In this document: positions 1 through 64,000 of the stretch, in pieces | How positions within the stretch are numbered: the first letter of the stretch is position 1 | How the letters are laid out: each line of letters opens with the position of its first letter | Origin: Phreatobacter aquaticus | GTDB taxonomy: Bacteria; Pseudomonadota; Alphaproteobacteria; Rhizobiales; Phreatobacteraceae | NCBI RefSeq assembly: GCF_005160265.1 | Contig: NZ_CP039865.1 | Location: 1,636,828 to 1,700,827 of the forward strand | Direction: 5' to 3' | Length of the DNA: 64,000 nt | Made by a program: the position numbers and the translations under genes | Notes under the pieces: model-generated | What the model was told of the DNA's origin: nothing | Database searches by the model: none | The model's input: only the letters and a program-made list of their open reading frames with translations

Positions 1-77
1 AGAAGCGCATGCGGCAGTTCGGCAAGGTCGACATCCCGCAGGAAGCATTCATTGCCGCGCTGAAGGTCGACGTCTGA
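1..77 (+). CDS. lepA: Elongation factor 4 (LepA), C-terminal end only
   Basis: Only the last 24 codons are in the window; the gene starts to the left. The frame reads KRMRQFGKVDIPQEAFIAAL and ends in TGA at 75-77. This matches the highly conserved basic tail of LepA/EF4, a GTPase that acts on stalled or mis-translocated ribosomes. The match rests on this tail alone, but the motif RMRQFG..IPQEAF is very characteristic. Confidence 0.88.
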   Translation, partial: KRMRQFGKVDIPQEAFIAALKVDV

Positions 78-97
78 GGCCTGGCGGGAAAGCCGGG

Positions 98-1150
98 CTA
101 GTCGCGGGCTTTCGACAGCCAGCGGAACCAGAGATAGGTTGCAAGCGAGCCGCTCACCACGAGCATGGCGGCCCACAGCGTGCCATTCTCCACATCGTTG
201 AACGGCATGTCCTTGGTGTTCATGCCGAAGAAGCTGGTGATGAGCGTCGGCGGCATCAAAAGCGTGCCGATCACGGTCAGCGTCTTCAGGAGCCGGTTCG
301 ACTCTTCGGCAACCTTGGCCACCACCTCATCCTGAAGCAGGCGCGCCCGATCCCGGGTTGCGACCACCTCGTGATCCAGCCAGTCCAGGCGCTGCACCAG
401 TCGCGGCACGTGCCAGTCCATGTCCTCCGACATGGCATTGGCGCCATCGCGCTCCAGCCGGTGGAACAGGCTGCGCAGTCCCAGCAATTGCCGATGCAGG
501 CGCACGGCATTGCGCCTGAGCTTGCCGAGCCGGTTGCGATCCTCGAACTTGCGGCCGCTGACGATGCGGTCCTCGATCTCGTCCAGCTCGGTACCGATCG
601 CATCGGTGGCGAGGTCGATGGCATCCGCCACCTGGTCGATCACCACCTCGAACAGGGCCGCCACATTGCGCAGGCGATGGCCCTGCCGCAGCTTCTTGCG
701 GGCATTGTCCGTTGCGTGCAGGGCTTCGGAGCGCGCGGTGATCATGCGGCGCTCGGTCATGGCGAAACGGAGATAACCCACCTGATCGGTGATCTGGCTC
801 AGATCGCGCACCATGTCGGCGATGACGCCATAGATGCAGCGATCGGTCGTGTGGAGCTGCTGGTGCCGGTCGCTGCCGAGAAGCGCGGCCCGGGCCTGAT
901 CGGGCAAGCCTGGCGCCTCCGCCAGCCAGATGCGCGAGCGCGTGTCCGCCAGATTGAAATGAAGCCAGAGCCAGCCGTCATGCTGCTCGTCCAGCGAATG
1001 CGCGACGTCCAGTTCGTCCGCCGTGCCGTCGGGGTGGATCCGGAACGCCCAGACGAGGCCCGGAATGACGGCTGGGGCGGCGCCTGGGCTCGCGGCATTG
1101 TCCGGCTTTTGTCCGGGCGGGCCGGACATCGTTTCGAGGTGACCGCTCAC
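98..1150 (-). CDS. zntB: ZntB/CorA family divalent metal ion transporter
   Basis: A 350-residue protein that should form a pentameric inner-membrane channel-like transporter for zinc or another divalent cation. A long, charged, mostly helical cytoplasmic part is followed by two C-terminal membrane segments. The first ends in GMNTKDMPF, which carries the GMN signature that defines the CorA/ZntB superfamily. The length is slightly above the usual 325-330 residues. The chosen start is GTG at 1150; no clear ribosome site precedes it, and an in-frame ATG at 1129 is an alternative. It converges on lepA with 20 bases between the stops. ZntB is preferred over CorA by the N-terminal pattern (PGLVWAFRIHPDG, then W..HFNLAD), but the ion transported cannot be read from the sequence. 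Confidence 0.85.
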   Translation of the reverse strand: MSGHLETMSGPPGQKPDNAASPGAAPAVIPGLVWAFRIHPDGTADELDVAHSLDEQHDGWLWLHFNLADTRSRIWLAEAPGLPDQARAALLGSDRHQQLHTTDRCIYGVIADMVRDLSQITDQVGYLRFAMTERRMITARSEALHATDNARKKLRQGHRLRNVAALFEVVIDQVADAIDLATDAIGTELDEIEDRIVSGRKFEDRNRLGKLRRNAVRLHRQLLGLRSLFHRLERDGANAMSEDMDWHVPRLVQRLDWLDHEVVATRDRARLLQDEVVAKVAEESNRLLKTLTVIGTLLMPPTLITSFFGMNTKDMPFNDVENGTLWAAMLVVSGSLATYLWFRWLSKARD

Positions 1151-1326
1151 GGTGTGATGCTCATGGGAGAGATCCGCCTCAAAGCCCGGTGCCTGGCTGC
1201 GAAACAGCCGAACCGGCGCCGGATCCCCTCAGATGCAGTGAAGCGCGAGGCGACGCCGACCGCACATGTGATGGCGGCGCGTGACACATGGATGACGGTG
1301 GCGCCGGCCAGGGGCCGGCCCCGGCC

Positions 1327-1665
1327 TCAGCCGACCGGCGTGCAGCGCTTCCAGACTTCCGGCGTGCCCGTCGTCTCGCCGCGCCAGAGATTGATCGTCG
1401 TCTCACCGTTCAGCCGCATGGTGATCGCCTGTCCGGCGCCGGGCTCGCCGGCGGGCACCGCATAGGCGAAATCGTGGCGGCCGTAGCGGCCCTGCAATGT
1501 CGATCCATGCGGCGTGATGACGGTCGGCCCCTGGATATCCATCCGGCGGCCATCTTCCGCGCACCAGCGCCCGTCAATGGCATCGGCGCGCGCCGGCGAT
1601 GAAAGCGCGAGGAACAAGCCACAGAGACCGGCTGCCGTCTGCCACACAATCCGATGCCGTTGCAT
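1327..1665 (-). CDS. Small secreted protein of unknown function
   Basis: A 112-residue protein starting MQRHRIVWQTAAGLCGLFLALSS, a clear Sec signal peptide with likely cleavage after PARA. The mature part of about 85 residues has two Cys (in DGRWCAEDG and WKRCTPVG), probably a disulfide in the periplasm. The start at 1665 was chosen over an upstream in-frame ATG at 1731 because GGGAGG lies at a good distance before it and the signal peptide then begins properly. I do not recognise the family. It lies between zntB and the CFA-like gene, all on the minus strand, with gaps over 100 bases, so co-transcription is uncertain. Confidence 0.7.
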   Translation of the reverse strand: MQRHRIVWQTAAGLCGLFLALSSPARADAIDGRWCAEDGRRMDIQGPTVITPHGSTLQGRYGRHDFAYAVPAGEPGAGQAITMRLNGETTINLWRGETTGTPEVWKRCTPVG

Positions 1666-1765
1666 GCCACCCTCCCGATCTGGATGACGAAAGGTTAGCG
1701 GCCGCTGGCTCGCCCCGAAAGGCCCCGCCATTCACGGTCGCGCGAGGGCGCGCACCACCCCGTGC

Positions 1766-2842
1766 CTAGTCCCGCTCCATCACCAGTCGGTGCAGGGTCG
1801 CCTGCCTCAGATTGAAGAAGGCCCAGGACGAGGCGAAGAACGCCAGGTACTTGTTGACGTGCTCAACCCCGACAAGCGCGATGGCCTCGTCGCGCGATTC
1901 CACCAGCCGGTCGAACCAGGCGCGCAATGTCGGGCGGTAGTCGTGCAGGGAATCGTGGGTCAGGCGGAAGCCGGCTTCCTGCACCATCGCCAGATGGTGC
2001 GAATGCAGCGACAGCAGCGAGCCGGGAAACGGCAATTGTGCCGCGATCATCGAGGTCGGCATGGGGTCCGTGCCGTTGAGCGAGAAGAAGTGCTGCACCA
2101 GCCGACCTCCGGGTTTGAGCGCCCGGCGGCATGTCCTCAGCAGCGGCAGGATCTCGTCGGGGCGCACATGTTCGAGCGCGCCGATCGAATAGATCTTGTC
2201 GTAGCGGCTCTCCCCCATATCGGCGGTGGTGAAGTCCTCGAGCAGGACGTTGAAGCCGAAATTCTGCTCGATATGGGCCTTCTGCTCCCTGGAGAGCGTG
2301 TAGCCCCACAAATTGCCCTTGTCGCCGGTCGCGGCGTGAATGTGCCGGAGCATCGAACCCCAGCCGCAGCCCATTTCCATGATCGCCTCGCCGGCCTTCG
2401 GTTCGATCAGCGAGAGGAGATGGTCGGCCTTGTTGCGCTGCGCCTGTTCGATCGTGTCGGTGGGCGAATGGAAGTCGGCGCAGGTGTAGAACATGAACTC
2501 CCGGTCGAGAAACAGCCGGTAGAAATCGTTCGACAGATCGTAGTGATATTCGATCCCGTCGGAATGGGCCTGGTGCATCATCCGCGTGATGATCCGCCGC
2601 CGCACGGGCGCGACCGGATAATGATCCGTGACATATTGGACGGGTGCGGTGCGCAACTGGGTGAAGAAGGTCCAGACGGCTTCAGGATCGACCAGCGTCG
2701 GCGAGGACGCGAAGTAGTTGATGGCGGCGGAAGGGGGCCCATAGACCAGGCCATCGGTGACCACCCTCAGCCAGCGGCCAAGCGATGTGGTCGGGAGGTC
2801 GGGATTGCCGAACGGAACTCTCGGACGAGGTGGTTTGGTCAC
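1766..2842 (-). CDS. Cyclopropane-fatty-acyl-phospholipid synthase family methyltransferase
   Basis: A 358-residue SAM-dependent methyltransferase of the CFA synthase family, which methylates the double bond of membrane phospholipid acyl chains. The diagnostic substrate-side motif YHYDLSNDFYRLFLD is present. It is followed by the SAM-binding motif I EMGCGWGSML and a later SIGALEHV stretch. The start chosen is GTG at 2842 because GGAGG sits 6 bases before it; an in-frame ATG at 2893 has no ribosome site. It is divergent from the Lrp-type regulator at 3028, which may control it. The protein is somewhat shorter than E. coli Cfa (382 residues), and an activity on other lipids is possible. Confidence 0.85.
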   Translation of the reverse strand: MTKPPRPRVPFGNPDLPTTSLGRWLRVVTDGLVYGPPSAAINYFASSPTLVDPEAVWTFFTQLRTAPVQYVTDHYPVAPVRRRIITRMMHQAHSDGIEYHYDLSNDFYRLFLDREFMFYTCADFHSPTDTIEQAQRNKADHLLSLIEPKAGEAIMEMGCGWGSMLRHIHAATGDKGNLWGYTLSREQKAHIEQNFGFNVLLEDFTTADMGESRYDKIYSIGALEHVRPDEILPLLRTCRRALKPGGRLVQHFFSLNGTDPMPTSMIAAQLPFPGSLLSLHSHHLAMVQEAGFRLTHDSLHDYRPTLRAWFDRLVESRDEAIALVGVEHVNKYLAFFASSWAFFNLRQATLHRLVMERD

Positions 2843-2924
2843 TGCGGGCCTCCGGTGGTGGGCACGAGCCGCGCCGGTCCTGGCCCGTGGCATGCGGTTC
2901 GATCACAGAGGCCGATCAGGCGAG

Positions 2925-2941
2925 ACCGCACAGCGTGCGGT
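2925..2941. promoter_or_regulatory. Inverted repeat in the divergent promoter region
   Basis: ACCGCAC and GTGCGGT form a perfect 7-bp inverted repeat with a 3-base spacer. It lies in the 185-base gap between the CFA-like gene and the Lrp-type regulator. It could be an operator for that regulator, but nothing else supports this. Confidence 0.3.
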
Positions 2942-3027
2942 TGCAATCGACGAGGCCGATCATTGCAGCATTGATCGCCGCCAGCTAGTGCTTGTGCATC
3001 TGCCGACACAGATGGACCACGACAGGC

Positions 3028-3489
3028 ATGGCCCGTTTCGATGAGATTGACCGCCGATTGATCGCCGCCCTGCAGCGCGACGACCGCCTGTCACTCGCCG
3101 AACTGTCGGTTGAGATCGGGGTTGCCGCTTCAACCCTCAATGATCGCATCAAGCGGCTGGTCCGGCAGGGCGTGATCTCCGGGTTCCATGCCCGCGTGGC
3201 GCCCGAAGCGGTTGGCCTCGACCTCCTGGCTTTCGTGCTGGTCGGCTGGAGTGAGCCCAAGGTGGAGAAGGCCTTCCTCGAACGCGTCCAGGCCTCGCCC
3301 GCCGTGCTCGAATGCCACCACGTGACCGGCGTCTGGAACTATCTCCTGAAGGTGCGCGTCGGCACCACGCGCGACTTCGAGGCCTTTCTCTCCGACACGA
3401 TCAAGGGGATCGAGGGCGTGCAGCGGACCGAGACGATCATCGCGCTGTCATCCGCCAAGGAAACCTGGACGCTGCCGATATCAGAGTGA
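3028..3489 (+). CDS. Lrp/AsnC family transcriptional regulator
   Basis: A 153-residue regulator. The N-terminal winged helix-turn-helix runs from FDEIDRRLIAALQRDDR through LAELSVEIGVAASTLNDRIKRLVRQGVISGF. The C-terminal RAM (ligand and oligomerisation) domain includes LECHHVTGVWNYLLKVRV, typical of the family. The upstream ATG-like start at 2992 would add an unrelated N-terminus, so ATG 3028 was chosen. It is transcribed away from the CFA-like methyltransferase, the usual arrangement for a local regulator, but the effector is unknown. Confidence 0.88.
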   Translation: MARFDEIDRRLIAALQRDDRLSLAELSVEIGVAASTLNDRIKRLVRQGVISGFHARVAPEAVGLDLLAFVLVGWSEPKVEKAFLERVQASPAVLECHHVTGVWNYLLKVRVGTTRDFEAFLSDTIKGIEGVQRTETIIALSSAKETWTLPISE

Positions 3490-3539
3490 GATGGGTGGCT
3501 GGTGGCCGGCTGATCGCAGGCTCAGGGCCGGCGAGGGGC

Positions 3540-3613
3540 TGGAGCGGGTGAAGGGAATCGAACCCTCGTATGCAGCTTGGGAAGCTGCCGTTCTACCATT
3601 GAACTACACCCGC
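3540..3613 (-). tRNA. tRNA-Gly (anticodon CCC)
   Basis: Read on the minus strand it folds as a full cloverleaf. The acceptor stem is GCGGGTG with CACCCGC, the anticodon stem GCAGC with GCTGC encloses the loop TTCCCAA, and the T-loop is GGTTCGATTCC. The anticodon is CCC, which reads GGG glycine codons. The 3' CCA is encoded. No integrated element is seen at its end. Confidence 0.96.
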
Positions 3614-3705
3614 GATCAGCGCGGCGGACCATAGCCGCTGCGGCACGCGCTCCGCAAGCCCGGCCGTCGCTTGCAGATGCCGCCAAGGCCCCGTAAACGC
3701 CCTTC

Positions 3706-6165
3706 GTGTTCGATACGCACCTGCCCATCGACGAGGCCCTGCCGGCGCTGACTTTGGCGCTGTCCGGCCATGCCCGCGCCGTTCTGGTCGCCCCGCCCGG
3801 CGCCGGCAAGTCGACCCGCGTGCCGCTGGTTCTGGCGCGCGAGGCCTGGGCCGCCGAGGGCAAGATCCTCGTTCTCGAACCCCGCCGGATCGCCGCCCGC
3901 GCGGTGGCCGACCGCATGGCGAAGACGCTGGGCGAGCCGGTCGGGGCAACGGTTGGCCTGCGCGTGCGCTTCGGCTCCAGGGTCTCGGCGAAGACCCGCA
4001 TCGAGGTGGTCACCGAGGGCATCTTCACCCGCATGATCCTCGACGACCCGACGCTTGCCGGCGTGTCGGCGGTGCTGTTCGACGAGTTCCACGAGCGAAG
4101 CCTCGATGCCGATCTGGGGCTTGCGCTGGCGCTCGACGCCCAGGGCGCCCTGCGCGACGACCTGCGTATCCTCGTCATGTCGGCGACCCTCGATGGCGCG
4201 CGGGTCGCGAAACTTCTGGGCGATGCGCCGGTCGTCGAAAGCCGGGGCCGCGCCTTTCCCGTCGAGACACGCTTCGTCGGCCGCGATCCCGTCGCGCGGC
4301 TGGAGGACGAGGTCGCCCGCACGGTCAGGCGGGCGCTGGCCGAGGAGCCGGGTTCGGTGCTGGTGTTCCTGCCCGGCGCGGCCGAGATCCGCCGCACGGG
4401 CGAGATGCTGGCCGCGACGGTGAAGGACCCCGCCGTCGACATCGTCCAGCTGTTCGGCGCGCTCGATCCGCGCGAACAGGACCGGGCCGTCGAGCCCGCG
4501 CCCGCCGGCCGCCGCAAGGTTGTGCTGGCAACCTCGATCGCCGAGACCTCGCTGACCATCGAGGGCGTGCGGGTGGTGGTCGATTCAGGTCTTGCCCGCG
4601 TGCCGCGTTTCGAGCCCGATCTCGGTCTGACGCGGCTGGAAACCGTGCGGGTGTCGCGCGCCGCTGCCGACCAGCGGCGCGGCCGGGCCGGCCGCACCGA
4701 GCCGGGCATCTGCTACCGTCTCTGGGAAGAGGCGCAGGAGGGATCGTTCCCGGCCTATGCGACGCCGGAAATCCTGGCGGCCGACCTCTCCTCCCTGCTG
4801 CTCGACTGCGCCGCCTGGGGCGTCACAGATCCGCTGACGCTGAGCTTTCTCGATTCGCCGCCGAAGCCGGCCCTGGCGGAAGCCCGGCTGCTGTTGGAGA
4901 CGCTGGGCGCGCTCGATGGCACAGGCCGGATCACCGACGAGGGCCGGCAGCTCAGGGCGCTGCCGCTCAGCGTCCGGCTTGCCCGCATGGTGGTCGACGG
5001 GGCCCGCCGGGGCGAGGGCCGGATCGCAGCCGATCTGGCACTTCTGGTCTCCGAACGCGGCCTTGGCGGCGACGATGTCCATCTGGGCTACCGGCTGGAC
5101 CGTCTGCGCCACGAACGCGGGCGGCGCGCCGAGGACAGCCGTCGCATGGCGCAGGGCTGGCTCAGGGAGGTTCAGGCGGCTCCCGATATCGGCTCGGGTC
5201 CGGAGCGCGCCGGCGCGGTGCTGGCCCTGGCCTTTCCCGACCGCATCGCCAAGGCACGTGGCCGCGACGGCGAATTCGTGCTGGCGAATGGCCGGGGTGG
5301 CGCGGTGGATGCGGCTTCCCCGCTGGCGCGCGAGCCGTTCCTGGCAGTCGCCGAGATCGGCGGCATGGCCGCGCGCTCGCGCATCCTGTCGGCGGCCCCC
5401 ATCACGCTGGTCGAGATCGAGGAGGCGTTCTCGGACCGCATACAGGCACGCGACGAGGTGACTTTCGACAAAGCCGCTGCGGCGCTCAGGGCCAAGCGCG
5501 TGAAGCGGCTCGGCGCGATCCTGCTCGGCGAGCAGACGCTGGCGGTTCCGCAGAACGAGGCGAGCGCCGAAGCTCTGGCCCAGGGGATCGCGGCGATCGG
5601 CATCGCGCGCCTGCCCTGGTCGAAGTCGCAGCTGGCGCTTCGCCATCGCATCGCATTCCTCCGCCGCGTCGACGAGAGCTTTCCCGACCTCTCGGACGAA
5701 ACGCTGGCCACGAGTGTCACCGACTGGCTCAGCCCGCACATTCTCGGCAAGACGGCGCTGTCACAGATCGGAGCCGATGATCTGGGCGTTGCCCTCGACC
5801 AGCTCGTGCCCTGGGATGTGAAGCGGCGGGTGGAGAACGACCTGCCGAGCCATTTCGATGCGCCGTCCGGCCAGCGTCACCCCATCGATTACGAGGGCGA
5901 GGAGCCGACTTTGTCGATCCGCGTGCAGGAATTGTTCGGCCTTGCCGTCCATCCAAGCGTGGCGCGCGGCAAGATCCCGCTGGTGGTCGAGCTGCTGTCA
6001 CCGGCCCATCGGCCGGTGCAGGTCACGCGCGACCTGCCCGGCTTCTGGAAAGGGTCCTACCAGGCGGTGAAATCCGAGATGAAGGGGCGCTATCCCCGCC
6101 ATCCCTGGCCGGATGATCCGGGCTCGGCGGCCGCCACCCACCGGGCGAAGCCGCGCGGCACCTGA
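3706..6165 (+). CDS. hrpB: ATP-dependent RNA helicase HrpB
   Basis: An 819-residue DEAH-type helicase, the usual size for HrpB. Walker A is APPGAGKST (about 29-37), the DEAH-box position reads DEFH (126-129), motif III is SAT (159-161) and motif VI is QRRGRAGR. The C-terminal HrpB-specific region ends with PGFWKGSYQAVKSEMKGRYPRHPWP, the family hallmark. The role of HrpB is poorly known; it is presumed to act on RNA in the cytoplasm. The start is GTG at 3706 and gives the typical N-terminus LPIDEALPAL. It converges on the quinone oxidoreductase with 6 bases between stops. Confidence 0.95.
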   Translation: MFDTHLPIDEALPALTLALSGHARAVLVAPPGAGKSTRVPLVLAREAWAAEGKILVLEPRRIAARAVADRMAKTLGEPVGATVGLRVRFGSRVSAKTRIEVVTEGIFTRMILDDPTLAGVSAVLFDEFHERSLDADLGLALALDAQGALRDDLRILVMSATLDGARVAKLLGDAPVVESRGRAFPVETRFVGRDPVARLEDEVARTVRRALAEEPGSVLVFLPGAAEIRRTGEMLAATVKDPAVDIVQLFGALDPREQDRAVEPAPAGRRKVVLATSIAETSLTIEGVRVVVDSGLARVPRFEPDLGLTRLETVRVSRAAADQRRGRAGRTEPGICYRLWEEAQEGSFPAYATPEILAADLSSLLLDCAAWGVTDPLTLSFLDSPPKPALAEARLLLETLGALDGTGRITDEGRQLRALPLSVRLARMVVDGARRGEGRIAADLALLVSERGLGGDDVHLGYRLDRLRHERGRRAEDSRRMAQGWLREVQAAPDIGSGPERAGAVLALAFPDRIAKARGRDGEFVLANGRGGAVDAASPLAREPFLAVAEIGGMAARSRILSAAPITLVEIEEAFSDRIQARDEVTFDKAAAALRAKRVKRLGAILLGEQTLAVPQNEASAEALAQGIAAIGIARLPWSKSQLALRHRIAFLRRVDESFPDLSDETLATSVTDWLSPHILGKTALSQIGADDLGVALDQLVPWDVKRRVENDLPSHFDAPSGQRHPIDYEGEEPTLSIRVQELFGLAVHPSVARGKIPLVVELLSPAHRPVQVTRDLPGFWKGSYQAVKSEMKGRYPRHPWPDDPGSAAATHRAKPRGT

Positions 6166-6171
6166 GAGCTG

Positions 6172-7152
6172 TTACGGCGTGATCAGGATCGCGCCGGTGG
6201 TCGCGCGGGCCTCGGCCGCCTCATGGGCGTTGACGATCTCGTCCAGCGTGAAACGGGCACCGATGTCAACCGTCACGGCACCGCTGGCGATGGCTGCGAA
6301 GAGTTCGGCCGCATTGGCCCGGAACACCGCGACATCAGCATTGTGAGGGAAGACCGAGGGCCGCGTGATGAACAGGCAGCCCTTCTTGTTGAGGAGTTCC
6401 GGCGCGATGGCAGGCGCCGGTCCCGAAGCCGCGCCATAGGACACGACGAGACCGAAGGGCGCCGCGCAGTCCAGCGACTTCAGGAACGTGTCCTTGCCCA
6501 CCGCATCATAGACGACGCGCGCCTTGCGGCCGCCGGTGGCGGCAAGCAGCGTCTCGACCCAATCGTCCTTCGAATAGTCGATGGCGATATCGCAGCCGGC
6601 CTTCCGGGCGATGGCGCATTTCTCCGGCGTGCTCGCCGTCCCGATGACGGTTGCGCCCAAGGCTTTGCCCCAGCGCGACAGGATCTGGCCGACGCCGCCG
6701 GCCGCCGAATGGACGAGGATCAGGTCGCCCGGCTGAACGACATGGGTCTTGCGCAGCAGATATTGCGCGGTCAGGCCCTTGAACAGGACGGTGGCGGCGA
6801 CCTCGTCACTGACGCTGTCGGGCAAGACCACAAGCCGGTCGGCGGGCACATTGCGGCGGTCGGCATAGGCGCCGATGCCGGCATTCATATAGGCGACGCG
6901 GTCGCCGGGCTTCACGGCGGCGACGCCAGCACCCACCGCCTCGACGACGCCGGCCGCTTCATGGCCGAGCCCGGTCGGCAAGGGCAGGGGATAGATGCCA
7001 CTCCGCTGATAGACGTCGATATAGTTGAAGCCGATGGCGGTCTGCCGAATCTGCACCTCACCCGGGCCCGGCGCGGCGATATCCACGGTCTCGACCTGCA
7101 TGACGCTGGCGGCGCCGAGCTGATGGGCGCGAACGATCCTGGCTGTGGCCAT
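6172..7152 (-). CDS. NAD(P)H:quinone oxidoreductase, zinc-independent MDR family
   Basis: A 326-residue medium-chain dehydrogenase/reductase of the quinone reductase (QOR) type. It has no zinc ligands, has the QOR-like RSGIYPLPLPTGLGHEAAG stretch, and has the nucleotide-binding motif HSAAGGVGQ. It would reduce quinones with NADPH in the cytosol. The ATG at 7152 has AAGGA upstream; an in-frame ATG at 7176 is a weaker choice. The same frame stays open far upstream into the mvaB region, but that is an antisense artefact of high GC. It is divergent from mvaB. Confidence 0.92.
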   Translation of the reverse strand: MATARIVRAHQLGAASVMQVETVDIAAPGPGEVQIRQTAIGFNYIDVYQRSGIYPLPLPTGLGHEAAGVVEAVGAGVAAVKPGDRVAYMNAGIGAYADRRNVPADRLVVLPDSVSDEVAATVLFKGLTAQYLLRKTHVVQPGDLILVHSAAGGVGQILSRWGKALGATVIGTASTPEKCAIARKAGCDIAIDYSKDDWVETLLAATGGRKARVVYDAVGKDTFLKSLDCAAPFGLVVSYGAASGPAPAIAPELLNKKGCLFITRPSVFPHNADVAVFRANAAELFAAIASGAVTVDIGARFTLDEIVNAHEAAEARATTGAILITP

Positions 7153-7296
7153 GGCGATGGTTCCTTGTGGTTTCATTCCCTGACCGGTCCGTCCCACACT
7201 CGGGCGGAAAGGGCAACGCGGGCGAATGGCACTCCCCCGGCTGGCCGCCTTGTCATCGGCTAAGCGATTTCCGACAACCGGGGCCCGGAGGATGCC

Positions 7297-8214
7297 ATGA
7301 ACACCAAGCCCAACAGCGTCGAACTGATCGAGGTCGCGCCCCGCGACGGTCTGCAGAACGAGAAGGTGCCGGTCTCGACCGCCGACAAGATCCAGCTCAT
7401 CGAACGCTCGTTTGCCGCCGGTTATCGCCAGGTCGAAGTCACGAGCTTCGCCCATCCCAAGCTCGTGCCGCAGATGGCCGATGCGGAAGCGGTGATGGCG
7501 GGCATCCTGCCGAAATGGAAGGACAAGGTGCTGATCGGCCTCGCGCTGAACGCCCGCGGTGCCGAGCGGGCGGTCGCTGCCGGCTGCAACCAGATCAATT
7601 ATGTCTGTGTCGCCAGTGACACCTTCGCCGCGAAGAACCAGAACTCGACCAGCGCCGAGCTGACCGCGCGAGCCGCGGATGTCGCCGAGATCGCGAAGGG
7701 GGCCGGCGTGCCGTTGTCGATCTCGATCGCGACGGGCTTCGGCTGCCCCTTCGAAGGCGAGATCGCTCTGTCCCGCGTCATCGACATCGCCCGCGCCGTG
7801 CTGGTCCATGATCCGGTCGAAATCGGCTTTGCCGACACGATCGGTTGCGGCGTGCCGACGCAAGTGACCGAGATGATGGCGGCCGCCCACGGCCTGTCGC
7901 GCACCGTGAAATGGCGCATGCATTTTCACGACACCCGCCACACCGGCGTCGCCAATGCCATCGCGGCGGTTCACGCCGGCGTCGACTATCTCGATGCCTC
8001 GGTTGGCGGTGTCGGCGGCTGCCCCTTCGCACCGGCGGCCACCGGCAATGTCGCGGCCGAGGACCTGGTCTATTCGTTCAACCGGATGGGGATCGCGACC
8101 GGCCTCGACCTCGGCAAGCTGATCGATACGGCTCATTGGCTCGGCGGTGTGCTCGGCAAGCCGCTGCCCTCGGCGGTCGCCCGCGCTGGTCAGTTCCCCT
8201 CGACGGCCGCCTGA
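7297..8214 (+). CDS. mvaB: Hydroxymethylglutaryl-CoA lyase
   Basis: A 305-residue TIM-barrel lyase that cleaves HMG-CoA to acetoacetate and acetyl-CoA in leucine degradation. The N-terminus has the substrate and metal motif EVAPRDGLQNE. A further family motif is SFAHPKLVPQMADAE. The C-terminal active-site loop is GGVGGCPFAPAATGNVAAEDLVY, which carries the conserved catalytic Cys. GGAGG precedes the ATG. No other leucine-degradation genes are adjacent, so a related acyl-CoA lyase activity is possible. Confidence 0.9.
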   Translation: MNTKPNSVELIEVAPRDGLQNEKVPVSTADKIQLIERSFAAGYRQVEVTSFAHPKLVPQMADAEAVMAGILPKWKDKVLIGLALNARGAERAVAAGCNQINYVCVASDTFAAKNQNSTSAELTARAADVAEIAKGAGVPLSISIATGFGCPFEGEIALSRVIDIARAVLVHDPVEIGFADTIGCGVPTQVTEMMAAAHGLSRTVKWRMHFHDTRHTGVANAIAAVHAGVDYLDASVGGVGGCPFAPAATGNVAAEDLVYSFNRMGIATGLDLGKLIDTAHWLGGVLGKPLPSAVARAGQFPSTAA

Positions 8215-8222
8215 CGCCCGCC

Positions 8223-10067
8223 TCAGCGCCCGCCGGTCTTGCGGGCCTTGGCCTCGTCCCACCACCAGATGGCCGGGAAGGCGGCCGCGCCATATTCCGG
8301 CATGGTGTCGGGCCTGGAGAACCGGTCCCAGCGCGCGGTGCGCTGCTCGCCCAGGTGCCATGTCGGCACCATGTAATGGTTGGCGAGCAGCACCCGGTCG
8401 AGCGCGCGCGTCGCGGCAACCAGCTCCGCCCGATCCTTCGCGAAGATGATCCGGTCGATCAGCTTGTCGATGGCGGGATTGACGATGCCTGCATAGTTCC
8501 GTGAGCCTTGCAGCGCGGCCGCCTCCGAGCCCCAATAGTCACGCTGCTCGTTGCCGGGCGACAGGGACTGGCCGAACGAGCCGAGGATCGCGTCGAAATT
8601 CCGTTCGCGGATCCGGTTCACATATTGCGCGGAATCGATGACCCGCAGCGCCAGTTCCACGCCAAGACGGTCCAGGGCGGTCTTGTAGGCGAGGGCGTGC
8701 CGTTCGAAGGTCGGGCCATTCAGCAGCAGCTCGATGCGGAAGGGTTCGCCGGACTGGCGGTTGACCATGCGCCGGTTGCGCACCTCATAGCCCGCCTCGC
8801 CCATCAGCCGGATCGCTTCGCGCAGATTGGTCCGCTGCGCGTCCTGCGATCCGCCAACCGGCGGCTTGTAGGGTGTGGTGAAGACCTCGGGTGGAACCTG
8901 GTCGCGCACGGTTTCGAGGATGGCGAGCTCCTGGCCCTCGGGCAGGCCGCGCGCGGCAAGCTCGGTATTCACGAAGAAGCTGTCGGTTCGCTTGTAGGCT
9001 CCGAACATCAGGTTCGCGTTCATCGTCTCGAAGTCGAACACCTGGGTCAGCGCGCGGCGGATGCGCACATCCTGAAATTTCCGACGGCGCAGGTTGAGGA
9101 TCACAGCCTGCATGCCCGTGCTCGAGCGGTCGGCGAACGTCTCCTTGATCACGCGGCCCTCGCGCAGCGCCGGAAAATCATATTGGGTGGCCCAGGTCCG
9201 TGCCGATATTTCGGTCCGGAAATCGATCTGGTCGGCCTTGAACGCCTCCAGCTCCACCGTATCGTCGCGAAAGAAGTCGAAGCGCAATTCGTTGAAATTG
9301 TGCAGGCCGACATAGATCGGCAGATCCTTCGCCCACCAATCGGCGACCCGCTCGAGGATCAGATTGCGGCCACCCTCGAAGCTCTTGATCCGGTAGGGAC
9401 CGCAGCCGAGCGGCGCCTCCAGCGTCGTCTGGGCAATGTCGCGCTTGCGGCCCTGTGCGTCGGTGCCCTCCCACCAGTGGCGCGGCATGACCATCAACTG
9501 GCCAACGATCTGCGGCTTCTCGCGGTTGCCCTTGGAATCGAAGGTGAAGGTCACCTCGCGCTCGGCGGATTTCTCGACCTTCACGACGTTGTGGTAGTAG
9601 GCGCCGAGCCGCGGATCGAGCTTCTTCACCTGCTCCATGGTCCAGATGATGTCCTCCGGCGTGATCGGCTGGCCATCGTGCCAGCGCGCCTTTGGATTGA
9701 TCCGGTAGGTGACAGCGGAATAGTCGTCGGGGTGGTGGACGGCATCGCAGATCGCACCATAGGCGGTCGAGACCTCGTCGAACGAATCCGTCATCAGCGG
9801 CATGTAGAGATAGCTCTCGATCGGCGCCGCGGTGCCGCGCGGAATCACCGTGTTGAAACTGTCGAAGCCGCCCTCGACCGACTGGCGGACGGTGCCGCCC
9901 TTCGGCGCCGCCGGATTGACGTAAGCCGTGCGGGTGAAATCCGGCGGATAACGCACGGTGCCGGTCATCGACAGGGCATGACGCCATTCGGGAGCGGCCT
10001 GTGTCAGGCGCGGCGCGAAGGGCAGCGCGGCTGCCGCGAGCGTCAGGGTGCGTCGTGAAAGGCGCAT
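8223..10067 (-). CDS. Family 5 extracellular solute-binding protein (peptide/microcin C type)
   Basis: A 614-residue periplasmic binding protein of SBP family 5, large like the YejA/microcin C-type members. The signal peptide MRLSRRTLTLAAAALPFAPRL ends near TQAA and carries an SRRTLTL motif that could direct it to the Tat pathway. The family is shown by WHDGQPITPEDIIWTMEQ, the C-terminal half with ILNLRRRKFQDVRIRRALTQ, and PTWHLGEQ near the end. The ATG at 10067 was chosen because the signal peptide begins there and AGGA precedes it; the open frame extends 52 codons further without signal character. No permease or ATPase genes are adjacent, so its partners must be elsewhere. Confidence 0.88.
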   Translation of the reverse strand: MRLSRRTLTLAAAALPFAPRLTQAAPEWRHALSMTGTVRYPPDFTRTAYVNPAAPKGGTVRQSVEGGFDSFNTVIPRGTAAPIESYLYMPLMTDSFDEVSTAYGAICDAVHHPDDYSAVTYRINPKARWHDGQPITPEDIIWTMEQVKKLDPRLGAYYHNVVKVEKSAEREVTFTFDSKGNREKPQIVGQLMVMPRHWWEGTDAQGRKRDIAQTTLEAPLGCGPYRIKSFEGGRNLILERVADWWAKDLPIYVGLHNFNELRFDFFRDDTVELEAFKADQIDFRTEISARTWATQYDFPALREGRVIKETFADRSSTGMQAVILNLRRRKFQDVRIRRALTQVFDFETMNANLMFGAYKRTDSFFVNTELAARGLPEGQELAILETVRDQVPPEVFTTPYKPPVGGSQDAQRTNLREAIRLMGEAGYEVRNRRMVNRQSGEPFRIELLLNGPTFERHALAYKTALDRLGVELALRVIDSAQYVNRIRERNFDAILGSFGQSLSPGNEQRDYWGSEAAALQGSRNYAGIVNPAIDKLIDRIIFAKDRAELVAATRALDRVLLANHYMVPTWHLGEQRTARWDRFSRPDTMPEYGAAAFPAIWWWDEAKARKTGGR

Positions 10068-10198
10068 GAGTCTCGTCCTGCCAATGTCTCGGGGGCGATC
10101 GCCCTCGGGTGCGACATCATAGCGATGACCATGGCTGCGGGAAGACGCTTGCATTGTGTCACCCGCGATCACAGCTATGGTCGCGTCAGGAGATCGTG

Positions 10199-10663
10199 AT
10201 GATCCGCGTGCGTTGGCTGGCATTGGGCGTGATCGCCCTGCCTTTTGTCGAATTTGCCGCCTTCTGGGCGGTGGCGGGACGCGTCGGATTCCTGGGGGCG
10301 CTCCTCGGCGTCATCGCGACATCGTTCGCCGGTGTCGTTCTGCTGAAGGGCGGCGCCCGCCTTCTGCTCGCCCAGTTGGCGACCGGGCGCGTGGTCGTGC
10401 TGTCCGACGAGGCTGCCCGCAATGGTCTTCTGACCGCGCTCGCCGGACTGCTGCTGGCCATTCCCGGTTTCGTCACCGATGCCATTGCCCTTGTCCTGCT
10501 CATCCCGGCACTGAAGACGCTGCTCCTCGGCTCGCGCGCCGTCTCGGCCGGCAGTGGCCGCTCGCCCACCCCTCCCGGCGTCGTCGATCTCGAGCCGCAG
10601 GACTGGCGTGACGAATCCCGCCGGCCTGACCCGCCCGGCAGTCCCCGGATTGGTCACCCCTGA
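10199..10663 (+). CDS. fxsA: FxsA family membrane protein
   Basis: A 154-residue inner-membrane protein with three or four hydrophobic segments followed by a polar Pro-rich tail, the usual FxsA layout. The family core is visible as PFVEFAAFW, LLGVIATSFAGVVLL and LLLAIPGFVTDAIALVLLIP. FxsA overproduction relieves F-exclusion of phage T7 in E. coli; its normal role is unknown. The ATG at 10199 has CAGGAG six bases upstream. It lies 110 bases before secB; fxsA and secB neighbourhoods are common in alphaproteobacteria. Confidence 0.88.
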   Translation: MIRVRWLALGVIALPFVEFAAFWAVAGRVGFLGALLGVIATSFAGVVLLKGGARLLLAQLATGRVVVLSDEAARNGLLTALAGLLLAIPGFVTDAIALVLLIPALKTLLLGSRAVSAGSGRSPTPPGVVDLEPQDWRDESRRPDPPGSPRIGHP

Positions 10664-10773
10664 GCGGAGGCCGAAGCCTGCGGCTTCTTGCCCCTCCTTG
10701 CCCCGCGTGCTAGCGAGCGCGCGACATTCAAGCCTCTGCCGCGTCCCGCGCGGCGCGAACGGAGTAAAAACCA

Positions 10774-11253
10774 ATGAACCCGAATGGCGGGAACGACATG
10801 GACGCCGCGCCGCAGCTGAACGTGCTGGCGCAATATATCCGCGATCTGTCGTTCGAGAATCCGAATGCGCCCCGCTCACTGACGCCCCAGCAGGAGCAGC
10901 CGGCGATCAACATCCAGATCAACGTGAACGCCAATCCGCTGGCCGACACCGAGTTCCAGGTCGAGCTGACCATCGAAGGCGATGCCCGCACCCAGGACCT
11001 GCTGCTGTTCAAGTTCGAGCTGGTCTATGGCGGCATTTTCCGCATCGTCAACGTGCCGCAGGAATCCATCCACCCGCTCGTGCTGATCGAGTGCCCGCGC
11101 CTGATCTTCCCGTTCGCCCGCCAGATCCTGGCCAATGCGACCCGCGATGGCGGCTTCCCGCCGCTCTATCTCGATCCGGTCGATTTCGCGCAGCTTTACC
11201 GCCAGCGCATGGCCGAGAACCCGCAGGCGGGCGGTCCGGCCCTCACGCAGTGA
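10774..11253 (+). CDS. secB: Protein-export chaperone SecB
   Basis: A 159-residue cytosolic chaperone that forms a tetramer, keeps preproteins unfolded and delivers them to SecA. Family motifs are [36 protein letters not shown] and [17 protein letters not shown], with [13 protein letters not shown] near the end. The C-terminus is short and polar. An intrinsic terminator follows directly. Confidence 0.96.
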
Positions 11254-11277
11254 ACCTTGCGCACAGCGCATCTTTGG

Positions 11278-11304
11278 AAAAGCCGGGCTCGCTGCCCGGC
11301 TTTT
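11278..11304 (+). terminator. Rho-independent terminator after secB
   Basis: AAAAGCCGGGC, a 5-base loop TCGCT and GCCCGGCTTTT form a perfect 11-bp stem whose 3' arm ends in TTTT, followed by CTGTCT. It lies 25 bases after the secB stop and 17 bases before the next start. Confidence 0.85.
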
Positions 11305-11320
11305 CTGTCTGCGAGGCCTT

Positions 11321-11968
11321 GTGATCGACGATCCCGCCGGATTCATTCGCGCCAATACCCGCCTGCTCGCGGTGCCGCACGCCCCCGAGATCCGGTTGCA
11401 TCTGGCCGACGAGGCGACGGCGCTCTGGCAGAAGACCGAGGACGAGCTTGGAGAGATCGGTCTGCCGCCGCCCTTCTGGGCCTTTGCCTGGGCCGGCGGT
11501 CAGGCGCTCGCCCGCTATGTGATGGACAATCCGGACCTCGTGCGCGGCAAGACCGTTCTGGATGTCGCGACCGGCTCGGGCCTGGTCGCCATCGCCGCCG
11601 CCAAGGCCGGAGCGCGGGCGGTCATCGCCGTCGATATCGACGATTTCGCCGAAGTGGCGGTTGGCATGAATGCCGGGGCCAATGGTGTGGCGATCACCGC
11701 GAGAACCGGTGATCCCACGGGGTCGGACGAGGGCTGGGACGTGATCCTGGCCGGCGACATCTGCTACCAGCGCGACATGACCGACGCGATGACGGCCTGG
11801 CTCGGGCCGCTTGCCGCATCGGGCCGCACCGTGCTGATCGGCGATCCCGGACGAACCTATCTGCCCCGTGAGCGGCTGACCAAGCTCGCCGAATATCAGG
11901 TCCCGGTCACCCGCGCGCTGGAGGACATGGAGGTCAAGCGCACCAGCGTCTGGAGCCTCGACCGCTGA
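11321..11968 (+). CDS. ETFB-type protein lysine methyltransferase (METTL20-like)
   Basis: A 215-residue class I SAM methyltransferase. FIRANTRLLAVPHAPEI, PPPFWAFAWAGGQALARYVMDNPDLVRGKTVLD (in two stretches) and DVATGSGL are the pattern of METTL20, the enzyme that methylates lysines of electron transfer flavoprotein beta; active bacterial homologues are known in alphaproteobacteria. The GTG at 11321 has GAGG just upstream, and the family N-terminus begins there. The open frame upstream of it overlaps secB and is not real. No etfB gene is nearby, so the substrate is inferred from family only; such genes are often misnamed as ribosomal protein L11 methyltransferases. Confidence 0.8.
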   Translation: MIDDPAGFIRANTRLLAVPHAPEIRLHLADEATALWQKTEDELGEIGLPPPFWAFAWAGGQALARYVMDNPDLVRGKTVLDVATGSGLVAIAAAKAGARAVIAVDIDDFAEVAVGMNAGANGVAITARTGDPTGSDEGWDVILAGDICYQRDMTDAMTAWLGPLAASGRTVLIGDPGRTYLPRERLTKLAEYQVPVTRALEDMEVKRTSVWSLDR

Positions 11969-12144
11969 CGTCTCTTGACCATGTAACCGCCCGATATCCG
12001 GTTTCGTTGTCCAAACGCCACATTTTCAGGTATAGTATCATTTGTTGCGCTCATTCGTGGCGCGAAGCCGAGAGGATCGGACCCCTGTCCACCACCGCCC
12101 TGCCTGGGAAGACTGCAGCTCAGTCACCCGCCAGGACCCAAGCC

Positions 12145-12498
12145 GTGAGCCCCGCTCCGGCCGAAGTCCTCAAAATCGTCCTCGACATCCTTGATGATAA
12201 CAAGGCCGAGGAAGTGCAAACAATCGACCTGAAGGGCAAGACGTCCATCGCTGATGCGATGGTGGTCTCCTCCGGCCGTTCGCATCGCCATGTCGGCGCC
12301 CTGGCCGATTATGTCGTGCAGGCGCTGAAGGAAGCCGGCCTCTCGCAGGTGCGCGTTGAAGGCGTGCCAGCCTGCGACTGGGTGCTGGTCGATGCGGGCG
12401 ACGTGATCGTCCATATCTTCCGCCCCGAAGTGCGGCTGTTCTACAATCTCGAGAAGATGTGGACCGCCGCCCGTCCGGACGATCGTCTGGCCGGCTGA
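12145..12498 (+). CDS. rsfS: Ribosome silencing factor RsfS
   Basis: A 117-residue protein that binds ribosomal protein uL14 and blocks subunit joining when nutrients are low. The whole domain is visible: VLDILDDNKAEEVQTIDL, KTSIADAMVVSSGRSHRHV, and CDWVLVDAGDVIVHIFRPEVRLFYNLEKMW. The start is uncertain. GTG at 12145 has AGGAC upstream and gives the usual length; a TTG at 12007 has no ribosome site and would add 46 non-conserved residues. It is 6 bases ahead of rlmH, the usual rsfS-rlmH pair. Confidence 0.92.
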   Translation: MSPAPAEVLKIVLDILDDNKAEEVQTIDLKGKTSIADAMVVSSGRSHRHVGALADYVVQALKEAGLSQVRVEGVPACDWVLVDAGDVIVHIFRPEVRLFYNLEKMWTAARPDDRLAG

Positions 12499-12504
12499 CC
12501 GGCC

Positions 12505-12981
12505 GTGCGCCTGCTTCTGGTCGCAGTGGGGCGGATGAAGTCCGGCCCCGAGACAGAGCTTGCCGACCGCTATCAGGATCGGGCGGCCAAGGCCGGCAAG
12601 TCCCTCGGCTTCCGCTCGGTCGATGTTGTCGTTCTCGACGAAAGCCGCTCAGCCGACAGTGCCCAGCGCAAGGCCGATGAGGCTGCCGGCATCCTGAAGG
12701 TTGCCGCTGGCCGGATTGTTGCGCTGGACGAGCGCGGCAAGGCGATCGCCAGCGACGCCTTCGCGGCCAGGCTTGGTCAGTGGAAAGACAGCGGGGAAGA
12801 CGCGACCACCCTCGTCATTGGTGGTCCGGATGGCCTCGATGCCACGATCCGCGACAAGGCCGATCTCGTCATCTCGTTCGGCGCGATGACCTGGCCCCAC
12901 CAGCTGGTCCGTGTGATGGCGCTCGAGCAGATCTATCGCGCGGTGACCATCCTGTCGGGACATCCCTATCACAGGGTCTGA
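12505..12981 (+). CDS. rlmH: 23S rRNA (pseudouridine1915-N3)-methyltransferase RlmH
   Basis: A 158-residue SPOUT-class enzyme that methylates pseudouridine 1915 of 23S rRNA. The knotted SAM site is visible as LVIGGPDGLD followed by ISFGAMTWPHQLVRVMALEQIYRA. The C-terminal ILSGHPYHRV carries the conserved His-Tyr-His catalytic tail. The start is GTG with a 6-base gap from rsfS, so the two are probably translated from one message. Confidence 0.95.
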   Translation: MRLLLVAVGRMKSGPETELADRYQDRAAKAGKSLGFRSVDVVVLDESRSADSAQRKADEAAGILKVAAGRIVALDERGKAIASDAFAARLGQWKDSGEDATTLVIGGPDGLDATIRDKADLVISFGAMTWPHQLVRVMALEQIYRAVTILSGHPYHRV

Positions 12982-13027
12982 GCGTTCTACGGGCGCGGAT
13001 CTTCAAGGCGGCGGATGCCCCCTTACC

Positions 13028-13067
13028 CTGTCACTCAACCTTCATTAAAGTGTCATCCGTCCGTCAT
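13028..13067 (+). promoter_or_regulatory. PHO box (four PhoB half-sites) upstream of ugpB
   Basis: Four direct 7-mers repeat at exact 11-base spacing: CTGTCAC (13028), CCTTCAT (13039), GTGTCAT (13050) and CCGTCAT (13061). This is the layout of a PhoB-bound PHO box and implies that ugpBAEC is induced by phosphate starvation. A TATAAC at 13093-13098 may be part of the promoter but is further away than the usual PHO-box -10 spacing. Confidence 0.88.
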
Positions 13068-13143
13068 CTGGCGGACCCAAGAACGGCGCGGGTATAACCG
13101 CCAGCCGCATTGACGCTTCTGGCGTCCATTGGGAGGTTTTTCG

Positions 13144-14463
13144 ATGTTTGACCGCCGAATTGTCATCGCAGCCGTGGCTGCCATGACCCTGAGTGCCGTC
13201 CCGGCCGCCGCGCAGACCGAGATCCAGTGGTGGCACGCGATGACCGGTGCCAACAACGACGTCGTCGTCAAGCTGGCAGAGGAATTCAACGCCTCGCAGC
13301 GCGAGTTCCGCGTGGTTCCGACCTACAAGGGCTCCTATCCCGACACGATGAACGCCGGCATCGCCGCGTTCCGCGCCAACAACGCGCCCCACATTCTGCA
13401 GGTCTTCGAGGTCGGCACCGCGACCATGATGGCCGCCCGCGGCGCCATCAAGCCGGTCTATCAGCTGATGGCCGAGGCCAATGAGCCGTTCGACCCGAAG
13501 GCCTATCTGCCTGCCGTTGCCGGCTACTACTCCACCTCGCGCGGCGAGATGCTGTCGTTCCCGTTCAATTCGTCGTCCTCGGTGATGTGGTACAACAAGG
13601 ACGCGTTCCGCCGGGCCGGCCTCAATCCGGACCAGCCGCCGAAGACATGGCCCGACCTCTTCGAGGCCGCCAAGCGCCTGCGCGCCGCTGGCTTCGACAA
13701 GTGCGGTTTCTCGTCGGCCTGGATCACCTGGCTGAATCTCGAGCAGTTCTCGGTCTGGCACAATGTGCCGCTGGCCAGTCGTGCCAATGGCATTGATGGC
13801 TTCGATACCGAGCTCAGGTTCAACTCGCCGCTGCACGTGCGCCACCTGCAGAACCTGGTCGAACTGCAGCGTGACAACACGTTCAGCTATTCCGGCCGCA
13901 CCAACACGGGCGAAGGCCGTTTCACCTCGGGTGAATGCCCGATCATGCTGACCTCCTCTGGCTTCTACGGCAACGTCCGCGCCAATGCGAAGTTCGAGTG
14001 GGCCAATGCTCCGATGCCCTATTATCCCGATGTGGCCGGTGCTCCGCAGAACTCGACCCTGGGCGGCGCCTCGCTCTGGGTCATGGGTGGCAAGTCGGCG
14101 GCCGAATACCGCGGTGTCGCCCGCTTCCTGACGTTCCTGTCGAGTGTCGAGCGGCAGGCCAAGCTGCACACCGATTCCGGCTATCTGCCGATCACGACGG
14201 CAGCCTATGAGCAGGTGAAGGCTTCGGGCTTCTATCGCGCCAATCCCTATCTCGAGACCCCGATCCTGGAGCTCACCAACAAGCCGCCGACGGAAAATTC
14301 CCGTGGCCTGCGGCTCGGCAACATGGTGCAGATGCGCGATGTCTGGGCCGAGGAGATGGAGGCGGCACTGAACGGCCAGAAGACGGCTCAGGCCGCACTC
14401 GACGCCGCTGTCTCCCGCGGCAATGTGATGCTGCGCCAGTTCGAGCGCACCGTCAGCCGCTGA
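13144..14463 (+). CDS. ugpB: sn-glycerol-3-phosphate ABC transporter, periplasmic binding protein UgpB
   Basis: A 439-residue periplasmic protein that captures glycerol-3-phosphate or its diesters. The Sec signal peptide [20 protein letters not shown] is cleaved near AAAQ. UgpB motifs are [54 protein letters not shown] and [18 protein letters not shown]. The strong site GGGAGGT lies before the ATG at 13144. It is the first gene of ugpBAEC and sits behind the PHO box. Confidence 0.96.
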
Positions 14464-14472
14464 TCGCATCCC

Positions 14473-14503
14473 GGTCGGGGCGGCCCACAAGGCCGCCCCG
14501 ACC
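14473..14503 (+). other. Intercistronic hairpin between ugpB and ugpA
   Basis: GGTCGGGGCGGCC, a 5-base loop CACAA and GGCCGCCCCGACC make a perfect 13-bp GC-rich stem just after the ugpB stop. There is no T-run, so it is probably not a full terminator. It is likely to stabilise the ugpB message or reduce read-through, giving more binding protein than permease. Confidence 0.75.
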
Positions 14504-14524
14504 CAATCCTCCGAAAGAACCGAG

Positions 14525-15406
14525 ATGGAAAAGCGGGTCATCTTTGACGGCAAGCTGCTGCCCTATGCGCTTCTCCTGCCTCAGCTCCTCGTCACTCTCA
14601 TCTTCTTCTACTGGCCGGCGGCCCAGACCGTCTGGCAATCGTTCCTGATCCAGGACGCCTTCGGCCTGTCGACCGAGTTCGTCTGGCTGGAAAACTACAC
14701 GACGCTGTTCGCCAATCCGGACTATTACCGCTCCATGCTGACGACGCTGGTGTTCTCCGGCCTTGTCGCGGGGTTTTCGCTGGCGATCGCGCTGATGCTG
14801 GCGGTGCAGGCCGACAAGCAGATCAAGGGCGCCAGCGCCTACAAGACCTTCCTGATCTGGCCCTATGCGGTAGCGCCCGCCGTTGCCGGCGTGCTCTGGC
14901 TGTTCATGTTCCAGCCTTCCCTCGGCCTGGTCGCCCAGGCGATCCGCTCGCTCGGCTTCGAGTGGAACCCCCTGCTCAATTCCAACCACGCCATGACGCT
15001 GGTGGTGATGGCGGCGACCTGGAAGCAGATCAGCTACAATTTCCTGTTCTTCCTGGCAGGGCTCCAGTCGATCCCGAAAAGCGTGATCGAGGCAGCCGCC
15101 ATCGACGGTGCCAGGCCCGCGCGGCGCTTCTGGACCATCATCTTCCCGCTTCTGTCGCCGACCACCTTCTTCCTGCTGGTGGTCAACATCGTCTACGTGT
15201 TCTTCGACACGTTCGGCATCATCGATGCGACGACCGGCGGCGGTCCGGCCAAGGGCACCGAGACGCTCGTCTACAAGCTGTTCTCCGACGGCCGCCTCGG
15301 CGGCGATCTCGGTGGTTCGGCCGCCCAGTCGGTCATCCTGATGATCCTGGTCATCGGTCTGACCGCCATCCAGTTCCGCTATGTCGAGCGCAAGGTCCAA
15401 TACTGA
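14525..15406 (+). CDS. ugpA: sn-glycerol-3-phosphate ABC transporter, permease UgpA
   Basis: A 293-residue inner-membrane permease with six predicted transmembrane segments. The cytoplasmic coupling loop [20 protein letters not shown] is the EAA motif that contacts the ATPase UgpC. The C-terminal region [23 protein letters not shown] is typical of UgpA. Its stop overlaps the ugpE start by one base, so the two are translationally coupled. Confidence 0.95.
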
Positions 15407-16254
15407 TGGTCGAGCGCAAGAGCATCTTCGACTTCCTGCCCCACCTGGTGCTGCTCATCGGCATCCTGATCGTCGCCTTCCCGGTCTATGTGGCATTCAT
15501 CGCCTCGACCTGGGACGCGGCCACCATCGCCAACGGCACGATGCCGCTGAGGCCCGGCCCGCATTTCCTCGAGAACTATTACCGGACGATCTTCGTCGGT
15601 ACCTCCAGCTCCACCCGCCAGCCGGTCGGCGGCATGATGCTGAACAGCCTGATCATGGCGCTGTCGATAGCCATCGGGAAGATCGCGATCTCGCTGATCT
15701 CCGCCTTCGCCATCGTCTATTTCCGCTTTCCGTTCCGCATGCCGGCCTTCTGGCTGATCTTCATGACGCTGATGCTGCCGGTCGAGGTGCGCATCTACCC
15801 GACCTACAAGATCGTCGCCGATCTCGGCCTGCTCGACAGCTATCCGGGCCTGACCATTCCGCTGATCGCCTCGGCGACCGCGACGCTGCTGTTCCGGCAG
15901 TTCTTCATGACCGTGCCAGACGAACTGGTGGAAGCCTCGAAGATCGATGGCGCGAGCCCGATGCAGTTCTTCAAGGACACGCTTCTGCCCCTGTCGCTGA
16001 CGTCGGTGGCCGCGCTGTTCGTGATCCAGTTCATCTATGGCTGGAACCAGTATCTCTGGCCGCTCCTGATCACCACCCGCGACGACATGCAGACCATCGT
16101 CATCGGCATCAAGAAGATGATCGTGACGCAGGATGCGCTCACCGAATGGCAGCTCGCCATGACCACCGTCATCCTGGCCATGCTGCCGCCGGTGCTGGTC
16201 GTCATCGTGATGCAGCGGCTGTTCGTCAAAGGCCTGGTCGAGACCGAGAAGTAG
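15406..16254 (+). CDS. ugpE: sn-glycerol-3-phosphate ABC transporter, permease UgpE
   Basis: A 282-residue inner-membrane permease with six hydrophobic segments. The EAA loop is [20 protein letters not shown]. The segment [17 protein letters not shown] and the end [11 protein letters not shown] match UgpE. The ATG at 15406 overlaps the ugpA stop (TGATG), which settles the start; the longer open frame upstream is antisense-like noise over ugpA. It pairs with UgpA to form the channel. Confidence 0.95.
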
Positions 16255-16265
16255 GATTTGAAAGT

Positions 16266-17345
16266 ATGAGTGAGGTCGTTCTCGATCAGGTCCGCAAGGT
16301 CTATGCCGGCAATGTGGAGGCCGTGCGCGGCGTCAGCATCGACGTGCCGGACGGCGCATTCTGCGTGCTGGTCGGCCCCTCCGGCTGCGGCAAGTCCACG
16401 CTGCTGCGCATGATCGCCGGCCTGGAGACCATCACGGGCGGCACCGTCTCGATCGGCACCAAGCGCGTCAACGAGCTGGAGCCGGCCGAACGCGACATCG
16501 CCATGGTGTTCCAGAACTATGCGCTCTATCCGCATATGAGCGTCTACGACAACATGGCCTATGGCCTGCGCAATCGCGGCACGCCCAAGGACGAGATCGA
16601 CGCCCGCGTCCGCGAGGCGGCCCGCATCCTCGAGATCGGCACCTTCCTCGACCGCAAGCCGCGCCAGCTCTCCGGCGGCCAGCGCCAGCGTGTCGCCATG
16701 GGCCGCGCCATTGTCCGCAAGCCGCAGGTCTTCCTGTTCGACGAGCCCTTGTCCAATCTCGACGCCAAGCTGCGCATCCAGATGCGCGTCGAGATCAAGA
16801 AGCTGCAGCGCGACCTCGGCGTGACCTCGGTCTACGTGACCCATGACCAGCTGGAGGCCATGACGCTGGCCGATGTGCTCGTGGTCATGAACAAGGGCCT
16901 GGTCGAGCAGGCGGGCAAGCCACTGGACCTCTACGAGAAGCCGGCGACCACCTTCGTGGCAAGCTTCATCGGCGCGCCGCCGATGAACCTCGTCGCTGTC
17001 GAGCGCCAGGGCGAGAACGGCTGGTCGGTCCCCGGCATCACGGGCGGGGCGGGCCTTCCCATGCCCGCCGGTGGGGCGATGCTCGGCATCCGTCCCGAGC
17101 ATCTCCATGTGGCCACCGGCAGCGTGCCGGATGGTGCGCTGGCCTTGTCATTCCCGGTGCTTGCCGTGGAGGCCGTCGGCGCCGAGACCTTCGTCCACGG
17201 GCCGCTCGGCGGCACGGGCGCGGTCGTCATCGCCCGGCTGCCCGGCAAGGCGCTGCTGGAGCCGGGAACCCCGGTTTCGGTCTTCGCTCACCATGGGGAT
17301 CTGCACCTGTTCGACCGCGAGACCGGCAAGCGGATCGCAACCTGA
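16266..17345 (+). CDS. ugpC: sn-glycerol-3-phosphate ABC transporter, ATP-binding subunit UgpC
   Basis: A 359-residue ATPase of the MalK/UgpC group. Walker [10 protein letters not shown] is at 37-45, signature LSGGQ at 135-139 and Walker B FLFDEP at 156-161; a C-terminal TOBE domain (MLGIRPEHL) follows. The ATG lies 11 bases after the ugpE stop. The order ugpB-A-E-C is that of E. coli, but no ugpQ diesterase gene follows. Confidence 0.94.
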
Positions 17346-17384
17346 CCGATCGCCGCCCGCGTCTTGAACCGCGGGCGATCGGTC
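17344..17384 (+). terminator. Probable terminator hairpin after ugpC
   Basis: GACCGATCGCC, then CGCG, pairs with CGCG then GGCGATCGGTC around a short loop, with one 3-base bulge. The stem begins inside the ugpC stop codon region. No T-run follows, so termination may be partial. The loop and right arm also contain the -35 region of the hsp20 promoter. Confidence 0.55.
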
Positions 17385-17391
17385 TCCATAT
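17363..17391 (+). promoter_or_regulatory. Heat-shock (RpoH, sigma-32 type) promoter for hsp20
   Basis: CTTGAA at 17363-17368 and CTCCATAT at 17384-17391 are separated by 15 bases. This agrees closely with the sigma-32 consensus CTTGAA and CCCCATNT. A start near 17398 would give a leader of about 74 bases before the hsp20 ATG at 17472. The function of the downstream gene fits exactly. Confidence 0.75.
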
Positions 17392-17471
17392 TGGGTCTGT
17401 CCCGGAATGATCCGGGGCGGTGGGTGCCTTCAGGGGCCCATACGATGTCGCTCAGCCGAGGGCTTCGATCC

Positions 17472-17900
17472 ATGTCTCGCGTACCATCCCTGTCGTCGCC
17501 TTTCCTGCTGGGATTCGACCAGATCGAGCGCGTGCTCGACCGCGTCACCAAGGCCGCCGACGGTTATCCCCCCTACAATATCGAGCGGGTCGGCGCCGGT
17601 GCCAATCAGCCCGAGCGGCTGCGCATCACGCTGGCGGTGGCGGGCTTCACCCGTGATCAGCTCGACGTCACGGTCGAGGAAAGCCAGCTCACCATCCGCG
17701 GACGCCAGCAGGATGATGCGGAAGAACGGATGTTCATCCATCGCGGCATCGCCGCGCGCCAGTTCCAGCGCGTCTTCGTGCTGGCGGAAGGGATGGAGGT
17801 CATGGGAGCCGACCTGAAGAACGGGCTCCTCTCGATTGATCTTGCGCGGCCTGAACCGGAGCGCATCGTGCGGCGTATCGACATAGCCGCTCAAGACTGA
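17472..17900 (+). CDS. Small heat-shock protein (Hsp20/IbpA family)
   Basis: A 142-residue holdase chaperone. The N-terminus MSRVPSLSSPFLLGFDQIERVLDRV leads into PPYNIERVG at the start of the alpha-crystallin domain, which ends near GLLSIDLARPEPERI. It binds unfolding proteins in the cytosol and keeps them soluble. ATG 17472 fits the family N-terminus; an in-frame ATG at 17445 is possible. It lies behind an RpoH-type promoter and 47 bases before the DUF1150 gene, a pairing usual in alphaproteobacteria. Confidence 0.93.
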   Translation: MSRVPSLSSPFLLGFDQIERVLDRVTKAADGYPPYNIERVGAGANQPERLRITLAVAGFTRDQLDVTVEESQLTIRGRQQDDAEERMFIHRGIAARQFQRVFVLAEGMEVMGADLKNGLLSIDLARPEPERIVRRIDIAAQD

Positions 17901-17947
17901 GGGCGCCAGTTTGCGTCCCGCCTGCCTATACCAGGAGGTTTGAGGCC

Positions 17948-18190
17948 ATGATTTCTGAGATTTCCCCCGACGTGCTGGCCAAGCTTGGCGTGTCCAAGGT
18001 TGCCTACGTGAAGCCGATCCGCTCCGACGACGTGTCGCGGATGTTCCCTGACGCACCGCCCCTGCCGCCCGGCATCGATCTGTTCGCGCTGGTGTCCGCC
18101 GACGGCTCGCCGATCATGGTGACCGAACGGCGCGAGGATGCCGAGGCAGGCGCCTGGCAGAACGAACTCGAGACGGTCAGCCTGCACTGA
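17948..18190 (+). CDS. DUF1150 family protein
   Basis: An 80-residue acidic cytosolic protein with the DUF1150 pattern KVAYVKPIRSDDV and LFALVSADGSPIMVTERREDA. AGGAGGT precedes the ATG. It follows hsp20 in the same direction and is probably co-transcribed with it under heat shock. The function is unknown; the constant partnership with Hsp20 suggests a role in the stress response. Confidence 0.9.
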   Translation: MISEISPDVLAKLGVSKVAYVKPIRSDDVSRMFPDAPPLPPGIDLFALVSADGSPIMVTERREDAEAGAWQNELETVSLH

Positions 18191-18200
18191 GCGTTTCGTC

Positions 18201-18221
18201 GGGCGGTCGACAAGGCCGCCC
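18201..18221. terminator. Bidirectional terminator hairpin between convergent genes
   Basis: GGGCGG and CCGCCC form a 6-bp stem around a 9-base loop in the 36-base gap between the DUF1150 gene (plus) and the DUF2336 gene (minus). There is no strong T-run on either side, so the call rests on position and stem. Confidence 0.45.
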
Positions 18222-18226
18222 GGCTC

Positions 18227-19321
18227 TCAGCTCGCCTGGGCCGAGCTGTCTCTGATCTGCCAGAAGCGCAGCACCCTCAAGGCCGTGTTGGCCGTCAGCT
18301 TGGCGTAGGTTTCCCGGATCTCCTCGATCCCCGTCTCGGAGGTCCCGGCCGAACCCGGCCGGATTTTCAGGATCGCCTTCAGAGTCGGCCATGCAAGGCC
18401 GATCGAACGCGCCAGGATCAGGATGGGGTCAGGCCGCTCGCCAAGGAACAGGCGCTCGACCATATCGATCTTCACCCCGCACAACAGCGACAAGGCGCAG
18501 ACCGTCTCGTCGAACAGCTTCTGGTCGGCGAAGCCCTTCAGCGCGGCTTCGGTCAGTTCGCCCTTGCGCTGACGGCCCAGCATGGCGCGGTGGATGGCGG
18601 TGAGGTCGCGCGAATCGGCAGAACCGACGGCGATGCGATCGGCGATGCCGGCGACCGTCGCGCGCACCTGTGCCTGATCCCGCGCGGCGCTGGCCGCGAT
18701 CAGACGCTCCTGAACCTGCGACTTGGCGTTTTCCAGGATGACTCGGAACAGGAAGGGCGGAATGTCCGCCCGCATGCCCACGCATTCCGCGAGCAGGTCG
18801 TCGGCCTTGGCGCGCTGGACCAGCCGGACGAATCCAGCGTCGGAGATGCGGGCGCCATTGTTGGAGGCGAGCGACAGCATCACCTTGCCATCGCCGTGGG
18901 CAACCAGGGTATCGGTCACCTTCTCGGCGACGACCGGGCGGCGGGAGATCGCCAGGCGATGCTCGTTGCTCTTGGTCTTGGCGATCTCGGCGAGCAGTGA
19001 ATCATCGAGCTGCGAGCACAGAAGCAGAATGGGCCTTGCGACGTCGATCTCGTCGTCCTGGGCGAGGCTGCGGATGATGGTCGGCGGGGCATTCGGAACC
19101 GGGGCGAGACGCATGGCCAGTTCCTGGCGGGCCGCCGTCTCCATGGCCAGCCCGAGACGCGTGATCACATCGTCGAACAGGGCCACCTGTTCGTGGGTGT
19201 AGCGGGCTGCATCGACCAGGAAAAGGTCGGTCACGCGCCGCAGCGTTTCCACCCGGCGGTTGCTCGGGCCGTTTTCAATGACGTCCTCAAGCTCTTCGAT
19301 GATCTTTTCGGTGGCGGCCAT
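18227..19321 (-). CDS. DUF2336 domain-containing protein
   Basis: A 364-residue, largely helical soluble protein. The N-terminal part IIEELEDVIENGPSNRRVETLRRVTDLFL followed by HEQVALFDDVITRL is the DUF2336 signature, and the helical repeats that follow (for example PILLLCSQLDDSLLAEIAKTKSNEHR) resemble HEAT-like units. No signal peptide or membrane segment is seen. The function is unknown. No good ribosome site precedes the ATG. The 311 bases upstream, up to the tRNA at 19633, hold no gene I can recognise. Confidence 0.85.
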   Translation of the reverse strand: MAATEKIIEELEDVIENGPSNRRVETLRRVTDLFLVDAARYTHEQVALFDDVITRLGLAMETAARQELAMRLAPVPNAPPTIIRSLAQDDEIDVARPILLLCSQLDDSLLAEIAKTKSNEHRLAISRRPVVAEKVTDTLVAHGDGKVMLSLASNNGARISDAGFVRLVQRAKADDLLAECVGMRADIPPFLFRVILENAKSQVQERLIAASAARDQAQVRATVAGIADRIAVGSADSRDLTAIHRAMLGRQRKGELTEAALKGFADQKLFDETVCALSLLCGVKIDMVERLFLGERPDPILILARSIGLAWPTLKAILKIRPGSAGTSETGIEEIRETYAKLTANTALRVLRFWQIRDSSAQAS

Positions 19322-19632
19322 TGCTGTTTCGCCCGGACAACATGTGGGCGCCTTTGCTCTACAGAAACTAGGCCCGGGCCCTTAAGAAGGTCTTGCGGCA
19401 AGCCTGCAGAAAGGGGTTACAGCGGCAAGTTTATGCGGCATTCGAGACAAAATGGCGCTTTCGTCCGGGCTGTGCGAAATTCCTCCGGGCAGTGCTTGAT
19501 GCCACGAATGAAATATGCCAAACACGCGCTCCGCAACGAAGGCCGCTTGGCCCGAGACGCGATGGCACGCTGCGATGCGGGCCGAACCCGGTGGATATCC
19601 CATTGTCCGCCACCGCTCTTGACAGGGCAAAC

Positions 19633-19708
<76 letters not shown>

Positions 19709-19855
19709 AATTCCCGATTGATGTGAAATGAAGTGACGGCGCCACAGCGTGCGCTGGCCGTGGCGCGCTTGTCGCCAGACTGCCGCGCATGATGCCTGTG
19801 CGGTTGCAGCAAGGGCTCGAGCGCGAGCGGCCTTCGCCGCCCGCGCACCATCGTG

Positions 19856-22800
19856 TCAGGCGTGGACGGCCTCGTCCTCGTGGCCCTGGCCTTCCTGCTG
19901 CCGCGGCGGGACAGGGATCCGGAACCATGCGATGTAGAGCGCCGGCAGGAACAGCAGCGTCAGCACCGTGCCCACGATGATGCCGCCCATCATGGCATAG
20001 GCCATGGGGCCCCAGAACACTTCGCTGGCGATCGGGATCAGCGCCAGGCTCGCGGCGGCCGCCGTCAGCATGATCGGCCGCATGCGGTGCTCGGTCGCCT
20101 CCACCACCGCCTCCCAGGGCGCCATCCCCTCATCGCGGAGGTGTTCGATCTGGACGACCAGGATCACGGAATTGCGGATCAGGATGCCGATCAGGGCGAG
20201 CACGCCGAGGATCGCAACGAAGCCCAGCGGCGAGCCGCTTGGCAACAGGGCCGCCACGACGCCGATGAGCGCCAGCGGCGCCACCGCGAAGACCAGGAAG
20301 AGACGGCTGAAGCTCTGCAGCTGCAGCATCAGAACGGTCGCCATCGCGAACAGCATGAGGGGCGCAACCGCAATGATCGGCCCTTGCGCCTTGCCGCTTT
20401 CCTCGACGCTGCCGGCGGTCTCCAGCCTGAAGCCCGCTGGCAGCGAGGCCGCGAACTGGTTGACCGCAGGCCGCAGCTGTTCCACCGCCGTTGCCGGCTG
20501 GATCGCATCGATGAGGCCGGCCTTCAGCGTGATGGTCGGCACGCGCGAACGGCGCCAGACGATCGGCTGTTCGACCTCGTATCGGAACGACGCCACCGCG
20601 GCGAGCGGAATGACCCGGCCATCGCTGGTGGTGATCTGCAGATCACGCAGGGTCTCCACCGCATTGCGTTCGGCTGCGATCGCGCGGCCGACAACATTGA
20701 CCAGATAGATGTCGTCGCGGATCTGGGTGGCGGTCTGGCCGCCAATCATGCCGTTGAGAACGGTCGCGATATCCTCCGAGGTGATGCCGAACTGGCGGGC
20801 CTGGTCCTGCATCACGTCGACGCGCACGACGCGGGCGGGCTCGTTCCAGTCATAGGTCACCACACCGAGATGCGGATTGGCCGCGAGCACGTTCCCGAGT
20901 TTAAGCGAAAGGGTGCGCAGCTCGGTCACATCGGGGCCGCTCAGCCGGTAGGCGACGGGCCGGCCGACCGGGGGGCCGATGTCGAGCAATTTCACGAAGC
21001 CATCGGTGCCGATGAAGGTGCGCCGCAGATAGGCTTCGAAGATCGGCTTCAGTTTGTCGCGTGCCTTCAGGCTCTTGGTCACAATGACCATCTGGCCGAA
21101 GGAGGGCGAGGACGGTTGCACATCATGCGACAGGACGAAGCGCATGGCACTCTGCCCGACATAGGTCGACCAGCGCTGGATATCGGCATTGCCTGTCAGC
21201 ATCTCCCGCTCGAACTTGGCCATCTGCGCCGATGTCTCCGCGATGGAGGCGTTCTGCGGCAGGTTCCAGTCGATCAGCAGTTCTGGGCGGTCCGACGCGG
21301 GGAAGAACTGTTGCTGGACGAAGCGCATGCCACCGAGGGAGACGCCGAACATGACCAGTGTCACGGTGATCGTCAGCCAGCGATGACGCATGCAGCCCAG
21401 CAGCAGCGACGAGAAGGCCTTGCCGAGCCTGCCCTTGTCCTGATGGTGGTTCGGCAGGGACTTCGGCAGGATGATGACGCCGAGCAGCGGCGTGAACAGC
21501 ACCGCCACGATCCACGACAGCAGCAACGACACCGCGATCACGACGAACAGGGTGAAGGTGAATTCGCCGGCGGCGCTGCTGTTGAGGCCGACGGGAATGA
21601 AACCGGCCACCGTCACGACCGTCCCCGTCAGCATCGGGAAGGCGGTCGATGAATAGACGTAGGTGGCTGCCTTGCGGAGCGAATCGCCGAGCTCAAGCCG
21701 CGCGACCATCATCTCCACGGCAATCATGGCGTCATCGACCAGCAGGCCGAGCGCGATGATCAGCGCGCCCAGCGAAATGCGCTGCAGCGAGATGCCGAAA
21801 TACTCCATGAACAGGAAGGTCATCGCCAGCACGAGCGGGATCGAGACGGCGACGACCAGGCCAGCGCGCCATCCCAGGCTCACGAAACTGACCAGAAGCA
21901 CGATGGCGACGGCCTCGAACAAGGCCTTCGTGAAGCCGGACACGGCCTCCTCGACGACCAGCGGCTGGTCGGCGACCAGATGCACGCCCACACCCACAGG
22001 CAATTCGCCCTGGATCTTCTTCATCTCGGCCTCGAGCGCATGGCCGAACGTGAGAAGATTGGCGCCGGCCTTCATGCCGATGGCCAGGCCGATGGCCGGC
22101 TTGCCGTCAAAGCGCAACAGAGAGCTCGGCGGATCGGCATAGCCACGCGTGATCTCGGCGACATCGCTCAGCCGGAAGAAGCGATCGCCCGCCCGCAGGT
22201 TGATCGCCCGCAGGCTCTCCTCCGAAGTGAACGAACCGCCGACGCGGATGCTGATCCGCTCGGGGCCGGCCTGGATCACGCCGGACGGCGTCACGGCATT
22301 CTGGGCGCGAAGGGAGTTGACGACTGTCTGCCTGTCGATCCCGTAGGCGGCCAGCTTGCGCGCCGAGAACTCGAGGAAGATCACCTCGTTCTCCGTACCG
22401 ACCATGTCGACCTTGCCGACATTCGGCACGGTCAGAACCCGCGCCCGAACCTGTTCGACATAGTCGCGCAGCTGTCGGGGGGTGAGCCCATCGGAGGTGA
22501 AGGCGTAGATATTGCCGTAGACATCGCCGAACCGGTCGTTGAAGGCCGGACCGACAACGCCACTGGGCAGTTCCGACTGGATATCGGCGATCATGTTGCG
22601 AACGCGGAGCCATGTCGGGTCGACGTCGCGCGCCTTGGTCGTGTCCTTGAGATTGACGAAGATGGTCGTCTGGCCGGCCGATGTCATCGAGCGGGTGTAG
22701 TCAAGCGAGGGCAGTTCCTCGAGCTTCTTCTCGATGCGGTCGGTCACCTGGCGCATCGTCTCTTCGACCGATGCGCCGGGCCATTGTGCCGAGATCACCA

Positions 22801-22942
22801 TCGTCTTGATGGTGAAGGCCGGGTCTTCCTCGCGCCCAAGGTTGAGATAGGAGAAGAAGCCGGCAAACGAAAAGACGATCATGAAGTACCAGAGCAGCGA
22901 GCGATGATCGAGCGCCCATTCCGAGAGGTTGAACGGCTTCAT
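19856..22942 (-). CDS. RND family efflux pump, inner-membrane transporter
   Basis: A 1028-residue proton-driven exporter of the AcrB superfamily. Two repeated halves each have one plus five membrane segments and a large periplasmic loop. The fourth membrane segment carries the proton-relay pair in GLLVDDAMIAVE. FSYLNLGREEDPAFTIKTMVI at the N-terminus is typical of the smaller AcrB-like group that often works with paired adaptors. The ATG at 22942 overlaps the upstream adaptor stop and has CGGAG before it. The C-terminus is short and acidic (HEDEAVHA). Substrates are not known; no outer-membrane channel gene is present. Confidence 0.92.
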   Translation of the reverse strand: MKPFNLSEWALDHRSLLWYFMIVFSFAGFFSYLNLGREEDPAFTIKTMVISAQWPGASVEETMRQVTDRIEKKLEELPSLDYTRSMTSAGQTTIFVNLKDTTKARDVDPTWLRVRNMIADIQSELPSGVVGPAFNDRFGDVYGNIYAFTSDGLTPRQLRDYVEQVRARVLTVPNVGKVDMVGTENEVIFLEFSARKLAAYGIDRQTVVNSLRAQNAVTPSGVIQAGPERISIRVGGSFTSEESLRAINLRAGDRFFRLSDVAEITRGYADPPSSLLRFDGKPAIGLAIGMKAGANLLTFGHALEAEMKKIQGELPVGVGVHLVADQPLVVEEAVSGFTKALFEAVAIVLLVSFVSLGWRAGLVVAVSIPLVLAMTFLFMEYFGISLQRISLGALIIALGLLVDDAMIAVEMMVARLELGDSLRKAATYVYSSTAFPMLTGTVVTVAGFIPVGLNSSAAGEFTFTLFVVIAVSLLLSWIVAVLFTPLLGVIILPKSLPNHHQDKGRLGKAFSSLLLGCMRHRWLTITVTLVMFGVSLGGMRFVQQQFFPASDRPELLIDWNLPQNASIAETSAQMAKFEREMLTGNADIQRWSTYVGQSAMRFVLSHDVQPSSPSFGQMVIVTKSLKARDKLKPIFEAYLRRTFIGTDGFVKLLDIGPPVGRPVAYRLSGPDVTELRTLSLKLGNVLAANPHLGVVTYDWNEPARVVRVDVMQDQARQFGITSEDIATVLNGMIGGQTATQIRDDIYLVNVVGRAIAAERNAVETLRDLQITTSDGRVIPLAAVASFRYEVEQPIVWRRSRVPTITLKAGLIDAIQPATAVEQLRPAVNQFAASLPAGFRLETAGSVEESGKAQGPIIAVAPLMLFAMATVLMLQLQSFSRLFLVFAVAPLALIGVVAALLPSGSPLGFVAILGVLALIGILIRNSVILVVQIEHLRDEGMAPWEAVVEATEHRMRPIMLTAAAASLALIPIASEVFWGPMAYAMMGGIIVGTVLTLLFLPALYIAWFRIPVPPRQQEGQGHEDEAVHA

Positions 22943-24009
22943 CACTGAGCTCCGAGAATACGCACGCGCTGACCTTCAGCCAGGCTGTTGACCCCTGCCG
23001 TCACGACCCGGTCTCCGGCGGAGACCCCGGATGTGACTTCCACCAGATTGTCCGAGATTCTGGTCACTGATGCGTCCCGTGTCGTGACCGTGAGGGCCGC
23101 CGGATCGACGATCCAGACCTTCGTCTTGCCGTCGCGCTCCAGGACCGCCGATGCCGGCAGGAGGATGCGATCCGGACCCTTGGTCGTGAGGGCCGCGGTG
23201 ATGTTTGAACCGAGGCGGAAGGTTTCGCCGGGATTGTCGAGGGCGATCCTGATGCGCCGGGTGCGCGTCGAGGCATCGGCCAGCGGCGCGATCTCGCGCA
23301 CGGTGCCGCCTACGGTGACGCTCGTATCGAGCTGGAGTGCGATCAGGAAGGGCGTGCCGATGCGGACATCGCCGGCGATCAGTTCGGGAATGTCGACGAT
23401 GGCGTCACGCAGACCGGGACGGGCGATGGTGACCACCGATTGGCCTGGCGATACGACCTGGCCAACTTCGGCCGAGACCGCGGTGACGACGCCATCGAAG
23501 CCCGCCGTGAGCCGGGCATAGCCCAATTGCTCGCGGGCCTTGAGGAGGTCCGACTGCGAGCGCTGCAACGAGGATCGCGCGGCCTCCAGCGCTTGCTCCG
23601 CGCTCTCAAGATCGGCCTGTGTCGCGGCGCCGGTCTGGCGGAGCGTGCGCTTGCGTTCCTCGGTGTTCGTCGCATTGACGAGTTCGGCGCGCGCGCCGGC
23701 CAGAGACGCCTCGGACGAGCGGACCGCCAGTTCCAGCGCAATCGGATCGATCGTGGCCAGACCCTGTCCCTGCCGGACGAGGTCGCCGACATCGACAGTC
23801 CGGCTCAGCAGTCGCCCGAGAATCTGGAAGCCGAGGGCTGTTCGCACCTGCGGCTCGATCGAGCCGACGAAGCGCATGGCCTGGCTCTCGAGCGGGGCCA
23901 CGACCACAGAGAGGACAGGTCTCACGATGGGTGGGGGCGCCTCGGCGGCCGGGCCGCAGCCTGCAAGGCTCAAGGCGCCGATGGCGATCAGAACGATGGA
24001 GCGGTTCAT
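22942..24009 (-). CDS. RND efflux periplasmic adaptor lipoprotein (second of two)
   Basis: A 355-residue membrane fusion protein. The signal peptide MNRSIVLIAIGALSLAGC ends in the lipobox LAGC, so it is lipidated and anchored in the inner membrane. A barrel-sandwich half-motif (VDVGDLVRQGQGLATIDPI), a coiled-coil hairpin of about 60 residues and the second half-motif (FDGVVTAVSAEVGQVVSPGQSVVTIA) follow in order. Its start overlaps the stop of the first adaptor, and its stop overlaps the pump start, so the three genes are translationally coupled. Confidence 0.9.
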   Translation of the reverse strand: MNRSIVLIAIGALSLAGCGPAAEAPPPIVRPVLSVVVAPLESQAMRFVGSIEPQVRTALGFQILGRLLSRTVDVGDLVRQGQGLATIDPIALELAVRSSEASLAGARAELVNATNTEERKRTLRQTGAATQADLESAEQALEAARSSLQRSQSDLLKAREQLGYARLTAGFDGVVTAVSAEVGQVVSPGQSVVTIARPGLRDAIVDIPELIAGDVRIGTPFLIALQLDTSVTVGGTVREIAPLADASTRTRRIRIALDNPGETFRLGSNITAALTTKGPDRILLPASAVLERDGKTKVWIVDPAALTVTTRDASVTRISDNLVEVTSGVSAGDRVVTAGVNSLAEGQRVRILGAQ

Positions 24010-25094
24010 CGCGCGGCCCCCGGCGAGATTTCGACAACCTGGTTTGGACGGAGCAGTTTGGTCCCGTCGGTGACGACCATGTCGCCTGCGGCCAGGCCGT
24101 TGGACACGACGAAGCTGCCGGACTCATGGGCGGCCACGGCAACCTTCTGCAGACTGACCGTGCGGTCCTGTGGGTTGAAGCGCCAGACGGCCGGTCGCCC
24201 ATCGGCGGACGACAGCGCCCTCCACGGCAGCATGAAGGCGGGCAGGGGGCGCCCCCGGCCCGTGCCGCTGACGACGGCTCCAAGCGTCATCTCGGCAGGT
24301 GGATTGTCCAGTCCGATCTTGATGCGAACGGTCCCGTTTCGGGTGTTGACCGTCGGGGAGACCTGCCGGACCGTCCCCAGGGTCCGGATGTCCGGGCGCG
24401 AGACGAGCACGACATCGATCGACAGCCCGTCGCTCGGCTGCAGAAGCAGCGATTCATTCACCTCGAACACGGCGTCACGCGGGCCGTCCTGAGCGAGGGT
24501 GAAGACCACCTGAGCGGCCTGGGCGACTTCGCCGACATCGACGTTGCGCGCCGTGATGACACCCGCCGCGTCGGCCCGCAGTTCCGTATAGGACAGGGCA
24601 TCCTCGGCAATTCTCATCTGGGCCTTCGCCTGCTCCGTCATCGCTTGTGCGACACGCAGGGCACGCTCGGCCTGGTCGTAATTGCTGCGCGTGGTGAACC
24701 CGTCGCCCAGCAGTGCCTTCTGCCGGTCAAAAACCGCGGAGGCCTGGCGCAACTGCGCTTCGGCCGAGGATGTGCTGGCCTGGGCTGCGCGGAGTTCGGC
24801 CTGCTGCTGCACCGGATCGATGCGCGCCAGGACCTGACCCTTGTCGACATGGACGCCGACATCCACCAGCCGCTCGGTCATCCGTCCGCTGACCCTGAAC
24901 GACAGGTCGCTCTGGATGCGGGCAGCGATCGTGCCGGTGAGTGTGACGGCTGGTGCGTAAGGCTGGGGCGCCATGCTGGCGATTGTCACAAGCGGTACGG
25001 CCGGCTGGGCCTGTTCGGTCTTGTCCTGGCAGCCTGCCAGAGCCAAGGCCAGGGCGAACAGGGACGGGGTGGAGACGAGGCGGGATGGTGACAT
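24006..25094 (-). CDS. RND efflux periplasmic adaptor lipoprotein (first of two)
   Basis: A 362-residue membrane fusion protein with signal peptide and lipobox LAGC followed by QDK. The half-motif VDVGVHVDKGQVLARIDPV, a coiled-coil hairpin and DAAGVITARNVDVGEVAQAAQ show the usual adaptor order. It is clearly diverged from the second adaptor, not a recent copy. The start at 25094 was preferred over ATG 25127 because 25127 would lie upstream of the transcription start predicted from the divergent promoter; 25127 does have a better ribosome-site match, so this is not settled. Confidence 0.88.
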   Translation of the reverse strand: MSPSRLVSTPSLFALALALAGCQDKTEQAQPAVPLVTIASMAPQPYAPAVTLTGTIAARIQSDLSFRVSGRMTERLVDVGVHVDKGQVLARIDPVQQQAELRAAQASTSSAEAQLRQASAVFDRQKALLGDGFTTRSNYDQAERALRVAQAMTEQAKAQMRIAEDALSYTELRADAAGVITARNVDVGEVAQAAQVVFTLAQDGPRDAVFEVNESLLLQPSDGLSIDVVLVSRPDIRTLGTVRQVSPTVNTRNGTVRIKIGLDNPPAEMTLGAVVSGTGRGRPLPAFMLPWRALSSADGRPAVWRFNPQDRTVSLQKVAVAAHESGSFVVSNGLAAGDMVVTDGTKLLRPNQVVEISPGAAR

Positions 25095-25130
25095 CAGGGT
25101 GTCCGGAGGGAACGGATCATGCCTCACCTT

Positions 25131-25164
25131 CTACTCATTGACTGACCCGTAAGTCAATGAGTAG
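25131..25164. promoter_or_regulatory. TetR operator with mirror-image divergent promoters
   Basis: CTACTCATTGACT (25131-25143) and AGTCAATGAGTAG (25152-25164) are a perfect 13-bp inverted repeat with an 8-base spacer. Each arm holds a TTGACT -35 box. On the plus strand TTGACT is followed after 18 bases by TAGAAT (25162-25167); on the minus strand TTGACT is followed after 18 bases by TAGAAG (25133-25128). A TetR dimer bound here would block both the efflux operon and its own gene. Confidence 0.85.
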
Positions 25165-25207
25165 AATTCCAATGCACCCAAATAGCGAATCACAGGCTGC
25201 TACAACC

Positions 25208-25849
25208 ATGACCATACGTCGAGCGGGAGTGCGGGCAGAGAAGAAGGCCGCGCGTCCGGCCGAGATCCTGGAGGCCACGTTCCAGGAATTCCTCGACAAG
25301 GGTTACGACGCCGCCAGGGTCGAGGACATCGCGGCGCGCCTCGGGATTTCCAAGGGCGCCGTCTACTTCTATTTCGGCAGCAAGGAGGCCCTGTTCGCCG
25401 CGATGATCGGCGACCTCTCGACCAATCTCATGGCCAATCTGGCCGAGACCGAGGAGGTTGCCCGTGGGTCGGCGACGGAACGGTTGAGGGCCTGCATCAC
25501 GCTCCATTTCAGGCGCGTCACCGCGGCCCCCAGGGGCCGCGAGGTGATCCGCTTCCTGCTGGCGGAAGGGCGCAAGTTCCCTGACCTTGTGGACCGTCAC
25601 TTCAACGAGTTCGCCGTGCCGGTCTTTGCCATGTGCCAGCGGATCATCGCGGATGGCATTGCGTCCGGCGAGTTCAAGCCCTCGGCTGCCGAGCTTCATC
25701 CGCAAATGCTGCTGTCGCCCATTCTCGCCGTGGCGGTGGATCTGCTCATTCACGGCGATCGCCGGGTGGTCGACGAGGCCATCACCATCGAAGGCTATCT
25801 CAAGGCCATTTTCTCGGGCATTTCCGCGACGCCCGACCCGGTGGTTTGA
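25208..25849 (+). CDS. TetR family transcriptional regulator of the efflux operon
   Basis: A 213-residue repressor. The N-terminal helix-turn-helix is VEDIAARLGISKGAVYFYFGSKEALF, followed by the all-helical ligand domain; FDLVDRHFNEF-like and LHPQMLLSPILAVAVDLLIHG stretches belong to it. ATG 25208 was chosen because the predicted transcription start is near 25174; the upstream in-frame ATGs at 25157 and 25172 lie inside or next to the promoter. It is divergent from the two-adaptor RND operon across a palindromic operator, so it very likely represses that pump in the absence of an inducer. Confidence 0.9.
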   Translation: MTIRRAGVRAEKKAARPAEILEATFQEFLDKGYDAARVEDIAARLGISKGAVYFYFGSKEALFAAMIGDLSTNLMANLAETEEVARGSATERLRACITLHFRRVTAAPRGREVIRFLLAEGRKFPDLVDRHFNEFAVPVFAMCQRIIADGIASGEFKPSAAELHPQMLLSPILAVAVDLLIHGDRRVVDEAITIEGYLKAIFSGISATPDPVV

Positions 25850-25972
25850 TACCGCAACCCTGCCTCGTGCGGAGTGCGTGGCGTTTGGCGGCCCGATCTG
25901 CTCAAGTCGGAGCATCGCGGCCTCTGGTCAGCCTGTCCTGACGAATGCCCCCGAACGACTGAGGATCCCGCC

Positions 25973-28291
25973 ATGGCCGATGGAATCGCTTCGAACGATG
26001 CGGGTTTCAAGCCACACACGTCGCATTGGGGCGTTTTCTCGGCGCGGATGAAGGACGGAGCGCTCGACATCCGGCCACATCCCGGCGACCCGGATCCGAA
26101 TGGCATCATCGGCAATTTCCCGGGCGCGCTCCGGCATCGGGCGCGCATCGCCGAGCCCATGGTCCGCAAGGGCTGGCTGGAGAACGGTCCCGGTCCCGAT
26201 GAAAGGCGCGGTCGCGATGAATTCGTGGCGGTGAGCTGGGACAAGGTCATCGAGCTTCTGGGCGGCGAGCTTGCCCGCGTGAAGGACCAGTTCGGACCGG
26301 GCGCGGTGTTCGGCGGTTCCTATGGCTGGGCCAGCGCCGGCCGCTTCCACCATGCTCAGAGCCAGATTCACCGCTTCCTCAATGTCGCGCTCGGCGGCTA
26401 TGTCCGCTCGGTCAATTCCTATTCGTCGGGCGCCTCTTCCGTCCTGCTGCCGCAGATTCTCGCCGGCTATGAGGAGATCACCAAGCGCAACGTCTCCTGG
26501 GACCAGATCGCCGAGCACACCGACATCGTGCTGGCATTCGGCGGCATGGCGCTGAAGAACTCGATGGTTGCCGGCGGCTCGATCAGCCAGCATGTCGAGC
26601 GCGGCGCGATGGACCGCGCCCGAGCGCGCGGCTGCGACTTCGTGCTGGTTAGTCCGCTCAAGGCCGATCTGCCCGACGAGGCCGGCGCCGAATGGATCGC
26701 CGGCATGCCCGGCACCGACACCGCCATGATGATGGGCATCGTCCACACCCTCGTCGTCGAGGGCCTTGCCGATCGCGCCTTCCTCGATCGCTACACCGAG
26801 GGCTGGCCGGTCTTCGAACGCTACCTGATGGGCGAGACCGACGGCCAGCCGAAGGATGCCGCCTGGGCCTCCGGCATCACCGGCATCGCCGCCGACGAGA
26901 TCGTCGCGCTCGCCCGGCGGCTCGCCGGCAAGCGGGCCGTGATCGTCGTCTCCCACTCCCTCCAGCGCGCCGAACATGGCGAACAGCCGGTCTGGATGGG
27001 CATGGTGCTGGCAGCCGCCCTCGGCCAGATCGGCCTGCCCGGCGGCGGCTACGCCTATGCGCTGGGCGCCATCGGGTATTATGGGCGGCGGTTCAATGCC
27101 GTGCCGGGGCCGACCCTGTCGCAGGGCCGCAATGGTGTCGCGGACTTCATTCCCGTCGCGCGCATCTCGGACATGCTCCTGAAGCCCGGCACGACCTATC
27201 GCTATAACGGGCAGACCCGCACATACCCTCAGATCAAGCTGGTCTATTGGGCCGGCGGCAATCCGTTCCACCACCACCAGGACCTCAACCGGCTGCGCAA
27301 GGCCTTCGCCAGGCTCGACACGCTGGTCGTCCACGAACTCGGCTGGACAGCGACCGCCCGCCACGCCGATATCGTCCTGCCCTGCACGATGACGCTGGAG
27401 CGCGAGGATATCGGCTTCTCCTCCAACGACCCGCTCATGGTCGCGATGCACCAGGTCGCCGAGCCCTATGGCAAGGCGCGCGATGACTACGCGATCTTCG
27501 CCGATCTGGCCGAGCGGCTCGGCGCGCGCGAGGCCTTCACCGAGGGGCGGACCGCCCGCGAATGGCTCGCTCATCTCTATGAGACGACGCGCGCCGGCCT
27601 CGCCAAGCAGGGATTACCCGCGCCATCCTTCGAGGAGTTCTGGACGCAAGGGCTGATGGAGTTGCCGCAGCTGCCCGACGATGGCGGCGAGATGCGCCGG
27701 TTCCGCGACGATCCCGTCGCCCATCCGCTGTCCACCCCCAGCGGAAAGATCGAGATCTTCTCCGCCAAGATCGATGGCCACGGCGATGCCGATTGTCCGG
27801 GTCATCCGGTCTGGCTCGACAAGACCGAGGTTCCGCGGCCGGCGGCGCCGCTGTTCCTGGTGGCCAACCAGCCGGCCACGCGCCTGCACAGCCAGCTCGA
27901 TTTCGGCGGCCACAGCAGCGATGCCAAACACCGCGGCCGTGAAGTTGCACGGATGCATCCGGAGGATGCCAAGGCGCGCGGCATCGGTGATGGCGACATC
28001 GCCCGGCTGTTCAACGAGCGCGGCGCCTGCCTCGCCGCCGTCCGGGTGACCGCTACGGTCCGCAAGGGCGTGATCCAGCTGCCAACCGGTGCCTGGTTCG
28101 ATCCGGCCGATCCGAGCGAGGAGACATCGCTCTGCGTCCATGGCAATCCGAACGTGCTGACCCGCGATGTCGGCACGTCGAGTTTCGCCCAGGGGTGCGC
28201 CGGCCAGTTGACGGTGGTCGAGGTCGAGCGGTTCGAGGGCAATCTGCCGCCGATCCAGGCCTTCGATCCGCCCGTCAGCGTGGCGGTCTGA
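25973..28291 (+). CDS. Molybdopterin-dependent oxidoreductase, biotin sulfoxide/DMSO reductase type
   Basis: A 772-residue protein of the DMSO reductase family, closest in pattern to BisC/TorA: GGSYGWASAGRFHHAQSQIHRFLN, then SVNSYSSGA, where Ser151 is the likely molybdenum ligand. No Tat signal peptide and no iron-sulfur Cys motif at the N-terminus, so it should be cytosolic like BisC. The C-terminal cofactor-binding domain ends with HGNPNVLTRDVGTSSFAQGCAGQ. GAGGA precedes the ATG at 25973. It may reduce biotin or methionine sulfoxide; no partner subunit is nearby. Confidence 0.87.
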   Translation: MADGIASNDAGFKPHTSHWGVFSARMKDGALDIRPHPGDPDPNGIIGNFPGALRHRARIAEPMVRKGWLENGPGPDERRGRDEFVAVSWDKVIELLGGELARVKDQFGPGAVFGGSYGWASAGRFHHAQSQIHRFLNVALGGYVRSVNSYSSGASSVLLPQILAGYEEITKRNVSWDQIAEHTDIVLAFGGMALKNSMVAGGSISQHVERGAMDRARARGCDFVLVSPLKADLPDEAGAEWIAGMPGTDTAMMMGIVHTLVVEGLADRAFLDRYTEGWPVFERYLMGETDGQPKDAAWASGITGIAADEIVALARRLAGKRAVIVVSHSLQRAEHGEQPVWMGMVLAAALGQIGLPGGGYAYALGAIGYYGRRFNAVPGPTLSQGRNGVADFIPVARISDMLLKPGTTYRYNGQTRTYPQIKLVYWAGGNPFHHHQDLNRLRKAFARLDTLVVHELGWTATARHADIVLPCTMTLEREDIGFSSNDPLMVAMHQVAEPYGKARDDYAIFADLAERLGAREAFTEGRTAREWLAHLYETTRAGLAKQGLPAPSFEEFWTQGLMELPQLPDDGGEMRRFRDDPVAHPLSTPSGKIEIFSAKIDGHGDADCPGHPVWLDKTEVPRPAAPLFLVANQPATRLHSQLDFGGHSSDAKHRGREVARMHPEDAKARGIGDGDIARLFNERGACLAAVRVTATVRKGVIQLPTGAWFDPADPSEETSLCVHGNPNVLTRDVGTSSFAQGCAGQLTVVEVERFEGNLPPIQAFDPPVSVAV

Positions 28292-28334
28292 CCAGACCGA
28301 CCTGCTACCCCCGCCTCACCCGAGAGTGCCTGCC

Positions 28335-29828
<1,494 letters not shown>

Positions 29829-29840
29829 GGCAAGGGCGGC

Positions 29841-29981
29841 TTACTTCTTCTTGGCAGCGGCGGCGTCGACCACCCGCTTCTGGACGGCGGCGAAAGTCGT
29901 CGCTCCGGCGGGCGCCGGTTCGGCCTTGGGCTTCTTCGGTTTCTTGGCTTCGCGATTGCCGCGGGCGTCACTTCTGGCCAT
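29841..29981 (-). CDS. Small basic protein of 46 residues, unknown function
   Basis: Starts MARSDARGNREAKKPKKPK and ends VDAAAAKKK. It is Lys- and Ala-rich with a Pro-Ala linker, and has no signal or membrane segment. An excellent ribosome site AGAGGAGG lies six bases before the ATG, which is the main evidence that it is a real gene. It lies 20 bases after the DUF1488 gene in the same direction, so it is probably the last gene of that small operon. The basic composition would suit nucleic acid binding, but that is a guess. Confidence 0.7.
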   Translation of the reverse strand: MARSDARGNREAKKPKKPKAEPAPAGATTFAAVQKRVVDAAAAKKK

Positions 29982-30001
29982 GCAGGCCTCCTCTTGGTCG
30001 T

Positions 30002-30265
30002 TCAGAATTCGGATGCGGTCAGGCGGTAGAAGCTCTGCTTGCCGCGTGCATGAGCAACGCCTGCCGCCTTCTCGATGCGTGGCCGATTGGCATCGAAGGT
30101 GCGCAGGAGTGAGGCCTCATCATCAAGTCCGCGCGGATCGAGCCGATGCAGGGCATCGGCATCCACATAGAACGTGAACTCGAACTGGGATTCGTGGCCC
30201 CAGAAGCGGATGGCGCGGCGCTCCGCCTCGTAGCTTCGGCTGGCATTGGGGAAGGCGAGTGTCAT
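30002..30265 (-). CDS. DUF1488 family protein
   Basis: An 87-residue protein with the DUF1488 pattern: FPNASRSYEAERRAIRFWGHES, FEFTFYVDADAL and a C-terminal ARGKQSFYRLTASEF. The function of the family is unknown. CAGGAG and AAGGA precede the ATG. It overlaps the stop of the preceding gene by 4 bases, so it is translationally coupled to it. Confidence 0.88.
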   Translation of the reverse strand: MTLAFPNASRSYEAERRAIRFWGHESQFEFTFYVDADALHRLDPRGLDDEASLLRTFDANRPRIEKAAGVAHARGKQSFYRLTASEF

Positions 30266-30654
30266 TCCTTGGCTCCTGTATCCGAGCGGGGGCCCGGCGA
30301 AGGCGTTCCGTCCCGCCCGTTCCCCTGATCGGCCGGGAGATCGTGGTCGGCCACATGCGGAGTCTGGGCGAGCAGGCGATCGAAATCCTCGAACAGCGTC
30401 TGGATCAGATGGAGCCGCCGGGGATCCTGGGCCTCCAGCGTGCCGGCGAACAATCCGACGAGATAGCGGGCCTTCTCGACGGCCTCCGACCAGGACGCGG
30501 ACGGTGCCGCCAGCAGGAACTTCTCAAGCTCGTCGCGGCGCGCCCTGAGCGCCGTCTGGTCGGTCTCGACTTCGATGCGCAACCTCCGCAACTCGGTCGC
30601 CTTCTGCGCGGCCATGCCGCGCCGGCCATCAAGATCGGTGATCTGGTCGGTCAT
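30262..30654 (-). CDS. Hypothetical coiled-coil protein
   Basis: A 130-residue soluble protein. Residues from about 15 to 60 (AAQKATELRRLRIEVETDQ and on to RRDELEKFLLA) are a likely coiled coil; the last 25 residues are polar and low-complexity. I do not recognise a family. ATG 30654 was taken over an upstream ATG at 30705 because the conserved-looking part starts there, but neither has a strong ribosome site. Its stop overlaps the DUF1488 start. Confidence 0.65.
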   Translation of the reverse strand: MTDQITDLDGRRGMAAQKATELRRLRIEVETDQTALRARRDELEKFLLAAPSASWSEAVEKARYLVGLFAGTLEAQDPRRLHLIQTLFEDFDRLLAQTPHVADHDLPADQGNGRDGTPSPGPRSDTGAKE

Positions 30655-30906
30655 GGCGACATATCCCAGGGAGCGCGCGAACCCGGTCGCGGCCGGTCGC
30701 TCCAATCAGAGCGACAGCCGATAATACCGGTCTTGGAAAAACGAGATGCGGGCGGAAGAATTCGGCAGAAAAAATGTGTCCAGCCAAGCGCACGCAAAGT
30801 GATCATACGCTCTTCCAAGACGAATAGCCCGACAAAAATCCCGCGCACTCCGGCCGAACTATTTATTTTTCTGTCATTTCCAGCCCGGTTCCGCTATGCT
30901 GAAAAG

Positions 30907-31098
30907 AGGCAGAGTGATCGCGCTCCCCAAGGGAAGCTGAGATTTCCTCCGTAGTCCTAACCCTTGCCGCAAGGCTGAGGGGGCCTGTGTCGCCCACAGC
31001 GATGACCCGCGAGAGCGCCTGACCCACCGTGGTGGGCAGCCGGATTGCTGCGGTCTTCCAGGAATTTGACCAGCACACGGGTGACTGAGCCCGTTTTC
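30907..31098 (+). ncRNA. Candidate small RNA gene with its own promoter and terminator
   Basis: This lies in a 526-base gap without a gene. A possible promoter is CTGTCA (30871-30876), 18 bases, then TATGCT (30895-30900). The following 190 bases contain several hairpins: CCTTG with CAAGG, CTGTG with CACAG, and an apical CCCACC with GGTGGG within a longer irregular stem. The region ends in ACGGG, an 8-base loop, CCCGT and TTTC (31077-31098). I could not match it to a known RNA family; size and folding would allow a 6S-like RNA, without sequence proof. Confidence 0.3.
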
Positions 31099-31180
31099 AA
31101 CGCAGATGCGGCAGCTGTGATGCGGTCAGCGTTTGTTTCCAGTGACGCCCTCACGGCGCCAGCGTTCAAGGAGCCATTCC

Positions 31181-31471
31181 ATGGTTTATCGCGGCCTCTC
31201 CCTTGAGGAGATCAAGCAGAAGGCGAGCTCGAGCTTCGACACGATCGAGCAGCGCAAGAAGGACAATGCCAAGTCATTCGCGGCTCAGCAGACCGCCCGC
31301 AATGCGGTCAACACCAACATGATGCGCCTGCGCGCGCTGCGTGAGGCCAAGGAAGCCGCCGATGCGGAAATCGCCGCCGAGCAGAAGGCTCTCGCGGCAG
31401 CCGCCAAGCCGAAGCCCAAGCCGCGCGCCGCCGCGAAGACCGCCAAGGCCCCGAAGATCGCCGCCGAATAA
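31181..31471 (+). CDS. Hypothetical Ala/Lys-rich protein
   Basis: A 96-residue protein starting MVYRGLSLEEIKQKASSSFD. A predicted helix from about 12 to 70 is followed by a tail of repeated Lys-Pro and Ala-Lys (AAKPKPKPRAAAKTAKAPK), like histone-tail-like low complexity. AAGGAG lies 8 bases before the ATG. No family is recognised. A short GCCGC/GCGGC hairpin lies between its stop and the convergent gene. Confidence 0.7.
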   Translation: MVYRGLSLEEIKQKASSSFDTIEQRKKDNAKSFAAQQTARNAVNTNMMRLRALREAKEAADAEIAAEQKALAAAAKPKPKPRAAAKTAKAPKIAAE

Positions 31472-31483
31472 GCCTGTGCCGCT

Positions 31484-31714
31484 TTAGGCGGCCGAGGCAT
31501 CGACGGGAAGAGCACCGATCCTGCGCTCGTCACTGAGCGCGGCATCGATGATGCCAATCTGGCTGTCTATCAGCCTCAGATTGTCCTGCAGCGAGGACCG
31601 GCGCGACCGGTCCTCGAAATTGGCGAGCGTCTCGCCAATGGTGTGCCGCCGCACATCGACATAGCGCGAGCGCAGGTCGAGCAGGTGCCGGACAGGCTTG
31701 GTTTCGGCCATCAT
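31484..31714 (-). CDS. Small hypothetical protein, 76 residues
   Basis: A charged, mostly helical protein: MMAETKPVRHLLDLRSRYVD, then VRRHTIGETLANFEDRSRRSSLQDN. It has no signal or membrane segment. GAGGA precedes the double ATG. No family recognised. The next 200 bases upstream, before idnD, show nothing further. Confidence 0.6.
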   Translation of the reverse strand: MMAETKPVRHLLDLRSRYVDVRRHTIGETLANFEDRSRRSSLQDNLRLIDSQIGIIDAALSDERRIGALPVDASAA

Positions 31715-31914
31715 GGATGGGTCCTCGGTGGGGCTGGCGTCCGGCCGCGATCAGGATTGTGGCGAAGCCGGGCAGCATCGTTCAGGTTCCGATCAGGCTG
31801 GCCCGAGGGCCAGTCCAGACGGCGAGCGCCGCAGCCACGCAGAACGCCATGGCTGCCGGACCGTCGCACAGTTCGCGCCGCTGCGGGAATGTTTGTTCCC
31901 GTCAGCCCGCGCGA

Positions 31915-32946
31915 TCAGAAGCTCAGTTGCACCTTCATCGACTGGCTGCGATCACCCGCGATCTCGAAGGCCTTCACGGCATCCTCGAGGGGATAGATGC
32001 CTGTCAGCAGCGGCGTCATGTCGATGCGGCGCTGGCTGATCAGATCGACGGCGAGCGCGAACTCTTCGTGGAACCGGAAGGAGCCCTTCATCCTGATCTC
32101 CTTGGCCACGATCAGGTTGAGCGGGATCTTGATGTCCCCGTTGATGCCGAGCTGGACGAGCGTGCCGCGGGGCTTCAGCACGTCGATGCCGGTGCGCAGA
32201 GCGGCCTCGTTGCCGGAGCATTCGAACTGCACGTCGAACGAGCCCTTGTTGGCCGAATAGGCGGCGATCTCCTCAGGGTTCTCGGCGACATTGATCGCGC
32301 GGTCGGCGCCGATGGTCAGCGCGCGGGCGAGCACCGCCGAGGCGACATCGGTGGCGACGATCTCGCGGGCGCCATGGAGCCTCGCCGCCATGATGGTCAG
32401 CGCACCGATCGGCCCGCAGCCGGTGACCAGCACGCGCTTGCCGAGCAGCGAGCCGGCATGGCTCAGCCCGTGCAGCACAACGGCGAAGGGTTCGGCAAAG
32501 GCGGCTTCGTTGACCGAGACCCCATCGCCGACCTTGTGGCACTGCCAGGCCTCGGCGACGAGCCTCTGGCGGAACGCGCCCTGGATGTGAGGCATGGGCA
32601 TGGCGCTGCCGTAGAAGCGCATGTTCAGGCAATGGTTCTGCTGGCCCTTCAGACAATAGGTGCAGGCATTGCAGGGCCGGCTCGGCGACACCGCCACGCG
32701 GTCGCCGATGGCGAGCCCCGAGACCGACGACCCCAGCGCGACGATCGTGCCGGCGACCTCATGGCCGAGGATCATCGGCTCGCGCACCCGCACCGTGCCG
32801 AACCCGCCATGGTGGTAATAGTGCAGGTCGGAGCCGCAGATGCCGCCGGCGCCAATGGCGATCTCCACCTGGCCCGGTCCTGCGGTCTCCGCCTCGTGCT
32901 CCTCGATGCGCAGATCGTGGGCGGCGTGAATGACGATGGCCTTCAT
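31915..32946 (-). CDS. idnD: L-idonate 5-dehydrogenase
   Basis: A 343-residue zinc-dependent medium-chain dehydrogenase. The catalytic zinc site has CGSDLHYYHHGG and GHE; the structural zinc site is PCNACTYCLKGQQNHC with four Cys. The Rossmann motif is VTGCGPIGALTI. It oxidises L-idonate to 5-keto-D-gluconate. GGGAGAGGT precedes the ATG. The 5-ketogluconate reductase gene lies just upstream in the same direction, which supports the assignment over other sugar-acid dehydrogenases. Confidence 0.88.
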   Translation of the reverse strand: MKAIVIHAAHDLRIEEHEAETAGPGQVEIAIGAGGICGSDLHYYHHGGFGTVRVREPMILGHEVAGTIVALGSSVSGLAIGDRVAVSPSRPCNACTYCLKGQQNHCLNMRFYGSAMPMPHIQGAFRQRLVAEAWQCHKVGDGVSVNEAAFAEPFAVVLHGLSHAGSLLGKRVLVTGCGPIGALTIMAARLHGAREIVATDVASAVLARALTIGADRAINVAENPEEIAAYSANKGSFDVQFECSGNEAALRTGIDVLKPRGTLVQLGINGDIKIPLNLIVAKEIRMKGSFRFHEEFALAVDLISQRRIDMTPLLTGIYPLEDAVKAFEIAGDRSQSMKVQLSF

Positions 32947-32976
32947 GTGACCTCTCCCTGATCTGGTCCGCCGGCC

Positions 32977-33744
32977 TCAGAGGCAGGTGGTGATGCCGCC
33001 ATCGACATAGAGCGTATGGCCGTTGACGAAGGACGAGGCCCGGCCCGACAGGAAGATAGCGGCGCCGACCAGTTCCTCGACATTGCCCCAGCGCCCGGCC
33101 GGCGTGCGCTTCTCGAGCCAGGACGAGAATTCGGGATTGTCGACGAGCGCCTGGTTGAGCGGTGTCTTGAAATAGCCCGGCGCGATGGCGTTGATCTGCA
33201 GGCCGTATTTGGCCCAGTCGGCGCACATGCCGCGGGTGAGATTCTTCACCGCGCCCTTGGTCGCCGTGTAGGGCGCGATGCCGGGACGGGCGAGTTCGCT
33301 CTGCACCGAGGCGATGTTGATGATCTTGCCGCGACCGCGGGGGATCATGTGCCGGGCGACCGCCTGCCCGACATAGAAGGTGCTGGAAATGTTGGTGGCG
33401 AGCAGCAGCTCCCACTTGTCGGCGGGAAAGTCTTCCAGCGGCGAGCGGAACTGCATGCCGGCATTGTTGACGAGAATGTCGATCGCGCCGACGGAGGCCT
33501 CGATCTCAGCCACGCCCGCCTGGGCCGCCTTGGCATCGGTGACGTCGAAACCCGCGACTGACACGGTGTGGCCCGCAGCCTTCAGCCGGGCAGCGGCAGC
33601 CTCCAGCTTGGCCTGGTCGCGGCCGTTCAGCACGACCGAGGCCCCATGGGCAGCGAGCCCCTCTGCCAGCGCGTAGCCGATACCCTGCGATGAGCCGGTG
33701 ACCAGCGCCCGCGCGCCAGTGAGATCAAACAGTTCGAAGGCCAT
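32977..33744 (-). CDS. idnO: Gluconate 5-dehydrogenase (5-ketogluconate reductase), SDR family
   Basis: A 255-residue short-chain dehydrogenase. The cofactor motif is TGSSQGIGYALA, NNAG follows, and the catalytic YxxxK is in APYTATKGAVK. LTRGMCADWAKYGLQINAIAPGYFKTPLN is typical of the gluconate 5-dehydrogenase group. It interconverts 5-ketogluconate and D-gluconate, linking idonate to the gluconate route. It is first in an operon with idnD; the kinase and transporter are not in the window. Confidence 0.87.
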   Translation of the reverse strand: MAFELFDLTGARALVTGSSQGIGYALAEGLAAHGASVVLNGRDQAKLEAAAARLKAAGHTVSVAGFDVTDAKAAQAGVAEIEASVGAIDILVNNAGMQFRSPLEDFPADKWELLLATNISSTFYVGQAVARHMIPRGRGKIINIASVQSELARPGIAPYTATKGAVKNLTRGMCADWAKYGLQINAIAPGYFKTPLNQALVDNPEFSSWLEKRTPAGRWGNVEELVGAAIFLSGRASSFVNGHTLYVDGGITTCL

Positions 33745-34006
33745 GCCGTCTCTCCCGCAGGACAGCGATCGTTCAGCGCCGCTTGTCCGCCTGCCTTCAT
33801 GCAGCCGTCCGCCCGCCGCCGCAAGAACCTGCCCCGGGCGAATTGCGGCAAGCTACCGCGCCCCATGGACATTTGCGAAACCTCCCGGCAGCCTGTCGTG
33901 ATGGCGACGAACCGTCGCAGGGGGCAGGCTTCGCGCCGATACCGGGTTGCATCGGTTGGTGAAGGCGAGTTGCATTGCCGGTGTGCGGAAATGACATGGA
34001 CACAGG

Positions 34007-34022
34007 GTGCAATCGATTGCAC
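34007..34022. promoter_or_regulatory. Perfect 16-bp palindrome, LacI-type operator candidate
   Basis: GTGCAATCGATTGCAC reads the same on both strands and has the central CG typical of LacI/GalR operators. It lies 33 bases before the start of the binding-protein gene at 34055 and 263 bases upstream of idnO in the 310-base divergent gap. It probably controls the ABC transporter and amidohydrolase operon. No LacI-type gene is in the window. Confidence 0.55.
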
Positions 34023-34054
34023 GTTGTCATTGGCGATCAACGAGGAGACCTGAG

Positions 34055-35113
34055 ATGGTGGCATGGACAAGACGCGGATTCATCGCGGCATCCACGGCTG
34101 GTGCCGGCCTCCTGGCCGCGCCGCAGGTGCGGGCTCAGACCGATTTCATGGAGCCGGTGCGCATCCGCATGGGCTTCGCGCCCTATATCTCGGCGGGGCC
34201 CTATTACATCGCCCAGGCCAAGGGCTATTTCAAAAAGCTGAACATCGAGATCGAGCCGTCGAGCCACGTCGATGGCTCCCTGTCCATGCCGGCTCTGGCC
34301 GCGGGCGAACTCGACATCACGGGTGCAACCCTGAGTGCCGGACTGTTCAACCTGATGTCGAAGGGAACGGGCCTGCGCCTGTTCTTCGAGCGGGGCCGCG
34401 AGGCGCCGGGCTGGGGCTCCAACTCCATCATGGTATCGAATGCCATGTGGGAGAAGGGCTTCCGCTCGGTGGATGGCTACAAGCTCGCCAAGGGCGCTAA
34501 GATCGGCATTTCCTCGCGCGGCAGCGTCGCCCACTACCTGCACGGCGTCGGCCTCGAGCGGGCCGGACTGAAGTTCGACGATGCCGACTGGAACTGGGGC
34601 ATGTCACCCCAGGTCAGCCTGCCGCTGATGCAGCAGAACCGCATCGACATTCTCAACATGCCGTTGCCCGGCGCCTATGCCGCGCAGAGCCGCGGGATCG
34701 GCAAGATCGCCACCTGGAGCGACGAGATCGCCCCCAACTTCGTGCTGGCCTGCTCCGTCGCCAGCGAGAAGTTCCTGCGCGAGAAGCATTCGGCCGCCGT
34801 GCGCTTCTCCATGGCGATCATGCAGGGCAATGTCGAGTTCATGGATGCCGCGCGCAACGGCACACCGGAGATCCTCAAGATCATGGCCGAAGGCACCGGC
34901 CTGACGCCCGAGGTGATCGATTCCACCCGCCAGCGCTGGACCTTCATGTCGCCCGACGGCCTGCCGAACATGCCCTCGATCCTCGGGCAGCAGCGCTACT
35001 GGCACGAGAAGACCGACCTTTTGGCCCGCATGGTGCCGGAGAACCAGATCTTCGACGATCGCGCCGTGCGCGAGGCACGCAAGCGGATGGACGACAAGAA
35101 CCCCTTCATCTGA
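34055..35113 (+). CDS. ABC transporter substrate-binding protein, NMT1/SsuA type
   Basis: A 352-residue periplasmic protein of the family that binds small organic molecules such as sulfonates or pyrimidine precursors. The signal peptide has the Tat motif TRRGFIAAS and ends near VRAQ. The family start VRIRMGFAPYISAGPYYIAQAKGYFKK is clear, followed by ALAAGELDITGATL. GAGGAGA precedes the ATG. It leads an operon with the ATPase, permease and three amidohydrolase genes, so its ligand is probably the substrate or precursor of those enzymes. Confidence 0.88.
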   Translation: MVAWTRRGFIAASTAGAGLLAAPQVRAQTDFMEPVRIRMGFAPYISAGPYYIAQAKGYFKKLNIEIEPSSHVDGSLSMPALAAGELDITGATLSAGLFNLMSKGTGLRLFFERGREAPGWGSNSIMVSNAMWEKGFRSVDGYKLAKGAKIGISSRGSVAHYLHGVGLERAGLKFDDADWNWGMSPQVSLPLMQQNRIDILNMPLPGAYAAQSRGIGKIATWSDEIAPNFVLACSVASEKFLREKHSAAVRFSMAIMQGNVEFMDAARNGTPEILKIMAEGTGLTPEVIDSTRQRWTFMSPDGLPNMPSILGQQRYWHEKTDLLARMVPENQIFDDRAVREARKRMDDKNPFI

Positions 35114-35179
35114 CGGGAGGGCGCCGGAAGCGCCGCCCCCGAGGCGACCCGTTCGCGCCAAGGAGGCGCATCTCAGCCC

Positions 35180-35980
35180 ATGTCCTTTGAAGCCATATCG
35201 ATCGAGGGCCTGTCGCACCGCTTCCTGTCGCGGTCGCGGCCCCCGACCACGGCCCTCACCGACGTGACCTGCCGGTTTCCCGCCGGCAAGGTCACCGCGA
35301 TCGTCGGGCCGTCCGGCTGTGGGAAATCGACCCTGCTGCTCATCATGCGCGGGCTGGTCAAGGCGAGCCAGGGCGAGGTGAAGTTCCTCTATGGCGACGG
35401 CAAGGGCGGCCTTGCGCCCGGTGCTCCGCCGCGCATGGCGACCGTCTGGCAGTCGTTCAATCTGCTGCCCTGGCGGACTGTCGCCGACAATGTCGCCTTC
35501 GGTCTGGAGCTTGCCGGCATGGGCGCCGAGGAGCGCCGGGCCAAGGCGATGGACGCCATCAAGGCGGTCGAGCTTGCGGGCTTCGAGAACCATTATCCGG
35601 GCCAGCTCTCCGGCGGCATGCGCCAGCGCGTTGGCCTTGCCCGCGGCCTGGTGATGGCGCCCGACATCCTGTTCCTCGACGAGCCTTTCGGGGCGCTTGA
35701 TGCCCAGACGCGTCTCTATCTGCAGGAACAGCTGTCGACGCTGGTCGAGGCGAGCGCCAAGACCGTCATCCTGATCACCCATTCCATCGAGGAAGCGATC
35801 TTCCTCGGCGACCATGTGGTGGTGATGACCGCGCGTCCCGGCCGCGTCGCGGCAACCCTTGACGTGGACCTGGCCCGCCCGCGCGGCATCGACGTGCAGA
35901 ACGACAAGCGCTTCGGCGAGCTGTTCTCCGAGATCTACGGCCTGCTGCGCGACGAAGTGCGCAAGTCCATGCTGAACTGA
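35180..35980 (+). CDS. ABC transporter ATP-binding protein, nitrate/sulfonate/taurine type
   Basis: A 266-residue cytoplasmic ATPase. Walker [10 protein letters not shown] is at 43-51; the signature is LSGGMRQR and Walker B is ILFLDEPFGALD. The sequence FNLLPWRTVADNVAFGLEL is typical of the SsuB/TauB group. It powers uptake through the permease encoded 8 bases downstream. An AAGGAGG is placed rather far (about 14 bases) from the ATG. Confidence 0.92.
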   Translation: MSFEAISIEGLSHRFLSRSRPPTTALTDVTCRFPAGKVTAIVGPSGCGKSTLLLIMRGLVKASQGEVKFLYGDGKGGLAPGAPPRMATVWQSFNLLPWRTVADNVAFGLELAGMGAEERRAKAMDAIKAVELAGFENHYPGQLSGGMRQRVGLARGLVMAPDILFLDEPFGALDAQTRLYLQEQLSTLVEASAKTVILITHSIEEAIFLGDHVVVMTARPGRVAATLDVDLARPRGIDVQNDKRFGELFSEIYGLLRDEVRKSMLN

Positions 35981-35988
35981 GGCGCACC

Positions 35989-36804
35989 ATGACCGACGTC
36001 AAGGCAACCACGGATCTCAGCAGCCTGGCCCAGCCGGTCGCCGACGAACGGCTGCGCGACGACACCTGGTGGTATGGCCCTGTCGCGATGGTGCTGTTCC
36101 TGCTGTTCTGGGAGGTCTCCGTCCAGTTCGGCAATATCCCGGAAATCTTCCTGCCGCGCCCGTCCCTCGTGGTGGTGACGCTCTACGACCTCTTTGCCCG
36201 CAAGGGCCTCGCCTATGATCTCGTCCTGACGCTCTACCGCATCTTCGGCGGCTTCCTGCTGGCCGCCGTCGCCGGGATTGCGCTGGGACTGCTGATGGGC
36301 ATGTCGAAGCGCATCTACGCTGTCGCCGATATCTTCGTTGCCGCGATCTATCCGGTGCCGAAGATCGCGCTGGTGCCGCTGCTGGTCATCTGGCTCGGCA
36401 CCGGCAATGCCTTCCAGATCGCGCTCTCCGCGCTCGGCTGCATCTTCCCCATCCTGGTCAATACGATCATCGGCGTTCGCCAATGCGACGAGGGGCTGAT
36501 CCTGGCCGCCCGCGATCTCGGCGCATCGCCGGTGCAGATCCAGCGCAAGGTGGTGCTGCCGGCCGCCATTCCCGCCATCTTCGGCGGCTTGAGACTTGCG
36601 CTCGGCATCTCGATCATCCTGGTCGTTGCCGCCGAGATGCAGACCGCCCGCTACGGCCTTGGCGCCAAGTTGCAGGCGGCCGGCCAGGTTCTGGAGACAG
36701 GGCAAGTCTTCGCCATCCTGCTGCTCCTGTCGATCCTCGGCATCATGCTGAGCAAGGGTCAGGACCGGCTCGGCAACCTGGTCAATCGCTGGCGCGCCAA
36801 CTGA
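35989..36804 (+). CDS. ABC transporter permease, nitrate/sulfonate/taurine type
   Basis: A 271-residue inner-membrane protein with about six membrane segments after a polar N-terminus. The ATPase-coupling loop AARDLGASPVQIQRKVVLPAAIPAIFGG is the EAA-like motif of this permease family. It follows the ATPase gene by 8 bases and precedes the first amidohydrolase by 45 bases. Confidence 0.92.
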   Translation: MTDVKATTDLSSLAQPVADERLRDDTWWYGPVAMVLFLLFWEVSVQFGNIPEIFLPRPSLVVVTLYDLFARKGLAYDLVLTLYRIFGGFLLAAVAGIALGLLMGMSKRIYAVADIFVAAIYPVPKIALVPLLVIWLGTGNAFQIALSALGCIFPILVNTIIGVRQCDEGLILAARDLGASPVQIQRKVVLPAAIPAIFGGLRLALGISIILVVAAEMQTARYGLGAKLQAAGQVLETGQVFAILLLLSILGIMLSKGQDRLGNLVNRWRAN

Positions 36805-36849
36805 CGTGAATGCAATGAGGGCCGGTCAGCCAGCCCGGGAGAGAATGCC

Positions 36850-38223
36850 ATGACACGGACGCTGATCGAATGCGGCTGGCTGGTCTCGATGGACGAGACA
36901 GTCGGCGATCACCGGGATGCCCGCATCCTGATCGAGGGCAACCGCATCGTCGCGGCGGGCAAGGGCATCGAGGCCGACGCCGACACGGTGATCGATGCCC
37001 GCGACAAGATCGTCATGCCCGGCCTGATCGATGCCCATATCCACACCTGGCAGGCGGGGCTGCGCGCCATCGGCTCGGAATGGCTCGGGCCGGACTACCA
37101 CAAGAACATCCACGCCAATCTCGCGACCCATTACGGCCCCGGGGACAATTATGTCGGCAACCTGATCGGCGCGCTTGGCCAGATCGATGGCGGCGTCACC
37201 ACCATTCTCGACTGGTGCCACAACCTGACCTCGCTCGAACATGCCGAGCGCTCGGTCGATGGTCTCGAGGAATCGGGTATTCGCGCCGTCTTCGCCCATG
37301 GCACGGCCAAACCGCCGACCAAGCCGGGCGAACTGCCCTACACCCACGTGCCCCATCCGCGCGACCGGATCGAGGCGCTGCGCAAGGGGCGCTTTGCCTC
37401 CGACGACCGGCTGGTGACGCTCGCCATGGCGATCCTCGGGCCCCACTGGGGCACCTATGAGGTCGCCGAGCAAGATCTGCGCATGGCGCGCGAGTTCGGC
37501 CTGCTCTCCACCTCCCACGCCACCCGCAAGATTGCCGACCAGGTGGCGCCCGGCGGCTATGGCAAGCTGGTGAAGGCGGGCCTGATCGGCCCCGACCACA
37601 ATCTCGTCCATGGCAATTACATCGAGGACGAGGAGCTCAAACCTCTGATCGAGGCCGGCGCCTCGGTCACCGCCACCGTGCTGGTCGAACTGCACGGCCA
37701 CGTGGCCGAGCCGGTGACGCTGCGCGTGCGCAAGTTCGGCGGCATGCCGTCGATCGGCATCGACGTCGAGCCGATCGTCACCGGCGAGATGTTCCGCGAG
37801 ATGCAAGCAGCCCTCCTCCATGCCCGCTGGGCCTCGCTCCGCGACAACCAGGCGGCCGGCAATCCGCCGTTCAAGACCATCCCGATCAGATCGCGTGAGG
37901 CGCTGACCTGGGCGACCATCGGCAATGCCCGCGCCATCGGGCTGGAGGATCAGATCGGTTCGATCACGCCGGGCAAGAAGGCGGATATCGTCATGCTCCG
38001 GGCGAACGACCTCAACCTGTTCCCCGTCCACGATCCGCTTCTGTCGATCACCGACCAGGCCAATGCCGGCAATGTCGACACCGTCATCATCGATGGCGTG
38101 ATCAAGAAGCAGGGCGGCAAGCGCCTGTTCCGCGACGATGTGCTGGAACGCCGCAAGCTGGAGCTTGTCGCCTCGATCGAGCGCATCATGCGCGCCGGTT
38201 CGTTCTCCGTGACGGCGGCCTGA
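36850..38223 (+). CDS. Amidohydrolase family protein 1 of 3 (cytosine deaminase/ATZ-TRZ fold)
   Basis: A 457-residue metal-dependent hydrolase with an N- and C-terminal composite beta domain and a TIM barrel. Metal ligands are visible: HIH (63, 65), His223 in STSHATR, His254 in LVHGN and Asp305 in GIDVE. In the ATZ/TRZ family the segment after the third His normally reads HxxE with a catalytic Glu; here position 226 is Arg. A Glu (280) conserved in all three paralogs replaces the usual Asn of the CPxSN motif. The substrate is unknown; chemistry could be deamination or amide hydrolysis of the imported compound. Confidence 0.85.
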   Translation: MTRTLIECGWLVSMDETVGDHRDARILIEGNRIVAAGKGIEADADTVIDARDKIVMPGLIDAHIHTWQAGLRAIGSEWLGPDYHKNIHANLATHYGPGDNYVGNLIGALGQIDGGVTTILDWCHNLTSLEHAERSVDGLEESGIRAVFAHGTAKPPTKPGELPYTHVPHPRDRIEALRKGRFASDDRLVTLAMAILGPHWGTYEVAEQDLRMAREFGLLSTSHATRKIADQVAPGGYGKLVKAGLIGPDHNLVHGNYIEDEELKPLIEAGASVTATVLVELHGHVAEPVTLRVRKFGGMPSIGIDVEPIVTGEMFREMQAALLHARWASLRDNQAAGNPPFKTIPIRSREALTWATIGNARAIGLEDQIGSITPGKKADIVMLRANDLNLFPVHDPLLSITDQANAGNVDTVIIDGVIKKQGGKRLFRDDVLERRKLELVASIERIMRAGSFSVTAA

Positions 38224-38227
38224 GACC

Positions 38228-39601
38228 ATGACGAAGACGCTCATCACCTGCGGCTGGATCGTCTCGATGGATCCGGCCATCGGCGACCTCAAGGGCGGGC
38301 AGATCCTCGTTGAGGACGACCGGATCGCTGCCGTCGGCCGGGATCTCGTAGTCGACGCCGATGAGGTCATCGACGCGCCGTCGATGATCGCCATGCCGGG
38401 CCTCGTCAACGCCCATATGCACACCTGGCAGACGGGGCTCCGGGCCATCGGCTGCGAATGGGCCCATGGCGAATATTTCAAATATCTCCATGGCGGCATG
38501 GCGACCCAGTATGGCCCCGAGGACAATTATCTCGGCAACCTGATCGGCGCGCTGAACCAGATCGATGGCGGCTGCACCACGCTCAACGACTATTGCCACA
38601 ACATCACCTCGACCGAGCAGGCCGAGCGCTCGATCGACGCCCTGAAGGATTCCGGCATCCGGGCGGTCTTCACCATGGGCGCCGGCAAGCTGCCGCCGGC
38701 GCGCGAGGCTATCGAACCCTTCGAGAAGCGGATCAATCCGCGCACCCGCGTCGATCACATCCGCCGCAGGCTGGCCTCAAACGACGCGCTGATCACCATG
38801 GCGCTGGGCGTCGCCGGACCCCACTGGGCCGAGATGGAGCCGACGCGGGTCAATCTCAGGCTCGCCCGCGAGATGGGGCTCCGCTCCTCCTCGCACGCCA
38901 CCAAACGACCTGAACTCGCGGTCGATCCGCGCGGCTATTATCCGCTGCTGGACGAAGGCCTGGTCGGCGAGGATCACAGCGTCGTCCATGGCAATTACCT
39001 CTCCGACGACGAGCTGAAGCGGCTGGTCGATGCCGGCGTCACCATCTGTGCCACCGTCCAGACCGAACTGCGCGGCTATGCCGGCGATCCCCTCGTCGGG
39101 CGCGTGCGAGCCCTCGGCGGGTTGCCGGCACTCGGCATCGATGTCGAGCCCCGCGTCTCCGGCGAGATGTTCCGCGAGATGCAGATCGCGCTGCTCTATG
39201 CACTTTCCGTCTGCCAGCGCGAGAATGTCCGCGACGGCAAGCCGCCCTTCTCGGCTGTGCCGATCCGCTCGCGGGAAGCGCTCGCCTGGGCGACCATGGG
39301 CGGGGCGAAGGCGCTGGGGCTCGACCACATGATCGGCACGCTGACGCCCGGCAAGAAGGCCGATATCGTCCTGCTCGACGGCGACGACCTCAATCTCTTC
39401 CCGGTCCACGACCCCATCCTGTCGATTGTCGAACAGGCCAATCAGGGCAATGTCCACACGGTGATGATCGACGGCGTGATCGCCAAGCGTGATCGCAAGC
39501 TGGTGTTCCCCGAGACGGTCCGCCGGCAGCGGATGGCCGAGCTCGCGACCTCGGTCGATCGCATCATGGCGGAAGCCGCCTACGTGCCCTTCGGCCGGTG
39601 A
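38228..39601 (+). CDS. Amidohydrolase family protein 2 of 3
   Basis: A 457-residue paralog of the gene 4 bases upstream, alike over its whole length (for example GLVNAHMHTWQTGLRAIG and DLNLFPVHDPILSIVEQANQGN). The ligands HMH, His in SSSHATK, His in VVHGN and Asp in GIDVE are kept. The usual catalytic Glu position is Lys. The conserved alternative Glu is in ATVQTELRGY. It probably acts on a related compound or forms a complex with its paralogs. Confidence 0.85.
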   Translation: MTKTLITCGWIVSMDPAIGDLKGGQILVEDDRIAAVGRDLVVDADEVIDAPSMIAMPGLVNAHMHTWQTGLRAIGCEWAHGEYFKYLHGGMATQYGPEDNYLGNLIGALNQIDGGCTTLNDYCHNITSTEQAERSIDALKDSGIRAVFTMGAGKLPPAREAIEPFEKRINPRTRVDHIRRRLASNDALITMALGVAGPHWAEMEPTRVNLRLAREMGLRSSSHATKRPELAVDPRGYYPLLDEGLVGEDHSVVHGNYLSDDELKRLVDAGVTICATVQTELRGYAGDPLVGRVRALGGLPALGIDVEPRVSGEMFREMQIALLYALSVCQRENVRDGKPPFSAVPIRSREALAWATMGGAKALGLDHMIGTLTPGKKADIVLLDGDDLNLFPVHDPILSIVEQANQGNVHTVMIDGVIAKRDRKLVFPETVRRQRMAELATSVDRIMAEAAYVPFGR

Positions 39602-39609
39602 GGAGCGGA

Positions 39610-40977
39610 ATGGCGAGCCCGAAGCGCACGCTCATCCGCTGCGGCCATCTCGTCACAATGGACGGGGCCATTGGCACGCGCCGCAACTGGGAATTGCTCT
39701 ATGTCGGTGACCGGATCGAGGCGATTGCCGAGAGGGTCGACCAGCCTTGGGATGACGTGATCGACGCCTCCGGCATGATCGTCATGCCGGGCCTCGTCAA
39801 CATGCACCTCCACACGTTTCAGGCGGGCTTTCGCGCCATCGGCTCGGAATGGCTGGCGCCGGACTATTTCCGCAATTTCTACGGCAATGCCGCCACCCGC
39901 TTCGGGCCGGAGGACAATTACCTCGGCACGCTGTTCGGCGCGCTCAACCAGCTGAACAACGGCGTGACCACGCTTGCCGACTATTGCCACAATGTCCGCA
40001 CGCTCGAGCAGGCCGAGCGGTCGGTCGATGCTCTGGTCGATGCCGGCATTCGCGCGGTCTTCATCCATGGCGACGGATTGCGTGAGCCCGCGCTTCCCGG
40101 CGCCCTGCCGGCCCGCCGGCTGCATCCGCGCGAGCGGGTGGAGGCGCTGCAACGGAGCCGCTTTGCGACACCGGGCCGCGTGACCCTCGCGTTGGGCATT
40201 GCCGGCCCGCACTGGGCCGACTGGGAGGCGAGCCTCGCCAATGTCAGGCTTGCGCGCGACCTCGGCCTCATCGCGTCGTCCCACGTCACGCGCCCGCATG
40301 CGGCGGCCATCGTGCCCGATGGCTATGACCGCCTCGCCGCGATGGGTCTGCTCGGACCGGACCACAATCTCGTCCACTGCAACCATCTGACCGCCGATGA
40401 ACTCGGCCGCCTGCTCGATGCCGGCTGCACGGTGACGGCCACCACGACCAACGAATTCCACGATTACCCCAGCGACTCGGCGCTCAGGAAGGTGATGGAT
40501 CGCGGCCACAGGCCCTCGCTCGGTGTCGACGTCGAGGCGATGGTCTCCGGCGATCTCTGGCGGGAGATGCAGACGGCCCTGCTGTTCGCCCGCAACGAGG
40601 GTCTGCGCCACGGCCGCCCGGATGCGATGATCCCTGTCAAGACCGCGCTCGGCTGGGTGACCGCGGCTGGCGCGCAGGCGCTGATGATGGAGGGGGCCAT
40701 CGGCGTCCTGAAGCCCGGCGCCAAGGCCGACATCGTCCTGCTGCGGGCAGGTGACCTCAACCTGTTCCCGGTCCACGACCCTGTCTTCTCGATCGTCGAG
40801 CAGGCCCATGCCGGCAATGTCGACACCGTCATCGTCGATGGCGTAACGCGCAAGCGCGACGGCCGCCTGTTGGTGGAGGCCGGCTGGCTGTCGCGCCTTG
40901 GAGAGCGCCTGCGGCAATCGGTGGCGAGGCTCGCCCATGAGTCAGGGCTGGCGCTGCCGGGGCCGGCTCAGCCCTAA
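39610..40977 (+). CDS. Amidohydrolase family protein 3 of 3
   Basis: A 455-residue paralog, more diverged than the first two. The ligands HLH, His in ASSHVTR, His in LVHCN and Asp in GVDVE are kept; the catalytic Glu position is Arg and the alternative Glu is in ATTTNEFHDY. GAGGAG lies six bases before ATG 39610; an in-frame GTG at 39598 overlapping the previous stop is less likely. It ends the operon and converges on the transglutaminase-like gene. Confidence 0.84.
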   Translation: MASPKRTLIRCGHLVTMDGAIGTRRNWELLYVGDRIEAIAERVDQPWDDVIDASGMIVMPGLVNMHLHTFQAGFRAIGSEWLAPDYFRNFYGNAATRFGPEDNYLGTLFGALNQLNNGVTTLADYCHNVRTLEQAERSVDALVDAGIRAVFIHGDGLREPALPGALPARRLHPRERVEALQRSRFATPGRVTLALGIAGPHWADWEASLANVRLARDLGLIASSHVTRPHAAAIVPDGYDRLAAMGLLGPDHNLVHCNHLTADELGRLLDAGCTVTATTTNEFHDYPSDSALRKVMDRGHRPSLGVDVEAMVSGDLWREMQTALLFARNEGLRHGRPDAMIPVKTALGWVTAAGAQALMMEGAIGVLKPGAKADIVLLRAGDLNLFPVHDPVFSIVEQAHAGNVDTVIVDGVTRKRDGRLLVEAGWLSRLGERLRQSVARLAHESGLALPGPAQP

Positions 40978-40982
40978 GGCGC

Positions 40983-41801
40983 TTAGACTGGCGCCACGCC
41001 GGACACGTCATAGGCCCACACCCGGAAGCTCTTCAGGATGTGCGGGCCGAACGAATTGATCAGCGGCACATCGGCGGCATCGCGTCCGCGGGCGACGACG
41101 ATCCGCCCGATCCGCGGCACGTTGTTGCGCGGGTCGAACGTGTGCCAGCGGCCGCCGATATACACCTCCATCCAGGCGCTGAAATCCATCGGGTCGACAA
41201 TCGGCACACCGATGTCGCCGAGATAGCCGTTCACATAGCGCGCCGGAATGTTCATGCAGCGGCAGAGCGCGATCGCCAGATGCGCATAGTCGCGGCACAC
41301 CCCGATCCGCTCCTCATAGGCTTCCATCGCCGTGCGCGTGGAGCGGGCATCCATATAGCCGAACCGGATATGGCCGTGGACGAAGTCGCAGATCGCCTGG
41401 ACGCGCGACCAGCCCGGGCTGACCCCGCCGAACCGGTCCCACGCGACCTGGCTCAGCTTGTCGGTCTCGCAATAGCGGCTGCCGATCAGGTAGATCAGGC
41501 AGTCATCCGGCAGGTCGGCAATGGCGATCTCGGCGGCATCGGGCCAGATGCGGTCGTGCAGGCCATCGTCGCGCACGGTGCCGTCGCCCCACAGCGAGAG
41601 ATCGCCGGCAGGCGCGACGAAGCGGCGGCAGACATTGCCGAACAGGTCGACATAGGTCGTGCTCGCAATGGCCGGTGTCGTGACCAGCTCCTCGGCCTTG
41701 ACGATATCATCCGCGCGCTCGCCATGGGCCGTCAGCAGCGCCACCATGGGCGTCGGCTGGGTGCAGGTGACCGTAATGTCGTAGCCATAGCGGATCAGCA
41801 T
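40983..41801 (-). CDS. Transglutaminase-like protein
   Basis: A 272-residue cytosolic protein with an N-terminal beta domain and a transglutaminase-like cysteine-protease fold. The nucleophile is Cys169 in ERIGVCRDYAHLAIALCR, followed by NIPARYVNGYLGD. The motif that normally reads HAWVEV here reads SAWMEV (208-213), so the usual catalytic His is Ser; Asp223 in TFDPRNN is kept. Such proteins are usually proteases or peptide hydrolases of unknown target. It stands alone, convergent with the amidohydrolase operon. Confidence 0.82.
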   Translation of the reverse strand: MLIRYGYDITVTCTQPTPMVALLTAHGERADDIVKAEELVTTPAIASTTYVDLFGNVCRRFVAPAGDLSLWGDGTVRDDGLHDRIWPDAAEIAIADLPDDCLIYLIGSRYCETDKLSQVAWDRFGGVSPGWSRVQAICDFVHGHIRFGYMDARSTRTAMEAYEERIGVCRDYAHLAIALCRCMNIPARYVNGYLGDIGVPIVDPMDFSAWMEVYIGGRWHTFDPRNNVPRIGRIVVARGRDAADVPLINSFGPHILKSFRVWAYDVSGVAPV

Positions 41802-42651
41802 GATGGACGATGTCCTTGTGTCGGGGGCAAGAGTGAAGCTTGGGCGGGCGTCTGTTCGATCGCCGCCGTGTCGGGATGCACGTCTGGTGCGTCCTCGTGT
41901 GGAAGCAGCGTCGGGATAGAGATCTGCGTTCGCGGCAGTCAGCAGGTCGGCGGGCTGGCCTCGTCCTGCAGTGCGGCTCGCACCATGTCGGCCGGCCTCA
42001 GGCGATCGAGGTCGGAGACCACGATGGCCTATCCCATTCTTCCAGCGGCAGAATGGTCCATGAAAAAGGATAGAGGCTTCGATGGAAAAAGGACAGGAAA
42101 TAAAACATCAAAACAGGCCGATACCAAATAATACCATGATGTCATCGTGAAATCAGGATGGCCCTCAGCGTGAGAATACGTTTCCCGGTTCTCTGCCCAT
42201 CCAGCGGACATCGCCTGGATACAAAGGGGGGATCGTGAGCGGGAAGGTCATTGGGCCATGTTTCGTTTGCGGGCCGCTGTTGGGGCAGGGCTGGCGAAAC
42301 GCGCGGGACGCTCTGCGAGGCCAATCGTTCAAGCGGCCGTTCGGGCTCGCGGAGGAGCGGGTCGATCGTAATTGGCCCTGAAGAGACAAGTTTTTCCGCG
42401 GCTTTTTACCGAATTCAGGGTGTAAATTTGCAATCTTGCGCAATCGATTTCGGCGTCAAATAAATTGGATGAACAATCGGCCTTGCAAAATATCTGGCTG
42501 GTGACCATATCAGGCTGGTCGATGGACGGCCTTATGGAATGACCTCTTCAGGATTTATCCCAAGGAGGCCGACGATATTCTGCCGGAAAAGCAATTTCGA
42601 CAGTCTGCGTGCTCGCAGGCCGCACAATCCTATTCTGCAAAGGTGAGTCCC
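41802..42651. other. 850-base gap with an AT-rich stretch, no gene recognised
   Basis: From about 42,050 to 42,640 the base composition falls clearly below that of the flanks and no open frame with coding character or ribosome site is seen on either strand. The last 100 bases are probably the long leader of the cold-shock gene; a good site AAGGAGG near 42560 is not followed by a usable start codon. The rest may be a decayed gene or an acquired fragment. Confidence 0.5.
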
Positions 42652-42864
42652 ATGCCTACGGGAACCGTGAAGTGGTTTAACGTTCAAAAGGGCTTCGGCT
42701 TCATTGCGCCCGATGGCGGCGGCAACGATGCCTTCGTCCACATCAGCGCGGTCGAGCGTGCCGGCATGGGCGATCTCCAGGAAGGCCAGAAGGTCAACTT
42801 CGAGCTCGTGGCTGATCGCAAGACCGGCAAGATGTCGGCCGAGAACCTCAGCTCCGCCAGCTAA
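42652..42864 (+). CDS. Cold-shock protein, CspA family
   Basis: A 70-residue OB-fold protein that binds single-stranded RNA and DNA and melts RNA structure in the cold. RNP1 reads KGFGFIAP and RNP2 reads DAFVHIS, after the typical start TGTVKWFNVQ. AAAGGTGA lies just before the ATG. The in-frame GTG at 42643 is not needed. Confidence 0.95.
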   Translation: MPTGTVKWFNVQKGFGFIAPDGGGNDAFVHISAVERAGMGDLQEGQKVNFELVADRKTGKMSAENLSSAS

Positions 42865-42874
42865 CCAATTGGCG

Positions 42875-42901
42875 CGCGGACCGGCTTTCAGCCGGATCGC
42901 G
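42875..42901 (+). terminator. Hairpin after the cold-shock gene
   Basis: CGCG, a GA/AT internal mismatch, and CCGGCT pair with AGCCGG and CGCG around a TTC loop, 10 bases after the cspA stop. No T-run follows, so it may be a weak terminator or a stabilising stem. Confidence 0.45.
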
Positions 42902-43043
42902 ATGCCCTTGTGAGAGATCGCACATTGGATGCCGACCGCGGATGTACCGGCGGCGGATATGCGCGATGTCTCCAGTCTTTCGCCTCGGCCGCGTCTGCCT
43001 CCATGGCAGTGCGTTCCGGGGCGTTTGCACGTTTGGCCGGGCC

Positions 43044-45680
43044 TTATCGTGCGGCGGCGTCAGGCACCCAATCCGTCATGTGCAGCACGTGGCCGCCGAG
43101 CCTGGCGAAGGCGCGCTGCCGGCACGAGAAGACGATGATCTGCTGCTCGCGCGCCTGCCGGTGCAGCGCATCGAACATGCGCTCGATGCGGTCATCGTCC
43201 GAATAGACCAGCGCATCGTCGAGAATGACAGGCGCCGCGCGACCGTCGCGGGCGAGAAGCCGCGCGAAGGCCAGCCGCGTCAGGATCGACAGCTGCTCGC
43301 GCATGCCGCCGCTCAGCCGATCGATGTCCTCGTCCTGGCCATTCCTGCGGATCGACTGGGGCAGCAGCGTCTTCTCGTCGAAGACGATGGACACGTCGTC
43401 GAACAGCATGCCGAGCAGCGGCCGCAATTCGGTCAGCACGGGCTTGAGATAGAGATCGCGGGCCGCCGAGCGTGCCTGTTGCAGCACCGCCTTGAGGCGA
43501 TCCAGAACCGCCACCTCCGTCTCGAAGGCCGCGACCCGCGCCTCGGCCGCCTCGCGCTGGTCCTTGGTTTCCCGCCAGCTCTCCTCCACCGCATCGTCGG
43601 AACGGGAGCGGATCTGCCCGTTCAATTCGGCCAGCTGCTCGCGGAGCGCTGCGGCTTCCCTGGCCGCGCCATCCTCGATCGACCGGACGCGCTGCAGCGA
43701 CGCCTCGATCGCCTCAACCGACGGCGCATGCTCACGGAGCCCTGTGAGCTGCATGTCCAACTGGTCGACCTGAATCTGCTGGCTCGCGCGCTCGGCCGCA
43801 AGCGCCTGCTCCCGCGCCATCCGGGCCTCCGCCGGTCCCAGCAAGGCCTCGAGACCGGACAATTCGCCGTTCAGCCGGACATAGGCGGCCTCCGCCTGTC
43901 CCTCGGCATCCTGAGCCCGGCTCAATGAGGGACCAGCCTCCCGCTCGGCATTGCGCGCCGCATCGACCTGGAGGTCGGCCTTGGCGACCGCCTCGCGGGC
44001 CGCATCAGGATCGCCCTTCAGCTCGATATCGGCCGGGGCGATCGCCTCCAGCCGCGCGACGTCGGCGCGCAGCGCCGGCACACCCTCCGGCGCCAGAAGC
44101 CGCAGCTGGAGGCGCAGGCTCGCGACCGATCCCGCCTTGTCGCGGGCCTCGGCCTGGCGCTGTTGAGCCGCCGGCAGATCGTCCACCCCCAAAGTGGCGA
44201 GCAGCGATTGCCGGCCCGCAACGGCCTTGGTGAGCGCTGCATCCGCACCGGCCGGCCGGTTGGAGCGAAGTGTCAGGGTGCCGATGCCCGGCAGGGTCAG
44301 CACGAGGTTATCCGGCACGCTGCGATCGACGCCATCAGCCAGCGGCACGCCATCGGCCAGCACGGCGGATGCGCCCGGTTGATAGTCGAGGCGGACGGAG
44401 GGAAGCCCGGCCTCCGCCGACGCCCGCAGCCGTGCGATCTCCATGTCCAGCTTCTGCAGCCGGTCGATCGCATCCTCGGGCATGGCGAGGCGGGCAAGCT
44501 CGGCTTCGCCCGCTTCCAGGCTCTGGCGGACCGTCTCGGCCTCGGTGAGACGCTCGCGGCGGACCAGCAGATCCTCCATGGCCTGCCGCGCCTTCATCGC
44601 CGCGTCGAGGCGGGCCAGCAGATCGCGCGCCGCCCGCTGTTCGGCCTCGGCCGCCTTGGCCAGGGCCGATGCCGTGTCGATGGCCGCCTGGCATTCGGCG
44701 CGCCGGGCGCGCAAGGCACCGCGCTGCTCGGCGGCCTGGCCAAGCTCATGCGACAGGGTAGCGGCCCGCGTCAGCGCATCGCGAAAGGCGGTCAGCTCCC
44801 GATCCGCCTTGGCGAGGCGGTCGCGGGCGAGCGCTGTTTCCGCCTCGCGCGCCTTCAGCGCGTCGCTATGGGCGCGGGCCTTCTGGAGGGCGGCCTCGGC
44901 TGTTACAACAGCCGCGCGCCGCGAGGCCTTCTCCTCGGGGGCGTCCAGCTCGGTGAGGCGCCTTGTCGCCATCAGGCGGCGGTCGAGCGCGTCGCGGAGA
45001 TCGGCGACGTCCTTCTCAAGCCGCTTCTCCTGCGCCAGCAGACGGGCCAGGTCCTCAGCGGCCGCGGCATAGGGGCCACCGGCCTTCGGCTTCAATGTCG
45101 GCGTGGCGAACCGGCCGAGCTCCTCGGATGCCGCCTCCATGATCGCCGCCATGCGCCGGCCGCCGGTGACCGCCTCGACCTCGCCCTGGACGGAGGTCAG
45201 CAGGCTCTCGCGGACGCGCCGATCGCCCTCCTCGTCGCTGCGGCTGCGCTCCTCCAGTCCGGTAATGCCTTGCCGCACCCACAGCATGCCGGCCGGACCC
45301 GCCGTCCCGCCATGGACCAGATCGGCGATGAACCGTTCGGCCTCGTCCTGTTGGGCCACCAGCCGCCCGCTGGCGATCTCGGTGACGGTTGCGCGCTTGC
45401 CGCCGATGAACTGCTTGGTCAGGCGGAACTGTCCCCCCGCCGTCACGATGTCGGCCTCCACCAGCGGATTGCCGCCGCTATAGGGCTGCAGCCTGCGGAC
45501 CTCCTTGGGCACGCCCGAATGCGGCTGGAAGAACAGCGCATGCAGCGCTTCGAAACTGGTCGACTTGCCGAATTCATTGGCGGCGCACAGCACGTTGACG
45601 CCGTCGCCGATGCCCTCGATGGCAACGCCGCGTCCGGCGAACCGCTTGACGTTGTGAAGCCGCAGCGCCGAGATCTTCAT
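43044..45680 (-). CDS. SbcC/YhaN-like AAA ATPase with coiled coils
   Basis: An 878-residue SMC/Rad50-like protein. Walker A is NEFGKSTSF (about 35-43), followed by long coiled coils (about 205-425 and 500-800), then signature LSGGMREQ and Walker B PVILDDALVYSD near the C-terminus. The middle has no CxxC zinc hook; instead residues 426-475 form a small beta-rich insert (SVRLDYQPGASAVLADGVPL and after). ATG 45680 overlaps the stop of the nuclease gene by 4 bases, so the two form one complex, presumably a DNA end-processing nuclease. YhaN is a closer match than true SbcC. Confidence 0.8.
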   Translation of the reverse strand: MKISALRLHNVKRFAGRGVAIEGIGDGVNVLCAANEFGKSTSFEALHALFFQPHSGVPKEVRRLQPYSGGNPLVEADIVTAGGQFRLTKQFIGGKRATVTEIASGRLVAQQDEAERFIADLVHGGTAGPAGMLWVRQGITGLEERSRSDEEGDRRVRESLLTSVQGEVEAVTGGRRMAAIMEAASEELGRFATPTLKPKAGGPYAAAAEDLARLLAQEKRLEKDVADLRDALDRRLMATRRLTELDAPEEKASRRAAVVTAEAALQKARAHSDALKAREAETALARDRLAKADRELTAFRDALTRAATLSHELGQAAEQRGALRARRAECQAAIDTASALAKAAEAEQRAARDLLARLDAAMKARQAMEDLLVRRERLTEAETVRQSLEAGEAELARLAMPEDAIDRLQKLDMEIARLRASAEAGLPSVRLDYQPGASAVLADGVPLADGVDRSVPDNLVLTLPGIGTLTLRSNRPAGADAALTKAVAGRQSLLATLGVDDLPAAQQRQAEARDKAGSVASLRLQLRLLAPEGVPALRADVARLEAIAPADIELKGDPDAAREAVAKADLQVDAARNAEREAGPSLSRAQDAEGQAEAAYVRLNGELSGLEALLGPAEARMAREQALAAERASQQIQVDQLDMQLTGLREHAPSVEAIEASLQRVRSIEDGAAREAAALREQLAELNGQIRSRSDDAVEESWRETKDQREAAEARVAAFETEVAVLDRLKAVLQQARSAARDLYLKPVLTELRPLLGMLFDDVSIVFDEKTLLPQSIRRNGQDEDIDRLSGGMREQLSILTRLAFARLLARDGRAAPVILDDALVYSDDDRIERMFDALHRQAREQQIIVFSCRQRAFARLGGHVLHMTDWVPDAAAR

Positions 45681-46798
45681 GACGCGGCCTTCTGGGCATA
45701 GGAGAACAGGCGGACCAGCGCCGCGCGCGCAATCTCGCGCTCCGCTGCCGTCTTGGCCCCGTCCAGGCTCTCCACTTGCAGGATCTCGGCGGCCTGGCGC
45801 AGCGCGCCCGCACGATCGATCAGATCGAGGTCGCCGGCCTCGCATTCGGTCTCGAGGCCATCGGTCAGAAGCTCGAGCAGGGCGAATTCCGGCGCGGCCT
45901 GCTCGACGGCCGCCGCCAGCGCGGTGCGCGTGGCGATGCTGGCGCGGCCCGAGGCGGCAATCCGCAACAGGCTCTGCCGGCGCTGCGGGCCGGCGGGCAG
46001 AAGGGTTGGCAGCATCGCCGCGCCGTCGTCCTGCGCCAGCAATGGCAGCGGCAGCGTCCGCCAGTCAAAAAGGCCGGTTTCAAGCGGCGTCACTTCCGGC
46101 TGTGCGCCTTTCGCCTCGATCACGACCATCAGCGCGCGTCCGGGCGCGTCATGCTTGAACCGGTCCGGCTCGGGCGTGCCGCTGTAGCGGGTGCGGGCAT
46201 CGACGGCGACGGCACCGTGCCAGTCGCCAAGCGCCAGATAGTCGAGCCCGGCGCGGACAGCCCGGTCCGGCGCGATGACGTCGGAGATCGCGGCCTCCTC
46301 CGAGAAGGTCTGGATCGGTCCATGGGCGAGGCCGATGCGCATGGCCTCGCCGGTTGCGGCACCCTCCATCCATTCGGTCAGGTCGCGGCCTGGCCGGCGT
46401 GTGGTGCAGGGCGCGGGGAGGATCGTCACCCCGGGCTGGAGCTCGATCGGCTGGGCCTCGGTCGCCAGCAGGACATTGCCGGGGCGATCGGCGGCGAGCG
46501 CGCGCCACAATTCGCTGGATTGCAGGGAATCGTGATTGCCCGGCAGAATGATCCAGGTGAGCGGGTGATGGTGGTGCATCGCCGCCAGCGCCTGCCGGCG
46601 GATGTCCGGCGCCGGCGTTTCGGTATCGAACGTGTCGCCGGCCAGCAGCACCGCCTGGGCGCCGTTGTCGCGGGCCACGGCGGCAAGCCGGCCGATCACG
46701 CTGTGACGGGCTTCTCTCAGCCGCCCGCGCAGATCCTCGGCCATGTTGCCGAAGCGCTTGCCGAGATGCAGATCGCTGCTGTGGATGAAGCGCACCAT
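45677..46798 (-). CDS. SbcD/YhaO-like DNA repair exonuclease (metallophosphoesterase)
   Basis: A 373-residue calcineurin-type phosphoesterase. The metal motifs are in order: FIHSSDLHLG (residues 4-13), LLAGDTFD, LPGNHDS, GLAHGP and LGDWHG. These give the two-metal site of Mre11/SbcD nucleases. ATG 46798 has AGGAT upstream and starts directly at MVRFIHSSD; the frame open to 46867 is not needed. It is translationally coupled to the ATPase gene. Confidence 0.88.
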   Translation of the reverse strand: MVRFIHSSDLHLGKRFGNMAEDLRGRLREARHSVIGRLAAVARDNGAQAVLLAGDTFDTETPAPDIRRQALAAMHHHHPLTWIILPGNHDSLQSSELWRALAADRPGNVLLATEAQPIELQPGVTILPAPCTTRRPGRDLTEWMEGAATGEAMRIGLAHGPIQTFSEEAAISDVIAPDRAVRAGLDYLALGDWHGAVAVDARTRYSGTPEPDRFKHDAPGRALMVVIEAKGAQPEVTPLETGLFDWRTLPLPLLAQDDGAAMLPTLLPAGPQRRQSLLRIAASGRASIATRTALAAAVEQAAPEFALLELLTDGLETECEAGDLDLIDRAGALRQAAEILQVESLDGAKTAAEREIARAALVRLFSYAQKAAS

Positions 46799-46892
46799 CG
46801 CTATCCTGACCGTCCCTGTCCCGGATGCGCGCAAGATCGGGCCGCGGCACCCGCCCCTCGGTACCACGCGAATCGGCCTTCAGCGACAGCCG

Positions 46893-47654
46893 TCAGGTGC
46901 GCAGGCCAGACCCGAAGGCGCGCGGCCTGAGGCCCGCGTGGAGCCAGGTGATCAGCGTGTAGATGTCATAGACCGGCAGGCCGAGGGCCGCCTGGAGCGC
47001 TGCCGCATAGGGCGGCATGTTGGTGCATTCCAGCACGATGGCGCCGAGATCGGGATGGGCCGCGACAAGCGCCCGGCCGGCCTCGATCACGTCTTGCTCG
47101 GCGAGCGCGACATCCAGGTCCTCGCTCTCTGCCTTCACCAGCACCCTGAACAATTCGCGGCCGTTCTCGACTCCAACCACCGGGGCGTCCAGCGGCACAC
47201 CGGCGGTCAGCAGATGCGCAGGCGTCAGGGACGAACGCGACACCGTGACGATGCCGACACGCTTGCCCGGCGGCAATGTTGCCTGCACCCACGGCACCTG
47301 CATCAGCGATGAGGTTACGACCGGCACACCGACCGCCGCCGCGATCTCGGCCTGGAAGATCGACAGGAAGCCGCAGCTGGTGGTGATGGCCTCGGCGCCC
47401 TGCCGCACCAGGTCGCGGGCCGCGTCGATGAAAGCCGGCAGAAGTCCGGCGGCGCCTTCCAGCACCACCTTCTCAGCGGTCGCGCCGGTGACGACCTTGT
47501 AGAGCACCGGAAACGGCCAGGTCCCCGCATGGCCGATATCGCCGGCAATGCGGGGAAAGCGCGTCTCCAGCATCAGGATGCCGAGGGGCGCGCCGTAGAG
47601 CGCCCAGCCGCCTTTGGCGATGCGGGGGGAGGAGGGTGCGATGGGCGTCGTCAT
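46893..47654 (-). CDS. Aspartate/glutamate racemase family protein
   Basis: A 253-residue cytosolic protein of the Asp/Glu/hydantoin racemase or maleate isomerase group. Two catalytic Cys are visible in ITTSCGFLSIFQ and VLECTNMPPYAAAL, each at the expected position in the two pseudo-symmetric halves. The fold can racemise amino acids, isomerise maleate or decarboxylate malonates; the sequence does not settle which. It is followed by RidA in the upstream direction, 30 bases away, in one operon. Confidence 0.85.
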   Translation of the reverse strand: MTTPIAPSSPRIAKGGWALYGAPLGILMLETRFPRIAGDIGHAGTWPFPVLYKVVTGATAEKVVLEGAAGLLPAFIDAARDLVRQGAEAITTSCGFLSIFQAEIAAAVGVPVVTSSLMQVPWVQATLPPGKRVGIVTVSRSSLTPAHLLTAGVPLDAPVVGVENGRELFRVLVKAESEDLDVALAEQDVIEAGRALVAAHPDLGAIVLECTNMPPYAAALQAALGLPVYDIYTLITWLHAGLRPRAFGSGLRT

Positions 47655-47684
47655 GGCAGTCTCCTCAAAGCCCCGCGCCGCCGG

Positions 47685-48035
47685 TCAGCGCGCCGCGATG
47701 GCGATGACCTCGATCAGGTAATCCGGATGGGCCAGTTCGACGCGGCCGCAGGCCCGGGTCGGCGCCTGGCCCGGAACGACCCAGGCATCATAGACGGCAT
47801 TCATGGCTGCGAAGTCGTCCATGGATTTCAGCCAGATCTGCACGCTCAGGAGACGCGACCGCTCGGTGCCGGCCTGCGCCAGCATGTCGTCGACCTTGGC
47901 GAGGGCCTCGCGGGTCTGTTGGGTGATGTCGCCACTCTTGTCGTCGGCAACCTGGCCGGCGAGGAACACGAGGTCGCCGAAGACGGACGCGCGGCTGCGG
48001 CGGGCGTTCTGGTCGATGCGGATGATATTCGTCAC
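47685..48035 (-). CDS. RidA family enamine/imine deaminase-like protein
   Basis: A 116-residue chorismate-mutase-like fold protein. The pattern FLAGQVADDKSGDITQQTREAL, then IWLKSMDDFAAMNAVYDAWV and YLIEVIAIA matches RidA. The Arg in PTRAC aligns with the catalytic Arg of active RidA members. It hydrolyses reactive enamines or imines made by PLP enzymes, or acts in a specific catabolic route here. It is divergent from the OCD-like gene. Confidence 0.9.
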   Translation of the reverse strand: MTNIIRIDQNARRSRASVFGDLVFLAGQVADDKSGDITQQTREALAKVDDMLAQAGTERSRLLSVQIWLKSMDDFAAMNAVYDAWVVPGQAPTRACGRVELAHPDYLIEVIAIAAR

Positions 48036-48212
48036 GGTGTCCTGCCCTTGTTCGGTGGTGCCATCGGCCGGGTGCCACGACGCGGCGGCGCTTGTCCAGC
48101 GCCGTATGCCATTGCGCTAGCGAGGCTGGCGCTGCGAGCGAACTTGCGCAAGGCTGGCGGCCGATCTCCCCCGGCTCTCCGGGCGAGGGCAGGGCAATTG
48201 GAGACCTCCCCT

Positions 48213-49190
48213 ATGACGTCGCATGCCGGGCATCACCTGACCTATCTCTCGCAGGCCGACGTCGTCGCCTGCGGCGTGACGGCCAGCGCGCTGGAGGAGG
48301 CCATCCGCCAGGTCTTCCTGCGCCGGGCCGAGGGCGGTGTCTGGTCCCATCCGAAGGTCGTCATCGGCGCCGGTGGCCGCAACTGCTTCCGGGGCAAGGG
48401 CGCTGCCATGGATCAGCCGGCCTATGGCGCCTTCAAATGGTTTGGCTATTTCCCGGGCAATGGCAGCGCCGGCCTGCCGGATTTCATGCCGATGATCATC
48501 CTCAACGAGGCGACCACCGGTCGACCCCTGGCAATCATGGATGGCATCTGGATCTCCGCCATCCGCACCGCGCTGATCTCGCTGATCGCCGCCCGAATCA
48601 TGGCGCGTCCCGATGCCCGCACCATCGGCTTCCTCGCCTGCGGCGCGCAGGCGCACAGCCATCTCGACGCGTTCTCGGCTGCCTTGCCGCTGACGACGGT
48701 CGTCGCCTACAGCCGCCGCCTGGAGACGGCCGAGGCCTTCGCCGCCCATGCCCGCGCCAAGGGGCTGGACGCGCGCGCGGTCAGCGATCCCAGGGCCGCG
48801 ATCGCCGGCAGCGACATCATCGTCAGCTCTATCCCCCATGGCTCGGCCACCGCCGGTCAGCTCGACGCCAACTGGGTCGAGCCGGGCACGTTCGTCGCTT
48901 CCGTCGATCTCGGCTTCGGCTGGCGCCGCGACAGCCTGTCGGCCTTCGACCGCACGGTGACCGACGACCACGAGCAGAGCACGGTCGGCCCCAAGGGCAC
49001 GCTGAACTATGACGGGCCCTTTGCCGCCGAACTCTGCGATCTCGTCGCGGGCCGTCAGCCGGGGCGCGCCCATGCCGCCGAGCGCAACGCGCTGATCTTC
49101 TCCGGCACGGGGATTGCTGATCTCGCGTCGGCGATCCTTGTCTACGAGACCGCGCTGGCCAAAGGTATCGGCACGACGCTGCCGCTCTGA
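48213..49190 (+). CDS. Ornithine cyclodeaminase/mu-crystallin family protein
   Basis: A 325-residue NAD(P)-dependent protein. The N-terminal substrate domain has YLSQADVVACGVT and HPKVVIG; the Rossmann segment is TIGFLACGAQAHSHLDAFSA. The family includes ornithine cyclodeaminase, alanine dehydrogenase and imine reductases; the dinucleotide motif here reads GFLACGAQA rather than GxGxQA, which still fits. GGAGA lies before ATG 48213. It heads an operon with the Bug protein and the split transketolase. The specific activity is not known. Confidence 0.85.
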   Translation: MTSHAGHHLTYLSQADVVACGVTASALEEAIRQVFLRRAEGGVWSHPKVVIGAGGRNCFRGKGAAMDQPAYGAFKWFGYFPGNGSAGLPDFMPMIILNEATTGRPLAIMDGIWISAIRTALISLIAARIMARPDARTIGFLACGAQAHSHLDAFSAALPLTTVVAYSRRLETAEAFAAHARAKGLDARAVSDPRAAIAGSDIIVSSIPHGSATAGQLDANWVEPGTFVASVDLGFGWRRDSLSAFDRTVTDDHEQSTVGPKGTLNYDGPFAAELCDLVAGRQPGRAHAAERNALIFSGTGIADLASAILVYETALAKGIGTTLPL

Positions 49191-49243
49191 ACACGCCCGA
49201 ACGGGCATCGGCTCATGCTTGCTGGAATGAAGGGGACTGACAG

Positions 49244-50269
49244 ATGACGCACTCTTCCGATCGCGATCGATCCATGGCGCCGCGCGGCCTGGCCACATTC
49301 AGCCGGCGGGGCTTCTCCGGGCTTCTCGGCGGCTCGGCCGTTCTGCTGGCGGCCCCCAATGTGGCCCGCGCGCAAGCCTATCCGGCCCGCCCCGTGCGCG
49401 CCATCGTCACTTTCGCGCCGGGCGGCACCGTGGACGTCTATGCGCGGCTGGCCTGCCAGCACCTGTCGCAGAAGCTCGGACAGCAATTCGTCGTCGAGAA
49501 TGTCGCCGGCGCCACCGGCAATCGCGGCACAGTCCAGGCGGCTCGTTCCACGGCCGATGGCTATACGCTGTTGTTCGCTCTCAGCACCCATGCGGTGAAT
49601 GCCTCGGTCTTCAACAATCTGCCCTACGATCCGGTCGCCGATTTCGTGCCGATCAACCTCTCGGTCTCCTCGACCCATGTGATCTCGGTCCATCCCTCGC
49701 TTGCCGCCAAGAGCGCCAAGGAATTCGTCGCCGACCTCAAGGCACGGCCTAACCAGAACTACGCCCATGGCGGGATCGGCACCCAGGGCCATCTGCTGGC
49801 GGAACGGCTGAAGGTGACCCAGAATCTCGACATGGTGGCCGTGACCTTCCCCGGGGCCGGACCGGCGGTTCAGTCGGTCGTCGCCAACCAGATCCCCAGC
49901 GCCTGGACCACCATGGCCTCCGCCGGACCGATGATCGCCGGCGGCCGCCTGAGAGCGCTGGCAGTGACCGGCAAGACCCGCTCCGCGCTTCTTCCTGACG
50001 TGCCGACCATGGTCGAGCAGGGCTTCCCCGAGATCGAGGGCGATACCTGGGTCGGCATCATGGCCCCCAAGGGCACGCCCGGCGAGGTGGTCTCCACCGT
50101 CAATCGCGAGATTTCGGAGTTCCTCCAGCAACCCGCGGCGCGCCAGCGGCTGGCCGATGTCGGCTTCGACGTGGTCAACAAGGGCCCCGCCGAATTCGCG
50201 CAGGTGCTGAAGGAGGAAATGGTCTTCTGGAAGAAGGTGGTCGAGGAGACCAAGGTCAGGATCGAATGA
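49244..50269 (+). CDS. Bug family (TctC-like) tripartite tricarboxylate transporter binding protein
   Basis: A 341-residue periplasmic binding protein. The long N-region ends with the Tat motif SRRGFSGLLGG and the signal is cut near ARAQ. The family core reads YPARPVRAIVTFAPGGTVDVYARL and VENVAGATGNRGT. These proteins bind carboxylates and aromatic acids. AAGGGG lies before the ATG. TctA and TctB membrane subunits are not adjacent, common for this abundant family. Confidence 0.9.
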   Translation: MTHSSDRDRSMAPRGLATFSRRGFSGLLGGSAVLLAAPNVARAQAYPARPVRAIVTFAPGGTVDVYARLACQHLSQKLGQQFVVENVAGATGNRGTVQAARSTADGYTLLFALSTHAVNASVFNNLPYDPVADFVPINLSVSSTHVISVHPSLAAKSAKEFVADLKARPNQNYAHGGIGTQGHLLAERLKVTQNLDMVAVTFPGAGPAVQSVVANQIPSAWTTMASAGPMIAGGRLRALAVTGKTRSALLPDVPTMVEQGFPEIEGDTWVGIMAPKGTPGEVVSTVNREISEFLQQPAARQRLADVGFDVVNKGPAEFAQVLKEEMVFWKKVVEETKVRIE

Positions 50270-50451
50270 CCCCGCGCGCGGGCCGCGCAAGCGCCTGACC
50301 AGACAGCCTCCCGGCCATTTGCGCATCCCTGTCCGCCAATCGCGGGCAGGGCCCAACGAGACGTTGCCGCGCCCCGCCGCGGCATCCTATGAAAGGTGCA
50401 GGGGAGGACCAGCTCAAGGCTCGGCCTTCAATCACCAGAGGTCTCGTTCAA

Positions 50452-51291
50452 ATGACCCAGTTAGGCCATAACGTCTCGCTCGCCGAGCGAGCCTGGCGCA
50501 TCCGCCGCAATGCCTTGCGCATGGGCGAGGTGCAGGGCCAGGGCTATATCGCGCAGGCGCTCGGCATCGCCGACGTGCTGGCGGTGTCCTATTTCCACGC
50601 GCTGAACTACCGGCCCGACGATCCCGAATGGGAGGAGCGCGACCGCTTCCTGCTCTCCATCGGCCATTATGCGATTGCGCTCTATTCGGCGCTGATCGAG
50701 GCCGGGATCATCCCCGACGATGAGCTGGAGACCTATGGCGGTGACGACAGCCGCCTGCCCATGTCCGGCATGGCCGCTTACACGCCCGGCATGGAGATCA
50801 CCGGCGGCTCGCTCGGCCATGGTCTGGGCATCGCGGTGGGCATGGCGCTGGGGCTGAAGCGCAAGCGCTCCAAGGCCTTCGTCTACAATCTGTTTTCTGA
50901 CGGCGAGCTCGACGAGGGCTCGACCTGGGAGGCCGCCATGTCGGCCGGCTCCTTCGGTCTCGACAACCTCATCGGCATCGTCGACGTCAACAACATGCAG
51001 GCAGACGGCCCCTCCACCCAGCAGCTGAACTTCGAGCCGCTGGTGCCGAAATTCGAGGCCTTCGGCTGGCATGTCCAGCGCCTCGACGGCAACGATATTC
51101 CAGGTCTCGTGAAGGCCTTCGACGCCGCGCGGAACGCGCCTGTATCAAAGCCGCGCATCATCATCTGCGACACCAAGATGGCCAAGGGCGTGCCCTTCCT
51201 CGAGGAGCGCGAGCGCAACCATTTCCTGCGCGTCGAGCCGGACGAATGGGCGAAGGCCCTCGACATTCTGGAAGCCGGGAGGCCCGCATGA
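50452..51291 (+). CDS. Transketolase, N-terminal (TPP-binding) subunit
   Basis: A 279-residue protein equal to the N-terminal third of transketolase. GSLGHGLGIAVGMALG and SDGELDEGSTWEAAMSAG...VDVNNMQADG form the thiamine diphosphate and Mg site. It needs the second subunit for activity. ATG 50452 (AGAGGT upstream) is preferred to an ATG at 50389. Its stop overlaps the next start. Split transketolases are often dedicated to a sugar-phosphate or keto-acid catabolic route rather than to the pentose pathway. Confidence 0.92.
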   Translation: MTQLGHNVSLAERAWRIRRNALRMGEVQGQGYIAQALGIADVLAVSYFHALNYRPDDPEWEERDRFLLSIGHYAIALYSALIEAGIIPDDELETYGGDDSRLPMSGMAAYTPGMEITGGSLGHGLGIAVGMALGLKRKRSKAFVYNLFSDGELDEGSTWEAAMSAGSFGLDNLIGIVDVNNMQADGPSTQQLNFEPLVPKFEAFGWHVQRLDGNDIPGLVKAFDAARNAPVSKPRIIICDTKMAKGVPFLEERERNHFLRVEPDEWAKALDILEAGRPA

Positions 51292-52328
51292 CCCGGCGCT
51301 CGAAATATGACCGGCCGGCCCATCTCGCCGAGCGTGCGGAAGGCGGCGTCCGGCTGAAGACCTCGGCAATGATCGCTTCCATTGCCGGAGAAGGACAAAG
51401 GACCGCGCCGGCGCCCTTCGGCCATGCGCTGGTCGAGGCCGCGCGCACCCGCCCCGACATCATCGGGCTGTCGGCGGACCTGTCGAAATATACCGACCTG
51501 CACATCTTCGCGAAGGCCTATCCCGACCGCTTCTACCAGATGGGCATGGCCGAGCAGATCCTGATGAGTGCTGCCGCCGGTCTCGCCCGCGAGGGCTTCA
51601 CGCCCTTTGCCACCACCTATGCGGTGTTTGCCTCGCGCCGCGCCTATGACTTCATCTTCATGGCGATCGCCGAGGAGGGGCTGAACGTCAAGATCGTCTG
51701 CGCGCTGCCCGGCCTCACCACCGGTTATGGGCCGAGCCATCAGGCGACGGAGGATATCGCGATCTTCCGCGGCATGCCGGGCCTGACCATCGTCGACCCC
51801 TGTGACGCCCATGAGATCGCCCAGGCGACCACCGCCATCGCCGACCACAAGGGCCCCGTCTATATGCGGCTCCTGCGCGGCAATGTGCCGATGGTGCTGG
51901 ACGAGTACGGCTACACGTTCGAACTCGGCAAGGCCAAGATGATCCGCGGCGGCAACGACGTGCTGATCATCTCGTCCGGGCTCATGACCATGCGCGCGCT
52001 GGAGACGGCCAAGGCGCTGGAGTCCGACCGCATCGATGTCGCGGTGCTGCATGTGCCGACCATCAAGCCACTGGACGAGGCGACGATCCTGAAGGAAGCG
52101 GCAAAGACAGGCCGAAAGGTCGTCGTGGCGGAAAACCATTCGGTGGTCGGCGGCCTCGGCGAGGCGGTGGCCGGCGTGCTGATGCGGGCGGGCGTCATGC
52201 CCTCAGGCTTCGCGCAGATCGCCCTGCCGGATGCCTTCCTCGATGCCGGCGCCCTGCCGACGCTGCACGATCGCTACGGCATTTCGACCGAGGCGATGTG
52301 CACGCGGCTGAAGGCGATGGTGGGGTAA
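51288..52328 (+). CDS. Transketolase, C-terminal (pyrimidine-binding) subunit
   Basis: A 346-residue protein equal to the middle and C-terminal domains of transketolase. FYQMGMAEQILMSAAAGLAREGF has the Glu that activates thiamine diphosphate; FATTYAVFASRRAYDFI follows and the C-terminal domain has VVVAENHSVVGGLGEAVA. The ATG overlaps the stop of the first subunit by four bases (ATGA). The N-terminal 40 residues are extra and polar. Confidence 0.92.
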   Translation: MTRRSKYDRPAHLAERAEGGVRLKTSAMIASIAGEGQRTAPAPFGHALVEAARTRPDIIGLSADLSKYTDLHIFAKAYPDRFYQMGMAEQILMSAAAGLAREGFTPFATTYAVFASRRAYDFIFMAIAEEGLNVKIVCALPGLTTGYGPSHQATEDIAIFRGMPGLTIVDPCDAHEIAQATTAIADHKGPVYMRLLRGNVPMVLDEYGYTFELGKAKMIRGGNDVLIISSGLMTMRALETAKALESDRIDVAVLHVPTIKPLDEATILKEAAKTGRKVVVAENHSVVGGLGEAVAGVLMRAGVMPSGFAQIALPDAFLDAGALPTLHDRYGISTEAMCTRLKAMVG

Positions 52329-52389
52329 GGAGCCCGCGCGACCCTCTCCTCGGACCCATGCGAGGCCCGCTCCCGAAGCCGGGCGCGTC

Positions 52390-52533
52390 CTTCACCTCGC
52401 CCCAACGGGGAGAGGTCGATCCGAGCCATAGGCGAGGATCGGGAGAGGGGGATGGTGCTTACCGGAGACAGCTCGCCCCCTCACCCGCCGCCCTTTCAGG
52501 GCGCCGACCTCTCCCCGTCGGGAAGAGGTGAAG
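52390..52533. repeat. Extragenic inverted repeat element
   Basis: A 29-base arm at 52390-52418 (CTTCACCTCGCCCC, ACGGGGAGAGGTCG) is repeated in reverse at 52505-52533 with two mismatches. The inside is GC-rich with more minor hairpins. It lies in the 414-base gap after the transketolase genes and before the convergent SDR gene. A shorter relative occurs at 61690. This looks like a dispersed palindromic element of the REP/RIME kind. Confidence 0.7.
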
Positions 52534-52606
52534 GGCGGGCCCGGCCATTCGCACGGTCTCAGCGGGAAAACCCGAGAGCCATGGGCGTGCTGCTTGAGCT
52601 GGCATC

Positions 52607-52639
52607 TCTTCACCCTCCCCCTCCAGGGGTGGGTGAAGA
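52607..52639. repeat. Hairpin-forming repeat, possible terminator
   Basis: TCTTCACCC and GGGTGAAGA enclose CCCC...GGGG, giving a stem of about 13 pairs. It is related in sequence to the neighbouring repeat arms (TCTTCACC). It may terminate either of the two convergent operons. Confidence 0.5.
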
Positions 52640-52742
52640 AGGGTCGCCCTCCGGACGATTTCGAACATCACGATAAGCCGGCAAAAGAAAAGCCGCCGGC
52701 TTGCGCCAGCGGCTCGATTGTCAGGCGCTCCGTCTCAGTCCG

Positions 52743-53540
52743 TCACGCACATTTCGCCGTGAACCCGCCATCCACCGGCAGGCAGACGCCGTTGATGTAG
52801 CTGGCTTCGTCGCTTGCCAGGAACACGGCGGCATTGGCGATGTCCCAGCCGGTGCCCATGCGGCCCATCGGGGTCGCCTCGTGGCGGGCCTTCACCATCT
52901 CGTCGGGCGAGCCATAGACGCCGCTGATCTGCTGGTAGATGAGCGGCGTGTCCATCAGGCCCGGCAGGATCGCGTTGCAGCGCAATCCGTCGCGCGCATA
53001 TTGCAGCGCCACGCCGACGGTGAACTGGTTCACCGCGCCCTTGGCGGCGTAATAGCTGGTGTAGGGATAGCCGACATAGCGGATGCCCGCCGACGACGAG
53101 ATGTTGGTGATGACGCCGGTCTTGCGCTCCATCATGGACGGGATCACCACCTTGCAGGCGATGAACATGCCGGTGACGTTGAGGTCGAGCTCGCGGTGCC
53201 ATTCCTCGACGGTGAGGTCCGGCGGGCCGCCCATCTTCGCATGCCCCACATTGTTGTGCAGGATGTCGACCGGCCCGAAGGCCTTCAGCGTGCGGGCAAC
53301 GACATCCTCCACCTCGGTGAGCTTGGTGACGTCGCAGACCAGGGCCTCGGCCTTGCCGCCTTCGCCAGCGATGATCTGAGCCGTCTCGTCCGCCGCCGTC
53401 CGGTTGATGTCAACGCAGACGACCTTCGCGCCGGCCCGCGCATAGGCCACCGCGCTCGCCTTGCCATTGCCCCAGCCGGGGCCAACCGAACCCGCGCCGA
53501 ACACCAGCGCCACGCGATCCTTCAGTCTTGTCATGGTCAT
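52743..53540 (-). CDS. Short-chain dehydrogenase/reductase
   Basis: A 265-residue SDR. The nucleotide motif is extended: VFGAGSVGPGWGNGKASAVAYARAGA instead of GxxxGIG. NNVG follows and the catalytic YxxxK is in TSYYAAKGAVNQF. It likely oxidises a hydroxyl of the cluster substrate with NAD(P). AAGGA lies before the ATG at 53540. It is the last gene of the minus-strand operon with the TRAP transporter, 7 bases after the DctM stop. Confidence 0.9.
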   Translation of the reverse strand: MTMTRLKDRVALVFGAGSVGPGWGNGKASAVAYARAGAKVVCVDINRTAADETAQIIAGEGGKAEALVCDVTKLTEVEDVVARTLKAFGPVDILHNNVGHAKMGGPPDLTVEEWHRELDLNVTGMFIACKVVIPSMMERKTGVITNISSSAGIRYVGYPYTSYYAAKGAVNQFTVGVALQYARDGLRCNAILPGLMDTPLIYQQISGVYGSPDEMVKARHEATPMGRMGTGWDIANAAVFLASDEASYINGVCLPVDGGFTAKCA

Positions 53541-53547
53541 GCAGTCC

Positions 53548-54840
53548 TTATCCCGCGTAGCCGACGAGCACTCGCGGCAGCCAGAGAACGGTTGAGGGGA
53601 AGACCGAGATGATGATCAGCACCACGACACCTGCCGCCAGGAAGGGGCCGAGTTCGCGGCTCTCCTCCTCGAGCTTCACCTCGGCGAAGTTGGCGCAGAT
53701 GTAAAGCAGGATGCCCACCGGTGGCGTGATCAGCCCGAGGCAGAGGTTGAACACCATGACCAGCCCGAAATGAACAAGGTCGATGCCGACCGCCTGCACC
53801 ACCGGCACAAGCACCGGGATGAGGATGAACATCGCTGGCAACGGCTCCATGAAGATGCCGATGATCAAAAGGAACACGTTGATCATCATGAGGATGATCA
53901 CCGGATCCGATGAGACCGAGGCGATCCAGGCCGCCGATGCCCGCGGCAGGCCTGACACCGCCAGCAGCCAGCCGAAGCCCGAGGACAGCGCGATGATGAA
54001 CATCACCAGCGCCGTGTCGAGGGCCGTCTGCACGAGGATCGGCCAGATCGATTTGAGCGTCAGCTCGCGATAGACGAAGAAGCCGACAAGCGCCGCATAG
54101 ACCACCGCGATGGTGGCGCTCTCGGTCACCGTCACAACGCCGCCGGTGACGCCGATCAGGATGATCACCGGCATCATCAGCGCCCACATGGCAGGCCCGA
54201 TCAGCTTCGGGATCTCGCGCAGCGGCACGGCCTCGGAGACGGGATAGTTGCGCTTCACCGCGATGATATAGGCCGCGATCATCAGCGAGAGGCCGAGCAG
54301 CACGCCAGGCACGATCCCGCCGAGGAACAAGGCGATGATCGACACGCCCTTGGCGGCCGACAGGCCGTAGATGACCAGCGGGATCGAGGGTGGAATGATC
54401 GGTCCGTTGACGCAGGCCGACGCCATGAGCGCCGCCGCGAAGCCGCCGCCATAGCCCTGCTTCTTCATGGCCGGGATCAGCACCTTGCCGAGCGCCGAGG
54501 CATCGGCCGCGGCCGAGCCGGACAGGCCCGAGAAGATCATGGCCGCCGTCACCGAGGTCAGTGCCAGTCCGCCGCGGAACCGGCCGACCATCGCATTGGC
54601 CAGCTTGATGATCTGGTCGGTGATGCCGCCGCCATTCATCAGATTGCCGGCCAGGATGAAGAAGGGGATGGCCAGCAGCGCATAGGAATCGGCGCCCACC
54701 AGCGTGCGCTGGGCGAGCAGCGACATGGGCAGGCCGCCATGGGCCCAGATCGCTCCCATGGTCGACAGGCCGAGCGCGAAGCCGATGGGAAAGGACAGGG
54801 CGAGCAGGACGAAAAAGCCGCCGATCAGGACCGTGCCCAT
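53548..54840 (-). CDS. TRAP transporter, large permease subunit (DctM family)
   Basis: A 430-residue inner-membrane protein with about 12 hydrophobic segments. GGLPMSLLAQRTLVGADSYALLAIPFFILAGNLMN (in two stretches) is the DctM start, and FGLVMVFNLCLGLITPPVGILLY near the end is diagnostic. It drives uptake of organic acids with the sodium or proton gradient. Its start overlaps the stop of the small subunit by one base. Confidence 0.94.
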   Translation of the reverse strand: MGTVLIGGFFVLLALSFPIGFALGLSTMGAIWAHGGLPMSLLAQRTLVGADSYALLAIPFFILAGNLMNGGGITDQIIKLANAMVGRFRGGLALTSVTAAMIFSGLSGSAAADASALGKVLIPAMKKQGYGGGFAAALMASACVNGPIIPPSIPLVIYGLSAAKGVSIIALFLGGIVPGVLLGLSLMIAAYIIAVKRNYPVSEAVPLREIPKLIGPAMWALMMPVIILIGVTGGVVTVTESATIAVVYAALVGFFVYRELTLKSIWPILVQTALDTALVMFIIALSSGFGWLLAVSGLPRASAAWIASVSSDPVIILMMINVFLLIIGIFMEPLPAMFILIPVLVPVVQAVGIDLVHFGLVMVFNLCLGLITPPVGILLYICANFAEVKLEEESRELGPFLAAGVVVLIIISVFPSTVLWLPRVLVGYAG

Positions 54841-55340
54841 CAGAAGTCTCCCACAGAGCCTTCGGGCCGTCGCTTTGACGGATCGACGATCTTTTCAATG
54901 AAGTAGAGCATCATCATCGCGCAGGAGACCGGCGCGGAGAAATAGAACCAGGCCGGGCTGATATCGAGCGCGCCATAGGTGTTGGGCAGCACGTCGATCG
55001 ACAGTTTCATGCTGTAGATGAACAGGATGGCGATGAAGAGCAGATTGCCGACCTCGATGATCCAGAACATCACCTCCTTGGCGCGGCCCTTCAGCATGTC
55101 CATGAACATGTCGACGCCGATATGCAGCTTCTGCCTGTAGAGGACGGCTGCACCGACGAAGGTGATCCAGATGAACAGCATGTTCGAGACCTGCTCGATC
55201 CAGGCGATCGGCGAATTGATCACATAGCGCCACCAGACGGCGGCAATGGTGATCAGCACGATGGCGGCGACGCAGGTGCCGAGGAACAGCTTGGCGATCT
55301 CGGTGACGACATTCGAGAGCTTGCTGATGATGGCCGTCAT
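54840..55340 (-). CDS. TRAP transporter, small permease subunit (DctQ family)
   Basis: A 166-residue inner-membrane protein with four membrane segments, including WWRYVINSPIAWIEQVSNMLFIWITFVGAA (typical DctQ) and VGNLLFIAILFIYSMKL. The ATG at 55340 gives the usual length; the frame extends upstream to 55445 without coding character. It pairs with the DctM protein encoded directly downstream. Confidence 0.92.
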   Translation of the reverse strand: MTAIISKLSNVVTEIAKLFLGTCVAAIVLITIAAVWWRYVINSPIAWIEQVSNMLFIWITFVGAAVLYRQKLHIGVDMFMDMLKGRAKEVMFWIIEVGNLLFIAILFIYSMKLSIDVLPNTYGALDISPAWFYFSAPVSCAMMMLYFIEKIVDPSKRRPEGSVGDF

Positions 55341-55415
55341 GGACTGCGATTTCCCCTTCTGCGCCACCCGTGTGCAGGGCGCGTTCGTCTCGCCCGGTGT
55401 CTGAGCCAGGTGGTA

Positions 55416-55442
55416 TGGCCGGCAGCGGACAGCCGCCGGCCA
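55416..55442 (-). other. Intercistronic hairpin between TRAP binding-protein and permease genes
   Basis: TGGCCGGC and GCCGGCCA form a perfect 8-bp stem around an 11-base loop, 17 bases after the DctP stop. No T-run follows. The position, like that of the ugpB hairpin, suggests a role in making more binding protein than permease. Confidence 0.6.
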
Positions 55443-55458
55443 CACGCATTCGAATGGA

Positions 55459-56454
55459 TCAGGCGATCTGGGCCATGCGGTCGGCCCAGCGCTTGCCGGC
55501 GGGGAACTCGGTGATCAGGCTCTTCACCGACTGGGTGAAGGCGGCCTTGTCGACCTCCGTGATGACGATCTTCTTGGCCTTCACCTTTTCCAGGATCTGC
55601 GCGTCGTCGGCGATCACCTTCGGCCGGATGTCGGCTTCCATGTCGCGGCCAGCCTTGTCGACGGCGGCGCGAAGCTCGGGGCTCAGCCGCTCGTAGACCG
55701 TCTGCGACATCAGGATGCAATTGTCCTGCATCATGTGCTCGGTCAGCGACATGTGGGTGTTGGCGTCGAAAATGCCGGAATTGAAGGTCAGGCCCATCGG
55801 GTTCTCCTGGCCGTCGATCACGCCGGACTTCAGCGCCTGGAACACTTCCGGGAAGGCCATCGGCGTCGGCGAGGCGCCGAACAGCTCGAACGTGCGCCGC
55901 CACAGGGCCGTCTCCGGCACGCGGATCTTCAGGCCCTTCATGTCGGCCGGCGACTTCACCACGCGGTTGCACGACAGCATGCGCGGCATCCGCGGGATGG
56001 CAGCGACCGGACGCAGCTTGGCGACCTTGCCGATATCCTCCTGATACTCGGCGCGCATCGTGTCCCAGACGCGGTCCTTGTGGGCGACATCCTTGAACAG
56101 ATAGGGGTGGGTCCAGACCTCGGCCGGGCGGTAGACGCCGGCCAGCACGCCCTGTCCGGGCGAGCCGATCTGGATCGCGCCCTGCTGGATCGCCTCGATA
56201 TGCTCGCGCTCGCCGCCGAGCGACCCGCCATGATGGTTGGTCACCACGATCTGGCCGCGGGTCAGTTCGCCGAGCCGCTTGCCGAAGAAGTCGAGCGACA
56301 GGCCGATGAAGTCCTGCTGGGACGCCGTGTTGGCGCCGATCCACTGCAGGGTCTGGGCGCGCAGCGTCACCGGCGCTGCGAGCAGGGCGGTGCCGGCGCC
56401 AAGACCGCCGAGCACGGCGCGGCGGGACAGGGATGTCTTGCCGGAATGGGTCAT
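55459..56454 (-). CDS. TRAP transporter substrate-binding protein (DctP family)
   Basis: A 331-residue periplasmic protein. The signal peptide has SLSRRAVLGGLGAGTALL (Tat type) and is cut near LRAQ. The family features are VWTHPYLFKDVAHKDRVWDTM, GLKIRVPETALWRRTFELFGASPTPMAFPEVFQAL and GVIDGQENP. The Arg in IRVPE is the one that binds the carboxylate of the ligand. AGGAGG lies before the ATG. The ligand is therefore probably an organic or sugar acid. Confidence 0.93.
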   Translation of the reverse strand: MTHSGKTSLSRRAVLGGLGAGTALLAAPVTLRAQTLQWIGANTASQQDFIGLSLDFFGKRLGELTRGQIVVTNHHGGSLGGEREHIEAIQQGAIQIGSPGQGVLAGVYRPAEVWTHPYLFKDVAHKDRVWDTMRAEYQEDIGKVAKLRPVAAIPRMPRMLSCNRVVKSPADMKGLKIRVPETALWRRTFELFGASPTPMAFPEVFQALKSGVIDGQENPMGLTFNSGIFDANTHMSLTEHMMQDNCILMSQTVYERLSPELRAAVDKAGRDMEADIRPKVIADDAQILEKVKAKKIVITEVDKAAFTQSVKSLITEFPAGKRWADRMAQIA

Positions 56455-56556
56455 GGTGTTCCTCCTAGTTGGCCGCTGACCCGTTGGCCGGGTCTAGCGT
56501 GTGGTTTCCTCAGGGATAGATCGCGCCGGCTTGGCCGGTCTGCTTGTTGTGCGGCT

Positions 56557-56591
56557 GCCGCCCCGCCTCCGTCAGGGAGGCAAGGGGCGGC
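56557..56591 (-). other. Strong hairpin between the SAF oxidoreductase and DctP genes
   Basis: GCCGCCCC-GCCTCC pairs with GGAGGC and GGGGCGGC with a 2-base bulge, around a 5-base loop. It lies 31 bases after the oxidoreductase stop and before the TRAP genes. It may be a terminator or an internal attenuator of the operon. Confidence 0.5.
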
Positions 56592-56621
56592 GCGCTGGTG
56601 GTCACGTCCAGGACCTGGATG

Positions 56622-57980
56622 TCAGGCCTGTTTGGCATTCGGCCTGGCAAAGGCCGCTTCCATCTCGCGGCGGACCTTCACCGCCTGGCTGTTCGGATCG
56701 TACTCGACGTCGCTCCACTTCAGCCGCTCGCCGACCTTGATCGGGTTCTTCAGCTTGACGTTATGTGCAAGGCCGAGCGGGAGATAGCCCTGGGCGAGCG
56801 AGGCATCGGCCGGGGTCTGCTTGCCCCAGACACAGAAGCCGCCTTCGCCGTCCAGCATCTCGCCCGGCTTGAGGTCGCGCTTGGCGGTGGCGATCACGTC
56901 CGAGTTGAAGCAGATCGGCGCACCCGTCGCCTCCTTGCGCAGCGCGGCGGAGGCCACCGAATAGCCGAGCTCCAGACCGATCATGTGGATCGGCCGGTAG
57001 AGGCAGGAATATTTGCCGCTCTTGTCGGGCAGCATGGAATATTCCCGGAAGCACTCTTCCGAATAGGCGCTGTCGCTCTCGAACACGACATAGGTGCCCA
57101 TGACGAGTGAATGCGGCACGTCGGTGCCGTCGCGATAGACCGAGGAGGTGACCTCCGTCACGCCCTTGCGCTCCAGCACGCCGCCATCCGCCTTCGGCTT
57201 GCAGATCTCGGCATGTTCGAAGCGGGTCGCCGGCGGGAAGGACAGGCCCTCCGACTGGGATTCCAGACCCGTCGCATTGCACACCGCGGTCATCTCGATG
57301 CCCGACTTGGTGCCGTCGACGAAGGAGTTGAACATCTTCGGATTGATCGAGTTGCGATCCTTGATCTTCATGTACTTGTCGAGGATGTCCCACACCGTGT
57401 CGGGCGTCGACTGGTGGTAGGTCGGGTGGTAGCGCGTGCCCTTGCCGGCAGCGACCACCTTGAAGCCGGACGCGCGGGCCCAGTCGACGTGGTCGGCGAT
57501 GAGCGCCGGCTGGTCGCCCCAGGCGAGCGAATAGACGACACCGGCCGCCTTCGCCTTGCGGGCGAGGATCGGGCCCGCCACCGCATCGGCCTCGACATTG
57601 ACCATCACGATATGCTTGCCGTTGTCGATCGCCTTGATCGCGAAGCGGATGCCGGCGCCGGGATCACCGGTTGCCTCGATGATCACCTCGATCCCCGGAT
57701 GGGTGACCAGCGAATCCGCATTGTCGGTGATGAAAGTCGACCCGTGCTTCAGCGCATCATCGATCGACGGCGCCGCATATTGCTCGTCGGGCCAGCAGGC
57801 GAGTTTCAGCTGCGAGCGGGCGCGGGCGGTGTTGAGGTCGGCGACGCCGACCAGATGCATGCCGGCGGTGGAGCGGGCCTGGCTCGCGAACATCGTGCCG
57901 AACTTGCCGGCGCCGATCAGCGCCACCGTGACGGGGCGGCCTGCCGCCTGTCGTTCAAGAAGCATGCGGTGAAGGTTCAT
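56622..57980 (-). CDS. NAD(P)-dependent oxidoreductase with C-terminal SAF domain
   Basis: A 452-residue protein. A Rossmann domain starts VTVALIGAGKFGTMFASQA, and a homoserine-dehydrogenase-like middle domain follows. The C-terminal SAF-type domain reads GEMLDGEGGFCVWGKQTPAD and YLPLGLAHNVKLKNPIKVGE. Proteins of this layout are found in sugar-acid and polyol catabolic clusters, but their reactions are mostly not known. It is the first gene of the minus-strand operon and is divergent from the LysR gene. Confidence 0.85.
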   Translation of the reverse strand: MNLHRMLLERQAAGRPVTVALIGAGKFGTMFASQARSTAGMHLVGVADLNTARARSQLKLACWPDEQYAAPSIDDALKHGSTFITDNADSLVTHPGIEVIIEATGDPGAGIRFAIKAIDNGKHIVMVNVEADAVAGPILARKAKAAGVVYSLAWGDQPALIADHVDWARASGFKVVAAGKGTRYHPTYHQSTPDTVWDILDKYMKIKDRNSINPKMFNSFVDGTKSGIEMTAVCNATGLESQSEGLSFPPATRFEHAEICKPKADGGVLERKGVTEVTSSVYRDGTDVPHSLVMGTYVVFESDSAYSEECFREYSMLPDKSGKYSCLYRPIHMIGLELGYSVASAALRKEATGAPICFNSDVIATAKRDLKPGEMLDGEGGFCVWGKQTPADASLAQGYLPLGLAHNVKLKNPIKVGERLKWSDVEYDPNSQAVKVRREMEAAFARPNAKQA

Positions 57981-58206
57981 GCGACGGACGTCCTCTGCCA
58001 GATTCCGGGACGGCTACCGCCATGAGCGGGGCCGAAGATGGACGGCGTGAAGTGGTCGCGGGTCAGGAATGCGGTCGACCGGCCCAAGGGCCCCGGCCGT
58101 TCGCCAGGCAGCGCGGCGTCGTCGCCGTTCTGCAATATCCTCCCCCGCGGCCCGTTCTTGCGCGTGGCCGTCGTCCAGTCTTGGGTAAACGCTAACAAGG
58201 ATGGCA

Positions 58207-58224
58207 ATTTCACGGAAACGAAAT
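58207..58224. promoter_or_regulatory. Candidate LysR binding site
   Basis: ATTTC and GAAAT form an inverted repeat with an 8-base spacer in the 276-base divergent gap between the SAF oxidoreductase and LysR genes, 33 bases before the LysR start. LysR proteins usually bind partly symmetric A/T-flanked repeats of about this size. No test of function. Confidence 0.35.
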
Positions 58225-58256
58225 AAACTGGCCAAATCGATGAGCAGGATTTGCCA

Positions 58257-59201
58257 ATGATCCGGGGTATGCCGCCGCTGAAATGCCTGCAGACCTTCAC
58301 CGCGGTGATGGAGAGTGGCAGCTTCGCGCGCGCCGCCGAGAGCCTCAACGTCACGCCCTCGGCGGTCAGCCACCAGATCCGCATGCTTGAGGATATCCTC
58401 GGCAAGCCCTTGTTCGTGCGCAAGAACCGCACCGTCGAGCCGAGCGAGGACGCGGTCGCCTATGCCAATGCGCTGGGCGAGAGCTTCACCCGCATCGCGG
58501 TCGCCACCAGCCGCTTCTCGTCGGAGGGCGGGGTCCAGCGGCTGATGCTGCACTCGGCGCCGAGCCTTGCCACGCTCTGGCTGGTGCCGCGGCTTGCCTC
58601 GTTCCGCCGCCGCCATCCCGAGATCGACCTGACCCTGTTCGCCGGCCACGAACCGGCCAAGCTCGGCGACGAGGGCTTCATGATCGACATCCAGTATGCC
58701 CGCCCGGTGCCGGAGGATTGCGAGGGCATCGCGCTTGGCGAGGAGACGATCCTGCCGCTGGCGAGCCCCGACTTTGTCGAGCGGCACCGGCTGGAGCGGG
58801 TCGAGGACATCTCCAACGTGCCGCTGATCCATTCGGTGCGCTGCGTGGTGCAATGGGACCAGTGGGTGGCGCGCCATGCGCCCCATGTCATGCTCAACCG
58901 GCGCGCCATGACCTTCGACCGCGCCTTCCTCGCCCTGATGGCGGCGCGCGACGGCCTCGGCCTGATGCTGGAATCCAACCTGCAGGCTTCCGACATGCTG
59001 CGAGCGGGCGAACTGGTCCTGCCCTTCGGACCGCTCGGCATCACGGCCGTGGCGCATCGTCTGATCTATCGGCGCGAGGATCGCGCGCGGCCGCAGATCG
59101 AGGCCTTCGTTGCCTGGATCACCGACGAGATGGCGGCTGACCGTGCTCTTGCGGGCCAGTCGCAAGGCTCGCCTCGACGGCCGTTGCCATCGCTGGCCTG
59201 A
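58257..59201 (+). CDS. LysR family transcriptional regulator (GcvA type)
   Basis: A 314-residue regulator. The winged helix-turn-helix is GSFARAAESLNVTPSAVSHQIRMLED, preceded by PPLKCLQTFTAVMESG as in the GcvA/AmpR group. The C-terminal substrate-binding-like domain follows. ATG 58257 has GCAGGA upstream. It is divergent from the operon of the SAF oxidoreductase, TRAP transporter and SDR and is the likely activator of it. Confidence 0.92.
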   Translation: MIRGMPPLKCLQTFTAVMESGSFARAAESLNVTPSAVSHQIRMLEDILGKPLFVRKNRTVEPSEDAVAYANALGESFTRIAVATSRFSSEGGVQRLMLHSAPSLATLWLVPRLASFRRRHPEIDLTLFAGHEPAKLGDEGFMIDIQYARPVPEDCEGIALGEETILPLASPDFVERHRLERVEDISNVPLIHSVRCVVQWDQWVARHAPHVMLNRRAMTFDRAFLALMAARDGLGLMLESNLQASDMLRAGELVLPFGPLGITAVAHRLIYRREDRARPQIEAFVAWITDEMAADRALAGQSQGSPRRPLPSLA

Positions 59202-59223
59202 GCGGGACCTACTATCCCGACAT

Positions 59224-59260
59224 GAAAAGGCCCGGCCGGATGAACCGGTCGGGCCTCTTC
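59224..59260. terminator. Bidirectional terminator between convergent genes
   Basis: GAAAAGGCCCG..CCGG pairs with CCGG.CGGGCC.CTTC around a short loop. On the minus strand the right arm ends in CCTTTTC, which fits termination of the 59601 gene; on the plus strand it serves the LysR gene. Confidence 0.7.
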
Positions 59261-59280
59261 ATGGTCAGATCCTCAGGATA

Positions 59281-59601
59281 TTACCAGACGGGACCGCGGC
59301 ACACCCGCTGGCCCCACCGGTTGATCCAGCACCGGCGCACCGGGCCCGGACCGCCCCAACGGCGACCGCGCCAGCCGGGTCCGCCCCGCCAGCCGGGGCC
59401 ACCGCGCCAGCCGGGACGACCGCGCCAATCGCGGCGCTGCATCTCGCTCGGCTCGGTCGCGGCGGCAGCGCCGCCGAAGGCGCCACGAACCGCGCCGACC
59501 GTCGACATGTCGTTGGGAGCCGCCTGCGCGGCACTCACGCCACCAAGGCCCGCCGCCACCAGACCACCCATCATCGTGGTCAGAAAGATTCTTCGTTCCA
59601 T
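59281..59601 (-). CDS. Small secreted Gly/Trp/Arg-repeat protein
   Basis: A 106-residue protein. The signal peptide MERRIFLTTMMGGLVAAGLGG is cut near AQAA. The mature part contains tandem repeats of Gly-Trp-Arg-Gly-Gly-Pro (three near-identical units at about 65-85) followed by a short Cys-containing end RRCWINRWGQRVCRG. AGGAGGAAG precedes the ATG. Similar basic, aromatic, low-complexity tails are seen in other alphaproteobacterial exported proteins of unknown role, perhaps in surface or polyanion binding. Confidence 0.75.
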   Translation of the reverse strand: MERRIFLTTMMGGLVAAGLGGVSAAQAAPNDMSTVGAVRGAFGGAAAATEPSEMQRRDWRGRPGWRGGPGWRGGPGWRGRRWGGPGPVRRCWINRWGQRVCRGPVW

Positions 59602-59773
59602 GCTGCTTCCTCCTGCTGGCCTTACAAGCTGGCCCACCTGACGATGAAACAGGCAGGTCGCGGGGAGGTTCCGCGAGCCCAGGAATTTTGGAGCCGGCTC
59701 GCGATCTCCTGCCAGGGAAGCAGCGGGCGGCCCATCGGCCGCCCGGTCGTTGAATATGCCGCCTGGTTGTCGA

Positions 59774-60787
59774 TCAGGCCGCCGGCATCTTGATCGAGGT
59801 GTCGAGGAAGCTGTTGCTGGCGAAGGATGCGAGATCCACCGCGCCGACATTCTCGAAATAGGCCTTCACCAGCTCATAGTCCTCCTTGAGCCGGTCGGCG
59901 TTGAGCGCGCCCAGCGCGACCGATGTCGTGGTGGGATCGCGCATCAGTTCGAGGATGCGTGTCCACTGGTTGCGCTGGTTGGCTTCGTCGAGCCCCGAGA
60001 CCGAGGCCATCAGCGCCTTCAGGCCCGGCCCGATATCGCCCACACAGGCTTGGAAGGCCTTCTGCGACACCCGCACGAAGGACCGAACGACCTCCGGCTT
60101 CTTGGCGAGAAAATCGCCATTGGCGATGACCGAATTGCCATAGGTGTTGATGCCGAGATCCCGCCAGGCGGCAAAGCCTAGATCGGCGCCGAACTCGCGC
60201 ACCTTCAGATCGTGCTCGTTGTAGAAGTCGGACGTGATGTCGATCGCCTTGGAGCGCAGCGCCTGGATCTTCGCCTGCGGACTGACATTCACGAACTTCA
60301 CGGAGGCCGGATCGATGCCGACCTTGCGGGCGAAGGCCGGCCACATCAGGCGCGAGGCGTCGCCCGGCGGATTGCCGATCGAGCGGCCGGGGAAGTCCTT
60401 CGGGCCGGTGATGCCGCTCGACTTCAGCCAGTAGAACCCTTGCGGCGAATTAGCATAGACGACCATGACGGACGAGAGGTTGGAGCCGCGCGAGCGGGCG
60501 AGCAGGGCGGTGGCCATGTCGGCAATGCCGAGCTCGGCGCCACCGGCCGCCACGCGCTGCGCCGAGGCGCCCGAGCCGCGTCCCGCCTCGATCGAAAGAT
60601 CGATGCCGGCCTGCTCGTACCAACCCTGGGCCTTGGCGTAGTAATAGGGGGCGTGGTCTGCGGTCGGCGTCCAGTTGAGCACCAGGTTTACTTTTTCCGC
60701 CGCCCGTGCGAGGCGCGGAGCCATCAAGGTTGCGCCGGCAAGGCCGCCGACAAAGACGCGCCGCGTCGTTTCATGGAGCTTCGACAT
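59774..60787 (-). CDS. ABC transporter substrate-binding protein, NMT1/THI5 type
   Basis: A 337-residue periplasmic protein. The Tat-type signal has TTRRVFVGGLAG and is cut near ARAA. VNLVLNWTPTADHAPYYYAKAQGWYEQAG is the classic NMT1/THI5 start. The family binds thiamine pyrimidines and other small heterocycles or acids. No THI riboswitch was found upstream. It is divergent from a TetR gene; the ATPase is 965 bases away beyond that regulator. Confidence 0.9.
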   Translation of the reverse strand: MSKLHETTRRVFVGGLAGATLMAPRLARAAEKVNLVLNWTPTADHAPYYYAKAQGWYEQAGIDLSIEAGRGSGASAQRVAAGGAELGIADMATALLARSRGSNLSSVMVVYANSPQGFYWLKSSGITGPKDFPGRSIGNPPGDASRLMWPAFARKVGIDPASVKFVNVSPQAKIQALRSKAIDITSDFYNEHDLKVREFGADLGFAAWRDLGINTYGNSVIANGDFLAKKPEVVRSFVRVSQKAFQACVGDIGPGLKALMASVSGLDEANQRNQWTRILELMRDPTTTSVALGALNADRLKEDYELVKAYFENVGAVDLASFASNSFLDTSIKMPAA

Positions 60788-60868
60788 GCCGTTCCCCTTC
60801 GCGTGTCAGAGTGCCGCCAGGACCTGGCGGGCTGGAGGGTCGAGTGAACCACTGTTCCTTGAATTAGA

Positions 60869-60882
60869 CAACCAGTTGGTTG
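60869..60882. promoter_or_regulatory. Candidate TetR operator
   Basis: CAACCA and TGGTTG form an inverted repeat with a 2-base spacer in the 159-base gap between the NMT1-type gene (minus) and the TetR gene (plus). Position and symmetry fit a local TetR operator controlling both genes. Confidence 0.6.
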
Positions 60883-60946
60883 ATAGTGATCGGATCGCGC
60901 CGGCATTGCTCTGCCTTCGGGCGCCCGGCCAGCAGGGACGGACGAT

Positions 60947-61606
60947 GTGAGCCTGAAGCCCAAACCACAGCCGAAAGTGGTCCGCGTGCCGGGCCAGCGT
61001 GACCCGGAAGCGAGCCAGCGGGCGCTGCTCGACGCCGCCGTCGCGGAGTTCGCGGAAAAGGGCCTGGCCGGTGCCCGCGTCGACGAGATTGCGGGACGGG
61101 CCGGCGTCAACAAGCAGCTCGTCTACCACCATTTCGGCAACAAGGACGACCTCTACCAGGCAGCCCTCGAGCGGGTCTATGCCGAGATCCGCGAGCGCGA
61201 GCGGGCCTTGAAGCTTGGTGATCTCGCCCCCGTCGCGGCGATGGAGCGGCTGGTCGGTTTCTCCTTCGACTATCTCGTCGACCATCCGGAATTCGTGGCC
61301 CTGCTGACCGATGAGAACCGCCAGGGCGCGCGCCATGTCCAACGCTCGGAACGGCTGCAGGAAATGCATTCGCCGCTGATCCAGCTGATCGGCGAGACCC
61401 TGGAAAAGGGCGGGCGCGAAGGCCTGTTCCGCACTGATCTCGACGCGGTGAATGTCTATATCTCGATCGCCGGCCTGTCCTATTTCTACATGTCGAACGG
61501 CCGCACGCTGTCGGCGATCTTCGGCCGCAAGCTGGATACGGCGAAGGCCCTGGCGGCTCGGCGCAAGCACGTCATCGATTTCGCATTGGGGGCGCTCAGG
61601 GCGTGA
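60947..61606 (+). CDS. TetR family transcriptional regulator
   Basis: A 219-residue regulator. The helix-turn-helix is VDEIAGRAGVNKQLVYHHFGNKDDLY. The ligand domain contains LVDHPEFVALLTDENRQGARHV, a pattern seen in TetR proteins with a TetR_C domain that govern small-molecule catabolism. The start is GTG. It lies between the binding-protein gene and the ATPase gene of an ABC system and probably controls it. Confidence 0.9.
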   Translation: MSLKPKPQPKVVRVPGQRDPEASQRALLDAAVAEFAEKGLAGARVDEIAGRAGVNKQLVYHHFGNKDDLYQAALERVYAEIRERERALKLGDLAPVAAMERLVGFSFDYLVDHPEFVALLTDENRQGARHVQRSERLQEMHSPLIQLIGETLEKGGREGLFRTDLDAVNVYISIAGLSYFYMSNGRTLSAIFGRKLDTAKALAARRKHVIDFALGALRA

Positions 61607-61689
61607 CGCCCGATGGCTCCGGCGTCTCCCATCCGCCCGATCGCAAGGCATGACCAGTCGCGTCGTGTCTGCCTTGCAGCGCAGACATT

Positions 61690-61728
61690 CCCTCTCCCCG
61701 CCTGCGGGGAAAGGGCGAGAGTGAGGGG
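61690..61728. repeat. Extragenic palindromic repeat, relative of the 52390 element
   Basis: CCCTCTC and GAGAGTGAGGG flank an inner CCCCGC-CT-GCGGGG stem. The left arm CCTCTCCCCG is shared with the element at 52505-52533. It lies in the 145-base gap between two convergent genes and may also help termination. Confidence 0.55.
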
Positions 61729-61751
61729 CAAGGCGCCCCAAACACCTTCGC

Positions 61752-62531
61752 TCAATCCAGCCCGAGCAGCGCGTAGATCCGCTTCACATAGGTGCCGAAG
61801 GCCTCGGTGGTCTTGATGTCGAGGCCACGATCCGCCGGCAGGTCGATGGTGAAATAATCGGCCATGCGGGCAGGCCCCGCGGTCAGCACGGCGCAGCGGC
61901 CGCCGAGGAACACCGCCTCCTGGATCGAATGGGTGACGAACAGGATCGTCTTGCCGCTCTCGCGCCAGATCCTGAGCATTTCGAGGTTCATCCGCTCGCG
62001 AGTCAGCGCGTCCAGCGCACCGAAGGGCTCGTCCATCAGGATCAGCTTGGGATCATGAACCAGTGCCCGAGCAATGGCCGCGCGCTGCTGCATGCCGCCG
62101 GAGAGTTCGTAGGGGTATTTGTCCTCGAAGCCGGCGAGGCCGACCATGGCGAGGAGATCGTGGGCGCGCGCCTTCGCGGCTTTCGCCGGGAGGCCAAGAA
62201 TATCCGCGGGCAGCAGGACGTTTTCCAGAATGGTCCGCCATTTCAGCAGCAGCGCCTGCTGGAACACCATGCCGACATCGCGGCCGGGCTCGAAGGCGGT
62301 GCGGCCATTGCCTATCGACACCGTGCCGCCATCAGCATCGTGCAGGCCGGCGAGGATCTTCAGGACCGTGGTCTTGCCGCAGCCGGAGGGGCCGACAAGC
62401 GCGACCATATCGCCCTCGGCCACCTCCATCGTGACATCGGACACGGCGGTGAAGCGCTTCGCGCCGCTGCCATAGGTCTTGACCACATTGGTCAGCCGGA
62501 TCAGCGGTTCGGCAAGGGTCGCGGTCGTCAT
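61752..62531 (-). CDS. ABC transporter ATP-binding protein, nitrate/sulfonate/taurine type
   Basis: A 259-residue ATPase. Walker A GPSGCGKTT is at 47-55; the signature is LSGGMQQR and Walker B LILMDEPFGALD. KTILFVTHSIQEAVFLGGR is the typical D-loop/H-loop region. The ATG overlaps the stop of the DHDPS-like gene. It is expected to work with the NMT1-type binding protein at 59774; no permease gene is within the window. Confidence 0.92.
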   Translation of the reverse strand: MTTATLAEPLIRLTNVVKTYGSGAKRFTAVSDVTMEVAEGDMVALVGPSGCGKTTVLKILAGLHDADGGTVSIGNGRTAFEPGRDVGMVFQQALLLKWRTILENVLLPADILGLPAKAAKARAHDLLAMVGLAGFEDKYPYELSGGMQQRAAIARALVHDPKLILMDEPFGALDALTRERMNLEMLRIWRESGKTILFVTHSIQEAVFLGGRCAVLTAGPARMADYFTIDLPADRGLDIKTTEAFGTYVKRIYALLGLD

Positions 62532-63589
62532 GCGAGCCAGCGCGCGAGGTTGGCCGCGACGAAGGCGTCGTCGGCGAGGTCGGCATGGTCCACCGAGACC
62601 CGGTCGATCAGCTCGGACTGGCCAGGGGAGAGGCCCTCCTTGGGGTTGAGGCACCAGATGCCCTCGAGCAGTCCCTGCCGGCGCAGCACTTCGTGGCAGC
62701 CGGCAATGCAGCCATGGAAGGCGTTGGCGACATCGAAGAAGGCGGCGTTGCAATCGGTGACGCGGGCATCGAGCGCCAGGATCTCGGCGGGAACGGCGGG
62801 GGCGGCAGCGGCCTGTTTCAACCGGGCGAGCAGATCGACCGCGCCCTTGGTCCAGACCGACCAATGGCCGAGCAACCCGCCCTGGAAGCGCACCGTCACG
62901 GGCTTGCCGTCGCGCATCGCGACGAAGGGCGTGACGAGGTCGAGCACGATATGGTCGTCATTGCCGGTATAGAGCGTGATCCGGTCCTCGGCGCCCGCCG
63001 CGATCAGGCCGTGGACGACGTCGAGCGTGCGGTAGCGGTGGAACGGCGCGGCCTTGATCGCCACGACGTTGTCGATGGAACAGAAGCGCTTCCAGAACCC
63101 GGCCGAGAGGTCCATGCCGCCGACCGCCGGTTGCAGATAGAAGCCGACCAGCGGGATTTCCTCGGCCACGCGCTCACAATGGGCGATGATCGCGTCCTCG
63201 CTCGCGCCCTTCATGGCGGCGAGGCTCAAGAGGCCGGCATGATAGCCGAGCGACACCGCGAGCTTCGCCTCGCGCACCGCCTGCTCGGTCTTGCCGCACA
63301 CGCCGGCGATCATCACGAGGGGGCGCGCAGTCCAGGCCTTGGCGTCTTCCATGGCCGCCGAGAGGACCGGCTCGTAGAGCCCGACATCGCGGATCTCGAA
63401 CTGGGTCGTATGGACGCCGACCGCGAGGCCGCCGGCGCCGGAATCGACGTAATAGCGAGTGAGCGCGCGCTGGCGCCGGCGGTCGAATTGGCGGTTCGCG
63501 TCCAGCGCCAGCGGATGGGCCGGAATGACCGCGCCACCCTTCAGGATGGCCATGACCTCGGCGGGAAGCGCGCTGCGGTGAAGTCCCAT
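62528..63589 (-). CDS. Dihydrodipicolinate synthase (DapA) family protein
   Basis: A 353-residue TIM-barrel aldolase/lyase, longer than DapA (about 290). The Schiff-base Lys is in NVVAIKAAPF and the Tyr in LVGFYLQPAVGG. The family covers aldol cleavage or condensation of pyruvate with aldehydes, and dehydratases of keto-sugar acids. Its place in an ABC transport operon suggests catabolism, not lysine synthesis. The C-terminal 60 residues are extra. The start ATG is at 63589. Confidence 0.83.
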   Translation of the reverse strand: MGLHRSALPAEVMAILKGGAVIPAHPLALDANRQFDRRRQRALTRYYVDSGAGGLAVGVHTTQFEIRDVGLYEPVLSAAMEDAKAWTARPLVMIAGVCGKTEQAVREAKLAVSLGYHAGLLSLAAMKGASEDAIIAHCERVAEEIPLVGFYLQPAVGGMDLSAGFWKRFCSIDNVVAIKAAPFHRYRTLDVVHGLIAAGAEDRITLYTGNDDHIVLDLVTPFVAMRDGKPVTVRFQGGLLGHWSVWTKGAVDLLARLKQAAAAPAVPAEILALDARVTDCNAAFFDVANAFHGCIAGCHEVLRRQGLLEGIWCLNPKEGLSPGQSELIDRVSVDHADLADDAFVAANLARWLA

Positions 63590-63606
63590 GCTTGTCCCCT
63601 TGGATG

Positions 63607-64000
63607 TCAGCCGAGTTCCGGCCCGGCAATGGCGAAGAGTGTGTCGGGTGAGCCGAACGGCTCGGCGCGGCCATGGGCCATGCGCAGATAAGGCCGCTCT
63701 TTCGTGAAACCGTGGCGCGTGAGCAGGGCCTCGATCCCCGTCCGGCCCTCCGGCACGTCGATCAGGACCGGGCCGTCAATGATGGCGAGCGCGGCTTCAA
63801 GCAGGGCGACGGCTGACGCCTCGTCATCGGCGACAACAGGGCCGATGGAGGTGGCTGCGCGGCCGGGCCGGGCCAGCACGAAGCCGTTGGCGGCGGGCAT
63901 GACGAGAGCCAGCGCGGGGGCGCGCTCGATCAGCGATGCGACGAGATCGGCGCGCGGCGCACCGAAGGCCTTGGCATCGCGGGCGATGATCCAGTCGCGA
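63607..64000 (-). CDS. GNAT family N-acetyltransferase, C-terminal part (cut by window edge)
   Basis: The frame is open from the right edge to TGA-type stop at 63607, 131 codons. WIIARDAKAFGAPRADLV is followed by SIGPVVADDEASAVALLEAAL, the acetyl-CoA-binding core, and by IEALLTRHGFTKERPYLRMAHG. The pattern fits the second domain of GNAT proteins. An ATG at 63900 is internal, not the start. It is 17 bases upstream of the DHDPS-like gene in the same operon. Confidence 0.75.
   Translation of the reverse strand, partial: RDWIIARDAKAFGAPRADLVASLIERAPALALVMPAANGFVLARPGRAATSIGPVVADDEASAVALLEAALAIIDGPVLIDVPEGRTGIEALLTRHGFTKERPYLRMAHGRAEPFGSPDTLFAIAGPELG

Follow-up and report, generated by a model that had tools for sequence, protein, structure and literature searches.

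In Phreatobacter aquaticus, three consecutive amidohydrolase genes (AH1, AH2, and AH3) encode proteins in which the catalytic glutamate of the HxxE motif is missing and a glutamate (Glu280 in AH1) stands at the position of the Asn of the CPxSN motif. We found that this swap is not confined to the trio but marks NF006056, a subfamily that had been recognised before without being named. The NF006056 branch is widespread and unstudied, and the company of the AH genes suggests that they help in the breakdown of ring-shaped aromatic compounds. The window analysed is a stretch of 64,000 nucleotides of contig NZ_CP039865.1, and the genes concerned lie in it as follows:

34055..35113, + strand: NitT/TauT-type (NMT1-like) ABC substrate-binding protein (Pfam NMT1_2, 1e-14; synteny)
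35180..35980, + strand: ABC transporter ATPase (PF00005, 2.8e-28; synteny)
35989..36804, + strand: ABC transporter permease (PF00528, 1.5e-22; synteny)
36850..38223, + strand: amidohydrolase AH1, PRK08204 family, 457 aa (NF006056, 497.8 bits)
38228..39601, + strand: amidohydrolase AH2, PRK08204 family, 457 aa (NF006056, 463.4 bits)
39610..40977, + strand: amidohydrolase AH3, PRK08204 family, 455 aa from ATG (NF006056, 430.5 bits)

The three hydrolase reading frames are intact and lie on the same strand with gaps of 4 and 8 bp, and AH2 and AH3 are respectively 55% and 50% identical to AH1, in agreement with an earlier note on this DNA, which had described three full-length tandem paralogs. The importer that the note had placed beside them is also a constant companion: the six-gene block (ABC importer and three hydrolases) is kept together in 5 of the 12 genomes of the genus, and the ortholog of the substrate-binding protein adjoins the trio in all of the trio-bearing genomes (5/5).

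The metal-binding residues (HxH, His, His, Asp) are all retained, as the note had stated: H63/H65/H223/H254/D305 in AH1 and AH2, and H66/H68/H225/H256/D307 in AH3. The three proteins score 84–89 bits against PF01979 (gathering score 25). Subtype III deaminases (ATZ/TRZ or cytosine-deaminase-like) have a catalytic HxxE Glu, part of an Asp-His-Glu machinery (PMC12828455). The trio has the HxH, beta5 His, beta6 His, and beta8 Asp that define this subtype but not the Glu after the beta5 His, and the residue at +3 from this His is R in AH1, K in AH2, and R in AH3. The reading of SHATR, SHATK, and SHVTR in place of HxxE was therefore correct, the His meant being the beta5 one, third metal ligand in order. 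The relevant sites are:

37513..37527, + strand: AH1 SHATR, beta5 metal His223 without the HxxE Glu (sequence)
38891..38905, + strand: AH2 SHATK (sequence)
40279..40293, + strand: AH3 SHVTR (sequence)
37687..37689, + strand: AH1 Glu280, at the CPxSN Asn position (profile alignment; in the model, short helix 277-283 after strand beta7, 272-275)
39065..39067, + strand: AH2 Glu280 codon (sequence)
40453..40455, + strand: AH3 Glu282, equivalent of Glu280 (sequence)

In profile alignments with solved relatives, the glutamate of the trio falls without gaps on the CPxSN Asn, which bears out its proposed placement. The VxHCPxSN beta7 motif is absent, and the trio reads TATVLVE, CATVQTE, and TATTTNE instead. 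The AlphaFold2 model of AH1 (pLDDT 94.4) has AtzA as its nearest solved fold (TM 0.85). With AtzA/TrzN and the SAH/MTA, 8-oxoguanine, and guanine deaminases, all of subtype III, the trio shares the fold and the HxH-His-His-Asp metal site; however, these enzymes have both HxxE and the beta7 SN, whereas the trio has neither and carries Glu at the Asn position.

AH1, AH2, and AH3 all score above the curated cut-off (391 bits) of NCBIfam NF006056 (PRK08204, “hypothetical protein”), a family with no named function. The loss of HxxE and the gain of Glu280 are shared by the other NF006056 members checked, from bacteria and haloarchaea. The earlier note had treated the feature as a property of the three-gene set; we rejected the idea of a trio-specific oddity, the swap being family-wide. 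Among the aligned sequences, 63 lack HxxE and have an acid at 280, 35 have HxxE and Asn, and few are mixed. On a tree computed without the trait columns (the HxxE and 280 positions), a clade of 63 sequences, 62 of which carry both states, is supported by an SH-aLRT of 100 and sits on a long stem (0.94). AH1, AH2, and AH3 form three ortholog groups across the genus, and dN/dS between genus orthologs ranges from 0.12 to 0.26, with all three genes under purifying selection. The family-wide distribution, the single clade on the trait-free tree, and the purifying selection argue that the swap is not due to chance. Sequencing errors and pseudogenes were likewise rejected on the basis of purifying selection and of the orthologs in four other genomes.

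Furthermore, the residue at 280 follows the state of the metal site. In a first set, every member with all ligands intact carried Glu280 (57/57), and every member in which a ligand was altered carried Asp (6/6). In new members, Glu was present in 12/12 with intact ligands, while those with an altered ligand comprised four with Asp and one exception (L180); the Asp280 cases stem from just two or three lineages. As Glu or Asp at 280 goes with intact or altered ligands, residue 280 is tied to the metal site.

The note had suggested an uncharacterised hydrolytic pathway. No characterised NF006056 member was found in the PDB, where the best relatives are all of the HxxE/SN type, no paper was found for PRK08204, and literature searches on amidohydrolases in hydroxyquinol, maleylacetate, intradiol, flavonoid, or COG0402 contexts turned up no characterised member. 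An Aspergillus amidohydrolase from that literature, described as homologous to orsB-type decarboxylases, was taken as a different family and set aside.

Gene neighbourhoods point to aromatic ring cleavage. Orthologs of a hydroxyquinol-type ring-cleavage cluster occur in 5/5 block-bearing genomes versus 0/7 of the others, a co-occurrence that may partly reflect shared descent, since the five genomes may be one clade. In genomes G003 and G008, this cluster lies directly 3' of AH3 in one gene run; in the P. aquaticus genome, it lies ~880 kb from the trio. Its dioxygenase is of the hydroxyquinol type (211 bits versus 120 for the catechol type), and the cluster also encodes a beta-keto-acid cleavage enzyme. 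Elsewhere in the family, some relatives adjoin an intradiol dioxygenase and a maleylacetate reductase, and others a flavin monooxygenase and a VOC/FAH hydrolase. In contrast, ordinary ATZ/TRZ relatives lie near xanthine-dehydrogenase-type genes. At some family loci (haloarchaea, enterobacterial plasmids, and several actinobacteria) no obvious ring-cleavage genes were seen. The tandem of three genes with an ABC importer was observed in this genus only, among the NF006056 loci checked.

On this basis, our preferred but tentative reading, to which we give a probability of about 40%, is that of an aromatic catabolic module with a remodelled amidohydrolase site, in which AH1–AH3 would catalyse successive steps and Glu280 would act as a proton relay. 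The active site of this cytosine-deaminase-like clade would have been remodelled once, losing the Glu of HxxE on beta5 and the His/CPxSN motif on beta7 and gaining the acidic residue 280 in the beta7-alpha7 segment, with Trp67, Tyr83, and His124 acquired alongside. The importer would most likely bring in a small aromatic compound with amino substituents or one or more hydroxyl groups, or else a precursor of such a compound, which AH1 to AH3, as non-redundant metal-dependent enzymes, could process in successive hydrolytic steps. The atrazine pathway, with AtzA, AtzB, and AtzC, is a known design of three amidohydrolases in series. The likeness is one of analogy: AtzA retains HxxE and has s-triazines as substrates, whereas the members of the trio are closely related paralogs that share an operon. 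In the proposed mechanism, Asp305/His254 would activate a metal-bound water for attack on the substrate, while Glu280 would hold the ring OH/NH2 and probably relay the proton normally handled by the HxxE Glu. The product, a polyhydroxybenzene, would pass to two enzymes of the partner cluster, the 1,2-dioxygenase of hydroxyquinol type and the enzyme for beta-keto-acid cleavage. The hydroxyquinol pathway does not in itself require an amidohydrolase.

A partial precedent for this active site may be found in NatAM, the amidohydrolase that forms the benzoxazole in nataxazole biosynthesis (PDB 6SJ0-6SJ4; PMC7204872) and shares the fold (TM 0.80 to the AH1 model). At the HxxE position, NatAM carries an alanine (Ala256, three residues after His253), and its Glu321 hydrogen-bonds the ring OH and NH2 of the substrate; mutation shows His290 (beta6) to be indispensable as proton donor, and Lys315 assists through a water (PMC7204872). 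Glu321 lies in the beta7-beta8 segment 24 residues before the metal Asp345, and Glu280 of the trio 25 before Asp305, a correspondence drawn from residue counting and possibly offset by one residue. In other respects NatAM differs: sequence similarity is weak, the beta6-beta7 stretch is longer, a ligase (NatL2) is its partner, and its reaction is non-hydrolytic. It was not among the best five alignments in the family profile and fragment searches.

As the NatAM glutamate binds the ring OH and NH2, Glu280 may be a substrate anchor and not the shifted catalytic acid that the note had suggested; the metal, Asp305, and His254 would then carry out the chemistry by themselves, as they do in amidohydrolase classes that have always lacked HxxE. 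We consider this a plausible alternative, although an acid that is near-invariant over very diverse members and coupled to the ligands seems excessive for specificity tuning alone. The same precedent, together with MxcM, another amidohydrolase-fold enzyme that eliminates water, and the Ala and beta7-segment Glu of NatAM, could suggest that the trio performs a reverse or related reaction (cyclisation or condensation). This appears improbable: besides the paralogs, the operon holds importer genes and no AMP/acyl ligase of the NatL2 type, and the importer and ring-cleavage setting is catabolic. It is very improbable that the three are ordinary heterocycle deaminases or chlorohydrolases, with another glutamate (e.g., Glu307 of GIDVEP) replacing that of HxxE. 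Their nearest solved folds (AtzA, TrzN, SAH/MTA deaminase, and 8-oxoguanine/isocytosine deaminase) are of this kind, but position 307 is variable within the clade, no acid gain elsewhere is as consistent as that at 280, and ordinary relatives have other gene neighbourhoods.

Returning to the catabolic module with Glu280 as relay, a broader version, which we regard as rather unlikely, is that NF006056 is a distinct catalytic class of Bacteria and haloarchaea. Its acid/base would have moved from beta5 to the beta7 segment, so that substituents of non-heterocyclic polyhydroxy- or amino-benzenes could be hydrolysed to feed hydroxyquinol and related ring cleavage, with the trio as a three-step pathway. 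The annotation of NF006056/PRK08204 proteins goes no further than “hypothetical” or “amidohydrolase family protein”, and they can readily be mistaken for triazine, purine, or SAH deaminases; the swap, tied to the ligands and to aromatic-degradation clusters, provides a sequence signature separating the family from them. Polyhydroxy- and amino-aromatics are suggested as candidate substrates; the gene neighbourhoods do not point to the triazine, purine, and pyrimidine panel that the note had recommended. The clade is also a natural experiment in how the superfamily relocates a catalytic residue.

Two of the six reading frames are also open from further upstream: that of AH3 from an alternative GTG at 39598, before its ATG, and that of the substrate-binding protein from a GTG at 34007. 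The latter protein reads TRRGFIAA, an apparent Tat-type signal.

The genes for the importer and the three amidohydrolases (hereafter, the trio) are separated by gaps of 4-66 bp and are arranged as follows:

34055-36804, + strand: ABC importer (substrate-binding protein, ATPase, permease), upstream of the trio
36850-38223, + strand: amidohydrolase AH1
38228-39601, + strand: amidohydrolase AH2
39610-40977, + strand: amidohydrolase AH3

AH2 and AH3 are 55% and 50% identical to AH1. The earlier note had described kept metal residues, a missing catalytic Glu and a Glu at the Asn of the CPxSN motif, and our reading of the sequence confirmed this in all three proteins: the five metal-site residues are present, the Glu of HxxE is absent, since SHATR, SHATK and SHVTR (AH1, AH2 and AH3) follow the beta5 His, and the Asn position is Glu in 3/3 (Glu280; AH1 numbering is used throughout).

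All three proteins scored above the cut-off of NCBIfam NF006056 (PRK08204), described as “hypothetical protein” and nothing more. The members compared came from three sources, namely 80 loci of named genomes, relatives at the genus and order level, and plasmid records; ordinary ATZ/TRZ relatives were added. In the latter, the sequence is HxxE ... V[AS]H[NC]PxSN. Members of the PRK08204 type, among them those from enterobacterial plasmids, actinobacteria, and haloarchaea, carry an acid at the Asn position; the HxxE Glu is missing from all of them but locus L087. Among 117 aligned rows, 63 had no HxxE and an acid at 280, 35 had HxxE and Asn at 280, and 19 showed other combinations, only two of which joined HxxE to an acid at 280.

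In the maximum likelihood tree, computed without the HxxE and 280 columns, the rows showing both derived states group together: 62 of 63 fall in one 63-row clade (SH-aLRT 100; stem of 0.94 changes per site). The remaining row of the clade is L087, and the only row with both states outside it, L060_21, is a long-branch one. The clade is also marked by Trp67, directly after HxHT, by Tyr83 (63/63 clade rows, against Trp in 33 of the 35 ordinary relatives), and by His124, where 26 of those 35 have Tyr; thus, several conserved positions changed together. The Glu swap is a property of the whole family. It represents a new, apparently unstudied variant within a known superfamily; the subfamily as such is already catalogued, without a function.

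Then, we compared residue 280 with the metal ligands. In the first set, Glu280 was present in 57/57 members with all ligands intact and Asp280 in 6/6 in which a ligand differs (HxC in place of HxH, or Glu/Asp in place of the beta5 His). Newly fetched members gave Glu280 in 12 with intact ligands (repeat hits to genes of the window genome itself left uncounted), Asp280 in four with beta5 Glu, and one exception, in which beta5 Asn coexists with Glu280. This is strong evidence for a link between residue 280 and the metal site, but it falls short of proof because the Asp280 cases come from two or three lineages only. Members combining beta5 Glu with Asp280, found on Enterobacterales plasmids (L157:8031-9344, L184:4947-6344, and L186:4944-6341) and in two same-phylum genomes (L169 and L170), represent a further remodelling of the metal site, and in 3/3 plasmid copies the gene is followed by a DMT-family transporter. 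HxC with Asp280 occurs at L063:7466-8785, L064:12166-13485, and L087:9992-11305; the first two copies each have an NMT1-like binding protein of their own next to them.

The AlphaFold2 model of AH1 was confident (pLDDT 94.4, pTM 0.94) and places Glu280 in a short helix (277-283) right after strand beta7 (272-275), presumably on the barrel side bearing the active-site mouth in the amidohydrolase fold. Its top solved matches were AtzA, TrzN, and nucleoside/base deaminases; it also matched NatAM (PDB 6SJ0-6SJ4). Ordinary subtype III deaminases conserve an Asp-His-Glu machinery whose Glu protonates the ring nitrogen (PMC12828455). NatAM is a zinc enzyme forming the benzoxazole of nataxazole, with His75, His77, His253, and Asp345 as ligands and Ala256 at the HxxE position (His253+3); its Glu321 hydrogen-bonds the 3-OH of 3-hydroxyanthranilate and, jointly with Asp345, the 2-NH2 (PMC7204872). 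From profile-match end points, with an index-to-paper offset of 26 inferred from 519 chain residues and 493 traced ones, His254 corresponds to NatAM His290, Asp305 to Asp345, and Glu280 lies at most one residue from Glu321. NatAM is the closest structural precedent for HxxE loss with an active-site Glu in the same segment. Since Glu321 contacts the substrate, Glu280 may, by analogy, bind substrate rather than serve as the acid.

The order substrate-binding protein, ATPase, permease, AH1, AH2, AH3 is kept in 5/12 genus genomes (the window's own, G003, G005, G008, and G011); neither 239 other genomes of the class nor the sample taken across the phylum showed such a tandem. AH1, AH2, and AH3 form separate ortholog groups in the tree and have dN/dS of 0.12-0.26, so they are kept as distinct functions. 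Another importer-plus-paralogs arrangement occurs on a Pseudooceanicola algae plasmid (L150:9001-17398), where a five-gene ABC importer cluster lies between two PRK08204 members ~44-45% identical to AH1.

In G003 and G008, an intradiol dioxygenase lies directly 3′ of the trio on the same strand, followed by an SDR and a beta-keto-acid cleavage enzyme (BKACE). The rest of the cluster encodes an MDR-type dehydrogenase and a cupin, together with a TTT-type binding protein and a fourth paralog of the PRK08204 type. Orthologs of this ring-cleavage cluster occur in exactly the five trio-bearing genomes (identity to the copies in the window genome: dioxygenase 78-79%, MDR 82-85%) and in 0/7 others, which have only a dioxygenase paralog (45-47%); the co-occurrence gives a Fisher p of 0.0013, and shared descent may partly account for it. 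The window genome's cluster lies apart from the trio, at ~788-795 kb (L069), and its dioxygenase best matches hydroxyquinol 1,2-dioxygenases (211 bits; catechol 1,2-dioxygenase, 120). The fourth PRK08204-type paralog, at the end of this cluster (L069:9406-10863, ~793.4-794.9 kb), scores 373 bits, slightly below the NF006056 cut-off.

Elsewhere, maleylacetate reductase and intradiol dioxygenase adjoin PRK08204 members; the one dioxygenase tested (L065 of G008) is again of the hydroxyquinol type, and, going by annotation, this pair is also found on plasmids of Bosea, Skermanella, and Paraburkholderia. Other members, in Cupriavidus and Rhodococcus, have flavin monooxygenases as neighbours, together with VOC, FAH, or alpha/beta hydrolases. 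Two pools of 139 neighbour proteins each were compared. Around PRK08204 members, intradiol dioxygenase domains were among the commonest families (4 proteins, 20 loci); the pool from ordinary relatives had xanthine-dehydrogenase-type domains (4 proteins, 23 loci), and no intradiol domain was among the families listed for it.

Most likely, the trio would act on an imported aromatic compound, or its precursor, converting it stepwise towards a polyhydroxybenzene that then undergoes intradiol cleavage, while Glu280 would hold ring hydroxyl or amino groups and possibly shuttle protons. The data show the clade, the coupling of residue 280 to the metal ligands, the synteny, and the co-occurrence; from these we infer the substrate, the order of the steps, and what exactly Glu280 does.

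Downstream of the trio, window 46893-56454 encodes Asp/Glu racemase family, RidA-like, and ornithine-cyclodeaminase-like proteins with TTT and TRAP transporter parts (mostly assigned by eye), which suggests a catabolic island. Between the two, at 43044-46798, lies a large ATPase and metallophosphoesterase gene pair resembling, by eye only, an SbcC/SbcD-type nuclease.
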